Source of the DNA: a virus
Reading direction: 5' to 3' (one strand)
IMG/VR virus record: IMGVR_UViG_3300030118_005441
Coordinates: 1 to 43,421 of that record
DNA length: 43,421 bases
The stretch's first letter is position 1. Every line of letters begins with the position of its first letter. Made by a program: the position numbers and the translations under genes. The notes under the pieces were generated by a model that searched no databases, was not told where the DNA came from, and was given only the letters and a program-made list of their open reading frames with translations. Positions 1-43,421 of this stretch are shown here, one piece after another.

Positions 1-230
1 AACTCAACAAGCAGTGTTTGCAATTAAAGCTGAATTTGATACGAGCACCGTTTTGCTTCATTCTGGACTTGGCGACCTTACAATAAACAGTGAAACCTAT
101 ACAGGGGCAGGGACTTTGTTAGGTATCTCTGACATCGAGGACGCGAATGATCTTAAAAGTTCTGGTGTTACTTTTCAATTATCGGGCATGAATGCAACCG
201 TATTAGGTTATGCGCTGAATGAAAATTTAC
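1..230. repeat. Left copy of the 230-bp terminal redundancy
   Basis: This segment is repeated in the same orientation and reading frame at 43192-43421. The copies differ at 11 positions in this copy (76, 97, 100, 103, 136, 145, 169, 178, 184, 202, 203), about 95% identity. All 11 differences are synonymous. It marks the closing point of a circular or circularly permuted genome rather than a functional terminal repeat, because it lies inside one gene. Confidence 0.9.
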
Positions 231-601
231 AAAATAGAAATATTAGTTTGTTTTTGGCTTTTCTGTCAGCAGGAACAGATCACGTTGAAGGTTTTATGAC
301 GTTGTATAAAGGTCGCATGGTATCGAGTTCAATCTCCGATACTACAGAGCAAGGTGTAATTGTCACTTTGCAAACTGAAAATCGCTTGCTCGATTTAGAT
401 AGACCTTCTAATTTCAGATATACCAAAGAATCACAGATTGCATTGAATCCAAGCACTACAGACACAGGATTCGATGCGGTTGACAAATTGCAAGATATTG
501 AGATTAGTTGGGGATCGAGAACCTTTAGCGGAGGCGGTTCTTTAGGTACGGGTTTGACGGGCAATAAGTTAAACGAAGTCGCAACCATGAACAAAGCTTG
601 A
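2..601 (+). CDS. Tail hub protein, DUF2163 / phiJL001 gp84-like (3' part; 5' end at 43139)
   Basis: The reading frame is open from base 2. Its missing first 18 codons are at 43139-43192 at the other end of the window, giving a full protein of about 217 residues. The first in-frame start inside this copy is GTG at 14, which is not the true start. The pattern GISDIEDANDLKSSGVTF and the later segment around LLDLDRPSNFRYT fit the phage family DUF2163 (phiJL001 gp84-like, related to a GTA hub component). In that family it sits at the distal tail between the Dit-like protein and the NlpC/P60-like protein, as here. The stop TGA overlaps the ATG of the next gene at 601. Role in tail tip assembly is inferred from family and position. 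Confidence 0.8.
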   Translation, partial: TQQAVFAIKAEFDTSTVLLHSGLGDLTINSETYTGAGTLLGISDIEDANDLKSSGVTFQLSGMNATVLGYALNENLQNRNISLFLAFLSAGTDHVEGFMTLYKGRMVSSSISDTTEQGVIVTLQTENRLLDLDRPSNFRYTKESQIALNPSTTDTGFDAVDKLQDIEISWGSRTFSGGGSLGTGLTGNKLNEVATMNKA

Positions 602-1020
602 TGAAAAAATTAAACAATTGGGAACAACAGTTTCACAGATTTTTATGTGAAAACAAAGACAGAAAATTTCGATGGGGTCGATGGGATTGTGTCATATTTG
701 CAAATTCCGCTTGTAAGGCGATGTCAGGAGAGAAACTCATTCCTGAGTATCTTTACTGGGAAAACAAAAGAACTGCCGTTAAAACGATAAAAGAATACGG
801 AGAAACGCTATTAAACAGCATGATTAAAGGGACAAAAGAAAAAGGCTTGAAAGAAGTGCCTAATGATGAAATTAAAAAGGGCGACATTTGCGTTTATAAC
901 TCGAATGGTAAAAATATCACTGGGGTCTGTGATGGTTATGCTATTTTGTCCCCTGCTTCAGAAGGTTATGCTTACAGCGATATAAACACCGCAATTAAGG
1001 TTTTTAGGATTAATGGCTAA
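601..1020 (+). CDS. NlpC/P60-like (DUF6950-type) tail assembly protein
   Basis: The 139-residue protein carries the signature WGRWDC (residues 25-30) with Cys30 where NlpC/P60 and DUF6950 proteins hold their cysteine. The position between the DUF2163 hub and a J-like tip protein matches the GTA and lambda-type order, where a peptidase-like protein helps tail tip assembly or crosses peptidoglycan. I chose ATG 601, which overlaps the upstream stop (TGATG), over TTG 598. I see no clear catalytic histidine: the expected GH motif region reads GVCDGYAIL. The protein may therefore be structural rather than an active peptidase. It overlaps the next gene by 8 bases, which suggests translational coupling. 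Confidence 0.75.
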   Translation: MKKLNNWEQQFHRFLCENKDRKFRWGRWDCVIFANSACKAMSGEKLIPEYLYWENKRTAVKTIKEYGETLLNSMIKGTKEKGLKEVPNDEIKKGDICVYNSNGKNITGVCDGYAILSPASEGYAYSDINTAIKVFRING

Positions 1021-4000
1021 ACAAATTAAAACAGCAATTGTTGCGGCTGTCGTTGTTATTACAGGGATGTATTTAGCAAAAGGCATCGGCACTTTGCTGA
1101 AAATTAAAGATTTAGCAGGTCTTACTTTTGCGGCTATAAAAAAACGTGCGATCTATGCGTTTGCAGGAACTCTGGTTGCGGGTGCTTTTGGTCAATTGAC
1201 AAATAAGGGCGTCAACGCATCGATGGACAACTTCGGTAGAAAAGTTGCTGTATCTGGAATCGCCGTACCTCGTCAAATTATTTATGGATCAAATGTTCGT
1301 GTCGGTGGGACGATTGTAAAATTAGACAGTCGAGGGGCGAACAATGCAATTCTCTCGATGGCAATTGTGATCGCGGGTCATGAAATTGATGGATTCAATA
1401 AAGTTTTTGTCAATAATAAAGAACTGACCACATCTAGTGCAACCGTTAGCGGTGAAACAGTATTCACTGCGACCAATTCAGATTTTACCAACACCGATAA
1501 TAACAGTAATTTTGGATCGGGTGCTCTCATCAGATTTACTTTCCACAAAGGAGATCAAACTGCTGTCGATGGTTTAGCGGCGGCTGAAAATTCATCAAGA
1601 TATCCATCAACTTGTAAGTTCCTTGGATGTGCATATTTTTACATGGAGTTCGTTTATGATCCTGAAAAAATGCCCTCACTTCCTGAAGTTTTTTTCAACG
1701 TCAAAGGAAAGAATGTTTTTGATCCTAGAACAAATGCGGTGGCAAATACTGATTTACAAAGAGCAAACCCTGCGCTTCAAGCTAGAGATTTTTTAACAGA
1801 TACAACCTATGGACTAAAAGCATTGGATGCTGAAATAAATGATGGAGCAACAAACGGTTCTGATGTCGGCAGTTTCTGCCATGCCGCTAATATTTGTGAT
1901 GCTAATTTGACGACTGGCGGTGTCACAGAGACCACTTACACCTCCAATGGATTTTTTCATTTTAGTGCAACGGGCAATGGAGTCATTCAAGCTATTTCAT
2001 CGGCCTGTGCAGGAAATCTTACTTATACAAATGGAAAATTTAATTTCTTTGCAGGAACTACTCAAACGGCCTCTTTAACAATTACCGATGACAAAATTAT
2101 TGGGACTCCCGATATACAAACGAAATCTTCAAGTGGTGAGTTATTCAACTCGGTAAAGTCGGTTTTTGTAGATTCAGGAAATAAATTTAACATTGCCGAG
2201 ACACCGTTATTTGAAGATGCGTCTATGCTTACAGAAGATACTCCAGATGGTGCGAGTGCAAGTGCGGCGACAAAACAGCATTTCAAAAAAACTTTAGAAA
2301 TGCGATTCCCAATGACGACTTCAGAAACAATGGCGCAACGATTGCAAAAAATATCTCTTTTGGATCAGAGGCAAACAACTCAATTATCTCTTGTTACAAC
2401 CACTGAATTTATGAAAGCACAACCGAATGACTACGTGACTGTTACTAACGACCGTTTAGGCTTTACTGCAAAACTTTTTAAAATAGAGGATATGGCTTTG
2501 ACGTTTTTGGAAAGCGATGGCGCCATTTTTATTGCTGTAAACTTAACATTAAGAGAGACTGCAACTTCCATTTTCACATTTGGTTCGTATCAAACGCCTC
2601 AAGACAATAGCGCTGACGCTACGGTCGGAGTTCCAACCTGTCCTATTCCCACAAACGGAACACCATCGCAAGTAAAGGGGCAGGAGGGTCCGACAACAAA
2701 AATTAATATTAAAGTTCCTTGGACAAATGCAAATGACCCCAAAGTATTAGGCACTGAAGTTCAATATAAATTAAGTGGGGATTCGACTTATGAAAATGCG
2801 GTTGTTGCGACCAAAGGACAAACTGAAGCAAGCATACCTAATGTGACAGTTGGTGAAACTTATAACATAAAATTAAGGCATTTTACGAAAGACAATGTTT
2901 ACAGTGCATTAACAAATGAAATGACGATCGGTGTTACACAACCTGATTCTGGTCCTGCCTTGCCGACAAATGTAAGCGCCACCACAGATAAACCGCTGAT
3001 GATCGAGGTGGAATGGACAAATCCATCAAATGTTAATCTTCGCGCTGTAGAGGTTCACGTCAGCACGACATCAGGTTACACGCCATCGAGTAGCACGTTG
3101 ATTGGCACTTACATTGGAGACGTTGGTAAGAAAAAAACGATTATTTTAGGGATTGCTCACGGTTTAGCATTTGACACAATCCAATACATTAGACTTCGAT
3201 CAATCAATGTGTACGGTACAAGTTCTAATGATGGCAGTGGCAATGATACTTACACGACTCAAGTGCAGGGCAAAATGCTGAAAGTCGCAAACACAGATAT
3301 TTCAGTCAATAACCTCGCCGCAATCAGCGCAAATCTTGGCACTGTTACAGCAGGATCATTGGCATCAAATCTTATTACAGGTGATGTCTCAGAAGTTTAT
3401 CCTTTGATGAGGTCAGTAAGTTCAAGCGTAAGCACTTCATTCACAGATAAATTCACTTTCTCTATACCTGCGCCTACAAATGGGATTGCAAAACGACAAA
3501 AAATTGATGCAACCATTGAATTCCGTCTTGGCAATGCAGGTCAAAATACACCCAACGCAAAAACTTTTATTTCTGTCAGATGTATGAAAAAAAGCAAGGG
3601 TGTGAATGCGGTTAGCGTTGGTACTGTCGTGGCTGTCGATAATGATACAAGTTTCACTCAAATTATAGAAATTTCAGGCAATGTGTTAAATGTGGTTGAT
3701 ATCAGCGGTGGTGTTGCTTCAACGAATGACGCCAGTGGAACAAATGAACCCGCAACCATCCGTGATGTATTTTATGATGCTTCTACAAATAGAACGTTCA
3801 TTGGTATTGAAGCATCTGGGGTTGTGTTTACTACAAGTGATTCTGTGTTTTACAGTGATTCCAAATTTAATTCATCAGGAACTTTCGTTTCGACTCTTGT
3901 GGATCAAACTTACTTTCAAATCACGCCTCCTGATCCAGATGATACATTGGGGAATCAAAGCATATTTTTTCCATATCGGGGAACTTTTGGAACTACGACA

Positions 4001-4102
4001 ACCGCAACAGAATTTAAAATTCAAGCCAAACGAACAAACCTTCAGGCAAGTTGTTCGCTTGACATAAATAAAATTTTTGGAACTTTGGAAAACATATCAT
4101 GA
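1013..4102 (+). CDS. Tail tip / host specificity protein, lambda J-like
   Basis: This 1029-residue protein directly follows the hub and NlpC-like genes, the usual place of the J-type central tip protein that contacts the host. Residues about 5-65 are hydrophobic and Ala/Gly rich. The segment around YGSNVRVGGTIV (about 90-103) resembles the start of the conserved J core. Residues about 545-640 and 645-745 look like two fibronectin type III domains (VPWTNANDP, EVEWTNPSNV). The C-terminal 280 residues are beta-rich with no family I recognise and may be the receptor-facing part. ATG 1013 overlaps the upstream gene, and the stop overlaps the next start (ATGA at 4099). Family by context and weak similarity; exact receptor role inferred. 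Confidence 0.75.
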   Translation: MAKQIKTAIVAAVVVITGMYLAKGIGTLLKIKDLAGLTFAAIKKRAIYAFAGTLVAGAFGQLTNKGVNASMDNFGRKVAVSGIAVPRQIIYGSNVRVGGTIVKLDSRGANNAILSMAIVIAGHEIDGFNKVFVNNKELTTSSATVSGETVFTATNSDFTNTDNNSNFGSGALIRFTFHKGDQTAVDGLAAAENSSRYPSTCKFLGCAYFYMEFVYDPEKMPSLPEVFFNVKGKNVFDPRTNAVANTDLQRANPALQARDFLTDTTYGLKALDAEINDGATNGSDVGSFCHAANICDANLTTGGVTETTYTSNGFFHFSATGNGVIQAISSACAGNLTYTNGKFNFFAGTTQTASLTITDDKIIGTPDIQTKSSSGELFNSVKSVFVDSGNKFNIAETPLFEDASMLTEDTPDGASASAATKQHFKKTLEMRFPMTTSETMAQRLQKISLLDQRQTTQLSLVTTTEFMKAQPNDYVTVTNDRLGFTAKLFKIEDMALTFLESDGAIFIAVNLTLRETATSIFTFGSYQTPQDNSADATVGVPTCPIPTNGTPSQVKGQEGPTTKINIKVPWTNANDPKVLGTEVQYKLSGDSTYENAVVATKGQTEASIPNVTVGETYNIKLRHFTKDNVYSALTNEMTIGVTQPDSGPALPTNVSATTDKPLMIEVEWTNPSNVNLRAVEVHVSTTSGYTPSSSTLIGTYIGDVGKKKTIILGIAHGLAFDTIQYIRLRSINVYGTSSNDGSGNDTYTTQVQGKMLKVANTDISVNNLAAISANLGTVTAGSLASNLITGDVSEVYPLMRSVSSSVSTSFTDKFTFSIPAPTNGIAKRQKIDATIEFRLGNAGQNTPNAKTFISVRCMKKSKGVNAVSVGTVVAVDNDTSFTQIIEISGNVLNVVDISGGVASTNDASGTNEPATIRDVFYDASTNRTFIGIEASGVVFTTSDSVFYSDSKFNSSGTFVSTLVDQTYFQITPPDPDDTLGNQSIFFPYRGTFGTTTTATEFKIQAKRTNLQASCSLDINKIFGTLENIS

Positions 4103-4317
4103 TACAAGTAGGATTTACCAAAACCGATGGATCAGAGGTTGTTGAAGAGACTGTTCAAGGCGCCCCAAATGCAAATGAGGCATTGGCAAATTTGAAAACC
4201 GCAAAGGAATCAGATAACACAGTCAGCAAGGTTTGGCTTGCAATGCAAAGATTTACGGATGAAAATGGTCAAAAGGTAGACGCATATTGGGATATATATG
4301 CGGAAATTGATTTGTAA
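4099..4317 (+). CDS. Small conserved-looking protein of the tail tip operon
   Basis: A 72-residue acidic protein whose ATG overlaps the stop of the J-like gene (ATGA), so it is probably translated by coupling. It has no membrane segment or motif that I recognise. The C-terminal part is rich in aromatic residues (VWLAMQRFT, AYWDIYAEIDL), which suggests a small folded beta domain. Position after the tip protein suggests a tail-associated or chaperone role, but this is inference. Confidence 0.6.
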   Translation: MIQVGFTKTDGSEVVEETVQGAPNANEALANLKTAKESDNTVSKVWLAMQRFTDENGQKVDAYWDIYAEIDL

Positions 4318-4339
4318 TGTTCTACGTGGAACAAAAATT

Positions 4340-4654
4340 ATGACACCGAAAAAATTAGAACCGAAATCAAAATACGAAGAATATGACTTTGACGGTGATG
4401 GCACTGTTACTGATGAAGAAATATCTAAACACAATGAAATACTCAAACAAGAATTAGCAGAAGAAAAAGCGGATACACAGAGAAAAATGGCTTGGGTCGC
4501 AATGATTTCAATGATTTTGTACCCACTAGCTTCGCTTGTGATTGCGGAAGATAGACTGGATACATGGAGCGCAATGAGCGATATGATATTTTTAAGTCAA
4601 GCCTCCGTTATCGGTTTGTATTTTGGTGCAACAGCTTATATGGCTAAAAAATAG
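4340..4654 (+). CDS. EF-hand membrane protein, putative holin or holin regulator
   Basis: The 104-residue protein has a canonical EF-hand calcium loop at residues 16-27 (DFDGDGTVTDEE) with Asp16, Asp18, Asp20, Gly21 and Glu27 in the ligand positions. A charged helix follows, then two hydrophobic segments at about 51-70 and 83-101 that should span the inner membrane. I preferred ATG 4340 (GTGGA sequence 9 bases upstream) over ATG 4298, which would overlap the previous gene by 20 bases. It lies next to a GTA-type holin and the lysozyme. I recall similar EF-hand plus transmembrane proteins in marine phages, usually without a tested function. Calcium sensing in lysis is inference. Confidence 0.7.
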   Translation: MTPKKLEPKSKYEEYDFDGDGTVTDEEISKHNEILKQELAEEKADTQRKMAWVAMISMILYPLASLVIAEDRLDTWSAMSDMIFLSQASVIGLYFGATAYMAKK

Positions 4655-4663
4655 GAGATTATT

Positions 4664-5062
4664 ATGCTGACAAATTTGATTGGTCCCGCAACTCAGTTGT
4701 TAGATAAGTTTATAGAAGACAAAGATCAAAAGATGGCTTTGGCTCATGAGATAAGCACAATGGCAGAACGTCACGCTCAAGAACTTGCAAAAGGTCAAAT
4801 TGAAGTCAACAAAATGGAGGCCGCAAGTAGCAGTATGTTTGTGGCGGGTTGGAGGCCCGCAGTCGGTTGGATTTGCGCCCTTGGTTTTGCATCGAACTTC
4901 ATATTGATACCGATGGCAAATTTTGCACTTGCGTTAGCCACAATTGAAGTTCAAATTCCGATGATCGATACTTCTCAAATGATGCCTGTTCTGATGGGCA
5001 TGCTAGGCCTCGGAACCCTCAGAACTGTCGAGAAGGTTAGGAAAGTTAGTAGAGAACAATAG
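4664..5062 (+). CDS. Holin, GTA three-transmembrane type
   Basis: The 132-residue protein resembles the GTA_holin_3TM family. An amphipathic, charged N-terminal helix (residues 1-50) leads to the typical segment AGWRPAVGWICALGF and further hydrophobic stretches to about residue 118, then a basic tail (VEKVRKVSREQ). Holins form inner-membrane holes that release the endolysin. The start has a strong ribosome-binding site (AGGAG, seven to eight bases upstream). The neighbours, an EF-hand membrane protein before and a lysozyme after, make a lysis cassette. Confidence 0.8.
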   Translation: MLTNLIGPATQLLDKFIEDKDQKMALAHEISTMAERHAQELAKGQIEVNKMEAASSSMFVAGWRPAVGWICALGFASNFILIPMANFALALATIEVQIPMIDTSQMMPVLMGMLGLGTLRTVEKVRKVSREQ

Positions 5063-5093
5063 ATAAGTTATTGATTTTAAAGAGAAATTTTGA

Positions 5094-5240
5094 ATGGGCT
5101 GGAAAGAATATAATGGGGGAGATGACGTGAGTTGGGTGCATATCGTTTTGCTTTTCCTTATATTTATAGGAATGATTTTGTTTTTTTGGTTGTTTGGTCC
5201 AGAGTCTAGAGAACTTGTTGAATCGCCAATAGAGGATTAA
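5094..5240 (+). CDS. Small single-pass membrane protein in the lysis cassette
   Basis: A 48-codon reading frame fills the gap between holin and lysozyme. It starts with MGWKEYNGGDDVSW, has one strongly hydrophobic segment at about residues 15-35 ending in ILFFWLFG, and an acidic tail. An AGAG-type ribosome-binding site lies about nine bases before ATG 5094, and the stop TAA is immediately followed by the lysozyme ATG. The short length and single membrane segment suit a holin partner, antiholin or spanin-like helper. No sequence family recognised. Confidence 0.55.
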   Translation: MGWKEYNGGDDVSWVHIVLLFLIFIGMILFFWLFGPESRELVESPIED

Positions 5241-5669
5241 ATGAAGATTCAAAAGATGTTACGCATACATGAGGGTGTTCGATCGCACGTCTATACTTGC
5301 TCCGCAGGATATGAAACTGTCGGGGTAGGAAGAAACATTTCTAAGACTGGGCTTGGGTTGTCTGAGGATGAAATCACTTATTTGCTTGAAAACGATATCT
5401 CAAGAGTAAGAGCAGAGTTATCATCTGCCTTTACATGGTTTGATGACCTTGACGAAGTAAGAACAGATGCGATGATGGATATTGCCTTTAACATTGGTTT
5501 ATCGAGATTGATGACTTTTAAAAAGGCTTTGACGGCTATGAACCAACAAGATTATGACAAAGCGGCATCTGAATTTTTAGATAGTCGTTGGTCTGAACAA
5601 GTTGGAGCAAGATCACAACGAGTCGCAGGAATGATTAAAACAGGAGAATATCCTGATGAGTTTAAGTAA
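5241..5669 (+). CDS. Endolysin, T4-type lysozyme (GH24)
   Basis: This 142-residue muramidase cleaves the glycan strands of peptidoglycan at lysis. It aligns end to end with T4 lysozyme without gaps at the start: Glu11 (IHEG) is the catalytic acid and Thr26 (YETVGVGRN) is conserved. The residue equal to T4 Asp20 is Cys20. This variant belongs to the known E-8-[D/C]-5-T motif of the family, so activity is expected. The equivalent of T4 His31 is Arg31. There is no signal peptide or SAR segment, so export needs a holin, which is encoded just upstream. The 3' end overlaps the next gene by 14 bases. Confidence 0.9.
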   Translation: MKIQKMLRIHEGVRSHVYTCSAGYETVGVGRNISKTGLGLSEDEITYLLENDISRVRAELSSAFTWFDDLDEVRTDAMMDIAFNIGLSRLMTFKKALTAMNQQDYDKAASEFLDSRWSEQVGARSQRVAGMIKTGEYPDEFK

Positions 5670-5883
5670 AACACAAAGTCATCGATTGGGCGGTTTACTT
5701 GCGGTGATGTCAAACGAGACAATCGATCTCGATTTAATTAAAGAATCAATCGAAGACGGATTTATTGAATACACAAACGGAAAGTTAAAGTTATCCTCGC
5801 AAGGGATAAGCGAAAAGAACAGATTATGTACTCTTGCAGGATTGAACATAAAATATAAAAGTGAGGCAAAAAATGCCATATGA
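5656..5883 (+). CDS. Small hypothetical protein between lysozyme and nuclease
   Basis: A 75-residue charged protein with no membrane segment and no recognised family. The segment MSNETIDLDLIKESIEDGFI followed by GKLKLSSQGI could be a small winged-helix or DNA-binding-like fold, but this is only an impression. It overlaps the lysozyme gene by 14 bases at its start and the nuclease gene by 11 bases at its end, so it is clearly part of the same transcript. Confidence 0.55.
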   Translation: MSLSKTQSHRLGGLLAVMSNETIDLDLIKESIEDGFIEYTNGKLKLSSQGISEKNRLCTLAGLNIKYKSEAKNAI

Positions 5884-6238
5884 ATACACGTACACGAATT
5901 GTAAAGTAAGAAAAATAGTTGACGGGGACACGATAGACTTAGATATTGATTTGGGATTTGATTGTTGGCTTCACAATCAACGGATCAGATTAGCAGGCAT
6001 TGACACCCCAGAAAGCCGAACAAGAAACATTGATGAGAAGGCGCTAGGATTAGCCGCTAAGAGACGTTTAAAAGAGGTATGCAAAGGGCCGATTAAATTG
6101 GTATCGCACGGTAGAGACAAATATGGACGCATTTTGGGCACTCCTTACACAAAGGATGGCACAGACATCTGTTTCTTGCTGATTGAAGAAGGTCATGCGG
6201 TCGAATATGACGGGGGAACTAAGAAGATTTGGGCTTAG
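5873..6238 (+). CDS. Thermonuclease (staphylococcal nuclease-like, SNase)
   Basis: The 121-residue protein is a compact SNc domain that cuts DNA or RNA with calcium. Visible active-site residues are Asp19 (VDGDT), Arg39 and Glu47 in RLAGIDTPE, Asp44 and Thr45 in the same block, and Arg86 in DKYGR. These equal Asp21, Arg35, Glu43, Asp40, Thr41 and Arg87 of staphylococcal nuclease. I chose ATG 5873 (GAGG six bases upstream) over GTG 5861. No signal peptide is seen, so it should act in the cytoplasm, perhaps on host DNA. Its 3' end overlaps the converging gene on the other strand by 20 bases, with no visible terminator between them. Confidence 0.88.
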   Translation: MPYEYTYTNCKVRKIVDGDTIDLDIDLGFDCWLHNQRIRLAGIDTPESRTRNIDEKALGLAAKRRLKEVCKGPIKLVSHGRDKYGRILGTPYTKDGTDICFLLIEEGHAVEYDGGTKKIWA

Positions 6239-6416
6239 TATCTGTCCAATGGCTCATCCAAAGTTCCTCTTCTGCTTCCTGACATTTTTTACAGTAGAGA
6301 AACTGGAAGCCATGCTCATCTTCACCGATGCTTTTTGAGCAGTCGCACTGATCACAGTGAAAGTCTTCATCGCCTTGATAGGCAGAAAACTCGTTTACTG
6401 GACTATAGATAACCAT
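6219..6416 (-). CDS. Small zinc-ribbon-like protein, end of the leftward operon
   Basis: The 65-residue protein holds two CxxC knuckles, Cys21/Cys24 (CDQC) and Cys42/Cys45 (CKKC), spaced like a zinc ribbon, inside an acidic background. Its ATG overlaps the stop of the upstream XRE gene (TGATG at 6414-6418), so it is translationally coupled to the regulator. I chose this ATG over TTG 6419. It is the last gene of the leftward transcript and runs 20 bases into the converging nuclease gene. Function unknown; a nucleic-acid or protein adaptor is possible. Confidence 0.55.
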   Translation of the reverse strand: MVIYSPVNEFSAYQGDEDFHCDQCDCSKSIGEDEHGFQFLYCKKCQEAEEELWMSHWTDTKPKSS

Positions 6417-6619
6417 CAATCAAATCCTTTATCTTTGAAATAGTTAGTCAACGCTAATGATAATCTTTTGTTTATTGGCTGATGCCCGTTTTCCATGTTT
6501 GATACTGCCGATCGATTCGGAACACCATTAGTAAAGTATCCAAGATATGCGGCAACTTCTGCTTGTGTTACGCCTGCGCTTTCTCTCATTGATCTGAGAG
6601 TATTTCCATCGAAATCCAT
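6416..6619 (-). CDS. XRE-family (Cro/CI-type) helix-turn-helix regulator
   Basis: A 67-residue DNA-binding protein made only of an HTH_3 domain. The two helices are in MRESAGVTQAEVAAYLGY (about 11-28) and NRSAVSNMENGHQPI (about 35-49), a typical XRE layout. A good ribosome-binding site (AAGGA seven bases upstream) precedes the ATG. It lies far down the leftward operon rather than at the divergent promoter, and is coupled to the zinc-ribbon gene. It may repress the ACCCAAWTTGGGT sites or act on host promoters; the target cannot be read from sequence. Confidence 0.75.
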   Translation of the reverse strand: MDFDGNTLRSMRESAGVTQAEVAAYLGYFTNGVPNRSAVSNMENGHQPINKRLSLALTNYFKDKGFD

Positions 6620-6644
6620 TTTTTATCCTTAGACTTTTGTCAGT

Positions 6645-6785
6645 TTATTTTTCGAGGATGACCTCTAATTTTTGCAAATGCTCATCTGAAAGTAATTCTT
6701 TGACTGCTAAAATTGGTAATTCTAAAAGATCAGCATCATATTCGTCTTGAATGCTACCCAGAAAAAAAGTGACATCATCAATCAT
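6645..6785 (-). CDS. Very small acidic protein, coupled to upstream gene
   Basis: A 46-residue acidic protein (starts MIDDVTFFLGSI). I set the start at ATG 6785 because the frame then overlaps the end of the 6778-6972 gene by eight bases, a normal phage spacing. The longer version up to 6908 would lie inside that gene. It is leucine-rich and alpha-helical in appearance, with no recognised family. Possibly a small inhibitor or accessory factor. Confidence 0.45.
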   Translation of the reverse strand: MIDDVTFFLGSIQDEYDADLLELPILAVKELLSDEHLQKLEVILEK

Positions 6786-6972
6786 CAAGATATTCCTGAT
6801 CATACCACTGCCAAACAATCTCTCTGTTTCTTCTCCAAGTATTGTCAAACAATCTTTCAAGTTTTCTATCGGCTTCTGCAAAGCCATATTCTGCAACAAA
6901 TTCAACATAATTGTGTTTGAGCGAACTCAACATGCAATCATCGTGTATTTGCTGTTCATTATAATTTAACAT
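6778..6972 (-). CDS. Small helical protein of the leftward early operon
   Basis: A 64-residue protein starting MLNYNEQQIHDDC. ATG 6972 is chosen because a strong ribosome-binding site (AGAGGG, five to seven bases upstream) precedes it. The longer frame from 7050 would overlap the neighbouring gene. The middle and end (RKLERLFDNTW, VWQWYDQEYLDD) are rich in aromatic and charged residues. No family recognised. Small proteins in this location of phage genomes often act on host factors, but nothing here proves it. Confidence 0.55.
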   Translation of the reverse strand: MLNYNEQQIHDDCMLSSLKHNYVEFVAEYGFAEADRKLERLFDNTWRRNREIVWQWYDQEYLDD

Positions 6973-7024
6973 ATCAATCCCTCTGGTTAGTATCTTATAC
7001 ATTTTGAGCAAAAAACTCAAATTA

Positions 7025-7321
7025 TCAAAGCCAATCCCATATTGCATCATCTGTTAAAATCAAAGCGTTTCCTTGGACGATTTCTGATTTTGAATCATAG
7101 TCCTGTAAAATGCCCGTAGCGGCAAAATTTATTGGCATTGAGTTTCCATCAAGATCGCGTCCATTGTCACTGTAAACTAAAACAGAGCGCTCTGAGAGCC
7201 ATATTGGTTTTGGGAATCCTTTTATAAAATAAATCACTTCATCAATCCTCAACGATTCATTTAGGTAAATGAGTCTCGTTTGATTCCCTAAATTACAAAC
7301 TTCAAAATCTGCTTTGTTCAT
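7025..7321 (-). CDS. Hypothetical early protein, weakly DUF3846-like
   Basis: The 98-residue protein begins MNKADFEVCNLGNQ. ATG 7321 has GGAGA about six bases upstream and is preferred over 7336. The second half (YSDNGRDLDG, then NFAATGIL and GNALILTDD) reminds me of DUF3846, a small phage and plasmid family with a run of polar turns and a final I-x-G-x-A-L-I-L motif. This match is weak and from memory. Cytoplasmic, no membrane segment. Confidence 0.5.
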   Translation of the reverse strand: MNKADFEVCNLGNQTRLIYLNESLRIDEVIYFIKGFPKPIWLSERSVLVYSDNGRDLDGNSMPINFAATGILQDYDSKSEIVQGNALILTDDAIWDWL

Positions 7322-7347
7322 TTCTATTCTCCGCAACGTTTACAAAA

Positions 7348-7614
7348 TTAATAGCTTAGCGTCCCCCATTTAGGGTCATAATCTACTTTCTTAAAACCTT
7401 GGAGAATCTCAATTTGTATTTCACACATCACCCTTCGGTTTCCTTTTTTTACTTCCCTACCATGAGGATGCAAATCAATATAGTGTCCACAGGTTGTCCG
7501 AATCTCCCAATACTGCATATTTAGGCTTTTGACATCATACACACGCTCAATTTTTTTATCGCTATTAATCCGATATCCATTCACTTTGATTCTGAAAATT
7601 TGTTCATATCTCAT
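7348..7614 (-). CDS. Hypothetical basic early protein
   Basis: An 88-residue basic protein starting MRYEQIFRIKVNGYRI. ATG 7614 is chosen because AAGGA lies eight bases upstream; the 7635 start would place that site inside the gene. It contains TTCGHYIDLHPHGREV, with Cys and three His close together, which could bind a metal. Its leader shares the string AAACAAAAGGA with the 7700-7948 and 19479-19730 genes. No family recognised. Confidence 0.5.
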   Translation of the reverse strand: MRYEQIFRIKVNGYRINSDKKIERVYDVKSLNMQYWEIRTTCGHYIDLHPHGREVKKGNRRVMCEIQIEILQGFKKVDYDPKWGTLSY

Positions 7615-7648
7615 AATTTTTTCCTTTTGTTTCATTTAGTTTTCCAAG

Positions 7649-7686
7649 ACACCCCTTGGGGTGTTTCGATCAGTAACTATCTGATC
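7649..7686. repeat. Two adjacent inverted repeats between early genes
   Basis: Bases 7649-7664 form a perfect 16-bp palindrome (ACACCCCTTGGGGTGT; workable as a six-pair stem with a CTTG loop). Bases 7668-7673 (GATCAG) pair with 7681-7686 (CTGATC) around a seven-base loop. On the transcribed minus strand both lie between the stop of 7700-7948 and the start of 7348-7614. No U-run follows on the minus strand, so a simple intrinsic terminator is unlikely. RNA processing or a protein site is possible. Confidence 0.5.
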
Positions 7687-7699
7687 TCATCAGTTGGAA

Positions 7700-7948
7700 T
7701 TATTTGATAAATTTCTCTATAAAAATTACTGCTTCTCTAGCGCTTATTTTTGCCTTGCTTATGTCATCAAATGTTTCTATGTATTCGAGGGAATCTGGCG
7801 AGATATTTTCTTCAATCTGATGATTTACAAACAAATCAAATGCACCTTTACAACTGTGTCTTTCTTTTATGTATACAATTCGATCATTAACAACTGGCGC
7901 TGTCCATGTTGTATATCTTTCATTTGTTTCTTTTTTAAATGTAATCAT
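7700..7948 (-). CDS. Hypothetical early protein, first gene of the 3' half of the leftward cluster
   Basis: An 82-residue protein starting MITFKKETNERYTTW with no recognised family. Its middle has RIVYIKERHSCKGAFD and its end is a lysine-rich amphipathic helix (AREAVIFIEKFIK). An AGGA sequence lies about 13 bases before ATG 7948. An A+T-rich region with promoter-like elements on this strand sits just upstream (7988-8017), so this gene may start its own transcript with the genes to its left. Confidence 0.5.
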   Translation of the reverse strand: MITFKKETNERYTTWTAPVVNDRIVYIKERHSCKGAFDLFVNHQIEENISPDSLEYIETFDDISKAKISAREAVIFIEKFIK

Positions 7949-8067
7949 TGTTTTTTCTCAGTCCTTTTGTTTAGTTATGTATAGTATATTATACAATAAT
8001 AAAATTAAAATCAACAACTTTTTTAAATTTTTAGAAAAAAAGGGCGTTTTTAAAATGTTTTTTTATT
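7949..8067 (-). promoter_or_regulatory. A+T-rich intergenic region with a leftward promoter candidate
   Basis: On the minus strand a perfect -10 box TATAAT lies at 7988-7993, with TTGTTG at 8012-8017 (18-base spacer) or TTGATT at 8009-8014 (15-base spacer) as the -35. Downstream, the 10-mer TACTATACAT (minus strand, 7977-7986) recurs in two other promoter regions, at 19762-19771 and 19844-19853. The gap separates the PP-loop gene from the small early genes and would give them separate expression. Confidence 0.5.
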
Positions 8068-8940
8068 TTAATCGTGACAAAAACAATCAATGCTTTCTTC
8101 ATTTTCAAAAAGCGTATATTGATTATTGTTTAAATTTTTCATTTGCTGAAAAGATATGTCGTATTTAAAGGTTTTTCCTGTTTTTTCTTCTTGCTTTATC
8201 CACCAATCTGACAGTCTTTCTTTTTCTTTCATTATTTGCATAAGCTGTTTTTTTCCTTTAAGGAAACACATATCGCAATTACCAAGTATTGTGTGACCGT
8301 TTGAAGCAATTAAATCTAGATCAAAGGAGCAATTATCCCAAAAATTTTTAACATCAATTTTTGTGTGTTGCGCCACATATAACGGACACCTAAATTCTTG
8401 GTTTCCTTCTCTTTCTCTGACCCTATGAACCCGTCGGGGTTCATCGTACCTTAACCCAAGTATGTGATCTGGGTTATCCAACCCATTTATTTTTTCAAAC
8501 CATTTTATTGCTCGTTGCTTCATCAGATATGTACAAAATCGGTTCGTCATATTTGGTAACTTTTTATAATAATCGATAAGAATTTCGAAAGGTTCACCTT
8601 TTCGCGAGCAGTTTTCAAAATCTGTAATTTTGTACTTAAATTTCCATGCTCTGCTTGACGGGGTAGGTTGATATCCCTCCTCTGAAATACCATCGAATTC
8701 TAACCAATGAATTTTTACGTTCCACTGAAGCTCACAATTTTTGACAAAATCATATGTTTGCGGCATTTCTTTTCCAGTGTTTGCAAAAACGACATGAACA
8801 TCATTTGGCAGATTATTTTCGTGGGCCTCAAGTATTTTTTTCAACATAAATCCTGAAGTCCTTCCTCCACTAAAACTTATTAAGGAAGGGTGCTCTAAAA
8901 AATATGGATTTTTTTTAATCGTTTGATTATTAATCTTCAT
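8068..8940 (-). CDS. PP-loop ATPase, PAPS reductase-like family
   Basis: The 290-residue protein starts with a PP-loop, SFSGGRTSGF (residues 22-31), which binds ATP and cleaves it to AMP and pyrophosphate in PAPS reductases, thiouridylases and DndC-type enzymes. HVVFANTGKE follows, as in the PAPS reductase fold. Cysteines cluster in NRFCTYLMK, FRCPLY, GNCDMCFLKGK and the C-terminal CFCHD, which could hold a metal or iron-sulfur cluster. Phage members of this family are common but rarely tested. A role in thiolation of DNA or RNA, or in sulfur supply, is inference. It sits between small early genes and an HNH-like gene in the leftward operon. Confidence 0.8.
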   Translation of the reverse strand: MKINNQTIKKNPYFLEHPSLISFSGGRTSGFMLKKILEAHENNLPNDVHVVFANTGKEMPQTYDFVKNCELQWNVKIHWLEFDGISEEGYQPTPSSRAWKFKYKITDFENCSRKGEPFEILIDYYKKLPNMTNRFCTYLMKQRAIKWFEKINGLDNPDHILGLRYDEPRRVHRVREREGNQEFRCPLYVAQHTKIDVKNFWDNCSFDLDLIASNGHTILGNCDMCFLKGKKQLMQIMKEKERLSDWWIKQEEKTGKTFKYDISFQQMKNLNNNQYTLFENEESIDCFCHD

Positions 8941-8958
8941 CTTACTAAATGAACTCCA

Positions 8959-9264
8959 CTAATTTTCATTATTTTTTTTCCAAAGCGATTTTGCTAGTTT
9001 ACGACCATAATTACGGCTCCTGAAGTAACGCTCGAAAAAACGCTCTTCATTACCGTATTTGGTGTGTAGTTGAGCATGGTGATAAAAGCATAACGGTATT
9101 ACATTGCGATCATCGCTTCGCATTCCGATCCCCCTCGATCCAACCCAAGGTTTGAGAAGATGATGTGCTTGAATAGGTCCTTGACAAGAAATGTCCTTGA
9201 TACAGCAATCTAGCGAACAAACAAATTCCTGATGCTTTCTACTCTGTATTCTTTTTTCTTTCAT
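8959..9264 (-). CDS. HNH-like / DUF968-type nuclease
   Basis: The 101-residue protein has QAHHLL (about 38-43), RNVIPLC and FYHHAQLH, the order of an HNH/ββα-metal nuclease as in DUF968 and YbcO-type phage recombination proteins. Cysteines near the N-terminus (VCSLDCC) may bind zinc. I chose ATG 9264, where the AGGGG ribosome-binding site is part of a terminator-like hairpin (9265-9295). The longer frame from 9345 would run through the hairpin into the upstream gene. It probably acts on DNA during recombination or replication together with the annealing protein and nuclease upstream. Confidence 0.75.
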   Translation of the reverse strand: MKEKRIQSRKHQEFVCSLDCCIKDISCQGPIQAHHLLKPWVGSRGIGMRSDDRNVIPLCFYHHAQLHTKYGNEERFFERYFRSRNYGRKLAKSLWKKNNEN

Positions 9265-9295
9265 AAAAAGGCCCCTAACAGTAAACTGAAGGGGC
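9265..9295 (-). terminator. Hairpin with U-run overlapping the HNH gene ribosome-binding site
   Basis: On the minus strand the arms GCCCCT and AGGGGC (9271-9295) pair, with an inner CAGT/ACTG stem, and are followed by TTTTT (9265-9269) right before the ATG at 9264. This has the form of an intrinsic terminator after the SSB-like gene. The 3' arm also carries the Shine-Dalgarno AGGGG for the HNH-like gene, so it could limit both transcription and translation of that gene. Confidence 0.7.
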
Positions 9296-9325
9296 AAGAT
9301 AACACACTCTTGGGGGTATGTGATT

Positions 9326-9664
9326 CTAAAAAGGTATTTCTTCATCTACATTTTGCATCTCAACGCCGATATAATCAACCCCCTCTTTGCTCACATTTTT
9401 CCATCCACCAAACCTGTACTTTTTACCATCAATATTAATTTTACCAGAGAGGTCTGGATAAGTCGGTGTCGATTTTTCTTCAGGCTTATTTAAAAAAATT
9501 CTACCTGCTGATACGGATACTTCTAAAATATCCTCACCTTGTTTTGTTTTTGCCTGAATCAAAGAAACATATTTTAACTCACCATCAATTGTAATGGTTC
9601 CCTTTCTTAAAATGCTTGCATCTGAATCTGCAAACAAAGCGCCTTTTAAATTATTACTTTTCAT
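9326..9664 (-). CDS. Single-stranded DNA-binding protein-like (acidic C-tail)
   Basis: The 112-residue protein has a beta-rich body with KGTITIDGELKYVSLIQAK and a second related strand set KINIDGKKYRFGGWKNV, as in DUF736-like and OB-type proteins. It ends in VDEEIPF. The acidic tip ending in Pro-Phe is the hallmark of bacterial SSB proteins, which use it to recruit repair and replication partners. The neighbours are annealing and nuclease genes. A terminator-like hairpin follows. The start overlaps the upstream gene by 11 bases. Function as SSB is inferred from the tail and context. Confidence 0.65.
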   Translation of the reverse strand: MKSNNLKGALFADSDASILRKGTITIDGELKYVSLIQAKTKQGEDILEVSVSAGRIFLNKPEEKSTPTYPDLSGKINIDGKKYRFGGWKNVSKEGVDYIGVEMQNVDEEIPF

Positions 9665-9845
9665 GTTGAATCCTCTTTTTTACGACATAAAAATATCCAT
9701 CGTTATTATTTTCCTGAACAAATCCATCGTAAACAAAACCATCTGTTTCGCATTCAAATAATTTATGAGATTTGATCAATTTTTTCGCCTCTTCATAACA
9801 AGGCTTGTTATCAAAAAATGTAATCGCTTTTTTTGCTGTATTCAT
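9654..9845 (-). CDS. Small hypothetical protein in the recombination operon
   Basis: A 63-residue lysine-rich protein (MNTAKKAITFFDNK...) with a mid segment ETDGFVYDGFVQENN and no known family. Its ATG overlaps the stop of the upstream gene (ATGA at 9842-9845) and its end overlaps the SSB-like start, so it is co-translated in the operon. No membrane segment. Confidence 0.5.
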   Translation of the reverse strand: MNTAKKAITFFDNKPCYEEAKKLIKSHKLFECETDGFVYDGFVQENNNDGYFYVVKKRIQHEK

Positions 9846-10087
9846 TTCTTAAGACTCCAAATTGCCACCTGCTTTTTTTTGCCATTCTTTTTTACATGCT
9901 CAACCGTTTTTGTAACGATGTCATAGCCATCGCTTCTCATTTCAGAAATTCGAGCAGGCGCTTCACAGATTAAAAGTTCATAAGTCGCGATGCCGCGATT
10001 CAGACTTTTACCTGTTTTTAAATAATCAAGAATCTCACGTTTTTGAGTGCCTTCTTTATATTCAGGCAGTTGTCTTTCAATATTCAT
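9842..10087 (-). CDS. Winged-helix DNA-binding protein, HTH_39-like
   Basis: The 81-residue protein resembles the HTH_39 family: QKREILDYLKTGKSLNRGIA followed by ARISEMRSDGYDIVTK and a basic beta end (KKNGKKKQVAIWSL). This layout is a small winged helix that binds DNA. Similar genes are frequent next to phage recombination genes. A good ribosome-binding site (AAGGAG, six bases upstream) precedes the start. A role as regulator or recombination accessory factor is inferred. Confidence 0.65.
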   Translation of the reverse strand: MNIERQLPEYKEGTQKREILDYLKTGKSLNRGIATYELLICEAPARISEMRSDGYDIVTKTVEHVKKNGKKKQVAIWSLKK

Positions 10088-10097
10088 GCTCTTCTCC

Positions 10098-10559
10098 TTA
10101 ACTTAAAAAGTCTTTTGGTATTGATTGATTGGTGAACTGATTTGATTTGGGTGCGGGTGGCTTTCTTTCCATCGCATTTTGAACCTCAAACGCAGATGCA
10201 AATTCTGACCCATGTAATCCCAAATTAGCAAGCGCACGACCGATGCAAGACGTGGAACAATTCTCAACTGCTGAATTTTGATTCACAGGACTTGCTTCTC
10301 TAAACTCTTCCGCAAACCCGTCCGCGACTTTTTCCCAACGATCGTTTTGATAGACAAACACATTTGCTTTCATCACCACCCTTTCTAAATCTGCGGTGAT
10401 AAGTTTTTGTGTGATTTTGCCTTCTGTACCGAATACCTCCCTAAAAATTTCAAGTCGAGTTGCAACGGTTGTGTACCATTTTCCTTTTATAGGTACTTTG
10501 TGGGGTGGTTCATTTGGTAACTCCCCGATCTTTTTTAGACATCTGTCTAATCTTTCCAT
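10098..10559 (-). CDS. Single-strand annealing protein, Rad52/Sak-like
   Basis: The 153-residue protein has IKGKWYTTVATRLEIFREVFG near the N-terminus, then ADGFAEEFREASPVNQNSAVENCSTSCIGRALANLG. The ending SCIGRALANLGLHG is a signature I know from phage annealing proteins of the Rad52-like (Sak) type. Such proteins pair complementary single strands during phage recombination. The C-terminal 35 residues are proline- and polar-rich and likely disordered. It directly follows a RecB-type nuclease gene, giving the usual exonuclease plus annealing pair. GGGAG lies eight bases before the ATG and overlaps the stop of the nuclease gene. Confidence 0.75.
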   Translation of the reverse strand: MERLDRCLKKIGELPNEPPHKVPIKGKWYTTVATRLEIFREVFGTEGKITQKLITADLERVVMKANVFVYQNDRWEKVADGFAEEFREASPVNQNSAVENCSTSCIGRALANLGLHGSEFASAFEVQNAMERKPPAPKSNQFTNQSIPKDFLS

Positions 10560-10563
10560 TTTT

Positions 10564-11343
10564 TTAACTCCCTAGATATGACCAAAGTTTTTTTGCCGCC
10601 TGTTTTTCTGATTCGCTCCATCGCCAATCATCAAGGTTCGGAACCATCAAAAAAGCAATTTCTTGAATATCATCAGAAAAGCTAAGAATCTTTTCCATTG
10701 ATGAAACTGCTTGATTAACGACTTTAAAATGATGATCTAAATCATTGATTTCTCGACTTACGACTTGAGACGATGTTTTCGTGCAATGCACATAATCAAC
10801 AATCGCAGGCTTTTTTTCTGCGTATGCATAAATGCTTAACTGACGATTGACTGATTCGGGTGTTTCACTAGGCAACCTCGCCACCGTCTTCATATCGCAA
10901 ACAACCTCTTCATAAAGAAAATCAATATAGCCGATTATTTCTGGATACTTTGGATCGATGTTCAGCGATATTTTTTTCTGTATCTCAATGGGTCGGTATG
11001 GACGATCACGATAATACTCAAAAGCAGTCTGAACATATTTTGCTAACGATGTTTTTTCTGCTTCTACTTTCTGCAAATCTATTTCTGTATGAGAAACGGA
11101 TTTACTCCAAAAACTATCATAATCTTCTACTGATGAACGAATTGCATCTTGAAGAGTAAAGTCTTCATTTTGTAATGCTTTACAGATTGCATTATCAGTT
11201 GCGCTTCCTCTCCACATCGCAGGATTTCCAAAAATATCTTTATACCCAGATACGCGAAGAATCCACTTTGCAGGATTGGCAATATACTCATTTATGGAAC
11301 TTGCACTCAGGTGAGTGACGTTGTGTTTTTCAAATGTTTTCAT
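10564..11343 (-). CDS. RecB-family PD-(D/E)XK nuclease, phage recombination exonuclease
   Basis: The 259-residue protein carries the RecB-type motifs in order: Asp141 in GYID, Asp150 and Lys152 in CDMKT, and Gln168/Tyr172 in RQLSIYAYA. The length and motifs fit PDDEXK_1 exonucleases that resect DNA ends for annealing. I set the start at ATG 11343 (GAGG upstream) rather than TTG 11391, which lies within the operator palindrome. This is the first gene of the leftward operon, so it is under direct control of the operator at 11386-11398. Confidence 0.8.
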   Translation of the reverse strand: MKTFEKHNVTHLSASSINEYIANPAKWILRVSGYKDIFGNPAMWRGSATDNAICKALQNEDFTLQDAIRSSVEDYDSFWSKSVSHTEIDLQKVEAEKTSLAKYVQTAFEYYRDRPYRPIEIQKKISLNIDPKYPEIIGYIDFLYEEVVCDMKTVARLPSETPESVNRQLSIYAYAEKKPAIVDYVHCTKTSSQVVSREINDLDHHFKVVNQAVSSMEKILSFSDDIQEIAFLMVPNLDDWRWSESEKQAAKKLWSYLGS

Positions 11344-11379
11344 TTTTTCGAGCACCTCTTTTCTGTCATTTGAATCATC

Positions 11380-11408
11380 ATTAAAACCCAAATTGGGTAT
11401 CTTTGCAA
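11380..11408 (-). promoter_or_regulatory. Leftward early promoter with operator in its spacer
   Basis: On the minus strand, TTGCAA (11403-11408) and TTTAAT (11380-11385) are spaced by exactly 17 bases. The perfect palindrome ACCCAAATTGGGT (11386-11398) fills most of that spacer, the classic place for a repressor to block RNA polymerase. TTGCAA is itself a palindrome and could also serve as -35 for a rightward promoter with TAAAAA at 11426-11431, but that second reading is weaker. Confidence 0.65.
11386..11398. promoter_or_regulatory. Operator-like palindrome, copy 1 (ACCCAAATTGGGT)
   Basis: A perfect 13-bp inverted repeat around a central base lies between the divergent nuclease and Cro-like genes. 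The same consensus, ACCCAAWTTGGGT, occurs at 19806-19818 beside another promoter. A near match (ACCCAAAATGGGC) occurs at 11670-11682 at the start of the replication gene. It is a strong candidate binding site for one of the two helix-turn-helix proteins. Confidence 0.7.
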
Positions 11409-11451
11409 GATCAAATGTGATAAAATAAAAATTATTTCTTTGGAGTAATTT

Positions 11452-11670
11452 ATGAAATTATCCGATTATCTGAAAAAAAATAATCTTACTCAGCGTGATT
11501 TTTTACTAAAAGCAAAAGAAGATCACGGTGCTACTTTCTCAAGATTTGCACTTGTGAAATGGTGCAACGGGTCAAGAATACCAAGGCCAGAAGATATGCG
11601 TTTAATTAACCTTGCTACTAATGGAATCGTGAGACCTGATGATTTTTACTTGACTGAAACATTACAATGA
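11452..11670 (+). CDS. Cro-like helix-turn-helix regulator
   Basis: A 72-residue protein starting MKLSDYLKKNNLTQRDFL. It has the length and helix pattern of Cro/YdaS-type repressors: LTQRDFLLKAKEDHGATFSR and ALVKWCNGSRIPRPEDMRLI fit helices 2 to 4, with WCNGSRIP as the recognition-loop motif. GGAG lies eight bases upstream. It is the first rightward gene opposite the leftward operon, the usual place of cro. Its end overlaps the replication gene by four bases (ATGA). It is the leading candidate to bind ACCCAAWTTGGGT. Confidence 0.75.
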   Translation: MKLSDYLKKNNLTQRDFLLKAKEDHGATFSRFALVKWCNGSRIPRPEDMRLINLATNGIVRPDDFYLTETLQ

Positions 11671-12347
11671 CCCAAAATGGGCAAATGGAAAAGCCAAGTT
11701 ATTATGCAGTATTACCTGCGAATGTTAGATATGACGAGCGTTTAAGACCAAATGCTAAGTTGTTGTATGCAGAGATAACGGCGCTTTGTAACAAAGATGG
11801 TCGTTGTTGGGCCACCAATAATTATTTTGCAAACCTTTATAAATTACATAAAAAAACAATTAGTGATTTAGTCTCTACATTGGAGAAGCTTGGATATCTA
11901 AAAGTAACAATTCAGTTTGTTGAAGGGACAAAAAACATCAGCAAAAGATACCTTGAGATTATTGAGCAACCTATCCATAATAATGTGGATAGGGTACAAA
12001 AATCGGGTGGGGGTATCCATAAAAATATGGATCATTACCCTATCCATAAAAATACGGACCATAATACTACAAGAGTTAATATTACAAGATTTAATAAACC
12101 CACAATTGACGAGTTGATTATTTATAAAGAAGAAAAGCAGTTGAAGTCAGATGTTGATAAATTTTTTAACTATCACGAATCAAAAGGATGGATGGTAGGA
12201 AAGGTGAAAATGAAGAGTTGGAAAAAAGCATTACTTTATTGGGAATCAAATCATAAAGAATGGAGTGAAAAAGATGCAAAAAGACAAAGCGATCGATCAA
12301 CTTATGCGTCAAGTTTCTACGACTACGACAAAGCAACCAACATTTAG
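11667..12347 (+). CDS. Replication initiator with N-terminal winged helix
   Basis: The 226-residue protein starts with a HTH_36-type domain: YYAVLPANVRYDERLRPNAK, CWATNNYFANLY and KKTISDLVSTLEKLGYLKV. This is typical of phage replisome organisers. The C-terminal part (FFNYHESKGWMVGKVKMKSW) is the DnaD-like or loader-binding end found in such proteins. Between them lies the repeated peptide IHKNMDH / IHKNTDH (residues about 105-136), encoded by iteron-like inverted repeats at 11971-12060. As in lambda O, the protein probably binds DNA inside its own gene and recruits the loader encoded next. Confidence 0.75.
   Translation: MTQNGQMEKPSYYAVLPANVRYDERLRPNAKLLYAEITALCNKDGRCWATNNYFANLYKLHKKTISDLVSTLEKLGYLKVTIQFVEGTKNISKRYLEIIEQPIHNNVDRVQKSGGGIHKNMDHYPIHKNTDHNTTRVNITRFNKPTIDELIIYKEEKQLKSDVDKFFNYHESKGWMVGKVKMKSWKKALLYWESNHKEWSEKDAKRQSDRSTYASSFYDYDKATNI
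11971..12060. repeat. Iteron-like repeats inside the replication gene, candidate origin
   Basis: Three copies of the theme TATCCATAAWAAT..GGA occur. Copy 1 (11971-11992) has perfect 7-bp arms CTATCCA/TGGATAG. Copy 2 (12015-12032) has perfect 7-bp arms ATCCATA/TATGGAT. Copy 3 (12041-12058) is imperfect (CGGA). Their spacing is 42 and 27 bases. Repeats inside the initiator gene are the known layout of lambdoid and many other phage origins. A 15-base exact copy of the left part of copy 2 lies at 20577-20591. Confidence 0.6.
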
Positions 12348-12729
12348 CGCAAGAGAAAAAGATTCAATTGCCTATTTTTTCCTGCGCCTTCAAAATACGT
12401 TTGGCATTTCAAAAATGCTTGCAGTGTATCCAGATGAAAAAAGTATTGCGCTTGCTCGAAGAGAATACGGCAAGTTCATCTGTAATATGAAACGACAAGA
12501 AATTAATGAATTGTTCGATTTGGTGCATGAGCAGAGACAGATGGGATCAGACAATTTTTTGTTTCCTGACATCGATGCAATATTAGGACTGAAAAGACAG
12601 TTTAAACGCCAGGCAAGCTATCACAGATTATACGAGCCAAAATATCTTTCAGAAAAGCAAGTCAAAGAACAAAGACAACGAAACGTTTTAAATTTGGAAA
12701 AGTTAAAACAGCAATTGGATATGGCATGA
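12274..12729 (+). CDS. Helicase-loader-like protein, lambda P-type
   Basis: The 151-residue protein follows the initiator with overlap, the place of lambda P. The segment REKDSIAYFFLRLQNTFG, then ALARREYGKFICNMKRQEIN and FLFPDIDAILGL, is similar in layout to the N-terminal part of Replication_P proteins that bring DnaB helicase to the origin. The C-terminus is a basic, glutamine-rich helix. ATG 12274 has GGAG eight bases upstream and is preferred over GTG 12265. The family match is by pattern and context, without a search. The stop overlaps the next start. Confidence 0.6.
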   Translation: MQKDKAIDQLMRQVSTTTTKQPTFSAREKDSIAYFFLRLQNTFGISKMLAVYPDEKSIALARREYGKFICNMKRQEINELFDLVHEQRQMGSDNFLFPDIDAILGLKRQFKRQASYHRLYEPKYLSEKQVKEQRQRNVLNLEKLKQQLDMA

Positions 12730-13070
12730 CTTTGAAATACAAAGGTGAAGAAGCACTTGCGTTGTTATTGATGGAAGCAAACATTCCGTTTCGCCGTGAA
12801 TACCAATTTTATAATCAACGGAAATGGCGCTTTGACTTTGCAATTGGAAATCAGCCGTTAGATCAAAAGATCGCCATCGAGATTGAAGGTGGTGTATTTT
12901 CAAACGGCAGACACACACGAGGAAGCGGATATATCAAAGATATGGAAAAGTACAATCATGCTGTATTACAAGGATGGAGCGTTTTAAGATATGCAACCCA
13001 TCAAGTATGCGCCGATACCATTGACGATATTCGAATGCTCATAAACCGAGGTCAATATGTCAAGGCTTGA
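12726..13070 (+). CDS. PD-(D/E)XK-type endonuclease, possible Holliday junction resolvase
   Basis: The 114-residue protein contains FRREYQFYNQRKWRFDFAIG, then IAIEIEGGVFSNGRHTRGSGY, then KYNHAVLQGWSVLRYATHQV. The order Asp (RFDF), Glu-x-Glu (EIEGG) and a late aromatic strand fits small DUF559, Vsr or VRR-like PD-(D/E)XK nucleases often found in phage replication modules. It may resolve recombination junctions or process replication forks. It is coupled to the upstream gene (ATGA) and overlaps the next by 14 bases. Confidence 0.7.
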   Translation: MTLKYKGEEALALLLMEANIPFRREYQFYNQRKWRFDFAIGNQPLDQKIAIEIEGGVFSNGRHTRGSGYIKDMEKYNHAVLQGWSVLRYATHQVCADTIDDIRMLINRGQYVKA

Positions 13071-13374
13071 TGAATGCATAGAAACATGGTCTGACTGCTT
13101 GAAGATATTTGAAAGCACTCTACACATATACCATGAACACGAAGCAAGTTTCAAAGCATGGGAAGCGGCAATCAAAAAAGCACATATGGAAAATAAAGTT
13201 TCGGGTGTTATGGCTGATGTATTGCTTAAAACACACGATGATTGGGAAAGACGATATTTAGACGTTCAAAAATATTCAATCAAATCCGAGATGGCAAAGA
13301 AAAGATTGCGATTAGCCGAGGCATCTTGGGAGACAGAAAGATCGAAAGAAGTTAGTTTAAGACAAGTTAAATAA
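13057..13374 (+). CDS. Hypothetical helical protein in the replication operon
   Basis: A 105-residue, charged, almost entirely helical protein rich in Glu, Lys and Trp (SRLDECIETWSDCL, AWEAAIKKAHM, WERRYLDVQKYS). The heptad-like pattern suggests a coiled coil. It lies between the nuclease and the methyltransferase. Similar small helical proteins occur at this place in many phages, but I recognise no named family. Confidence 0.55.
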   Translation: MSRLDECIETWSDCLKIFESTLHIYHEHEASFKAWEAAIKKAHMENKVSGVMADVLLKTHDDWERRYLDVQKYSIKSEMAKKRLRLAEASWETERSKEVSLRQVK

Positions 13375-13384
13375 AGGAAAATAA

Positions 13385-14605
13385 ATGGAAATTGAAGTTA
13401 TCGATATAAATGAAATCGTGCCTTACAAAAATAACCCAAGAATAAACGATCAGGCAGTGAGTGATGTACTGCGTTCTATAAAAGAGTTCGGTTTTCAGCA
13501 ACCTTTGGTCCTTGATTCTAATTATGAAGTAGTTGTGGGTCATACTAGGTTAAAGGCGGCAAAGGCCTTGGGTTTATTAGAGGTTCCATGCGTCATCGCT
13601 AAAAATTTAACAGATGCCCAATCAAAAGCTTATAGAATAATGGATAACAAAAGTGGTGAATCTGCAGATTGGGATTATGAATTGTTAAACACAGAAATAT
13701 CAGATCTATTGAGCGAAGATTATGATCTTGATTTAACGGGTTTTGATGAAAGAGAACTCGCAGATCTAGGTATTCTTGGTGATTTCGAGGAGGAAGGATT
13801 AATCGACCCAGACTACGTTCCTGAATTAATAAAAGAGGCAAAAACAAAGAAGGGTGATATTTGGGTGTTAGGAAATCACCGATTAATTTGTGGGGACGCG
13901 ACCGTGATAAGCGATATTGAAAAATTGATGGATGGTAAGTTAGCCGATCAATTAATAACTGACCCTCCATACAACGTCGATTATGTTGGTAAAACAAAAG
14001 ACAAGATGAAAATAGAAAATGACAACATGAGTGATGAAAATTTTAGATTATTTTTAAAAGATTCATTTATTTCAGCTGATATGGTAATGAAAGAGGGCGC
14101 TGTTTTTTACATTTGGCATGCGGATTCGGAAAGTTATGCATTCCGAGGGGCTGTAAAGGATGCGGGGTGGAAGGTAAGACAGTGTTTAATTTGGAATAAA
14201 AACTCGATGGTGATGGGAAGACAAGATTATCATTGGAAGCATGAGCCTTGCCTTTATGGTTGGAAGGACGGATCGGCGCATCTTTGGGCATCAGATCGAA
14301 CACAAGTAACGGTGCTTGATTTCAATCGGCCTAGTAGAAATGAAGTTCATCCTACGATGAAGCCCGTTGATCTGCTTGAGTATCAGATCACAAACAATAC
14401 CAAGGGAAGCGATATAGTTTTGGATATTTTTGGTGGATCGGGCAGTACTCTGATAGCGTCGGAGAAAACTAATAGACATTGCAGAATGGTCGAATTGGAT
14501 GAATCCTATTGTGATGTTATCGTCAGGCGGTGGCAGGAATTCACAGGGAGAGACGCTATTTTAAAAGATACTTCTGAAACATTTAACGAAATTCAGATAA
14601 AATAA
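13385..14605 (+). CDS. ParB-like domain fused to an N6-adenine (or N4-cytosine) DNA methyltransferase
   Basis: Residues 1-90 form a ParB/Srx-type domain (IVPYKNNPRIND, VVVGHTRLKAAKALG). Residues 155-395 form a beta-class amino-methyltransferase: the catalytic motif IV DPPY is at 193-196 and the SAM-binding motif I FGGSGS at 349-354, preceded by EVHPTMKP. The enzyme would methylate phage DNA, perhaps to resist host restriction or regulate packaging. ParB-methylase fusions are known in phages and mobile elements. AAGGA precedes the ATG. It is the last gene before the terminase genes. Confidence 0.88.
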   Translation: MEIEVIDINEIVPYKNNPRINDQAVSDVLRSIKEFGFQQPLVLDSNYEVVVGHTRLKAAKALGLLEVPCVIAKNLTDAQSKAYRIMDNKSGESADWDYELLNTEISDLLSEDYDLDLTGFDERELADLGILGDFEEEGLIDPDYVPELIKEAKTKKGDIWVLGNHRLICGDATVISDIEKLMDGKLADQLITDPPYNVDYVGKTKDKMKIENDNMSDENFRLFLKDSFISADMVMKEGAVFYIWHADSESYAFRGAVKDAGWKVRQCLIWNKNSMVMGRQDYHWKHEPCLYGWKDGSAHLWASDRTQVTVLDFNRPSRNEVHPTMKPVDLLEYQITNNTKGSDIVLDIFGGSGSTLIASEKTNRHCRMVELDESYCDVIVRRWQEFTGRDAILKDTSETFNEIQIK

Positions 14606-14628
14606 TATTTTTTGATAACGGTAAAGAT

Positions 14629-15189
14629 ATGTCTAACAAACTAACAGAAGAACTTAAAATAAAAATTAGAGATGAATTTGTCCACGGTTCGGTCGGGGAA
14701 AATGGGTCAAGGGTTTTTCTAACCATCGATAAATTGCACAAAAAGTATGATGTTTCTCGTGCCACATTATTTAGATATTCTTCAGAGGAAAATTGGCAAT
14801 CGCAAAAAAACAAAATTCAATCAGAGATTCAACAAGCTTTAGATGATGATCGTGTTTTAAGAATTATTAATGATTCGAAAAAACTTGATGATACTGCTAT
14901 ACGGATAGCACAGGCTCTTCTAAACAGCGTTGGTAAAAAATTACAGGCATCTCAGGTTGCAGAGCAAAATAAAACTCAATTAGGATTGCTTACTATTTCA
15001 GAATTAAGAGATGCCTCACATATCGCGCAAAATGCGCAGAAGCTTGGAAAGTTAGCGCTTGGGGAAGCGCAAGAAATCACAAAGGTGTCAGCAGATGTTA
15101 ACAACCCAGAATCCTTCCGCAGAGTTATGGAGCAATTGGACGAACTTGCGGAATCAAGGTCACAAAGAGACAGCGATTTTATACACTAA
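14629..15189 (+). CDS. Terminase small subunit
   Basis: The 186-residue protein has an N-terminal helix-turn-helix (IDKLHKKYDVSRATLFRYS, about 34-52), a long helical middle and a polar C-terminus. It lies right before the terminase large subunit and overlaps it by 95 bases. Small terminase subunits bind the packaging site and stimulate the motor. The assignment rests on the DNA-binding motif, size and position. Confidence 0.75.
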   Translation: MSNKLTEELKIKIRDEFVHGSVGENGSRVFLTIDKLHKKYDVSRATLFRYSSEENWQSQKNKIQSEIQQALDDDRVLRIINDSKKLDDTAIRIAQALLNSVGKKLQASQVAEQNKTQLGLLTISELRDASHIAQNAQKLGKLALGEAQEITKVSADVNNPESFRRVMEQLDELAESRSQRDSDFIH

Positions 15190-16393
15190 CTGGTTGGACA
15201 AAGCGCGAAACGCTCAAATCACTCCCTTGGGTGATTGGCATATTTGGATGATTCAGGCAGGACGTGGTTGGGGAAAAACTCTGACGGGTGCATATGACAC
15301 GATTTTATATGCGTTGAGAAATCCAGAAGTGCAAGTTGCGGTGGTTACTCCAACGTTCGGTGATCTCCGTCGAGTCGCATTTGGTGGTGTTAGTGGTATC
15401 CTCAAATTGCTTCCGAAAGATTGCTTACTACAAGGTCGCGGTCAGGGATATAATTCTTCAGCGTCTGAGATAAGATTATTTAATGGATCAAAAATCATTG
15501 GGTTTTCGGCAACCGAACCTGACAGGCTTCGAGGACCGCAGTTTCATCGTGCTTGGTGTGACGAGTTAGCGGCTTGGAGATATCCAGAAGCTTTTGATCA
15601 ATTAATGTTCTCTTTAAGATTAGGAAAGAATCCAAAGTGTATAATCACTACAACTCCAAAACCAACGCAACTTTTGATAAGTCTTTCAAAACGAAAGGAT
15701 GTGTATATAACTAAAGGAAATACATTTGAGAACGCTGATAACTTAGCTGAATCCACCTTGGCAATGTTACGAGAAAGATATGAAGGAACTAATCTTGGCA
15801 GACAAGAACTTTATGCTGAAATTATCGAAGATGTTGATGGTGCTTTATGGAATAATCGAATGATAAATGATGCAAGACTGCCCAAATCAACAAATGTTGA
15901 ATTTTCAAAAATATGCGTGGGGATCGATCCTGCTGTGACATCAAATGCCAACTCTGATGAAACAGGAATCGTAGTAGTGGCAAAAGACCTGAATAATAAG
16001 TATTATTTACTAGATGATAAGTCGGGGAAGTACAGCCCTGATAGTTGGGGTCGGTTGGCGATTGATCTATACCATAAATATTCAGCCAACCTTATTGTTG
16101 CTGAGATTAACAACGGTGGAGATTTGGTGGAGCGTTTATTGAAGAGCATTGATTCGACGGTAAAATATAGAGCAGTCCATGCAAGCCGTGGCAAGATGCT
16201 CAGAGCAGAGCCGATCTCAGCATTATATGAGCAAGGCAAGGTTCACCATCTGGGAGTTTTTCCAGAACTTGAAAGTCAAATGTGTACATACACAGGCGAA
16301 TCCAAACCATCTCCTGACCGACTTGATGCGTTGGTTTGGGGATTAACTGAATTAAGCAAATCGCGTGGCGATGTGTCTTGGAGAATTTCGTGA
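15095..16393 (+). CDS. Terminase large subunit
   Basis: The 432-residue packaging motor has Walker A GRGWGKT (56-62), Walker B with WCDE (154-157), and a coupling motif TTTPKPT (185-191). The nuclease domain begins VGIDPAVTS with Asp278. A late acidic block SPDRLDALVWG should complete the nuclease site. It resembles GTA- and HK97-type Terminase_6 proteins. I chose ATG 15095, where AAAGGTG lies nine bases upstream, over TTG 15059. Its stop overlaps the portal start (TGATG). Confidence 0.92.
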   Translation: MLTTQNPSAELWSNWTNLRNQGHKETAILYTNWLDKARNAQITPLGDWHIWMIQAGRGWGKTLTGAYDTILYALRNPEVQVAVVTPTFGDLRRVAFGGVSGILKLLPKDCLLQGRGQGYNSSASEIRLFNGSKIIGFSATEPDRLRGPQFHRAWCDELAAWRYPEAFDQLMFSLRLGKNPKCIITTTPKPTQLLISLSKRKDVYITKGNTFENADNLAESTLAMLRERYEGTNLGRQELYAEIIEDVDGALWNNRMINDARLPKSTNVEFSKICVGIDPAVTSNANSDETGIVVVAKDLNNKYYLLDDKSGKYSPDSWGRLAIDLYHKYSANLIVAEINNGGDLVERLLKSIDSTVKYRAVHASRGKMLRAEPISALYEQGKVHHLGVFPELESQMCTYTGESKPSPDRLDALVWGLTELSKSRGDVSWRIS

Positions 16394-18606
16394 TGGCAAT
16401 ATTTGACAGATTTTTAAGAAGGAACAGAAACAAGTTAGAAACGAAAAATTCATCAATGGTTGGATATTTTGGGGTGAATGCAATGCCTTCAAAAACAATG
16501 ACTTACGATGATCTAGCATCCGAAGGCTATATGAAGAACGCTATAGTTTATCGATGCGTCAATGAAATATCTAAGGGTGCGGCGAGTGTTCCCTTTCGAA
16601 TCCTAAATGCAGACGGAGATAACTTAGAATCACACCCTGCGGTCGCTCTGCTCAGCAGGCCAAACCCACTGCAAAGTTATGCAGAATTTATGAACTCGCT
16701 TTTTGGTTTTTTGTTGTTATCTGGAAACAGTTACATCTTGCGAATCGAAGGCATGGGCAATGTACCGAAGGAATTACATTTGCTACGACCTGATCGAATA
16801 AACATCAAGGGAAATGGTGGTGCTTTCCCTGATCGTTATGAGTATATGCTCAACGGGAGAGTATCTGATACTTATGATGTCGATCAAGAAAATGGATTTT
16901 CTGATCTCAAACAAATTAAATTGTGGAATCCCCTCGATGACTACTATGGAATGTCACCCCTTAACGCGGCGGCTGTCGAAGTTGATCAGCACAATCTTAG
17001 TAGCAAGCACAACATTAATCTTTTGAATAATGGGGCAAGACCATCGGGTGCAGTGATATTCAAACCAAAAGATGATGAAGGATTTGCAGTAAATCTTACA
17101 GATAGTCAAAGACAGCAACTTTTGACGGACTTAAATAATCGTTTTACGGGTTCTCAAAACGCCGGTAGACCATTATTGTTGGAGGGTGATTTTGACTGGA
17201 AAGAAATGGGATTGTCACCAAAAGATATGGACTTCATAAATCTTAAGCATATGAGTGCAACAGACATAGCTATGTGCTTCGGTGTCCCATCCCAATTGGT
17301 TGGAGTACCCGATGCTCAAACATATGCAAATGTAGCGGAGGCTCGCTTGGCTTTATATGAAGAAACCATTATCCCAATGCTCATGAAAGTTCAGTCAGAT
17401 ATCAATGAATGGTTAATGCCTCAGTTCAATGAAGGCCTTGAATTTTTATTTGATACAAATGAGATTCCTGCGTTATCGGAAAGACGAAAGCGAATATATG
17501 AAAACGTGATTGGCGCGGTACGTGAGGGCATAATGACCAGAAACGAAGCGAGAGAGCGTCTTGGACTCGATTCAGTAGAAGGTGCGGATGGCTTATTAGT
17601 TAACGCAAGTCTCTTTGCATTGAATGAAGAGAGCCCTGATGAACCTTTACAGATGGACGATGAGGAGGACATAAAGTTTTATGATTCAAAGCAAACTGAT
17701 TTCCCAAATCGCGGTGACGATAAAAAAATATCGTTGAGAAACAGCGAATATCCACAATTCGATTTTAATTTTTCCAAGAATTTAGCAGATGATATGACAG
17801 CTAATGGCAGAAAGATTTGGAGAGCAGGCGGCAATATTCGAGGAACGGAAGCATTCAGGCTTTGGGAAAAAGCAAGAGAAGGATCACAAACCCCTGCTGT
17901 TTTAGATTGGATCAAAGAAAGGGAAGCATGGGCCGCTAGACATTTGAGGGATGGCGATCAATTCACCGATCCCGATTTGAAGCCTACTTTGTCAAATATT
18001 GCAGGAATCATCGCACAAATGAAATGGGGCGTGATTAATCCAAAGATTGGCGAACAAGGAATGAAAGATGCGGTTTTATCTGTCATCAAAGAGCTTGAGG
18101 GAAAGGTCGATGATGAAAAGTATCAGTTACGAAGAGATGTTTTTACAACCTCTGATGAGGCATTAGAAAGAGCACAAGAAATAGGTTGTGTTGGCTTTCA
18201 TTCTCATGATGAAGACGGGACGATGATTTACATGCCCTGTCGGACTCATGCTGAATACGAGGAAGCAGTCGGCGAAGAATTAAAGCAAAAAGACCCCTCA
18301 AAATTTATTATGAGTGAAAAGATTAAAACAGGGCTAAGAAATAAAGTGGATGATCATAATGAAAAATACGGTGATCAACCTACAAAAAGAGCTACTTTCC
18401 GAATGCTTGCGGCATCATTCCGTCGTGGAATCGGGGCCTACTACAACAATCCTCAATCGGTCCGTCCAAACGTTACTGGACCTGATCAGTGGGCATTTGC
18501 CAGAGTCAACGCTCTTTTGTACGTTTTGAGAACAGGAAGATTTCAAGGGGCGGCATTTGATACAGATTTGTTACCAAAAGGACATCCAAAAAGCACTAAA
18601 AAATAA
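16393..18606 (+). CDS. Portal protein with a long C-terminal extension
   Basis: The 737-residue protein begins as an HK97-type portal (residues about 30-405; NPLQSYAEFMN, GNSYILRIEG, FGVPSQLVGV), the twelve-fold DNA gate of the capsid. After an acidic linker there are about 270 extra residues not found in ordinary portals. They hold EREAWAARHL (about 509-518), GCVGFHSHDEDG (about 596-607) and WAFARVNALLYVLRTG (about 699-714). I have seen similar segments attached to portal or protease genes of other phages but know no function. GGAG lies nine bases before ATG 16393. Confidence 0.88.
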   Translation: MAIFDRFLRRNRNKLETKNSSMVGYFGVNAMPSKTMTYDDLASEGYMKNAIVYRCVNEISKGAASVPFRILNADGDNLESHPAVALLSRPNPLQSYAEFMNSLFGFLLLSGNSYILRIEGMGNVPKELHLLRPDRINIKGNGGAFPDRYEYMLNGRVSDTYDVDQENGFSDLKQIKLWNPLDDYYGMSPLNAAAVEVDQHNLSSKHNINLLNNGARPSGAVIFKPKDDEGFAVNLTDSQRQQLLTDLNNRFTGSQNAGRPLLLEGDFDWKEMGLSPKDMDFINLKHMSATDIAMCFGVPSQLVGVPDAQTYANVAEARLALYEETIIPMLMKVQSDINEWLMPQFNEGLEFLFDTNEIPALSERRKRIYENVIGAVREGIMTRNEARERLGLDSVEGADGLLVNASLFALNEESPDEPLQMDDEEDIKFYDSKQTDFPNRGDDKKISLRNSEYPQFDFNFSKNLADDMTANGRKIWRAGGNIRGTEAFRLWEKAREGSQTPAVLDWIKEREAWAARHLRDGDQFTDPDLKPTLSNIAGIIAQMKWGVINPKIGEQGMKDAVLSVIKELEGKVDDEKYQLRRDVFTTSDEALERAQEIGCVGFHSHDEDGTMIYMPCRTHAEYEEAVGEELKQKDPSKFIMSEKIKTGLRNKVDDHNEKYGDQPTKRATFRMLAASFRRGIGAYYNNPQSVRPNVTGPDQWAFARVNALLYVLRTGRFQGAAFDTDLLPKGHPKSTKK

Positions 18607-19434
18607 ATGAAAAATAATGCAGTAAAGCAGATAGTTGGTTTTAGGCAAGGCAGAGTCAATGCCGTAAAATATGCACGGGAGCAGGCGCGATTAAGAGATA
18701 ATTTAGCCCGTGGGTTTCAAAAAAAAATAGAAACAAGTTTTAATAAAAACGTAAACATCATTTCAAGAACTATAAACCAAGATTCTGCGATGAGCAGTGG
18801 TAATGTGGTCCAACTTATCAATCTTGAGTTAGAGTCACTTATTAAGGCACAGTTAAAAAGAATATTTAAAGCTATCTATGATTATAATGATGAGGTCTAT
18901 AATCGAATTGATCAGAAGCAAGAAGAGGCATTTGATTTCGGGAGATCAATAGAATTTGAAGAAGTGGTCGCCGCTTACTTTTTGCAAAGAGAAGTTTTGT
19001 TCACGAATATTTCAAGAAATCAAGGAATTTTAATCCTCCGAGAAATCGAACGGTTAAGGTTGGAGGATCTCTCTGTGCCAGAAATTGCAAGAGAGCTTAG
19101 AAAAAAATTCAGAAGAATAAATAAAAACAGAGCCGCTTTAATTGCAAGAACGGAAACGCACTCCGCAACGGGTTTTGCTCATCATAATTATCATCAGACC
19201 GTTGGCGACAGTTACGGAGTCGCAATGGTGAAAGAATGGGTTGCAACAAATGATGCAAGAACACGAACAGCTCATGCAGAGGTCAGCGGGACAAAGATAT
19301 CGATGAGCGAATCTTTTAAAGTAGGGGGTCGTGAAATGGACTTTGTTGGCGATCCTAGGGGAGGTCCTGAGAATGTAATCAATTGCAGATGTGTAATTGT
19401 TTATACGGACATTGATGATTCTGTGGATTCTTAA
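18607..19434 (+). CDS. Minor head protein, MuF / SPP1 gp7-like
   Basis: The 275-residue protein ends with a Phage_Mu_F domain (about 165-270): LIARTETHSATGFAHHNYHQ, KEWVATNDARTRTAHAEVSG and the final NVINCRCVIVY. The N-terminal 160 residues are basic and helical. MuF proteins enter the capsid with the portal and may be ejected with DNA. It starts right after the portal stop. A strong two-way terminator follows, so the packaging transcript may end here before the accessory island. Confidence 0.85.
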   Translation: MKNNAVKQIVGFRQGRVNAVKYAREQARLRDNLARGFQKKIETSFNKNVNIISRTINQDSAMSSGNVVQLINLELESLIKAQLKRIFKAIYDYNDEVYNRIDQKQEEAFDFGRSIEFEEVVAAYFLQREVLFTNISRNQGILILREIERLRLEDLSVPEIARELRKKFRRINKNRAALIARTETHSATGFAHHNYHQTVGDSYGVAMVKEWVATNDARTRTAHAEVSGTKISMSESFKVGGREMDFVGDPRGGPENVINCRCVIVYTDIDDSVDS

Positions 19435-19457
19435 TTGTTTTTTTGATTTATAAAAAA

Positions 19458-19480
19458 AAAGGGCCGAAGCCCTTTCTTTT
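19458..19480. terminator. Bidirectional terminator with a UUCG-type loop
   Basis: The arms AAAGGGC and GCCCTTT (19458-19475) enclose CGAA. The plus strand continues CTTTT. On the minus strand the loop reads C-TTCG-G, a very stable tetraloop, and the stem continues into a run of T (complement of A at 19452-19460). It serves both the MuF gene (plus) and the island gene ending at 19479 (minus). Confidence 0.85.
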
Positions 19481-19730
19481 ACTTAGCGATTGCTTGCGCT
19501 AGATGTCTAAAGTAATGCCCGATGTCACCATTTCTAAAATCAATTTGAATCAAAGTAGATTTGATCGCATTTTGCTCTTGTTCATTAGTGGCTAAAATCG
19601 CATCTCTGACTTCTGCATAAGGCATCATGTTCATGCCAGATCGTCCTTCAACTTCAAATATCATTTCTAAATCAAAATCTTTTTCTTCGATAAATCTGTT
19701 AAGCCAGTTTTCAAAATTTGTTGCTTTCAT
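19479..19730 (-). CDS. Inverted accessory gene (moron-like) inside the head operon
   Basis: An 83-residue acidic protein (MKATNFENWLNRFIEEKD...) without recognised family. It is the only minus-strand gene in the structural half. It has its own promoter (19758-19785), a strong ribosome-binding site (GGAG, seven bases upstream) and a terminator that overlaps its stop region. This is the usual layout of a moron, an independently expressed gene inserted between phage structural genes. Its leader shares AAACAAAAGGA with two genes of the leftward early operon. Confidence 0.65.
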   Translation of the reverse strand: MKATNFENWLNRFIEEKDFDLEMIFEVEGRSGMNMMPYAEVRDAILATNEQEQNAIKSTLIQIDFRNGDIGHYFRHLAQAIAK

Positions 19731-19757
19731 TTTTTTCTCCTTTTGTTTTATACGTAT

Positions 19758-19785
19758 ATAATACTATACATAAACAAAAAGTCAA
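19758..19785 (-). promoter_or_regulatory. Promoter of the inverted island gene
   Basis: On the minus strand TTGACT (19780-19785) and TATTAT (19758-19763) are 16 bases apart, close to the sigma-70 consensus. The plus-strand 10-mer TACTATACAT at 19762-19771 overlaps the -10 region and is also present in the rightward island promoter and near 7977. Confidence 0.7.
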
Positions 19786-19805
19786 CCTAATTTTACATTT
19801 AAATT

Positions 19806-19818
19806 ACCCAATTTGGGT
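19806..19818. promoter_or_regulatory. Operator-like palindrome, copy 2 (ACCCAATTTGGGT)
   Basis: A perfect 13-bp palindrome matching copy 1 at 11386-11398 except for the central base. It directly abuts the -35 box (TTGACA, 19819-19824) of the rightward island promoter and lies about 20 bases upstream of the -35 of the leftward one. A bound protein here could repress or activate both divergent island promoters. Confidence 0.7.
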
Positions 19819-19849
19819 TTGACATATGGTTAGATGTCTGGAATACTAT
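19819..19849 (+). promoter_or_regulatory. Rightward island promoter
   Basis: A perfect -35 box TTGACA (19819-19824) is followed after 17 bases by AATACT (19842-19847), or after 19 bases by TACTAT (19844-19849). It reads towards the 19896 gene. The operator palindrome ends one base before the -35. Confidence 0.65.
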
Positions 19850-19895
19850 ACATTTATATTGGAAGAGTAGGATCGAGAAACAAAGGAAGCAGAAA

Positions 19896-20141
19896 ATGAA
19901 TGAGATACAAATGGAAGATGATTATATGCAGGGTTTAAAAGATGCAGAAAATGGACTTCTGCACAGATCAGGGATGTCAAAATATTATGATAGAGGATAT
20001 AGCGTTGGCTATGCTAACTCTGCTATGGCTGATCATAATATGAATCAATCTTGGGAGAAGCCGGAAATTAAAGATTTGTCTCTCAAAGAGGGCAGAGATA
20101 AGTTTCAAAAAGCAAAGGAGTTAAATGATGTCAAAAAGTGA
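19896..20141 (+). CDS. Hypothetical island protein
   Basis: An 81-residue protein (MNEIQMEDDYMQGLKDAENG...). The segment YYDRGYSVGYANSAM has the repeated GY pattern seen in small phage proteins of unknown role. AAGGA precedes the start. It is the first gene of the rightward island transcript and overlaps the next gene by 17 bases. No membrane segment or enzyme motif. Confidence 0.6.
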   Translation: MNEIQMEDDYMQGLKDAENGLLHRSGMSKYYDRGYSVGYANSAMADHNMNQSWEKPEIKDLSLKEGRDKFQKAKELNDVKK

Positions 20142-20436
20142 TGGTTGGAGACAAAAGAAGTCTGGAACCGTTTATGTTCATGTGGGCGGTAAAGCTTGGA
20201 AAATGATGAATGATGTTCATAAAAATATGGGCTTAAACAAAACCGAGCAAATTGTGACATTGATGGCTCGATATTTTCCCGATAATTACCCTGATTATCT
20301 GGACTTGATGCGTGAATCAATCTTAAAAAAAATAGATAAAAAATTTGAGGAAGCCAAATTCGTTTTAGATGAGCCTCCAAAAAAAGAAAAGATAAAAAAG
20401 TTTTTTGGAAACAAAGTAAAAGATATCGATTTGTAA
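20125..20436 (+). CDS. Hypothetical island protein, possibly DNA-binding
   Basis: A 103-residue basic protein. The part GTVYVHVGGKAWKMMNDVHK followed by LNKTEQIVTLMARYF could be a strand plus two helices, somewhat like a ribbon-helix-helix arrangement, but this is a weak impression. The C-terminus is lysine-rich (KKEKIKKFFGNKVK). It overlaps the gene before it, so both belong to the island transcript. Confidence 0.55.
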   Translation: MMSKSDGWRQKKSGTVYVHVGGKAWKMMNDVHKNMGLNKTEQIVTLMARYFPDNYPDYLDLMRESILKKIDKKFEEAKFVLDEPPKKEKIKKFFGNKVKDIDL

Positions 20437-20650
20437 CAATTGACTTGAAAACAAATCAGAAGTTATCAGATAATTTATTGACCGTGTTCTTTCATTGACA
20501 TTCCGAAGAGGATTGATCCACCTTTGGTCGTAACGGATCACTTCAAAAGGGTGTCAATCAAAAAAAGTTGTGATAATATCCATAAAAATATAAAGTGTCT
20601 CAATGCAGATGCCTGTTTTGTAGTAATCAGACGATTACGATAACTTAACA
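20437..20650. other. Non-coding gap before the prohead protease gene
   Basis: These 214 bases hold no credible reading frame. There are TTGACT and TTGACA strings (20440, 20494) without a good -10 at the right distance. TATCCATAAAAATAT at 20577-20591 exactly copies part of the iteron-like repeat at 12014-12028. The region must carry the start signals for the capsid genes, since a terminator lies upstream at 19458. Confidence 0.5.
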
Positions 20651-21547
20651 ATGGTAAAGCGTATGGATGATTCTACAGCCAGAAAGATCGAGGATGACGA
20701 TATCCTCGCATGTGTTGACGCTCTCAGTCAGCAATTAGAAACCGAAGAAAACAAGCACGTTCTGAATGTCAGAGAAACAGAAAATTCTGTCATCTTAGAA
20801 ATGGCAAAAGATATGGCAGAGCAGGAGCCGACAGAGGAAGCAGGCTATCACGAGGATGAGGAAGATGAAGAGGATAAAAAAAATCGTGAGTTTGTTCAGA
20901 TAGCGGCAGAGATCAAGGCAGGACATGAAGAAGATGAGAAAGGTTCCTTTGAAGGATATGGATCAATTTTTGGAAATGTTGATTTAGGGAATGACGTTAT
21001 TCAGGCAGGTGCTTTTCAAAAGAGCATCAAAAAAACAGGACCGAAAGGAGTGAAGCTTTTGTATCAGCATAAGACTGATATGCCAATCGGTGTTTTTGAG
21101 TCTATCGAAGAGGATCAAAAAGGATTAAAGGTTAAAGGACGGCTTGCGATGGGAACACAGGCAGGTCGAGAAACTTATGAATTGATGAAGATGGGCGCAC
21201 TAGATGGCCTATCGATTGGATTTAAGACAAGCGCAAAAGGCGCACATTACGATCCAAAGACACGAAGAAGAATGATTAAAGAAGTAGAATTGATGGAAAT
21301 ATCTGTGGTCACGTTTCCTATGAATCCGCGAGCCAAGATTCGGAAAGTTAAAGGTCAAGACGTTTCAATCAGAGAATGGGAAAATGGACTGCGTGATGCT
21401 TTTAGTTTATCTCGTTCAGAGGCAAAGATAGCCGCCAAAGCAGTACAAGATGCTTTTTATCTGCGCGATGCAGAAATAGAAAAGTGTTTTGAGGTTGATG
21501 CTGTCAAACAACTAACCCAAAAACTTAAATCACTTAAAGAGGACTAA
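20651..21547 (+). CDS. Prohead maturation protease, HK97 / S78 family
   Basis: The 298-residue protease matures the capsid by cutting the major capsid protein. The domain spans about 95-240 with His140 in LLYQHKT and Ser188 in GLSIGF as the likely catalytic pair. Before it are about 90 residues, strongly acidic from 53 to 78 (HEDEEDEEDKK), that are not part of the protease fold and may act as scaffold or targeting segment. ATG 20651 has only a weak ribosome-binding site; ATG 20663 is an alternative. The capsid gene follows four bases after the stop. Confidence 0.87.
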   Translation: MVKRMDDSTARKIEDDDILACVDALSQQLETEENKHVLNVRETENSVILEMAKDMAEQEPTEEAGYHEDEEDEEDKKNREFVQIAAEIKAGHEEDEKGSFEGYGSIFGNVDLGNDVIQAGAFQKSIKKTGPKGVKLLYQHKTDMPIGVFESIEEDQKGLKVKGRLAMGTQAGRETYELMKMGALDGLSIGFKTSAKGAHYDPKTRRRMIKEVELMEISVVTFPMNPRAKIRKVKGQDVSIREWENGLRDAFSLSRSEAKIAAKAVQDAFYLRDAEIEKCFEVDAVKQLTQKLKSLKED

Positions 21548-21550
21548 TCA

Positions 21551-22765
21551 ATGAGTGAAGATATTAAAACTTTAGTGTCCGAGATGGGTTCGGCTTTTGA
21601 GGAGTTCAAAAAAAGCTATGACGAAAAATTGGACAAGATGGCTAAAGGACAGGAAGATTCAGCGCTTGATGCTAAATTAGCCGCTATCGAAGCAAAGATG
21701 GACAGCTATGAAGACATCAATCAAAGAATGGTTCAGTCTCAAAAAAGCCAAGAAGCTCTTATGGAGCAGATGGATAGGGTGGAGGTCGCGATGCGTAGAC
21801 CTAACTCTGGATTTTCAACAAAGCAAATTGACGAAGGCATATCAGCCTTTGACGCTTATTGCAGAAAAGGAATTGAGGGATTAAGCCCTGATGAAAAGAA
21901 AGCATTGACTGTTTCTAATGATTCAACTGGCGGATATCTTGCACCTCCTGAGTACGTGAGAGAGTTGATCAAAGATATTACTGAAATATCGCCAATCAGA
22001 TCAATTGCAAGAATCAGACAAACAGCACAGCGTTCAATACAGATGCCAAAGAGAACTGGCACTTTTGCGGCGCAGTGGGTTGCTGAATCAGGAACAAGAT
22101 CAGAGACAACTGGATATCAAGTTGGCTTGGAAGAGATACCTGCTCATGAATACTATGCGTTGGTGGATATCTCTGAGCAAGACCTCGAAGATTCAGTATT
22201 TGATCTTGAAGCGGAAATGCAATCAGAATTTGCCGAGCAGTTTGCGAAAGCAGAGGGTGCGGCATTTGTATCTGGTAACGCGGTAGGTAAGCCCGAAGGA
22301 TTCATGACAAACTCTGATGTTTCTGAAGTAGTATCTGGTAACGGAACTGCTTTGACAGGCGATGGTCTAATTACTTTGGTTCACAGCGTAAAAGCTGAGT
22401 ATTCTGCAAATGCGACTTTTGTTTTTAACAGAAGCACATTGGCGGCAATTCGAAAGTTAAAAGATACAGCGGGACAATATGTTTTCCAAGCAGGGATGAT
22501 GTTAACTGGTGGACCAATGACGACTGTTTTAGGACACCCGTACATTCAAGCGACTGATATGCCAAACGTAGGAGCAGGTAATTTCCCTGTTGCGTTTGGT
22601 GATTTCAGAAGAGGATACATGATAGTTGACCGCGTTTCTCTTGCAGTTTTACGTGACCCATTTACTCAAGCAACAACTGGAAATATCCGATATGTTGCAA
22701 GACGTAGAGTTGGTGGTCAGGTAATTTTGCCAGAGGCTATCGTTAAACAAAAAGTTTCAGCGTAA
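21551..22765 (+). CDS. Major capsid protein, HK97 fold
   Basis: The 404-residue protein is of the Phage_capsid family. Residues about 15-80 form a charged coiled coil like the HK97 delta domain that acts as internal scaffold and is removed by the protease. The shell part starts near GGYLAPPEYVRELI (about 118-131) and includes GTRSETTGYQVGLEEIPAHE and the late segment DRVSLAVLRDPFTQA. GAGG precedes the ATG. The position right after the S78 protease is standard. Confidence 0.93.
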   Translation: MSEDIKTLVSEMGSAFEEFKKSYDEKLDKMAKGQEDSALDAKLAAIEAKMDSYEDINQRMVQSQKSQEALMEQMDRVEVAMRRPNSGFSTKQIDEGISAFDAYCRKGIEGLSPDEKKALTVSNDSTGGYLAPPEYVRELIKDITEISPIRSIARIRQTAQRSIQMPKRTGTFAAQWVAESGTRSETTGYQVGLEEIPAHEYYALVDISEQDLEDSVFDLEAEMQSEFAEQFAKAEGAAFVSGNAVGKPEGFMTNSDVSEVVSGNGTALTGDGLITLVHSVKAEYSANATFVFNRSTLAAIRKLKDTAGQYVFQAGMMLTGGPMTTVLGHPYIQATDMPNVGAGNFPVAFGDFRRGYMIVDRVSLAVLRDPFTQATTGNIRYVARRRVGGQVILPEAIVKQKVSA

Positions 22766-22778
22766 GGAGGACTAAAAG

Positions 22779-23237
22779 ATGAGAGATTTAGGTAATAATT
22801 TAACTCCTGTAATAATGACTGCGGCTGTCGTTGCATCTGGAAATGCTACAACTACAACTGGCTCAGAGATCGATTTACAAGGTTTCGAGGGTGCTTTTGT
22901 AATGTGTAATTCTGGTGCGGAAGGCGACACATTATCTAGTAGTTTGAAATACGAAATGAAGTTATTTCATGGAGATACAAGCGGCTCTTTGACCGCTGTA
23001 TCAAGTCAATTAGATGTAACGGATGCGGCTATTGCTTCAGACGGAACTTGGTTGACGCTAGATGATAATGCTGAGACGCCTCAAGTGTCTGGAATAGGAT
23101 ATGTGGGTGGCAAGCGATTTATCAGAGTTGATATTGTCAGAACTGGCAATCACAGCACTGGTACACCGATGTCATTAACTTGCATAAAAGGACATCCAAG
23201 ACATGCAGGCGGTGCTTCAACTTACAACCTAGCATAA
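22779..23237 (+). CDS. Probable capsid decoration protein
   Basis: The 152-residue, beta-rich protein (MRDLGNNLTPVIMTAAVVAS, then EIDLQGFEGAFVMCNSGAEG) resembles a set of conserved proteins encoded just after the major capsid gene in many phages, with the recurring DLQGF segment. A role as shell decoration or stabiliser is inferred from position and beta content. A very strong ribosome-binding site (AAGGAGG) precedes the start, which fits a protein needed in many copies. A terminator follows. Confidence 0.6.
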   Translation: MRDLGNNLTPVIMTAAVVASGNATTTTGSEIDLQGFEGAFVMCNSGAEGDTLSSSLKYEMKLFHGDTSGSLTAVSSQLDVTDAAIASDGTWLTLDDNAETPQVSGIGYVGGKRFIRVDIVRTGNHSTGTPMSLTCIKGHPRHAGGASTYNLA

Positions 23238-23245
23238 GGATAAAT

Positions 23246-23274
23246 GGGGGTTTCTTTAGAGGCCCCCTTTATTT
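23246..23274 (+). terminator. Intrinsic terminator after the capsid genes
   Basis: GGGGGTTTC (23246-23254) can pair with GAGGCCCCC (23259-23267), with two G-U pairs, around a TTTA loop. TTTATTT follows at 23268-23274. It separates the highly expressed capsid genes from the fibre cassette. Confidence 0.75.
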
Positions 23275-23285
23275 GAGGATTTATT

Positions 23286-23606
23286 ATGAGCAAGACATAC
23301 AAAATTATTGTTCCCAAGCCTGCAACCAACGATGAGCAAGGTCTCACAACAAAGCTTTATGAAGCGGGAAGTATCGTAACAGCTGATGCACCGTGGAAAG
23401 AAGATTTGATGGCAGTATTTGAGGAGAACGGTTGGGCGATGGAATGTAAAGTTCAAGACACAACGGGAATGGAAAGAGCGCGAAATGAAAAAGGACATTA
23501 CGTAGCAGATGATCCAAGCACCCCAGAAGTCAATGAAGCTTACGTTCAAAAGCCAAAGAAAAAAGCAACAGCAAAGAAAAAAGCTACACCTAAGAAAAAA
23601 TCTTAA
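23286..23606 (+). CDS. Virion-associated protein with a histone-like lysine tail
   Basis: The 106-residue protein has ARNEKGHYVADDPSTPEVNE (about 61-80), a motif I recall from structural proteins of marine phages. It ends in a Lys-Ala-Pro-rich tail (residues about 88-106) like histone H1 or lysine-rich DNA-binding tails. The N-terminal half (KIIVPKPATNDEQG, ITADAPWKED) looks folded. It may link to capsid or bind DNA; this is inference. Its own ribosome-binding site (GAGG) lies after the terminator. Confidence 0.6.
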   Translation: MSKTYKIIVPKPATNDEQGLTTKLYEAGSIVTADAPWKEDLMAVFEENGWAMECKVQDTTGMERARNEKGHYVADDPSTPEVNEAYVQKPKKKATAKKKATPKKKS

Positions 23607-23618
23607 AGGCAATAAGCC

Positions 23619-23951
23619 ATGACGACACTATTTCTGGTTCAGGGAGATACAGGGCCACAGGTTCAAGTTAATCTGACCCGTGCTGACACTGGTTCTGCTG
23701 TCGATTGTTCTGGTTCTACATGCACGATGAAAGTACGAGCAAGAGGATCAGATTCCACCTTGTTTACTTTGACAGCGGCAAACTCTGGCACTAATTTTCA
23801 AAACGGTATTTTGACGTTTGCGTTTGGAAATAATCTTGCATCCATAGATGCGGGGACATATGAAGGAGAGGTCAATGTCGTTTTTTCTGATGGTTCAATT
23901 GAAACAGTTTTTGAGGTTGTTGACTTTGTAGTAAGAGATGACTTTAGTTGA
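23619..23951 (+). CDS. BppU N-terminal-like beta-sandwich protein
   Basis: The 110-residue protein (MTTLFLVQGDTGPQVQVNL...) has the pattern of the N-terminal domain of baseplate upper proteins (BppU_N): a start like QGDTGP, then a beta-sandwich with SGSTCTMKVRARG and GTYEGEVNVVFSDG. In phages such domains anchor fibres or receptor-binding proteins. Its stop overlaps the TTG start of the next gene (TTGA), coupling it to the repeat protein. Confidence 0.6.
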   Translation: MTTLFLVQGDTGPQVQVNLTRADTGSAVDCSGSTCTMKVRARGSDSTLFTLTAANSGTNFQNGILTFAFGNNLASIDAGTYEGEVNVVFSDGSIETVFEVVDFVVRDDFS

Positions 23952-25132
23952 GTTTAATAAAACTTTCTCTTACTGACAAATCGATTCGCAAGGTTGTTGT
24001 CGATAAGTCTCTGCTTCACTCGATAACGGACAAATCTTTAAGAGCAAGTTTTGAAACGGGAATATTTTTTCGATTCATCGAATTCGAGAACTCTCTTTCT
24101 GCAAGTCAAAGCATATCTTTAACAGTAGGTAAAGGATTCGCAAATGCGTTAGTATTAACGGATGAGCCATCACTAGGATCAACAAAAACATTTTCCAATT
24201 CGGCAACTGTTGGGGATGAACCAAGTTTCCCGTTTGGTAAAGTAATATCAAACACAGTTGACTTTTCTGACGATCCATCTTTTGCTTTAGGTTTAAGTTT
24301 CAACAATTCTGCAATTGTAATTGACTCGCCATCTTTGGGATCACAAAAAAGTTTTTCCAACTCCGCTGTTTTTACAGATAATGATGTCATTGTCCCAAAC
24401 AAAGTAATAAACAATGCTGTTAGTTTAGGCGATGAACCAAGTTTCCCATTTGGTAAAATTTTAAACAATTCATTTGCAGGCGCAGATTCACCCTCTTTGA
24501 ATCCACAGAAAGGTTTTTCAAATTCTGGGGCTCTCTCAGACGATGATTTGCTCACCCTTACAAAGATACTCAGTGATGCGTCAAGTATCGCAGAAAGCGA
24601 AACACGAGCAATAATCAAGCCTCTCAGCAACGCTTTAGGGTTAACAGATGAAGAGGTTGTTCAACCAAACAAAATATTCTCAAATGCAAGTGCGTTGACT
24701 GATAATGACGTTGTTTCTCTATCTAAATTAAGAGCGAACAGTTTTGTTGGTGCTGATAATGACACAATTCTGATTGGAAAAGTATTTGCAAATAGTGCCG
24801 CATTTACAGATGTCCAAGCGTTACCACTGAACAAGGTCGTCAATAATTCTGCTAATTTTACAGATTCACCAAGCTTTAGCAGATTAATTCAATTATCGGA
24901 TACTGCTTTTGTGACGGATGATGCAGACGGTGTGGCAGGAGATGACAGTACCTTTACATTTGTAAAAACTATTTCCAATTTCACTGTTTTGAGTGATAAT
25001 GATATTATTGCTTTCGGAAGTGTCCAAAACAACAGTGTTGGGCTGAGTGATGCAGGAGTTGGCAGAAGTCAAGGTTACTGCGCTTTTGATTATTTCGCAG
25101 AAGATTATGTTGGATCAAGTTTCACTTTTTGA
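23948..25132 (+). CDS. Repeat protein of about 17 units of 18 residues, probable fibre shaft
   Basis: The 394-residue protein is made almost wholly of 18-residue units from residue 46 on, with consensus N-S-A-x-x-x-D-x-x-S-x-x-x-x-K-x-x-S. Examples are NSATVGDEPSFPFGKVIS and NASALTDNDVVSLSKLRA. One unit near the end has an eight-residue insertion. Regular short units with conserved Asn and Asp suggest a beta-solenoid or trimeric fibre. The start must be TTG 23948, overlapping the upstream stop, because no ATG exists in this frame nearby. It has no signal peptide. The C-terminal 25 residues (YCAFDYFAEDYVGSSF) are aromatic. Family not recognised. Confidence 0.7.
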   Translation: MSLIKLSLTDKSIRKVVVDKSLLHSITDKSLRASFETGIFFRFIEFENSLSASQSISLTVGKGFANALVLTDEPSLGSTKTFSNSATVGDEPSFPFGKVISNTVDFSDDPSFALGLSFNNSAIVIDSPSLGSQKSFSNSAVFTDNDVIVPNKVINNAVSLGDEPSFPFGKILNNSFAGADSPSLNPQKGFSNSGALSDDDLLTLTKILSDASSIAESETRAIIKPLSNALGLTDEEVVQPNKIFSNASALTDNDVVSLSKLRANSFVGADNDTILIGKVFANSAAFTDVQALPLNKVVNNSANFTDSPSFSRLIQLSDTAFVTDDADGVAGDDSTFTFVKTISNFTVLSDNDIIAFGSVQNNSVGLSDAGVGRSQGYCAFDYFAEDYVGSSFTF

Positions 25133-25144
25133 TAAGGTATAAAT

Positions 25145-25597
25145 ATGGACAATCAAACAAACATCAAACTCAACGGAGAACTAGAGATAGTTTTACGTGA
25201 TAAGTTTGGAAAAATTAAAGAAAAAAGAACTGAGAAGAATTTGATCGTAACGGTTGGTTTGACGTTCATTTGTTCTCGTATGACAGGTACATCTAAAAAC
25301 GTGATGTCTCATATGGCACTTGGATCAGGTACAACTGCGGCGGCGGCAGGTCAGACCGATTTAGTATCGATTCTTGGCTCGAGGGAAGCCTTAGACAGCG
25401 CAACACCTTCAACCAATACTGTTGTATATGTTTCGTCTTTCGAAGCAGGAGAAGGCACTGGTGCGGTTACAGAGGCAGGCATCTTCAATGCTAGTAGTAG
25501 TGGGGACATGCTTTGTCGAACTGTTTTTCCTGTGGTGAACAAAGCGTCAGACGATACAATGTCTGTTACTTGGACTATTACACTCACAGCATCATAA
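25145..25597 (+). CDS. Conserved virion protein, probable fibre adaptor
   Basis: The 150-residue protein has ALGSGTTAAAAGQTDL (about 58-73), then FEAGEGTGAVTEAGIFNASS (about 98-117) and MLCRTVFPVVNKA. I recall this motif set from fibre-associated proteins in marine phages. An N-terminal basic stretch precedes it. It stands right before the giant fibre gene and may join fibre to tail; this is inference. AAGG lies upstream of the ATG. Confidence 0.6.
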   Translation: MDNQTNIKLNGELEIVLRDKFGKIKEKRTEKNLIVTVGLTFICSRMTGTSKNVMSHMALGSGTTAAAAGQTDLVSILGSREALDSATPSTNTVVYVSSFEAGEGTGAVTEAGIFNASSSGDMLCRTVFPVVNKASDDTMSVTWTITLTAS

Positions 25598-25607
25598 GAG
25601 TTAGCAC

Positions 25608-28600
25608 ATGGCTACAATAGTCACGCGCAGTGGTAAAGGGTCGCCTCTTACTAATAACGAGGTTGATGCTAACTTTACCAACTTAAATTCCGACAAACTT
25701 GAAATTGGCGGTGGGACGCTCACGGGCGCTCTCACTGTTGATTCAGGTATTTCCATTGATAATATAACCATTGACGGTACTGAGATCGATCTCTCTTCTG
25801 GCGACCTGACATTAGATGTAGCAGGAAACATCATTCTTGATGCAGATGGTGGAAGTATTTCCTTCAAAGATGGAGGTGTAACAAAAGGTCAAATACAAAA
25901 CTCTTCGAATGATTTAGTTTTAAAAGTAAATACAGAAAACAGCGATTTAAAACTCCAAGGCAATGATGGAGGAAGTTTAATCACAGCCCTTTCTCTTGAT
26001 ATGTCCGATGCAGGCACGGCGATATTTAACGCGGGTGCAAGTTTTACAAAAAATATAGAAATCAACGGTGTCAATACAACAAGTGGTTGTCATATTCAAT
26101 TTACAAACGCGGCGGCTAGTAAAGTTTTTCAAATTGGTGCAGGACAAGCAGGTATAACTAACGCGGGTTTTGTTTTACGGAACGTCACTGATAGCACTTT
26201 CCCTTTAGTCATAAGCGACTCAGATGCGGCTACGTTTACAGGAGCAGTCACAGCCAATGCAGGTATTTCTGTAGATAATATAACTATTGATGGCACTGAG
26301 ATCGATTTATCTTCTGGTGATTTAACAATTGACGTTGCGGGTGACATTATTTTTGATGCTGATGGAGATGATTTTATTTTTGCCGCAGGTGGCACGAACA
26401 TAGGTAAAATAACTAATTCGTCAACTGATTTTTTAATTAGGTCGCTAGTACAAGATAAAGACATAATATTTAAAGGGGATGACAGCGGAACTACTATTAC
26501 AGCCCTCACCCTTGATATGTCAGAAGCAGGAGCCGCAACATTTAATGCAGGTGCTACTTTTGGCGGACGCGTGGGCATCGGTGGGTCTTCTACTTTTTCA
26601 ACCTTAGAAGTAATTGGAGATAAAACCGAAAGCGATAATCTACAGCTTACCCTTAAAGGTTCTACAGACACCAATAAACAAATGATAATGGGTTTTGATA
26701 CAACAGCAAATACTGCTCATATCACAACTCAAATAGCAGGTTCTGCACCAACTCCCCTTATATTTAAAACAGGTAATGTTGTATTTAACGAAAGCTCAGT
26801 AGACGCAGACTTTCGAGTGGAGTCTAACGGCAACGCTAATATGCTGTTTGTTGATGGTGGCAATGATCGCGTTGGGGTGGGAACTGGAAGCCCGTCCCAT
26901 ACTATGCATGTCGTAAGTGCAGGTAACGGAGAAATAAAAGCTGAAAGGACTAGTGGTGCGGCAATTTTATTGCAAGCTCAATCAGCAAACGGAAAAATAG
27001 GAACTTCCACAAATCATAATTTAGGTCTTAACACGAATGGCACGACAAGATTAACTATTGATACAAATGGCAAAGTATTAATTAACGATAGCTCTAGTCA
27101 TACCTCAGACTTTTTACAAATAGAAACGCCTGCATCTGGAGGTGGTCATGGTATACAGATAAGAAGAAACGATGCAAACAATGACCAAACAGTAGGAGCA
27201 ATCACATTTGGTAACAACACCGACACAGACCTAGCGCAAATATCTGCAAAAACAGATGGTGATAGCAACAGCGGAGACAGCGGTGCATTACTGTTTAGCA
27301 CACAAACAACAGGCGGTTCGCTTACGGAGCGCCTTAGAATTACTTCAACAGGAAGTTTAGCGAAAACAAGTGGTGATTTAACGCTAGACGTTGCGGGTGA
27401 CATTATTCTTGATGCTGATGGTGGAGATATTGTTTTTAAAGATGGCGGAAGTTCAATAGGACGATTTAAAAATAATTCAGGTAATTTTGTAATAAAATCT
27501 GAAGGTTCAGACGATGATTTAATATTTAAAGGTAACGATGGCGGTAGTGAAATCACAGCCGTTACTTTTGATATGTCTAATGCAGGTGCGGCTACGTTTA
27601 ATTCTAATATATCAGCGGGCGATATTTCTGGCGGTATTATCACAGCTTCAAGCAGTTCAGACTATCCATTACGAGTAAATAGCACAGACGCTTTTTCTGG
27701 AATCGTTATAGCAGATAATACCAGTACCACAAATGGAAATGTAATCTCTGTAACAGGAGATAACATGAACTTTTTCACAGGTGGTACATCCTCTAGCACA
27801 GATATTGCACTTACTCTTGCCAGTAATAATAACGCAACTTTTACTGGAAGTATTACTGCAAGTGGTGGGCAAATTAAAAATGCTAATAATGCAAACGCAA
27901 GCAGTCACAACTTTCTTGTTGAAACAACTAATAAAAGTAATAGTCTTTATGCTTATGGTGCTGACCGCAACGGCACGATGTATGGCATAAAAGTTGATGG
28001 TGGAATAGTAGCTGAAAACTTATTAACAAGGTCATCTGGCACATCAAATTTAAGATTAGGGAACAATGCAGGACAAAATATTGAAAGCGGTGGTAATTAT
28101 AATACTGTCGTGGGTGATAATGCAGGTAATGCGATTACTACGGGTGACCAAAATGTAGCTATTGGCTATAACTCACTTAAAACTGAAGACACAGGAAGTC
28201 GTTCCATAGCTATTGGTTCATCTGCATTAAAACTACAAAATGCAGGTGATGTCAACGCTTATAATATTGGTATAGGACACAACTCAGGTATTAATATCAC
28301 CACGGGCGTTCAAAACACTTTAGTGGGTGGTTTATCAGGTGATGCACTTACGGACGCTGACTATAACACAGTACTTGGATATGCCGCATTATCTTTCGAC
28401 ACTAAAGGATCAGGTGCTGTAGCGATAGGCTATGCCGCTTTAAATGATCAAAATTTTTCATCAGCTACGACTAATTATAATGTCGCTATAGGATATTTCG
28501 CAGGTGGTGAAGTAACCACAGGCATTCAAAACACGATTATTGGTGGCTTGGCAGGTGATGCTATCACTGACGCTGACGCTAACACAGCACTTGGATATTC

Positions 28601-31600
28601 CGCATTAAGTTCTGATACACTTGGGAGTAACTCTGTAGCTATCGGACGTGCCGCATTACAGGCTCAAAACTTTACCTCTGCAACTAATAATTACAATACA
28701 GCGGTGGGTTCTAATGCAGGTTTCTCAATAACTACAGGATTTGACAACACTTTAATTGGAGGGCTAGCAGGTGATGCCCTTACAGATGCAGATTATAACA
28801 CAGCTGTTGGAAGAAGTGCTTTAACATCAGACACACTTGGTAGCAGGTCCGTAGCTTTAGGGTACGCGACTTTAGCAACTCAAAACTTTACTTCAGCCAC
28901 TAATGCTTACAATATCGGAGTGGGCTATAATGCAGGTAACGATATAACCACAGGGGTAAATAATACTCTAATAGGTGGGTTAGCAGGAGACGCACTTACA
29001 ACTTCGACTAGAAATACTGTATTAGGTTATACCGCTTTAGGTTCAGAAACAGCAGGTCAATATAATACAGCATTAGGATATGCCGCTTTAGCACTACAAA
29101 ATAACACGGGTGGCGGTAATATTTATAACACCGCTGTAGGTTACAATGCAGGCGCACAAGTGACCACAGGAAAAAACAATACCCTTATCGGTTCTTTATC
29201 AGGTGATGCAATAACAACTTCTTCAAATAATACAGCGGTAGGTTACAACAGTCTTTCAAGTCTTACTGAGGGTGACAACAATGTTGCTGTAGGCGGTGAT
29301 TCTTTATTTTCCAACACGGTCGGAGACAAAAACGTAGCGGTTGGTAGAAGCGCATTGTTGAATTTTAACCCTGCATCAAATGCTGACACCTACAATACAG
29401 CAGTTGGACATGAAGCAGGTAAATCAGTCACCACAGCCACACAAAATGTTCTTATGGGAGGACTTGCCGGAGATTCACTTACGACAGGCAGTAATAATGT
29501 AGCAATTGGTTATACAGCTTTAGGGGTTGATACAGCAGGCGCAAGTTCTGTTGCTATAGGGGCTTTCGCTTTAGACGCTCAGAATCTTTCGGTTAATTCA
29601 TATAATGTGGCAATAGGTAGAGATGCAGGTGGTTCAGTAACCACAGGATTTCAAAACACCCTTATCGGTGGTCTAGCAGGAGACGCACTTACAGATGCAG
29701 ATTACAATGTAGCGGTGGGAAGCGTTGCCTTAAGTACAGATACTTTAGGCAGTAGGTCAACTGCTATAGGATACAATGCTTTAGCAAATCAAAACTTTAC
29801 ATCAGCAACGGACACCCATAATACAGCGGTTGGTTTTCATGCAGGTTTAGCTGTAACCACAGGGATTAACAACACTCTCATTGGCGGCCTAGCAGGAGAT
29901 GCTTTAACAGCAGGTTCAGATAACACCGTAATAGGACGCGGTGCTCTTACAAACGATACAACAGGAAGCAGAAGTGTTGCCATTGGAAATTACAGTCTTG
30001 CAACTCAAAACGGAACAACTGGCAATGTGTATAATACTGCGATTGGGTATAGTGCAGGAACCTCAATAACCACAGGAACACAAAACACCCTTATTGGTGG
30101 ACTAGCAGGTGACGCGCTTACTGTTGCATTTAACAATGTTGCTTTGGGTTATGCCGCTTTAGGTAATGATTTAAAAGGCGGCAGGAGCGTGGCTATTGGA
30201 ACTGAATCCTTAACCACCCAACAATTTGGCGTTACCACAAATGTTTATAATGTAGGAGTAGGTCATCAGGCCGGAAGATTAATTACTTCAGGATTTCAAA
30301 ACACCCTGATAGGAGGATTTGCAGGTGATGCACTTACCGATGCTGACTACAACATTGCGATTGGTCAAGGAGCGTTGGGTGCTGATACTCTTGGAAGCAG
30401 GGCTGTAGGCATTGGTGTTTTTGCGTTAAACGAACAAAATTTTTCTTCAGCAACAGATAATTACAATGTTGCGATGGGTTTCTATGCAGGTAGAAAAATT
30501 ACCACAGGCTTTGATAACACCATCATCGGTGGTTTGGCAGGTGATGCTCTTACTAATTCAAGTTATAACGTAGCGGTTGGAAGAAGCACTTTATCAACCG
30601 ATACACTAGGCTCAAGAAATGTCGCAATTGGATGGTCAGCTTTAGCTACACAAAATTTTACGTCTGCAACTACATCTTATAATGTTGGATTAGGATTCCA
30701 AGCAGGTAATCAGATAACTATAGGAACCAATAATACTTTAGTCGGAAGTCTTGCAGGTGATGCTCTAACAGATTCAGATAGAAACGCAGTGTTAGGTTAT
30801 AACGCTTTAGGTCAAGAAACACTAGGTCAATATAATGTGGCAGTAGGTTATGCCGCTTTAGCCACACAAAATAATACTAGTGCCACTAATGTTTATAACG
30901 TAGCAGTGGGTTACAACGCAGGTGGTGCAGTAACTACAGGAACTACCAATACACTTGTTGGTGGACTTGCAGGAGATGCAATTACAATAGGCAGTGAAAA
31001 TGTTGCTATGGGTTATGGTGCTCTAGGAGCTAATGTATCTGGAGACCGCACAGTTGCAATAGGATATAATGCATTAGCCGCACAAAATAATGGCACAACC
31101 ACATTTGATGCTAATAATACTGCCGTTGGATTTCATGCAGGTTTAGCAATAACAACTGGAACACGAAATGTTGCTATAGGTTCAGATGCTTTAGCGACAG
31201 CAGATGATGATGGCAGAAACATTGCTATCGGTTATGCCGCCTTGAATCTTATGAATACTGGAAACTCTACACCTTACAACGTAGCCATAGGATATAACGC
31301 AGGTGCTTCAATGACCACCGCACTTCAAAATACAATCTTGGGTGCTTTAGCAGGAGATGGTTTACAAGCAGGTGGCGAAAATGTCGCATTAGGTTATGAA
31401 GCATTAACTGACTCATCAGCATCTACTGGCAATACAGCAGTGGGTCATCAGGCAATGGCTAACATGGCTGATGGTGACAGCAACGTAGCTATCGGTAAAT
31501 TAGCCATGTTTGGTGGTAGCAGTTCTGATGCAAACAATAATGTTGCAGTGGGCTCACAAGCATTAAGACTTACCACGACAGGAGGTAACAATGTAGCTGT

Positions 31601-34600
31601 AGGTTTTACCGCAGGTAAAGCAAGCACCACAGGACATAGCAATGTCGCTATTGGATTCGAAGCATTACTTAATGAAGATACAGGTAGAAAAAATGTTGCT
31701 ATAGGATATGAAGCTCTTAAAGAACAAAATGGAGACGCTGATAATCACAATGTAGCAGTGGGTTATCAATCAGGCGGTGATATAACCACAGGTATACAAA
31801 ATACCTTAATAGGTAGCTTTGCAGGTGATGCACTAACGGATGCTGATTTCAATGTAGCAATGGGTGTTGCCGCGTTAGGTCAGGACACTTTAGGCAATCA
31901 TTCGGTTGCGATAGGAACATACGCGTTAGCGGCTCAAAACTTTAGTTCTGCAACTAATGCTTACAATGTGGCAGTAGGCTCTAGTGCAGGCACTTCTTTA
32001 ACTACAGGAACGGGGCATACGCTTATCGGGGGACTTGCAGGAGACTCTTTAACAACAGGATTAGGCAACACTGCTGTAGGTACAAATGCTTTAGGCGGTG
32101 AAACTACGGGAAGGTATAATGTAGCTATTGGTGAAAATGCATTAAAAGACCAAAATTTTTCTGGTAGCAATAATGTTTATAACGTAGCTGTTGGTAGATT
32201 GGCCGGTGAAAATGTTACCACAGGTCTCCAAAATGTTCTTATGGGTGGCTTGGCAGGAGATGCACTCACCGACGCTGATTTCAACGTAGCTGTAGGCCAT
32301 CAGGCACTTAGTGGGGATACTTTAGGTTCAAGAAGTACAGCAATAGGTAGGTCTGCATTAAAAACCCAAAATTTTACAAGTGCTACAGATAGCTACAATG
32401 TTGCGATAGGATTCGGAGCAGGTGAAAATGTTACCACAGGCAGATACAACACTTTTGTTGGCGGTCTTGCAGGAGATGCACTCAATACAGGTGGCCAAAA
32501 TATTGCTATTGGATATGCGTCATTAACAAATGATACAAAGGGTTCTAAATCTATAGCAATAGGTGAATCTGCATTGTTCTCGCAAAATTTTAGTTCTGCC
32601 ACAGATACTTTCAATGTCGCGGTAGGTGAAAACTCAGGTATGGGAGTAACCACAGGTCTAGGTAACACCCTCATCGGTGGTTTGGCAGGTGATGCTTTAA
32701 CCGACGCTGATAGCAATCTGGCAATTGGGTATCTTGCTTTGACATCAGACACACTGGGTAGTAAATCTACTGCTGTAGGTCGTCGTGCTTTAGGCACACA
32801 AAATTTTTCGTCAGCTACCGATACATTTAACACCGCTGTTGGATATAACACAGGTCTTAGTATAACCACAGGCACTCTAAATACCCTGTTAGGGGGTGAA
32901 GCAGGTGATGCCTTAACAACAGGCTCTGAGAATATTGCCATGGGCTATGGTGCTTTAGGTGCTGAAACCACAGGGACAAAAAATGTTGCAATTGGAAGTG
33001 AAGCATTAAAGACCTTAGACCAACAAGGAAACGGTGATAATGTTGCTGTCGGTCATAATGCAGGTAGAAGTGCAACTTCTGCTTCTCAGCTAGCAATCAT
33101 AGGTTCATTGGCAGGAGATGCAATTACAACAGGTGCAGGAAATACTGCAATAGGATATGCCGCACTAAGCACTGAAACAGCAGGAAGAAGAAATGTTGCA
33201 GTTGGAGCAGAGGCTTTACTACGAGCAGGTGACCACGTAACAACAGGAGTTCAGAATGTTATAATTGGAGGTCAGGCCGGTGATGCGTTAACTGATTCTG
33301 ACCATAATGTGGCTATAGGGTTTCAAGCGTTGTATCAGGATACGGTTGGAAGCAAAAGCATTGCAATAGGTAAGCAAGCTCTTTACTCTCAAGCACGTTC
33401 TTCAGCTGTAGATACCCATAATGTTGCGGTAGGACATCAAGCAGGTTACAACGTAACCGAAGGTGTCCAAAACACCCTTATCGGTGGTCTAGCAGGTGAT
33501 GCTTTAACTCATGCCGATTTCAATATTGCAGTGGGATACAACGCTTTAGGGGCAGAGACCAGAGGAGAGCGTAATGTTGCTATAGGAAACTCGGCACTTG
33601 CTTCTCAAAATAACACTTCACAAGGTGCTATCTACAACACCGCAGTAGGTAACAATGCGGGACTTTTAGTGACCACAGGGCTTCAAAACACCCTTATCGG
33701 TGGTCTAGCAGGAGACGCACTTACAGACGCAGATTTCAATGTGGCTATGGGTTATGCGGCACTGGGTGGAGACACTTTGGGTAGCAGAAGCGTTGCTATA
33801 GGTCATGGTGCTTTATCAGTACAAAACTTTACCTCTGCCACAAATTCTAATAACACCGCAGTTGGTTTTTCCGCAGGAGAAAACGTCACGACAGGTATAG
33901 AGAATACATTAATTGGTGCGCAAAGTGGTGATAATTTGACTGTTGGCTCATCTAATATTGCAGTGGGTTTATTTTCTTTGCATTCAGATACAAAAGGAAG
34001 CAGAGCGATAGCTATTGGAAGAAACGCACTTGGTACTCAAAACTTTACTAGCGCTACGGAAAATTACAATATAGGAGTAGGTTATAACGCAGGTTCATCA
34101 ATAACCACAGGCGTACAAAACGTCATCGTAGGAGGTTTAGCAGGTGACTCCCTCACCACTGCTAATGAAAATGTTGCTATCGGTACAGTCGCGTTGTCAG
34201 CAGACACACAAGGCACTAGAGCGGTAGCCATAGGTTCATCGGCTCTTGCGTCTCAAAATTTTTCTAGTCAGCAAGATAATTACAACGTTGCTGTCGGATT
34301 CCAAGCAGGACTATCAGTGACTACAGGTGTTCAGAATGTGTTGCTTGGTGGTTTTGCGGGTGACGCTTGTACAGACGCTGACTTTAATATTGCTATAGGA
34401 TACGGTGCATTAGGATCAAATACTGTTGGATCAAAATCTGTTGCTATAGGTCAAGGTGCTTTAGTTTTGCAAAACCCCGCATCAGCGACTGATATGTTTA
34501 ACGTAGCTATTGGTCATCAGGCAGGTAATGATATAACCACTGGTCTTCGTAATACATTTATCGGTGCACTTTGTGGTGATAATACTGATGACGGTGTAGA

Positions 34601-35246
34601 AAATGTAGCAGTTGGTTATGCGGCATTAAGTGCAAACTGTGGAGACCATAATGTCGCTTTAGGTCAAGAAGCTTTGTTTGCTTGCACTGGTTCAGGAAAT
34701 ACTGCTGTTGGAAGGGCGGCAGGTCTTAATGTGACCAGTGGCACAAATAATTTATTCTTAGGCGAAGATGCAGGTCGTTCTGGTAGTCCTGGAGGAGAAA
34801 TAACTACAGGTGCTAATCAAATTGTGCTTGGCGATGAAAATATCACCAATGCTCATATACAAGTTGCACTCACAGTTGCATCTGATGAGCGTGATAAAAC
34901 AGACTTTACAGACTTAGATGTTGGTTTAGATTTTGTTAAACAATTAAAGCCTTACACCTACAAGTGGGATAAACGTTCAAACTATGATGATAATACACCA
35001 GATGGCACTCACAAAGAAGATTGGCTTGATATTGGATTTAAGGCACAAGATGTTGAAGCACTTGAGCAAGCCGCAGGTTATGACAAAGCAAATAAAACAA
35101 ATCTTGCTGTTACCATGTCAGAAGATGGCAAGCAATATGGTATGCAGTATGAGAAATTAATACCAATTTTAACAAAAGCTATTCAAGAACAACAAGATAT
35201 AATTGAATCTTTAACAGCAAGAATTACTGAACTTGAAAAAAAATGA
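25608..35246 (+). CDS. Giant tail fibre with YadA-head-like repeats and a C-terminal S74 chaperone
   Basis: This 3212-residue protein is 22% of the genome. Residues 1-35 hold a conserved phage fibre start (RSGKGSPLTNNEVDANF). Residues 40-800 are beta-rich, with three copies of a module starting IDGTEIDLSSGDLTLD. From about 805 to 3060 there are roughly 28 macro-repeats, usually 72 residues, each made of four turns of the NxAxGxxA type seen in YadA-like trimeric adhesin heads. Ser3092 and Lys3097 (SDERDK) mark an S74 auto-cleaving chaperone of 121 residues, which assembles trimeric fibres and is cut off. The frame is unbroken, so it is likely expressed whole. Confidence 0.9.
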   Translation: MATIVTRSGKGSPLTNNEVDANFTNLNSDKLEIGGGTLTGALTVDSGISIDNITIDGTEIDLSSGDLTLDVAGNIILDADGGSISFKDGGVTKGQIQNSSNDLVLKVNTENSDLKLQGNDGGSLITALSLDMSDAGTAIFNAGASFTKNIEINGVNTTSGCHIQFTNAAASKVFQIGAGQAGITNAGFVLRNVTDSTFPLVISDSDAATFTGAVTANAGISVDNITIDGTEIDLSSGDLTIDVAGDIIFDADGDDFIFAAGGTNIGKITNSSTDFLIRSLVQDKDIIFKGDDSGTTITALTLDMSEAGAATFNAGATFGGRVGIGGSSTFSTLEVIGDKTESDNLQLTLKGSTDTNKQMIMGFDTTANTAHITTQIAGSAPTPLIFKTGNVVFNESSVDADFRVESNGNANMLFVDGGNDRVGVGTGSPSHTMHVVSAGNGEIKAERTSGAAILLQAQSANGKIGTSTNHNLGLNTNGTTRLTIDTNGKVLINDSSSHTSDFLQIETPASGGGHGIQIRRNDANNDQTVGAITFGNNTDTDLAQISAKTDGDSNSGDSGALLFSTQTTGGSLTERLRITSTGSLAKTSGDLTLDVAGDIILDADGGDIVFKDGGSSIGRFKNNSGNFVIKSEGSDDDLIFKGNDGGSEITAVTFDMSNAGAATFNSNISAGDISGGIITASSSSDYPLRVNSTDAFSGIVIADNTSTTNGNVISVTGDNMNFFTGGTSSSTDIALTLASNNNATFTGSITASGGQIKNANNANASSHNFLVETTNKSNSLYAYGADRNGTMYGIKVDGGIVAENLLTRSSGTSNLRLGNNAGQNIESGGNYNTVVGDNAGNAITTGDQNVAIGYNSLKTEDTGSRSIAIGSSALKLQNAGDVNAYNIGIGHNSGINITTGVQNTLVGGLSGDALTDADYNTVLGYAALSFDTKGSGAVAIGYAALNDQNFSSATTNYNVAIGYFAGGEVTTGIQNTIIGGLAGDAITDADANTALGYSALSSDTLGSNSVAIGRAALQAQNFTSATNNYNTAVGSNAGFSITTGFDNTLIGGLAGDALTDADYNTAVGRSALTSDTLGSRSVALGYATLATQNFTSATNAYNIGVGYNAGNDITTGVNNTLIGGLAGDALTTSTRNTVLGYTALGSETAGQYNTALGYAALALQNNTGGGNIYNTAVGYNAGAQVTTGKNNTLIGSLSGDAITTSSNNTAVGYNSLSSLTEGDNNVAVGGDSLFSNTVGDKNVAVGRSALLNFNPASNADTYNTAVGHEAGKSVTTATQNVLMGGLAGDSLTTGSNNVAIGYTALGVDTAGASSVAIGAFALDAQNLSVNSYNVAIGRDAGGSVTTGFQNTLIGGLAGDALTDADYNVAVGSVALSTDTLGSRSTAIGYNALANQNFTSATDTHNTAVGFHAGLAVTTGINNTLIGGLAGDALTAGSDNTVIGRGALTNDTTGSRSVAIGNYSLATQNGTTGNVYNTAIGYSAGTSITTGTQNTLIGGLAGDALTVAFNNVALGYAALGNDLKGGRSVAIGTESLTTQQFGVTTNVYNVGVGHQAGRLITSGFQNTLIGGFAGDALTDADYNIAIGQGALGADTLGSRAVGIGVFALNEQNFSSATDNYNVAMGFYAGRKITTGFDNTIIGGLAGDALTNSSYNVAVGRSTLSTDTLGSRNVAIGWSALATQNFTSATTSYNVGLGFQAGNQITIGTNNTLVGSLAGDALTDSDRNAVLGYNALGQETLGQYNVAVGYAALATQNNTSATNVYNVAVGYNAGGAVTTGTTNTLVGGLAGDAITIGSENVAMGYGALGANVSGDRTVAIGYNALAAQNNGTTTFDANNTAVGFHAGLAITTGTRNVAIGSDALATADDDGRNIAIGYAALNLMNTGNSTPYNVAIGYNAGASMTTALQNTILGALAGDGLQAGGENVALGYEALTDSSASTGNTAVGHQAMANMADGDSNVAIGKLAMFGGSSSDANNNVAVGSQALRLTTTGGNNVAVGFTAGKASTTGHSNVAIGFEALLNEDTGRKNVAIGYEALKEQNGDADNHNVAVGYQSGGDITTGIQNTLIGSFAGDALTDADFNVAMGVAALGQDTLGNHSVAIGTYALAAQNFSSATNAYNVAVGSSAGTSLTTGTGHTLIGGLAGDSLTTGLGNTAVGTNALGGETTGRYNVAIGENALKDQNFSGSNNVYNVAVGRLAGENVTTGLQNVLMGGLAGDALTDADFNVAVGHQALSGDTLGSRSTAIGRSALKTQNFTSATDSYNVAIGFGAGENVTTGRYNTFVGGLAGDALNTGGQNIAIGYASLTNDTKGSKSIAIGESALFSQNFSSATDTFNVAVGENSGMGVTTGLGNTLIGGLAGDALTDADSNLAIGYLALTSDTLGSKSTAVGRRALGTQNFSSATDTFNTAVGYNTGLSITTGTLNTLLGGEAGDALTTGSENIAMGYGALGAETTGTKNVAIGSEALKTLDQQGNGDNVAVGHNAGRSATSASQLAIIGSLAGDAITTGAGNTAIGYAALSTETAGRRNVAVGAEALLRAGDHVTTGVQNVIIGGQAGDALTDSDHNVAIGFQALYQDTVGSKSIAIGKQALYSQARSSAVDTHNVAVGHQAGYNVTEGVQNTLIGGLAGDALTHADFNIAVGYNALGAETRGERNVAIGNSALASQNNTSQGAIYNTAVGNNAGLLVTTGLQNTLIGGLAGDALTDADFNVAMGYAALGGDTLGSRSVAIGHGALSVQNFTSATNSNNTAVGFSAGENVTTGIENTLIGAQSGDNLTVGSSNIAVGLFSLHSDTKGSRAIAIGRNALGTQNFTSATENYNIGVGYNAGSSITTGVQNVIVGGLAGDSLTTANENVAIGTVALSADTQGTRAVAIGSSALASQNFSSQQDNYNVAVGFQAGLSVTTGVQNVLLGGFAGDACTDADFNIAIGYGALGSNTVGSKSVAIGQGALVLQNPASATDMFNVAIGHQAGNDITTGLRNTFIGALCGDNTDDGVENVAVGYAALSANCGDHNVALGQEALFACTGSGNTAVGRAAGLNVTSGTNNLFLGEDAGRSGSPGGEITTGANQIVLGDENITNAHIQVALTVASDERDKTDFTDLDVGLDFVKQLKPYTYKWDKRSNYDDNTPDGTHKEDWLDIGFKAQDVEALEQAAGYDKANKTNLAVTMSEDGKQYGMQYEKLIPILTKAIQEQQDIIESLTARITELEKK
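28026..34790 (+). repeat. About 28 in-frame 216-bp repeats coding the beta-roll shaft
   Basis: The typical unit is 216 bp (72 codons): four turns of 17, 17, 17 and 21 residues, with recurrent text such as NTLIGGLAGDALTDAD and GSRSVAIG. Most units keep length exactly; a few are shortened (near 31130) or enlarged (near 29270, 31340-31740 and 33220). Some units share long exact DNA stretches, for example 45 bases at 29651-29695 and 33683-33727, which points to recent duplication or gene conversion. Confidence 0.9.
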
Positions 35247-35298
35247 TGTAACAAAGGAAATATTGAAATAGAATATAAATTTTTAAAGGGAGAAAATC

Positions 35299-35544
35299 AT
35301 GAGTAGGACAGATGAAGAAAAAGCACAAATGTACTCAGCATGTTTGGGTAGTGTTTCTGTAATAGATAACTGTCTTGATGACAGTAATGACTTTTGCAAT
35401 GACATGACAAACAAAGAGAAAAAAGAGCGAGTTATGAGAAGTGCGGGATATTTATCTATGGCTGTGGCAATGGATGACTGGGGAGAGGAAGATTTTGACT
35501 CAATCAACGCCGCTATTAAAAAAGCTAATGATTATAAAGCTTGA
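35299..35544 (+). CDS. Hypothetical acidic protein after the fibre gene
   Basis: An 81-residue acidic, helical protein (MSRTDEEKAQMYSACLGS...) with an end AAIKKANDYKA. No family recognised. A strong ribosome-binding site (AAGGGAG) precedes it. Genes right after fibre genes are often fibre chaperones, so such a role is possible but unproven. Confidence 0.6.
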   Translation: MSRTDEEKAQMYSACLGSVSVIDNCLDDSNDFCNDMTNKEKKERVMRSAGYLSMAVAMDDWGEEDFDSINAAIKKANDYKA

Positions 35545-35555
35545 AGGAGATAGTT

Positions 35556-35879
35556 ATGTCTGCGACTTGGAAAGTAACTGCTGTTGAGAAAAAAACGAAA
35601 CTACCAAAGGACGGAATCTGTGAGATTCATTGGGAATGTGTCGATAGCGTTGAAGTTGCAGAGACAACGCACAGTGGTAGAATGTGGGGAAGTGTGCGTT
35701 TTTCACCCAATGCTTCAAAAGAAGGCTATGTAAAATTTTCAGATGTTACAGAAGAAATAGCCATTTCTTGGGTCAAGGATTCAGAAAGTATTGATGTTGA
35801 TGAAATTGAAGCAAGTGTTGCAAATCAAATCGAAGAATCAAAATCGCCCTTAACCGTTTTTGACACACCTTGGTCGTAA
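35556..35879 (+). CDS. Conserved marine-phage protein, DUF7936-like
   Basis: The 107-residue protein starts MSATWKVTAVEKKTK and ends with DVTEEIAISWVKDS, EIEASVANQIEESK and a final DTPWS. This combination fits, from memory, the small phage family DUF7936, of unknown function, often found near tail fibre genes. ATG 35556 with GGAG upstream is preferred to TTG 35541. Confidence 0.65.
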   Translation: MSATWKVTAVEKKTKLPKDGICEIHWECVDSVEVAETTHSGRMWGSVRFSPNASKEGYVKFSDVTEEIAISWVKDSESIDVDEIEASVANQIEESKSPLTVFDTPWS

Positions 35880-35904
35880 GTTATTGTTTTAAAAGGAGAA
35901 AATT

Positions 35905-36207
35905 ATGAGTGAATCAATCAAAGTTCCATCTTGGGCAGTTCCTCTGGTAGCGGCCATTATTCCTGCGGCTATTGCATGGGGTACAATGCAAGCGCAAGCA
36001 CAGGCAACCGATGAGGAAGTCGCAAAAGTATCAAAGGTCGTTGAAAAATTGGAAACAACGACCACAGATAATGCGGTCCGCACAAAGTTAAATGAGCAAG
36101 CCATTCAAACAATCGCTGATGGACTTGCACAGCAAACTGAAATAAGTAAAGCCACTGATGAGAAACTAGGAACCCTTATTGAGATAATGTTGAAAGAAAG
36201 GCGATGA
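35905..36207 (+). CDS. Membrane-anchored coiled-coil protein
   Basis: The 100-residue protein has one membrane segment at about residues 8-27 (WAVPLVAAIIPAAIAWGTM) and then a long helical, polar coiled coil to the end. This resembles i-spanins or holin-associated proteins. AAAGGAG lies seven bases upstream. The stop overlaps the next start. Part of a small membrane-protein module far from the lysozyme. Confidence 0.6.
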   Translation: MSESIKVPSWAVPLVAAIIPAAIAWGTMQAQAQATDEEVAKVSKVVEKLETTTTDNAVRTKLNEQAIQTIADGLAQQTEISKATDEKLGTLIEIMLKERR

Positions 36208-36464
36208 ATCTGAAGTTGGTCATCGCACTTGTTGTCATTACAGAATCAGGCGCGATTGATCCCGAAAAAAAGACTTATTTCAACAATGCTCAACACTGCG
36301 AGTGGATTGCACAGGAAATGACAAGAGAAAGAAAATATTTTCAAGGCTTTCAGGAAGGGTCTATTTTTTGCAGGCCAGAATGGGTTGATGCAGAAGTAAA
36401 GGTCACAAGATTGAACGTTGTTCCATTACCTGTTGAAGAGGATGATCAAGGATTAGCACCATGA
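36204..36464 (+). CDS. Small possibly exported protein
   Basis: An 86-residue protein with a short hydrophobic start (MNLKLVIALVVITESGAI) that could be a weak signal or anchor, then CEWIAQEMTRERKYF and SIFCRPEWVDAEV with two cysteines (Cys33-type and Cys56-type positions) that could form a disulfide outside the cytoplasm. Overlaps both neighbours by four bases. Possible spanin or surface partner of the preceding protein; no family recognised. Confidence 0.5.
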   Translation: MNLKLVIALVVITESGAIDPEKKTYFNNAQHCEWIAQEMTRERKYFQGFQEGSIFCRPEWVDAEVKVTRLNVVPLPVEEDDQGLAP

Positions 36465-36658
36465 AGAAAAAGGCAAAGCCAGAAGTAATAATTAACGATG
36501 ACAAACTTTCCGCACACGAGAAAGAGTGTGCGATTAGATACGCAAATATTCAGCAAAGGTTAGATGAAGGAAGTGCTAGGTTTGAGCGATTGGAAAAAAT
36601 GATGTGGGCGGTATATCCCTTTATTTTAGCTTGTCTTGCCGTTGCTAAATACACTTGA
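36461..36658 (+). CDS. Tail-anchored small protein, XhlA-like
   Basis: A 65-residue protein with a basic start, a helix (HEKECAIRYANIQQRLDE) and a single membrane segment at about residues 48-63 (MWAVYPFILACLAVAKY). The layout and the ERLEKMMW transition resemble hemolysin XhlA-type proteins, which help holins in some phages. It completes the small membrane module of three coupled genes. Confidence 0.55.
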   Translation: MKKKAKPEVIINDDKLSAHEKECAIRYANIQQRLDEGSARFERLEKMMWAVYPFILACLAVAKYT

Positions 36659-36704
36659 TATGATAACTCAGTTCATTTGAACTACAACCAAAGAGGCAAA
36701 AGCT

Positions 36705-37043
36705 ATGAGTACAATTGAAGAAAAAGCAAGCATGACAGATGCAATCGCAATTGAAAAAAATGGGGAAGCAGTAAACCCTCAAGAGCAAAAGCAAACTTTC
36801 ACGTTTGTTGATAATGATAAAGGCGAACAAAAAGAATGGGCAGTTGAACTTTTGTCCGCTGATGCTGTTTTAGTAATCAATCATCTGCGTAATTTACAAT
36901 CAGATATGACAGCGTTGCAATTAAAATTCGGTGATGTACAGGCGGCAATAGAATCAAATAGAAAAAGATTAATTGATTTGTTACCTGACGATGAATTGGC
37001 ATCTATCACAAATTTTGATACAGGTGATGCTACAGAACATTAA
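36705..37043 (+). CDS. Hypothetical helical protein before the connector genes
   Basis: A 112-residue acidic protein. The middle (AVLVINHLRNLQSDMTALQL, FGDVQAAIESNRKRLIDLLP) is a long helix with coiled-coil character. AGAGG precedes the ATG at 36705. A 14-bp palindrome AGTTCATTTGAACT lies just upstream at 36670-36683. It resembles small DUF6447-like phage proteins in layout, but I am not sure. Confidence 0.5.
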   Translation: MSTIEEKASMTDAIAIEKNGEAVNPQEQKQTFTFVDNDKGEQKEWAVELLSADAVLVINHLRNLQSDMTALQLKFGDVQAAIESNRKRLIDLLPDDELASITNFDTGDATEH

Positions 37044-37054
37044 AAGGATGCCGT

Positions 37055-37717
37055 ATGGCAGGAGTAACAGTCACAACACCGCCAACGATCGAGCCGCTTA
37101 CGGCATCTGATATCAAAACATATTGTCGAGTACAAGATGATGATGATCTTGATATTTTGTTGATGATGGGGAAAACTGCGCGACAATATTGTGAAGAATA
37201 TACAAACCGCGCTATTGTTACTCAAACTCTGACGATGTTTTTGGATGCGATAGATGATCGAGATGATCCTCTATTTGAAGGCGTTAGAACGGGTCCTTAT
37301 CTGAATTATTATAAAAATTACATCACGCTTTCAAGAGCGCCTGTGCAAAGTGTAACGAGCGTTCATACTTTTGATGATTCTGATAATGCAACGCTTTTTG
37401 CCAATACGAAATATTTTGTTGATAATAGTCGTGAGCCTGCAAGAATCGTTTTGAGGACGGGAGAAACTTTTCCCGTTGCTCTAAGGGTAGCAAACGCAAT
37501 CAAAATAATTTACAAAGTTGGTTATTCAACTATGTCTTTAGTTCCAGAGCCGCTTAAAATTGGAATGCTAATGCATGTTGCTTATATGTATGACCAAAGA
37601 GGTGACATGAAAGATTATTTGCAAACGCGATCGATGCCACCAATGATTAAAAAACTATACTCACCTTATGTGATTCATGGTGGTCTTGGAAGTTCAACTC
37701 TCCTGAGTTTGGGATAA
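37055..37717 (+). CDS. Head-tail connector, gp6-like
   Basis: The 220-residue protein shows the phage gp6/QLRG connector pattern: TASDIKTYCRVQDDDDLDIL at the N-terminus, ARQYCEEYTNRAIVTQT, and later PEPLKIGMLMHVAYMYDQRG. Such proteins form the ring below the portal. Its last base is the first base of the next gene start, so genes are packed tightly. Confidence 0.82.
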   Translation: MAGVTVTTPPTIEPLTASDIKTYCRVQDDDDLDILLMMGKTARQYCEEYTNRAIVTQTLTMFLDAIDDRDDPLFEGVRTGPYLNYYKNYITLSRAPVQSVTSVHTFDDSDNATLFANTKYFVDNSREPARIVLRTGETFPVALRVANAIKIIYKVGYSTMSLVPEPLKIGMLMHVAYMYDQRGDMKDYLQTRSMPPMIKKLYSPYVIHGGLGSSTLLSLG

Positions 37718-38055
37718 TGGCAAAAAATGGTGCGTCTATTGGCGCAATGCGCCACAAAGTAATCATTCAGCAAGTGACGTCAACCACAGATGCAGGAGGA
37801 GGACGTGCTGTTGCTTGGTCTAATTATAAGACGGTTTTCGCGCACGTAGAGCAATTATCCGCACAGGTCAAGTTTGACCAAGGGGTAGTGGACGAAAGGG
37901 GCTTATATCGCTTTACAATGCGTTTTTTGACGGGTGTTGATACTCGCAATCGATTAAGTTTTGATAACAAAATATTTAATATTGATTCGGTTATTAATTT
38001 AGACGAAAGAAAAAAATATCTTGTCATTCGAGCAAAAGAGGGTGTTGCGGTATGA
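37717..38055 (+). CDS. Head-tail joining (closure) protein
   Basis: The 112-residue protein matches the Phage_H_T_join family (IGAMRHKVIIQQVTSTTDAG, then WSNYKTVFAHVEQLS and an end YLVIRAKEG). It forms the stopper that closes the head and joins the tail. The neighbours in standard order are connector, closure, gp10-like, and tail terminator. Confidence 0.85.
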   Translation: MAKNGASIGAMRHKVIIQQVTSTTDAGGGRAVAWSNYKTVFAHVEQLSAQVKFDQGVVDERGLYRFTMRFLTGVDTRNRLSFDNKIFNIDSVINLDERKKYLVIRAKEGVAV

Positions 38056-38486
38056 CTGTGGAATTTGTCAATCTGAATACTTTTCAAAAGCGCTTGGATG
38101 CGAGAAAAAAAATAGCAAAAGAAAAGGTTTTTGTATCTCTGCAAAGATCAGCCGATGAAGTGAGAAATCACGCCGTAAAATCAATTTTGCGAGGTAATCC
38201 CACAGGGGTATTGTATAAAAAATATCGACCGCGCAGAGATCACAGAGCATCTGCTAAAGATCAACCACCTGCAAGCGATACAGGATTTTTAGCCAGTAAT
38301 ATATCTGCGACTGTAAAAAAATCAGCTCTTGTTATGGTTGGTGAAGTAAGATCAGCCGCTAAATATAGTAAGCACTTAGAATATGGAACTGCAACCATGG
38401 GGAAACGTCCTTTCATGCGACCCGCACTTATAAAAAGCAGAAAAAAAATATTACAAATATTCAGAACTAACGGATTGATTTCATGA
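38052..38486 (+). CDS. Neck / tail completion protein, HK97 gp10-like
   Basis: The 144-residue basic protein has the gp10 features: a helical N-terminus, VRNHAVKSILRGNPTG, RPRRDHRASAKDQPPASDTG, VGEVRSAAKYSKHLEYGT and RPFMRPALIKS. The final block with EYGT...RPFMRPA is characteristic. It overlaps the genes on both sides by four bases. Confidence 0.87.
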   Translation: MTVEFVNLNTFQKRLDARKKIAKEKVFVSLQRSADEVRNHAVKSILRGNPTGVLYKKYRPRRDHRASAKDQPPASDTGFLASNISATVKKSALVMVGEVRSAAKYSKHLEYGTATMGKRPFMRPALIKSRKKILQIFRTNGLIS

Positions 38487-38884
38487 CGATTTTTCAGTTT
38501 GGATTACAAAGCACGATATATGCCGCCTTGAATAATGATTCGAATTTAACATCTACTTTAGGGGCAAGCGTTTTTGATGACGTGCCAGAAAACACGGGAT
38601 ATCCTTATGTCCAAATTGGTGAAGATCAGGCAAGCGATTTTAGCACCAAAGATGCGACAGGGTCGGAGGTAACCGTGGAAATGGACATTTGGAGTCGATA
38701 CCGAGGGAGTAAAGAAGCGAAGGAAATAATGGACAGAATTCATACTTTGTTGCATGATAGCAGTCTGACAGTATCAGGAACTAATCTAATAAACCTGAGA
38801 TTTGAGTTTTCTGATCTTGTACGCGACCCAGATGGGATTACGAGGCACGGAATCATGCGATTCAGGGCAATATTATTAGGTTAA
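38483..38884 (+). CDS. Tail terminator protein, DUF3168
   Basis: The 133-residue protein fits DUF3168: LQSTIYAALNNDSNLTSTLG, VFDDVPENTGYPYVQIGED and DIWSRYRGSKEAKEIMDRIH. Such proteins cap the growing tail tube and fix its length with the tape measure. Start overlaps the previous stop (ATGA). Confidence 0.87.
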   Translation: MTIFQFGLQSTIYAALNNDSNLTSTLGASVFDDVPENTGYPYVQIGEDQASDFSTKDATGSEVTVEMDIWSRYRGSKEAKEIMDRIHTLLHDSSLTVSGTNLINLRFEFSDLVRDPDGITRHGIMRFRAILLG

Positions 38885-38905
38885 TCCATTTAGGAGATAT
38901 TTAAC

Positions 38906-39307
38906 ATGGCGGCACAAAAAGGAAAAGATTTATTAGTTAAAATAAATACTTCGGGGTCAACGTTTACAACCATCGGAGGATTGCGATCTACTTCGATTTC
39001 TATTAACGATGAGCCAGTTGATATAACAAACAAAGACAGCGCGAATGCTAGAACACTTCTAGCAACCGCAGGAACAAGTTCAATGACTATTAGTGGATCA
39101 GGCGTTTTTGTCGATGATGCGGCAATTCAGTTGGTCAGAGGTTCATTGGCAAATGGTGACTTCAAAACTTACAATTTAGTGGTCCCCGATTTGGGAACTT
39201 ATGCAGGATCATTCATGATCGCATCATTGGAGTTTGCAGGTGAGTTTAATGGAGAAGTAACTTATTCATTAACACTTGAATCAAGCGGTGCAATCACATT
39301 CTCATAA
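38906..39307 (+). CDS. Major tail (tube) protein
   Basis: The 133-residue protein fits the TP901-1-like tail tube family: KGKDLLVKIN, the pattern ISINDEPVDITNKDSANART, TMTISGSGVF and a closing beta strand YSLTLESSGAITF. It polymerises around the tape measure to form the tail. AGGAG lies upstream. Confidence 0.88.
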   Translation: MAAQKGKDLLVKINTSGSTFTTIGGLRSTSISINDEPVDITNKDSANARTLLATAGTSSMTISGSGVFVDDAAIQLVRGSLANGDFKTYNLVVPDLGTYAGSFMIASLEFAGEFNGEVTYSLTLESSGAITFS

Positions 39308-39317
39308 GAGGTGAGTC

Positions 39318-39575
39318 ATGACAGTCAAAGAAGTCGATATCAAGCACGAAAAAGGAACTGAAAAAGGCGTCATTTACAAGAATGATTTGATCTTTTCGGG
39401 TTCAAAAAAATTGACCGTCACTGGATCATTAGAGGTGGATGGTAAAAAATGTGCTGTCGAATCATCGATTTACGATGAAAGGGACGGTGTTTGGAGAGTG
39501 AATCTTGCAATGGCAAGCAAACCTAAAAAGGAGAAGTCAGATGACGAACCCACTCAGGGGACAAATAACAATTAA
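39318..39575 (+). CDS. Small hypothetical protein between tail tube and chaperone genes
   Basis: An 85-residue protein with a beta-rich, lysine-rich body (GTEKGVIYKNDLIFSG, SLEVDGKKCAVESSIYD) and a polar tail (PKKEKSDDEPTQG). No family recognised. The ribosome-binding site of the tail chaperone lies within its last codons and the two genes overlap by 35 bases. Possibly a tail accessory protein. Confidence 0.5.
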   Translation: MTVKEVDIKHEKGTEKGVIYKNDLIFSGSKKLTVTGSLEVDGKKCAVESSIYDERDGVWRVNLAMASKPKKEKSDDEPTQGTNNN

Positions 39576-39888
39576 TTTAGGCGGCACGGATTATCAGTGC
39601 CGTTTAACTGTAGATTCTATAATCAAGATTGAAGAAGAACTTGATAATGGAATTCTGAAAATTACGCAGAGAATATCTGAAGCGGATATTCGCATGAAAG
39701 AAATGTCCGTGATTTTGCTGTATGCGTTGCGAGGTGGTGGCAATAACTTTCAAGTGAAAGATGTCAACAAAATCATTCAATCAACAGGATTAATTAACTG
39801 TAGTGCCGCAGTTGCTAATCTTCTAGTTGCGACATTAAATGATGATTCAGAGGAATCGGACGGAAAAAAGGAAGCGGTGACAGCCTAG
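39541..39888 (+). CDS. Tail assembly chaperone, GTA gp10-like (unshifted form)
   Basis: The 115-residue protein fits the GTA gp10 / Phage_TAC_11 family (TNPLRGQITINLGGTDYQCR, SIIKIEEELDNGILKI, VILLYALRGGG). It would coat the tape measure during tail assembly. ATG 39541 has AGGAG seven bases upstream and is chosen over 39505. Near the end, AAAAAAG at 39864-39870 is a slippery heptamer in the correct phase, so part of the ribosomes should shift into the -1 frame and make a longer product ending at 40082. Confidence 0.85.
   Translation: MTNPLRGQITINLGGTDYQCRLTVDSIIKIEEELDNGILKITQRISEADIRMKEMSVILLYALRGGGNNFQVKDVNKIIQSTGLINCSAAVANLLVATLNDDSEESDGKKEAVTA
39864..39870 (+). promoter_or_regulatory. 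Slippery heptamer for -1 ribosomal frameshift
   Basis: A AAA AAG in the zero frame of the tail chaperone gene, the same heptamer used in E. coli dnaX. A Shine-Dalgarno-like AGAGGA at 39849-39854 ends nine bases upstream, the kind of spacing that stimulates -1 shifts in dnaX. I see no strong stem-loop downstream. Confidence 0.75.
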
Positions 39889-40082
39889 AGCCGATTGATT
39901 GGCGAAGGTTGTTTTCAATTTGTGTTGGCATGATTGGAATACAGCCAAGTGAATTTTGGGAGTTGTCACCGTTGGAGATTTACTCGGCTATCTCTGGATT
40001 TAAAGAGTTTCATGCAGTAGAGAAAGAGGCTCCAATGGATCAGGATAGATTGAAAGAACTGATGGAGTTATATCCTGACTGA
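39870..40082 (+). CDS. C-terminal half of the frameshifted tail chaperone (-1 frame)
   Basis: After a -1 shift at 39870 the frame is open for 70 codons to the TGA at 40080-40082. It encodes DWRRLFSICVGMIGI and FWELSPLEIYSAISGFKE, which resembles the Phage_TAC_6 / DUF2376 chaperone of GTA-like tails. There is no ATG or GTG before the conserved core, so independent translation is unlikely. The fused product would have 180 residues. This follows the G/GT scheme of lambda. The stop overlaps the tape measure ATG (TGATG). Confidence 0.78.
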   Translation, partial: GSGDSLEPIDWRRLFSICVGMIGIQPSEFWELSPLEIYSAISGFKEFHAVEKEAPMDQDRLKELMELYPD

Positions 40083-42268
40083 TGGCAACAACGGTTGATG
40101 AACTACTGGTCCGAATCAAGGCTGACACTAAACAACTAGAGTCGGCTTTAAATCGCACCAAAAACAGAACAAAAGATACCGCCAAAGGCGTTGGTGGATT
40201 AGGTGCGGCTCTTAAAAGACTCGGCCCGATAATTGCAACAACCACAGCCGCTTTTGCGGCTTTCCGTGTTGGCAAAGGCATCGCTCAAACGGGTGATCAA
40301 TTCGAAGCCCTACGAATATCTCTTAATAAACTTGCAGGCGGTGAAGCGCAAGGTGCTGAGTTTTTCAATGAAATTCGTGTTTTTGCAGAAACAACTCCAT
40401 TCCAACTTGAAGATGTAACCAAAGCATTTATTGCCCTTAAATCCAACGGCATAGAACCTAATAATCGAATGATGACTGCCTTTGGTGATGCGGCATCATT
40501 AGCGTTAAATCCTTTAGAAGCTTTTAACGCAATGGTTCGAATTACGCAAAGGGCCGCAGGTGGTGGTCTTGGGTTAGTGGAACTTGAGCAAATTGCAACT
40601 CAAGGTATCCCAGTCTTTAAAATATTAGAAGATGAGATTGGCAAAACTCGATTGGAACTTTCTGAATTAGGAAAGACATCAGAAGGCGCTGATATCATCA
40701 TGCAAGGCTTGATTAGCGGATTAGAAAAACGGTTTGGCGGTATTATGGGTGAGCGTATGCAATTGCTCTCCACAGAAATATCAAACTTAGAAATCGCTTT
40801 TAAAGGTCTGCAAAATACTATATTCGAAGGTGGTCTTGGCGATATGTTAAAAAATGTTGCGGCTTCGATGCGAGAGTTTGTAAATGCGACAAACGATGCA
40901 ATCCAAGCAGGACGACAGCAAGAGCAACTTCAAGACTTACCTGAATCTGTAGCCAATGCTTTAACTGCGGAGGGAATCGAATCAGGAGATGTAAGCACCC
41001 TCGGTCGAATGGGCAGATTACGAGCAGAAGATGCAAAAGATGCCCTCGGCGTTGAGGAGGCGATGGCAAGTGAATTCGAAACCCTAGCTAATAGACGTGT
41101 CGAAATACAAGAAATTCTCAATGAAAGTTTATCAGGATTACGGGGCAAAGATTTAAGAGATGCTAAAAAAGCAAGAAGAGACTTAAAAGAAGAGGCGGAA
41201 CAAATTGATTCTCAAATCTTATCGCTTCATGCGTTGACAGACGCGCGACTGAGAGCAAGAGAAGCAGAAAAACCTACAGAAGAAGAAAAGGAAGATGAAG
41301 ATACGGGACCAACTATTGAAGTAATTGAAGCGCGAGATCGATTATTAAAATTGATTGAAAAATCAGCAACTCCGCAAGAAAAATTGAATGAACTGATTAA
41401 GGATCAAAACACAGCCCTTAATGAGTTAGACCCAACGCAAGCAGAAAGACTGAAAGCGATTTTGAAAGAAATGCAAGAGGATATTGATTTAAAGAGTAAT
41501 AAAGAAGCATTTGGAGATTTAAAAAAATTGGTGGAAAGCACGGTTGATCCAGTTGCGGAATTGCAAGATGAAATCAATCAACTCCAAACCTTAGTTGATA
41601 CTAACAATCTTGATATTCTTAAATTTATTTTTGGTGAGGATTTCACTACGGATGAAGCAAATCAGAAAATTAGAGAACTAAGAGATAACCTTAAAGAAAT
41701 AAAAGAAGGTGCTGAAGAAGTTCAAGAAACATTTGGTGATAAGATGGCAGAGGCTGTGGCTCAGTCGGTTAATGCTTTTGGAGTAGATTTCGTCAATGCG
41801 CTTTTAGATGGAAAGTCAGCGCTTGATTCCTTCAAAAATTTTGCACAAAATTTAGTATCTCAAATAATATCCATATTTTTACAACTTGCTGTAATCAATC
41901 CAATTCTAAAGTCTATTTTCGGAAGTGGAGGATTTGATGTGGAAGGATTTGATGATCTTCCAACCTTGAATGCAAAAGGCGGAACTTATCAACCAAATCG
42001 TCCAATGATAGTTGGAGAACGTGGACCTGAGTTAATTATTCCAAACACGGGCGGTAAAGTATTAAACAATATGAACACCAAAAACGCTCTTAGTGGTGGC
42101 GGTGGTATTATCATTAATCAAAACCTTAATTTCAGCACGGGAATTGTACCCACGGTGCGGACTGAAGTGCAGAGAATGCTTCCAGAGATAGCGGAAGTCA
42201 GCAAAGCTAGTGTATTAGAAGCAACCAGAAGAGGTGGATCGTATCGAAGAGGATTATTAAATGCCTAA
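40082..42268 (+). CDS. Tail tape measure protein
   Basis: The 728-residue protein sets tail length. Residues about 75-260 match the tape measure N-terminal domain (TGDQFEALRISLNKLAGG, AETTPFQLEDVTKAFIAL). Residues about 310-560 are long charged helices. Two hydrophobic stretches lie near 47-65 and 590-612. The C-terminal part has RPMIVGERGPELIIPNTGG, a common end motif. At about 1.5 angstrom per residue the tail would be roughly 110 nm long (inference). It overlaps the next gene by eight bases. Confidence 0.9.
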   Translation: MATTVDELLVRIKADTKQLESALNRTKNRTKDTAKGVGGLGAALKRLGPIIATTTAAFAAFRVGKGIAQTGDQFEALRISLNKLAGGEAQGAEFFNEIRVFAETTPFQLEDVTKAFIALKSNGIEPNNRMMTAFGDAASLALNPLEAFNAMVRITQRAAGGGLGLVELEQIATQGIPVFKILEDEIGKTRLELSELGKTSEGADIIMQGLISGLEKRFGGIMGERMQLLSTEISNLEIAFKGLQNTIFEGGLGDMLKNVAASMREFVNATNDAIQAGRQQEQLQDLPESVANALTAEGIESGDVSTLGRMGRLRAEDAKDALGVEEAMASEFETLANRRVEIQEILNESLSGLRGKDLRDAKKARRDLKEEAEQIDSQILSLHALTDARLRAREAEKPTEEEKEDEDTGPTIEVIEARDRLLKLIEKSATPQEKLNELIKDQNTALNELDPTQAERLKAILKEMQEDIDLKSNKEAFGDLKKLVESTVDPVAELQDEINQLQTLVDTNNLDILKFIFGEDFTTDEANQKIRELRDNLKEIKEGAEEVQETFGDKMAEAVAQSVNAFGVDFVNALLDGKSALDSFKNFAQNLVSQIISIFLQLAVINPILKSIFGSGGFDVEGFDDLPTLNAKGGTYQPNRPMIVGERGPELIIPNTGGKVLNNMNTKNALSGGGGIIINQNLNFSTGIVPTVRTEVQRMLPEIAEVSKASVLEATRRGGSYRRGLLNA

Positions 42269-43139
42269 AATAATCACCATACCGACAAACGCAGGTCTTG
42301 TCTCTTCTAACTTTACCTTGACAAATACCGTAGGGGCGTCTGTTTCGCCATTTACGGGCACTTATAGAACACAGGAATATGATTACTCATATTGGTCTGG
42401 CGACATTACTGTGAGGCCTATGAAGCGTTCTGACGTGGTTGAATGGCAATCCTTTCTTGCTAATTTAGAGGGCACAACAAATTATTTTCAATTCGGTGAT
42501 CCTGATGCTTTTACGCCAAGAGGAACTTATGATCACACGCATTTACTGGCCGATGTAAGAGTTGATTCTGGATCGAACGTAAATAGTGCGACTCTTACTT
42601 TTGCAAATACCAATTCGGTGGTGACATCTACTTCTGCGATATTTGACGGTTTAGTTGTCAATGATTTTATTACTATTTCAGGAGCCGTCAATTCTGAAAA
42701 CAATGGAACTTTCAAAGTCACTACGTTTACAAGTAGCACAGAAATAGAGGTTGATGCAGTTTTAACGGATGAATCAAGCACCGCAAGTTGCAGGGTTCGT
42801 CAAAACACGAAAGGCGCAAGAGCACTTTCTTTGAAAGCAACGACAGGAAAATCAGGCACTATCAAACAGGGCGATTATCTGAGTGTGCAAGATGGCAGTG
42901 GTAATATTAAGCAATTAGTTATGGCAACTGCTGATGCGACAGTAACGAGTGGATCACCGAATCTTTACTCTGTAGCAATACAGCCAAAACTTCGTTTGAG
43001 TGTTGCTGATGACTCCATCATAGGATTTTCAAGTGCATCAAATCGAGGATTATTTCGGTTAGTAGAGAATACGGTTGAATGGCAAGCAAATAATGTTTCT
43101 CTTTATCGGATAAGTTTTGGATTCACTGAGGTGATCTAA
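42261..43139 (+). CDS. Distal tail protein (Dit-like)
   Basis: The 292-residue protein begins with a Dit-type domain (TYRTQEYDYSYWSGDITVRP, MKRSDVVEWQSFLANLEG, NYFQFGDPDAF). The middle (about 115-175) contains an inserted beta module (FDGLVVNDFITISGAVNSEN), and the rest returns to the Dit-like end. It follows the tape measure and precedes the hub, as in other siphoviruses. The stop overlaps the hub gene ATG (TAATG). Dit assignment rests on context and partial pattern. Confidence 0.7.
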   Translation: MPKIITIPTNAGLVSSNFTLTNTVGASVSPFTGTYRTQEYDYSYWSGDITVRPMKRSDVVEWQSFLANLEGTTNYFQFGDPDAFTPRGTYDHTHLLADVRVDSGSNVNSATLTFANTNSVVTSTSAIFDGLVVNDFITISGAVNSENNGTFKVTTFTSSTEIEVDAVLTDESSTASCRVRQNTKGARALSLKATTGKSGTIKQGDYLSVQDGSGNIKQLVMATADATVTSGSPNLYSVAIQPKLRLSVADDSIIGFSSASNRGLFRLVENTVEWQANNVSLYRISFGFTEVI

Positions 43140-43421
43140 TGGCTACCAGAGCAGGGATTGATACACGATCGGCGTTGAGATTAGTTGAGGAAACTCAACA
43201 AGCAGTGTTTGCAATTAAAGCTGAATTTGATACGAGCACCGTTTTGCTTCATTCTGGACTTGGCGATCTTACAATAAACAGTGAAACTTACACGGGGGCA
43301 GGGACTTTGTTAGGTATCTCTGACATTGAGGACGCAAATGATCTTAAAAGTTCTGGTGTCACTTTTCAGTTATCTGGCATGAATGCAACCGTCCTAGGTT
43401 ATGCGCTGAATGAAAATTTAC
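43139..43421 (+). CDS. Tail hub protein, DUF2163-like (5' part, continues at position 2)
   Basis: The gene starts at ATG 43139, overlapping the stop of the Dit-like gene, and runs off the window end after 94 codons. From 43193 on it has the same protein sequence as the partial gene at position 2, with only synonymous changes. Its true N-terminus is MATRAGIDTRSALRLVEE. Together the two parts give one gene of about 217 codons. Confidence 0.88.
   Translation, partial: MATRAGIDTRSALRLVEETQQAVFAIKAEFDTSTVLLHSGLGDLTINSETYTGAGTLLGISDIEDANDLKSSGVTFQLSGMNATVLGYALNENL
43192..43421. repeat. Right copy of the 230-bp terminal redundancy
   Basis: Matches 1-230 with 219 of 230 identical bases. The differences are all synonymous in the hub gene. 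It shows that the two ends join and that the unique genome length is about 43191 bp. Confidence 0.9.

Follow-up and report, generated by a model that had tools for sequence, protein, structure and literature searches.

The giant fibre protein encoded in the window, by which we mean the whole analysed stretch of 43,421 nucleotides, is in our judgement fairly probably a long tail fibre, belonging to a marine siphovirus whose tail is of the GTA type, and the fibre shaft probably evolves by swapping of repeat units. Individual units of this shaft are 86–100% identical to units in other phages, where they stand in a different order. The fibre and its repeat array, as first observed, are confirmed, and the initial annotation of a giant phage fibre is supported by a regular parallel-beta shaft in the single-chain model and by the Peptidase_S74 domain at the C-terminus. 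The features of the window are listed in Table 1; related loci and contigs are denoted by L numbers.

Table 1. Coordinates of the fibre gene, its parts, the cassette genes and the neighbouring genes in the window.
Feature	Coordinates	Strand	Evidence
Tail hub / megatron-like protein	1013..4102	+	Pfam Phage-tail_3; phrog_5616 tail fiber protein; synteny
Major head protein	21551..22765	+	PHROG 10; synteny in L003, L004, L005, L242
Cassette gene A1 (110 aa), moves together with the fibre	23619..23951	+	Synteny in L006-L082; phrog_1084 (unknown function)
Cassette gene A2 (394 aa), repetitive and rich in Ser/Asn/Asp, moves together with the fibre	23948..25132	+	Synteny
Cassette gene A3, 150 aa, probable fibre adaptor	25145..25597	+	Weak PHROG tail-fibre match
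Giant fibre gene, 3212 aa	25608..35246	+	Single open frame; PHROG tail spike/virion structural families; Pfam Peptidase_S74 at C-terminus
Fibre N-terminal anchor, about 47 aa, begins MATIVTRSGKGSPLTNNEVDANFTNLN	25608..25748	+	Conserved in relatives
Proximal stalk, aa 48–814, SSGDLTLDVAG...-type repeats, without turn motif	25749..28049	+	Translation
Turn array, aa 815–3065, about 125 turns in 28 macro-units (17-17-21-17 residues)	28050..34802	+	Segmentation, regex, model
Distal capping unit, aa 2982–3065	34551..34802	+	100% identical in sibling contig L083
Intramolecular chaperone (Peptidase_S74), with Ser3092 (SDERDK) as predicted cleavage site	34881..35246	+	Pfam; motifs conserved in relatives
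Head-tail adaptor; with the major head protein brackets the cassette in this lineage	37055-37717		PHROG 442

The fibre gene takes up 22.3% of a 43.19 kb genome (with the overlap of the window ends taken into account), close to the initial estimate of 22% of 43 kb. The N-terminal anchor is 89–91% identical in L003, L004 and L005 and 53–97% identical in many marine cassettes, and the proximal stalk has patchy matches to tail fibres of Roseobacter and Pelagibacter phages. At the other end, the Peptidase_S74 domain (aa 3092–3156) is found with an E-value of 4.9e-11 and 43.2 bits, the Pfam cut-off being 22. The S74 processing motif, SD..(R/K)..K plus G..AQ, is present as SDERDK and GFKAQD in the alignment with 20 relatives, and the chaperone is probably self-cleaving. 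The predicted cleavage serine comes only about 27 residues after the last turn, hence the fibre contains no separate knob or tip domain. The C-terminus has no Pfam match above the cut-off other than Peptidase_S74; a C-terminal outer-membrane anchor is absent.

The array was segmented by hand into 125 turns at aa 832–3065, plus one degenerate turn at 815, consistent with the initial count of more than 100 turns. Most turns (92 of 125) are 17 aa long and 22 are 21 aa long, the others having 16, 18–20 or 22 residues, in agreement with the contrast drawn in the initial annotation between these 17-residue turns and the 14-residue turns of YadA-like heads. The turns form 28 units, the number originally estimated, each opening with an NTLIGGLAGD-type turn; exactly 72 aa in the 17-17-21-17 pattern are seen in 20 of them. 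A regular expression for the turn, which counts slightly too many turns, yields 137 matches in the repeat region, whereas 200 shuffled sequences give 23.7 on average and 35 at most. The core turn positions are nearly fixed, whereas the residue pairs after the G of GxxA and after the next conserved residue are hypervariable and lie at the surface, mostly with 2–3 bits of entropy.

The units within the array are old. Their mean identity to each other is 58% at the amino-acid and 59% at the DNA level, with a maximum of 74% for DNA, and the identity at four-fold (silent) sites is 0.40, compared with about 0.33 expected from the base composition, that is, the silent sites are near saturation. Moreover, neighbouring units are no closer to each other than distant ones. 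Recent tandem duplication is ruled out by these two observations. Exact internal DNA repeats reach 46 bp at most, and TRF finds no DNA-level tandem repeat in the fibre gene, because the units are so diverged in DNA.

Near kin of the window are L004 and L005, whose A3 proteins are 98% and 96% identical to that of the window, respectively. The major head protein of L004 is 100% identical to that of the window, and the genes downstream of the fibre in L005 are mostly 97–99% identical. Both contigs keep the N-terminal 47 residues of the fibre but continue with giant shafts of another type, at least 1933 aa in L004, where the sequence is cut off, and 2791 aa in L005, the latter fibre also having an S74 domain. 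Hence fibres of great length are common to this small group irrespective of the shaft type.

A related shaft with its units in a different order is seen in L083, whose fibre C-terminus is 99% identical to that of the window. It carries, in this order, window units 2425, 2495 and 2550, then 2137 and 2209, three units with no close match in the window, and finally 2910 and 2982, the matched stretches having 96–100% DNA identity. Thus the block 2425-2495-2550 precedes 2137-2209, the reverse of the order in the window; these differences in unit order come from metagenome contigs, and L083 by itself might conceivably be a chimera between strains, against which speak the identical arrays obtained from two pairs of separate metagenomes. 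Window units 1119 (97%) and 2425 (99%) occur in L086. In L084, units 2137 (90%) and 1709 (95%) are present with a piece of 1854 (88%) between them, and comparison of L084 with its siblings L430 and L431 reveals one more displaced unit. L084 is classed as a podovirus-type phage from its genes for a gp12-type tail, internal virion proteins, the head-tail adaptor and the head. In unit pairs compared between phages, there are mostly fewer non-synonymous than synonymous changes per site, unit 2550 being the exception. Taken as a whole, the pattern suggests that these fibres were assembled in evolution like strings of swappable beads.

Downstream of the fibre, at 35905-36207, the window encodes a 100-aa probable coiled-coil protein that is 96–99% identical in L084, L085 and L152, the identity between L084 and the window being 99%. 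Since at least one of these is a podovirus-type phage, the conservation suggests that this gene travels with the distal part of the fibre.

We propose the following scheme. The conserved 47-residue N-terminus, together with A1–A3, would dock the fibre to the tail-tip hub. The chains would fold into a rod of about 60 nm, in which each turn of 17–21 residues forms one rung of a parallel beta-roll; for this step we have a single-chain model and presume a trimer. By analogy with its family, the S74 domain would nucleate trimerisation and then cut itself off at Ser3092. As no knob is left after that, contact with the host should fall to the variable residue pairs at the turn surface or else to the distal capping unit. 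Recombination would exchange complete units of 72 residues, or blocks larger than that, in register from phage to phage, and within one array it would be stopped by too large a difference in DNA, keeping the array stable; here the pattern is observed and the mechanism is presumed.

Two comparisons place the fibre among known systems. The S74-chaperoned fibres and spikes, such as K1F endosialidase and the L-shaped fibre protein pb1 of T5, share with it the C-terminal chaperone family and the large chain, but in the window fibre the cleavage site is not preceded by an enzymatic or knob domain, the shaft is built of 72-aa four-turn units and the chain reaches 3212 aa. Tail-fibre sharing between distantly related marine phages was described for Alteromonas phages A5 and V22 (PMC10579305). 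There, as here, host-recognition parts are exchanged between different phage families; however, A5 and V22 exchange a whole module, whereas in the shaft considered here single 72-aa units also move and change order.

The shaft may be a spacer or ruler that carries a receptor-binding tip outward, with the unit sequence irrelevant to binding, a possibility that we take seriously even though we would put it somewhat below even chances. The array is repetitive, most of the unit pairs compared between phages are predominantly under purifying selection, and the replacement of the array by similarly giant shafts of another type at the same locus in L004 and L005 suggests that length matters. Against it stand the short distance from the last turn to the cleavage site, with no room for a distinct tip domain, and the hypervariability of the paired surface positions on a fixed core. 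A bolder interpretation is that the shaft itself is the receptor-binding surface, with phages of different families sharing one stock of pre-folded units of 72 residues, which recombine in register where the turn codons are conserved. In this full form it seems to us rather unlikely; if true, the fibre would be a changeable string of weak binding sites and not a stick with one tip.

The assignment to the tail is based on the gene neighbourhood. In the window, the major head protein is followed by five small or medium genes including A1–A3, then by the fibre and the connectors, and the genes 3' of the fibre include the head-tail adaptor (37055), the terminator, the major tail protein and the tape measure. 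The cassette, consisting of A1–A3 and the first 47 residues of the fibre, is present in many marine contigs. A2 adjoins it in nearly all relatives, and has neither a family match nor a match in phage records. A1 had been guessed from its sequence to be a BppU-like baseplate protein; the Pfam test gave no such match. The A3 model is of low confidence (pLDDT 61), and its best fold match is a tail chain of virus HFTV1 (E 1.4e-3). We found A3 in 88 loci, mostly beside a fibre N-terminus. The nearest informative gene upstream of it is the tail hub in 39 of the 88 (at 2.2–6.1 kb) and the capsid gene in 12, neither being in range in the other 37, and a holin follows in 8 of the 39 hub-type loci. The full order in L034 is hub, a 4099-like gene, A1, A2, A3, fibre, holin; its hub and the one in the window are 48% identical.

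Since most marine relatives have the cassette between the tail-hub gene and the holin, the protein is most likely a tail fibre and not a head fibre, as far as can be judged from gene order and family matches. The PHROG matches of the fibre are to tail spike and virion structural families. In L084, the fibre with units in common with the window is immediately preceded by a 214-aa protein, whose matches to tail-fibre N-terminal families come from PHROG only, and the T7 fibre-anchor model PF03906 has no match in L084 and the others, the controls being silent as well. In a marine roseophage of the GTA-like tail type, cryo-EM revealed three fibre trimers on the hub-megatron complex, and the fibre gene, 017, is numbered next after the megatron gene, 016 (PMC10276861).

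A protein hanging from the capsid and aiding the first contact with cells would be the alternative for a gene situated between the capsid and connector genes. Fibres of the phi29 gp8.5 type are such capsid-hung head fibres. The position in this lineage, if considered alone, would fit a head fibre, and two of the matching PHROGs are classed as 'head and packaging: virion structural protein'. We nevertheless regard this reading as improbable. In most relatives the same anchor and adaptor cassette lies on the hub side; several relatives with 73–79% identical capsid proteins have the capsid-connector site empty and lack the cassette, so this site is simply an insertion site; and no other long fibre gene exists in the hub-holin region of the window. 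The empty site, together with the hub-side cassette elsewhere, indicates that the cassette appears to have moved, and the tail-tip region appears to be its more common home.

The GTA-type tail module of the window (distal tail protein, tail protein, hub) with a GTA-type holin occupies positions 42261-43421 and 1-5062. This module and the best capsid match, which is in a Rhizobium phage, suggest an alphaproteobacterial host. Other genes of the window include a ParB-domain/DNA methyltransferase fusion (13385-14605) and a PAPS-reductase-like protein (8068-8940, minus strand).

The fold of the shaft was modelled by AlphaFold2 for three units as a single chain (75 sequences), yielding pLDDT 78.1, pTM 0.74 and a strand at the start of each turn. 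As only one chain was modelled, we infer the trimer, its handedness and the rise per turn; if the latter is assumed to be 4.8 angstrom, 125 turns would give the length of about 60 nm. The model has no PDB match at E≤0.001, with no YadA head among the 50 best, and the sequence search of PDB with the shaft profile, the C-terminus and A3 returned nothing convincing. Predicted viral proteins from BFVD do match it (E from 2.7e-7 to 1e-5, TM up to 0.82). The best of these are a giant-virus FhaB-like adhesin, chlorovirus-type repeat proteins and phage proteins; the FhaB-like and chlorovirus repeat proteins, unlike the window fibre, belong to eukaryotic viruses. The Pfam chlorovirus repeat, Chlorovi_GP_rpt, was rejected, having no match in the window.

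The resemblance to YadA heads noted in the initial annotation stands at the motif level, whereas the PDB search with the single-chain model gives it no support at the level of fold. The shaft shares with the YadA-like head (Ylhead) of trimeric autotransporter adhesins the SVAIG-type motif and a proposed parallel beta-roll with one rung per turn, and differs from it in turn length, anchor and secretion route. Searched by stretch, Pfam YadA_head has 20 in-frame matches, which sum with their neighbours to 30.8 bits against the cut-off of 25, one of 14 control genomes also exceeding the cut-off; the whole-protein Pfam scan produces no YadA_head match. That the shaft is a true member of the YadA-type heads, acquired from bacteria, would agree with its N-x-A-x-G-x-x-A motif and with the confinement of the YadA_head matches to the fibre frame. 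It is hardly probable, given the period of 17 or 21 instead of 14 residues, the negative fold and whole-protein searches, the lack of autotransporter parts and the near absence of relatives in cellular genomes, as opposed to hundreds of viral contigs. We therefore accept kinship by motif, not membership, as the period differs and the autotransporter anchor is absent.

The shaft-profile scan detected at least 582 confirmed relatives in viral contigs. Among 84,980 bacterial and archaeal genomes there are four weak relatives, two of them with an S74-like motif by simple pattern match; with so few matches, bacterial genomes were rejected as the source of the unit. From all loci fetched we obtained 278 distinct arrays; the 154 complete arrays among them have a median of 34 turns, and the highest count is 88. 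Counted with the same regular expression, the window array has 143 turns and is the longest of the 279 arrays in this sample, which comprises the best matches per query and does not amount to a census. This shaft type is common in ocean viromes, where it occurs behind no fewer than five kinds of N-terminus. We found no papers in the open literature naming this repeat in phages.

The turn motif, mainly with the 17-residue period, is also seen in the cultured marine phages HTVC111P, HTVC112P, CRP-1, P-SSM2, Venkman and Kolga, and in the single-cell virus AG-345-L05. Five of the cultured phages were counted (HTVC112P was left out) and have 21–31 regex turns, versus 143 in the window; AG-345-L05 has 89. 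The fibres of the cultured phages and of AG-345-L05 mostly lack the strict 17-17-21-17 unit seen in the window. In AG-345-L05 (Marine virus, L318) the protein is an unannotated one of 2491 aa at 4270-11742, the largest such fibre among the named phage records examined. Thus the fibre was rightly called striking as regards its length, whereas marine viruses commonly have both the 17-residue turn and the 72-aa four-turn unit. What is unusual in the window fibre is its length and also the shuffling of units, the latter invisible to the initial annotation.

The window ends (1-230 and 43192-43421) overlap by 230 bp with 11 mismatches (95.2% identity), which suggests a closed or almost closed genome of about 43.2 kb; the mismatch of about 5% indicates that more than one strain was probably present and that the assembly mixes strains. 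A tail gene starting at 43139 continues at 2-601 across the window ends. A chimeric or expanded array assembled from such mixed strains is very improbable: the source is indeed a metagenome contig with mismatched end overlap, and unit order does vary between contigs, but the 9.6 kb frame is unbroken, the units are at most 74% alike, the same locus in L005 (a 41.5 kb contig) also encodes a giant fibre, and related arrays from independent metagenomes agree, namely L085 with L327, and L430 with L431 (99.7% over 6.25 kb). The low unit identity, the 46-bp longest repeat and the negative TRF result make the array resolvable by short reads, and with such a short longest repeat its collapse or expansion by short-read assembly is unlikely.

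To our knowledge, nobody can read the fibres of most uncultured ocean phages. Here a widespread shaft type consists of discrete units that are individually traceable between a siphovirus and a podovirus-type phage. Tracing of units lets the rearrangement of fibres in nature be followed, and binding by the shaft as opposed to the tip becomes testable. For protein designers, the arrays are also of use as a natural collection of beta-roll blocks that can be stacked and whose compatible neighbours are known.
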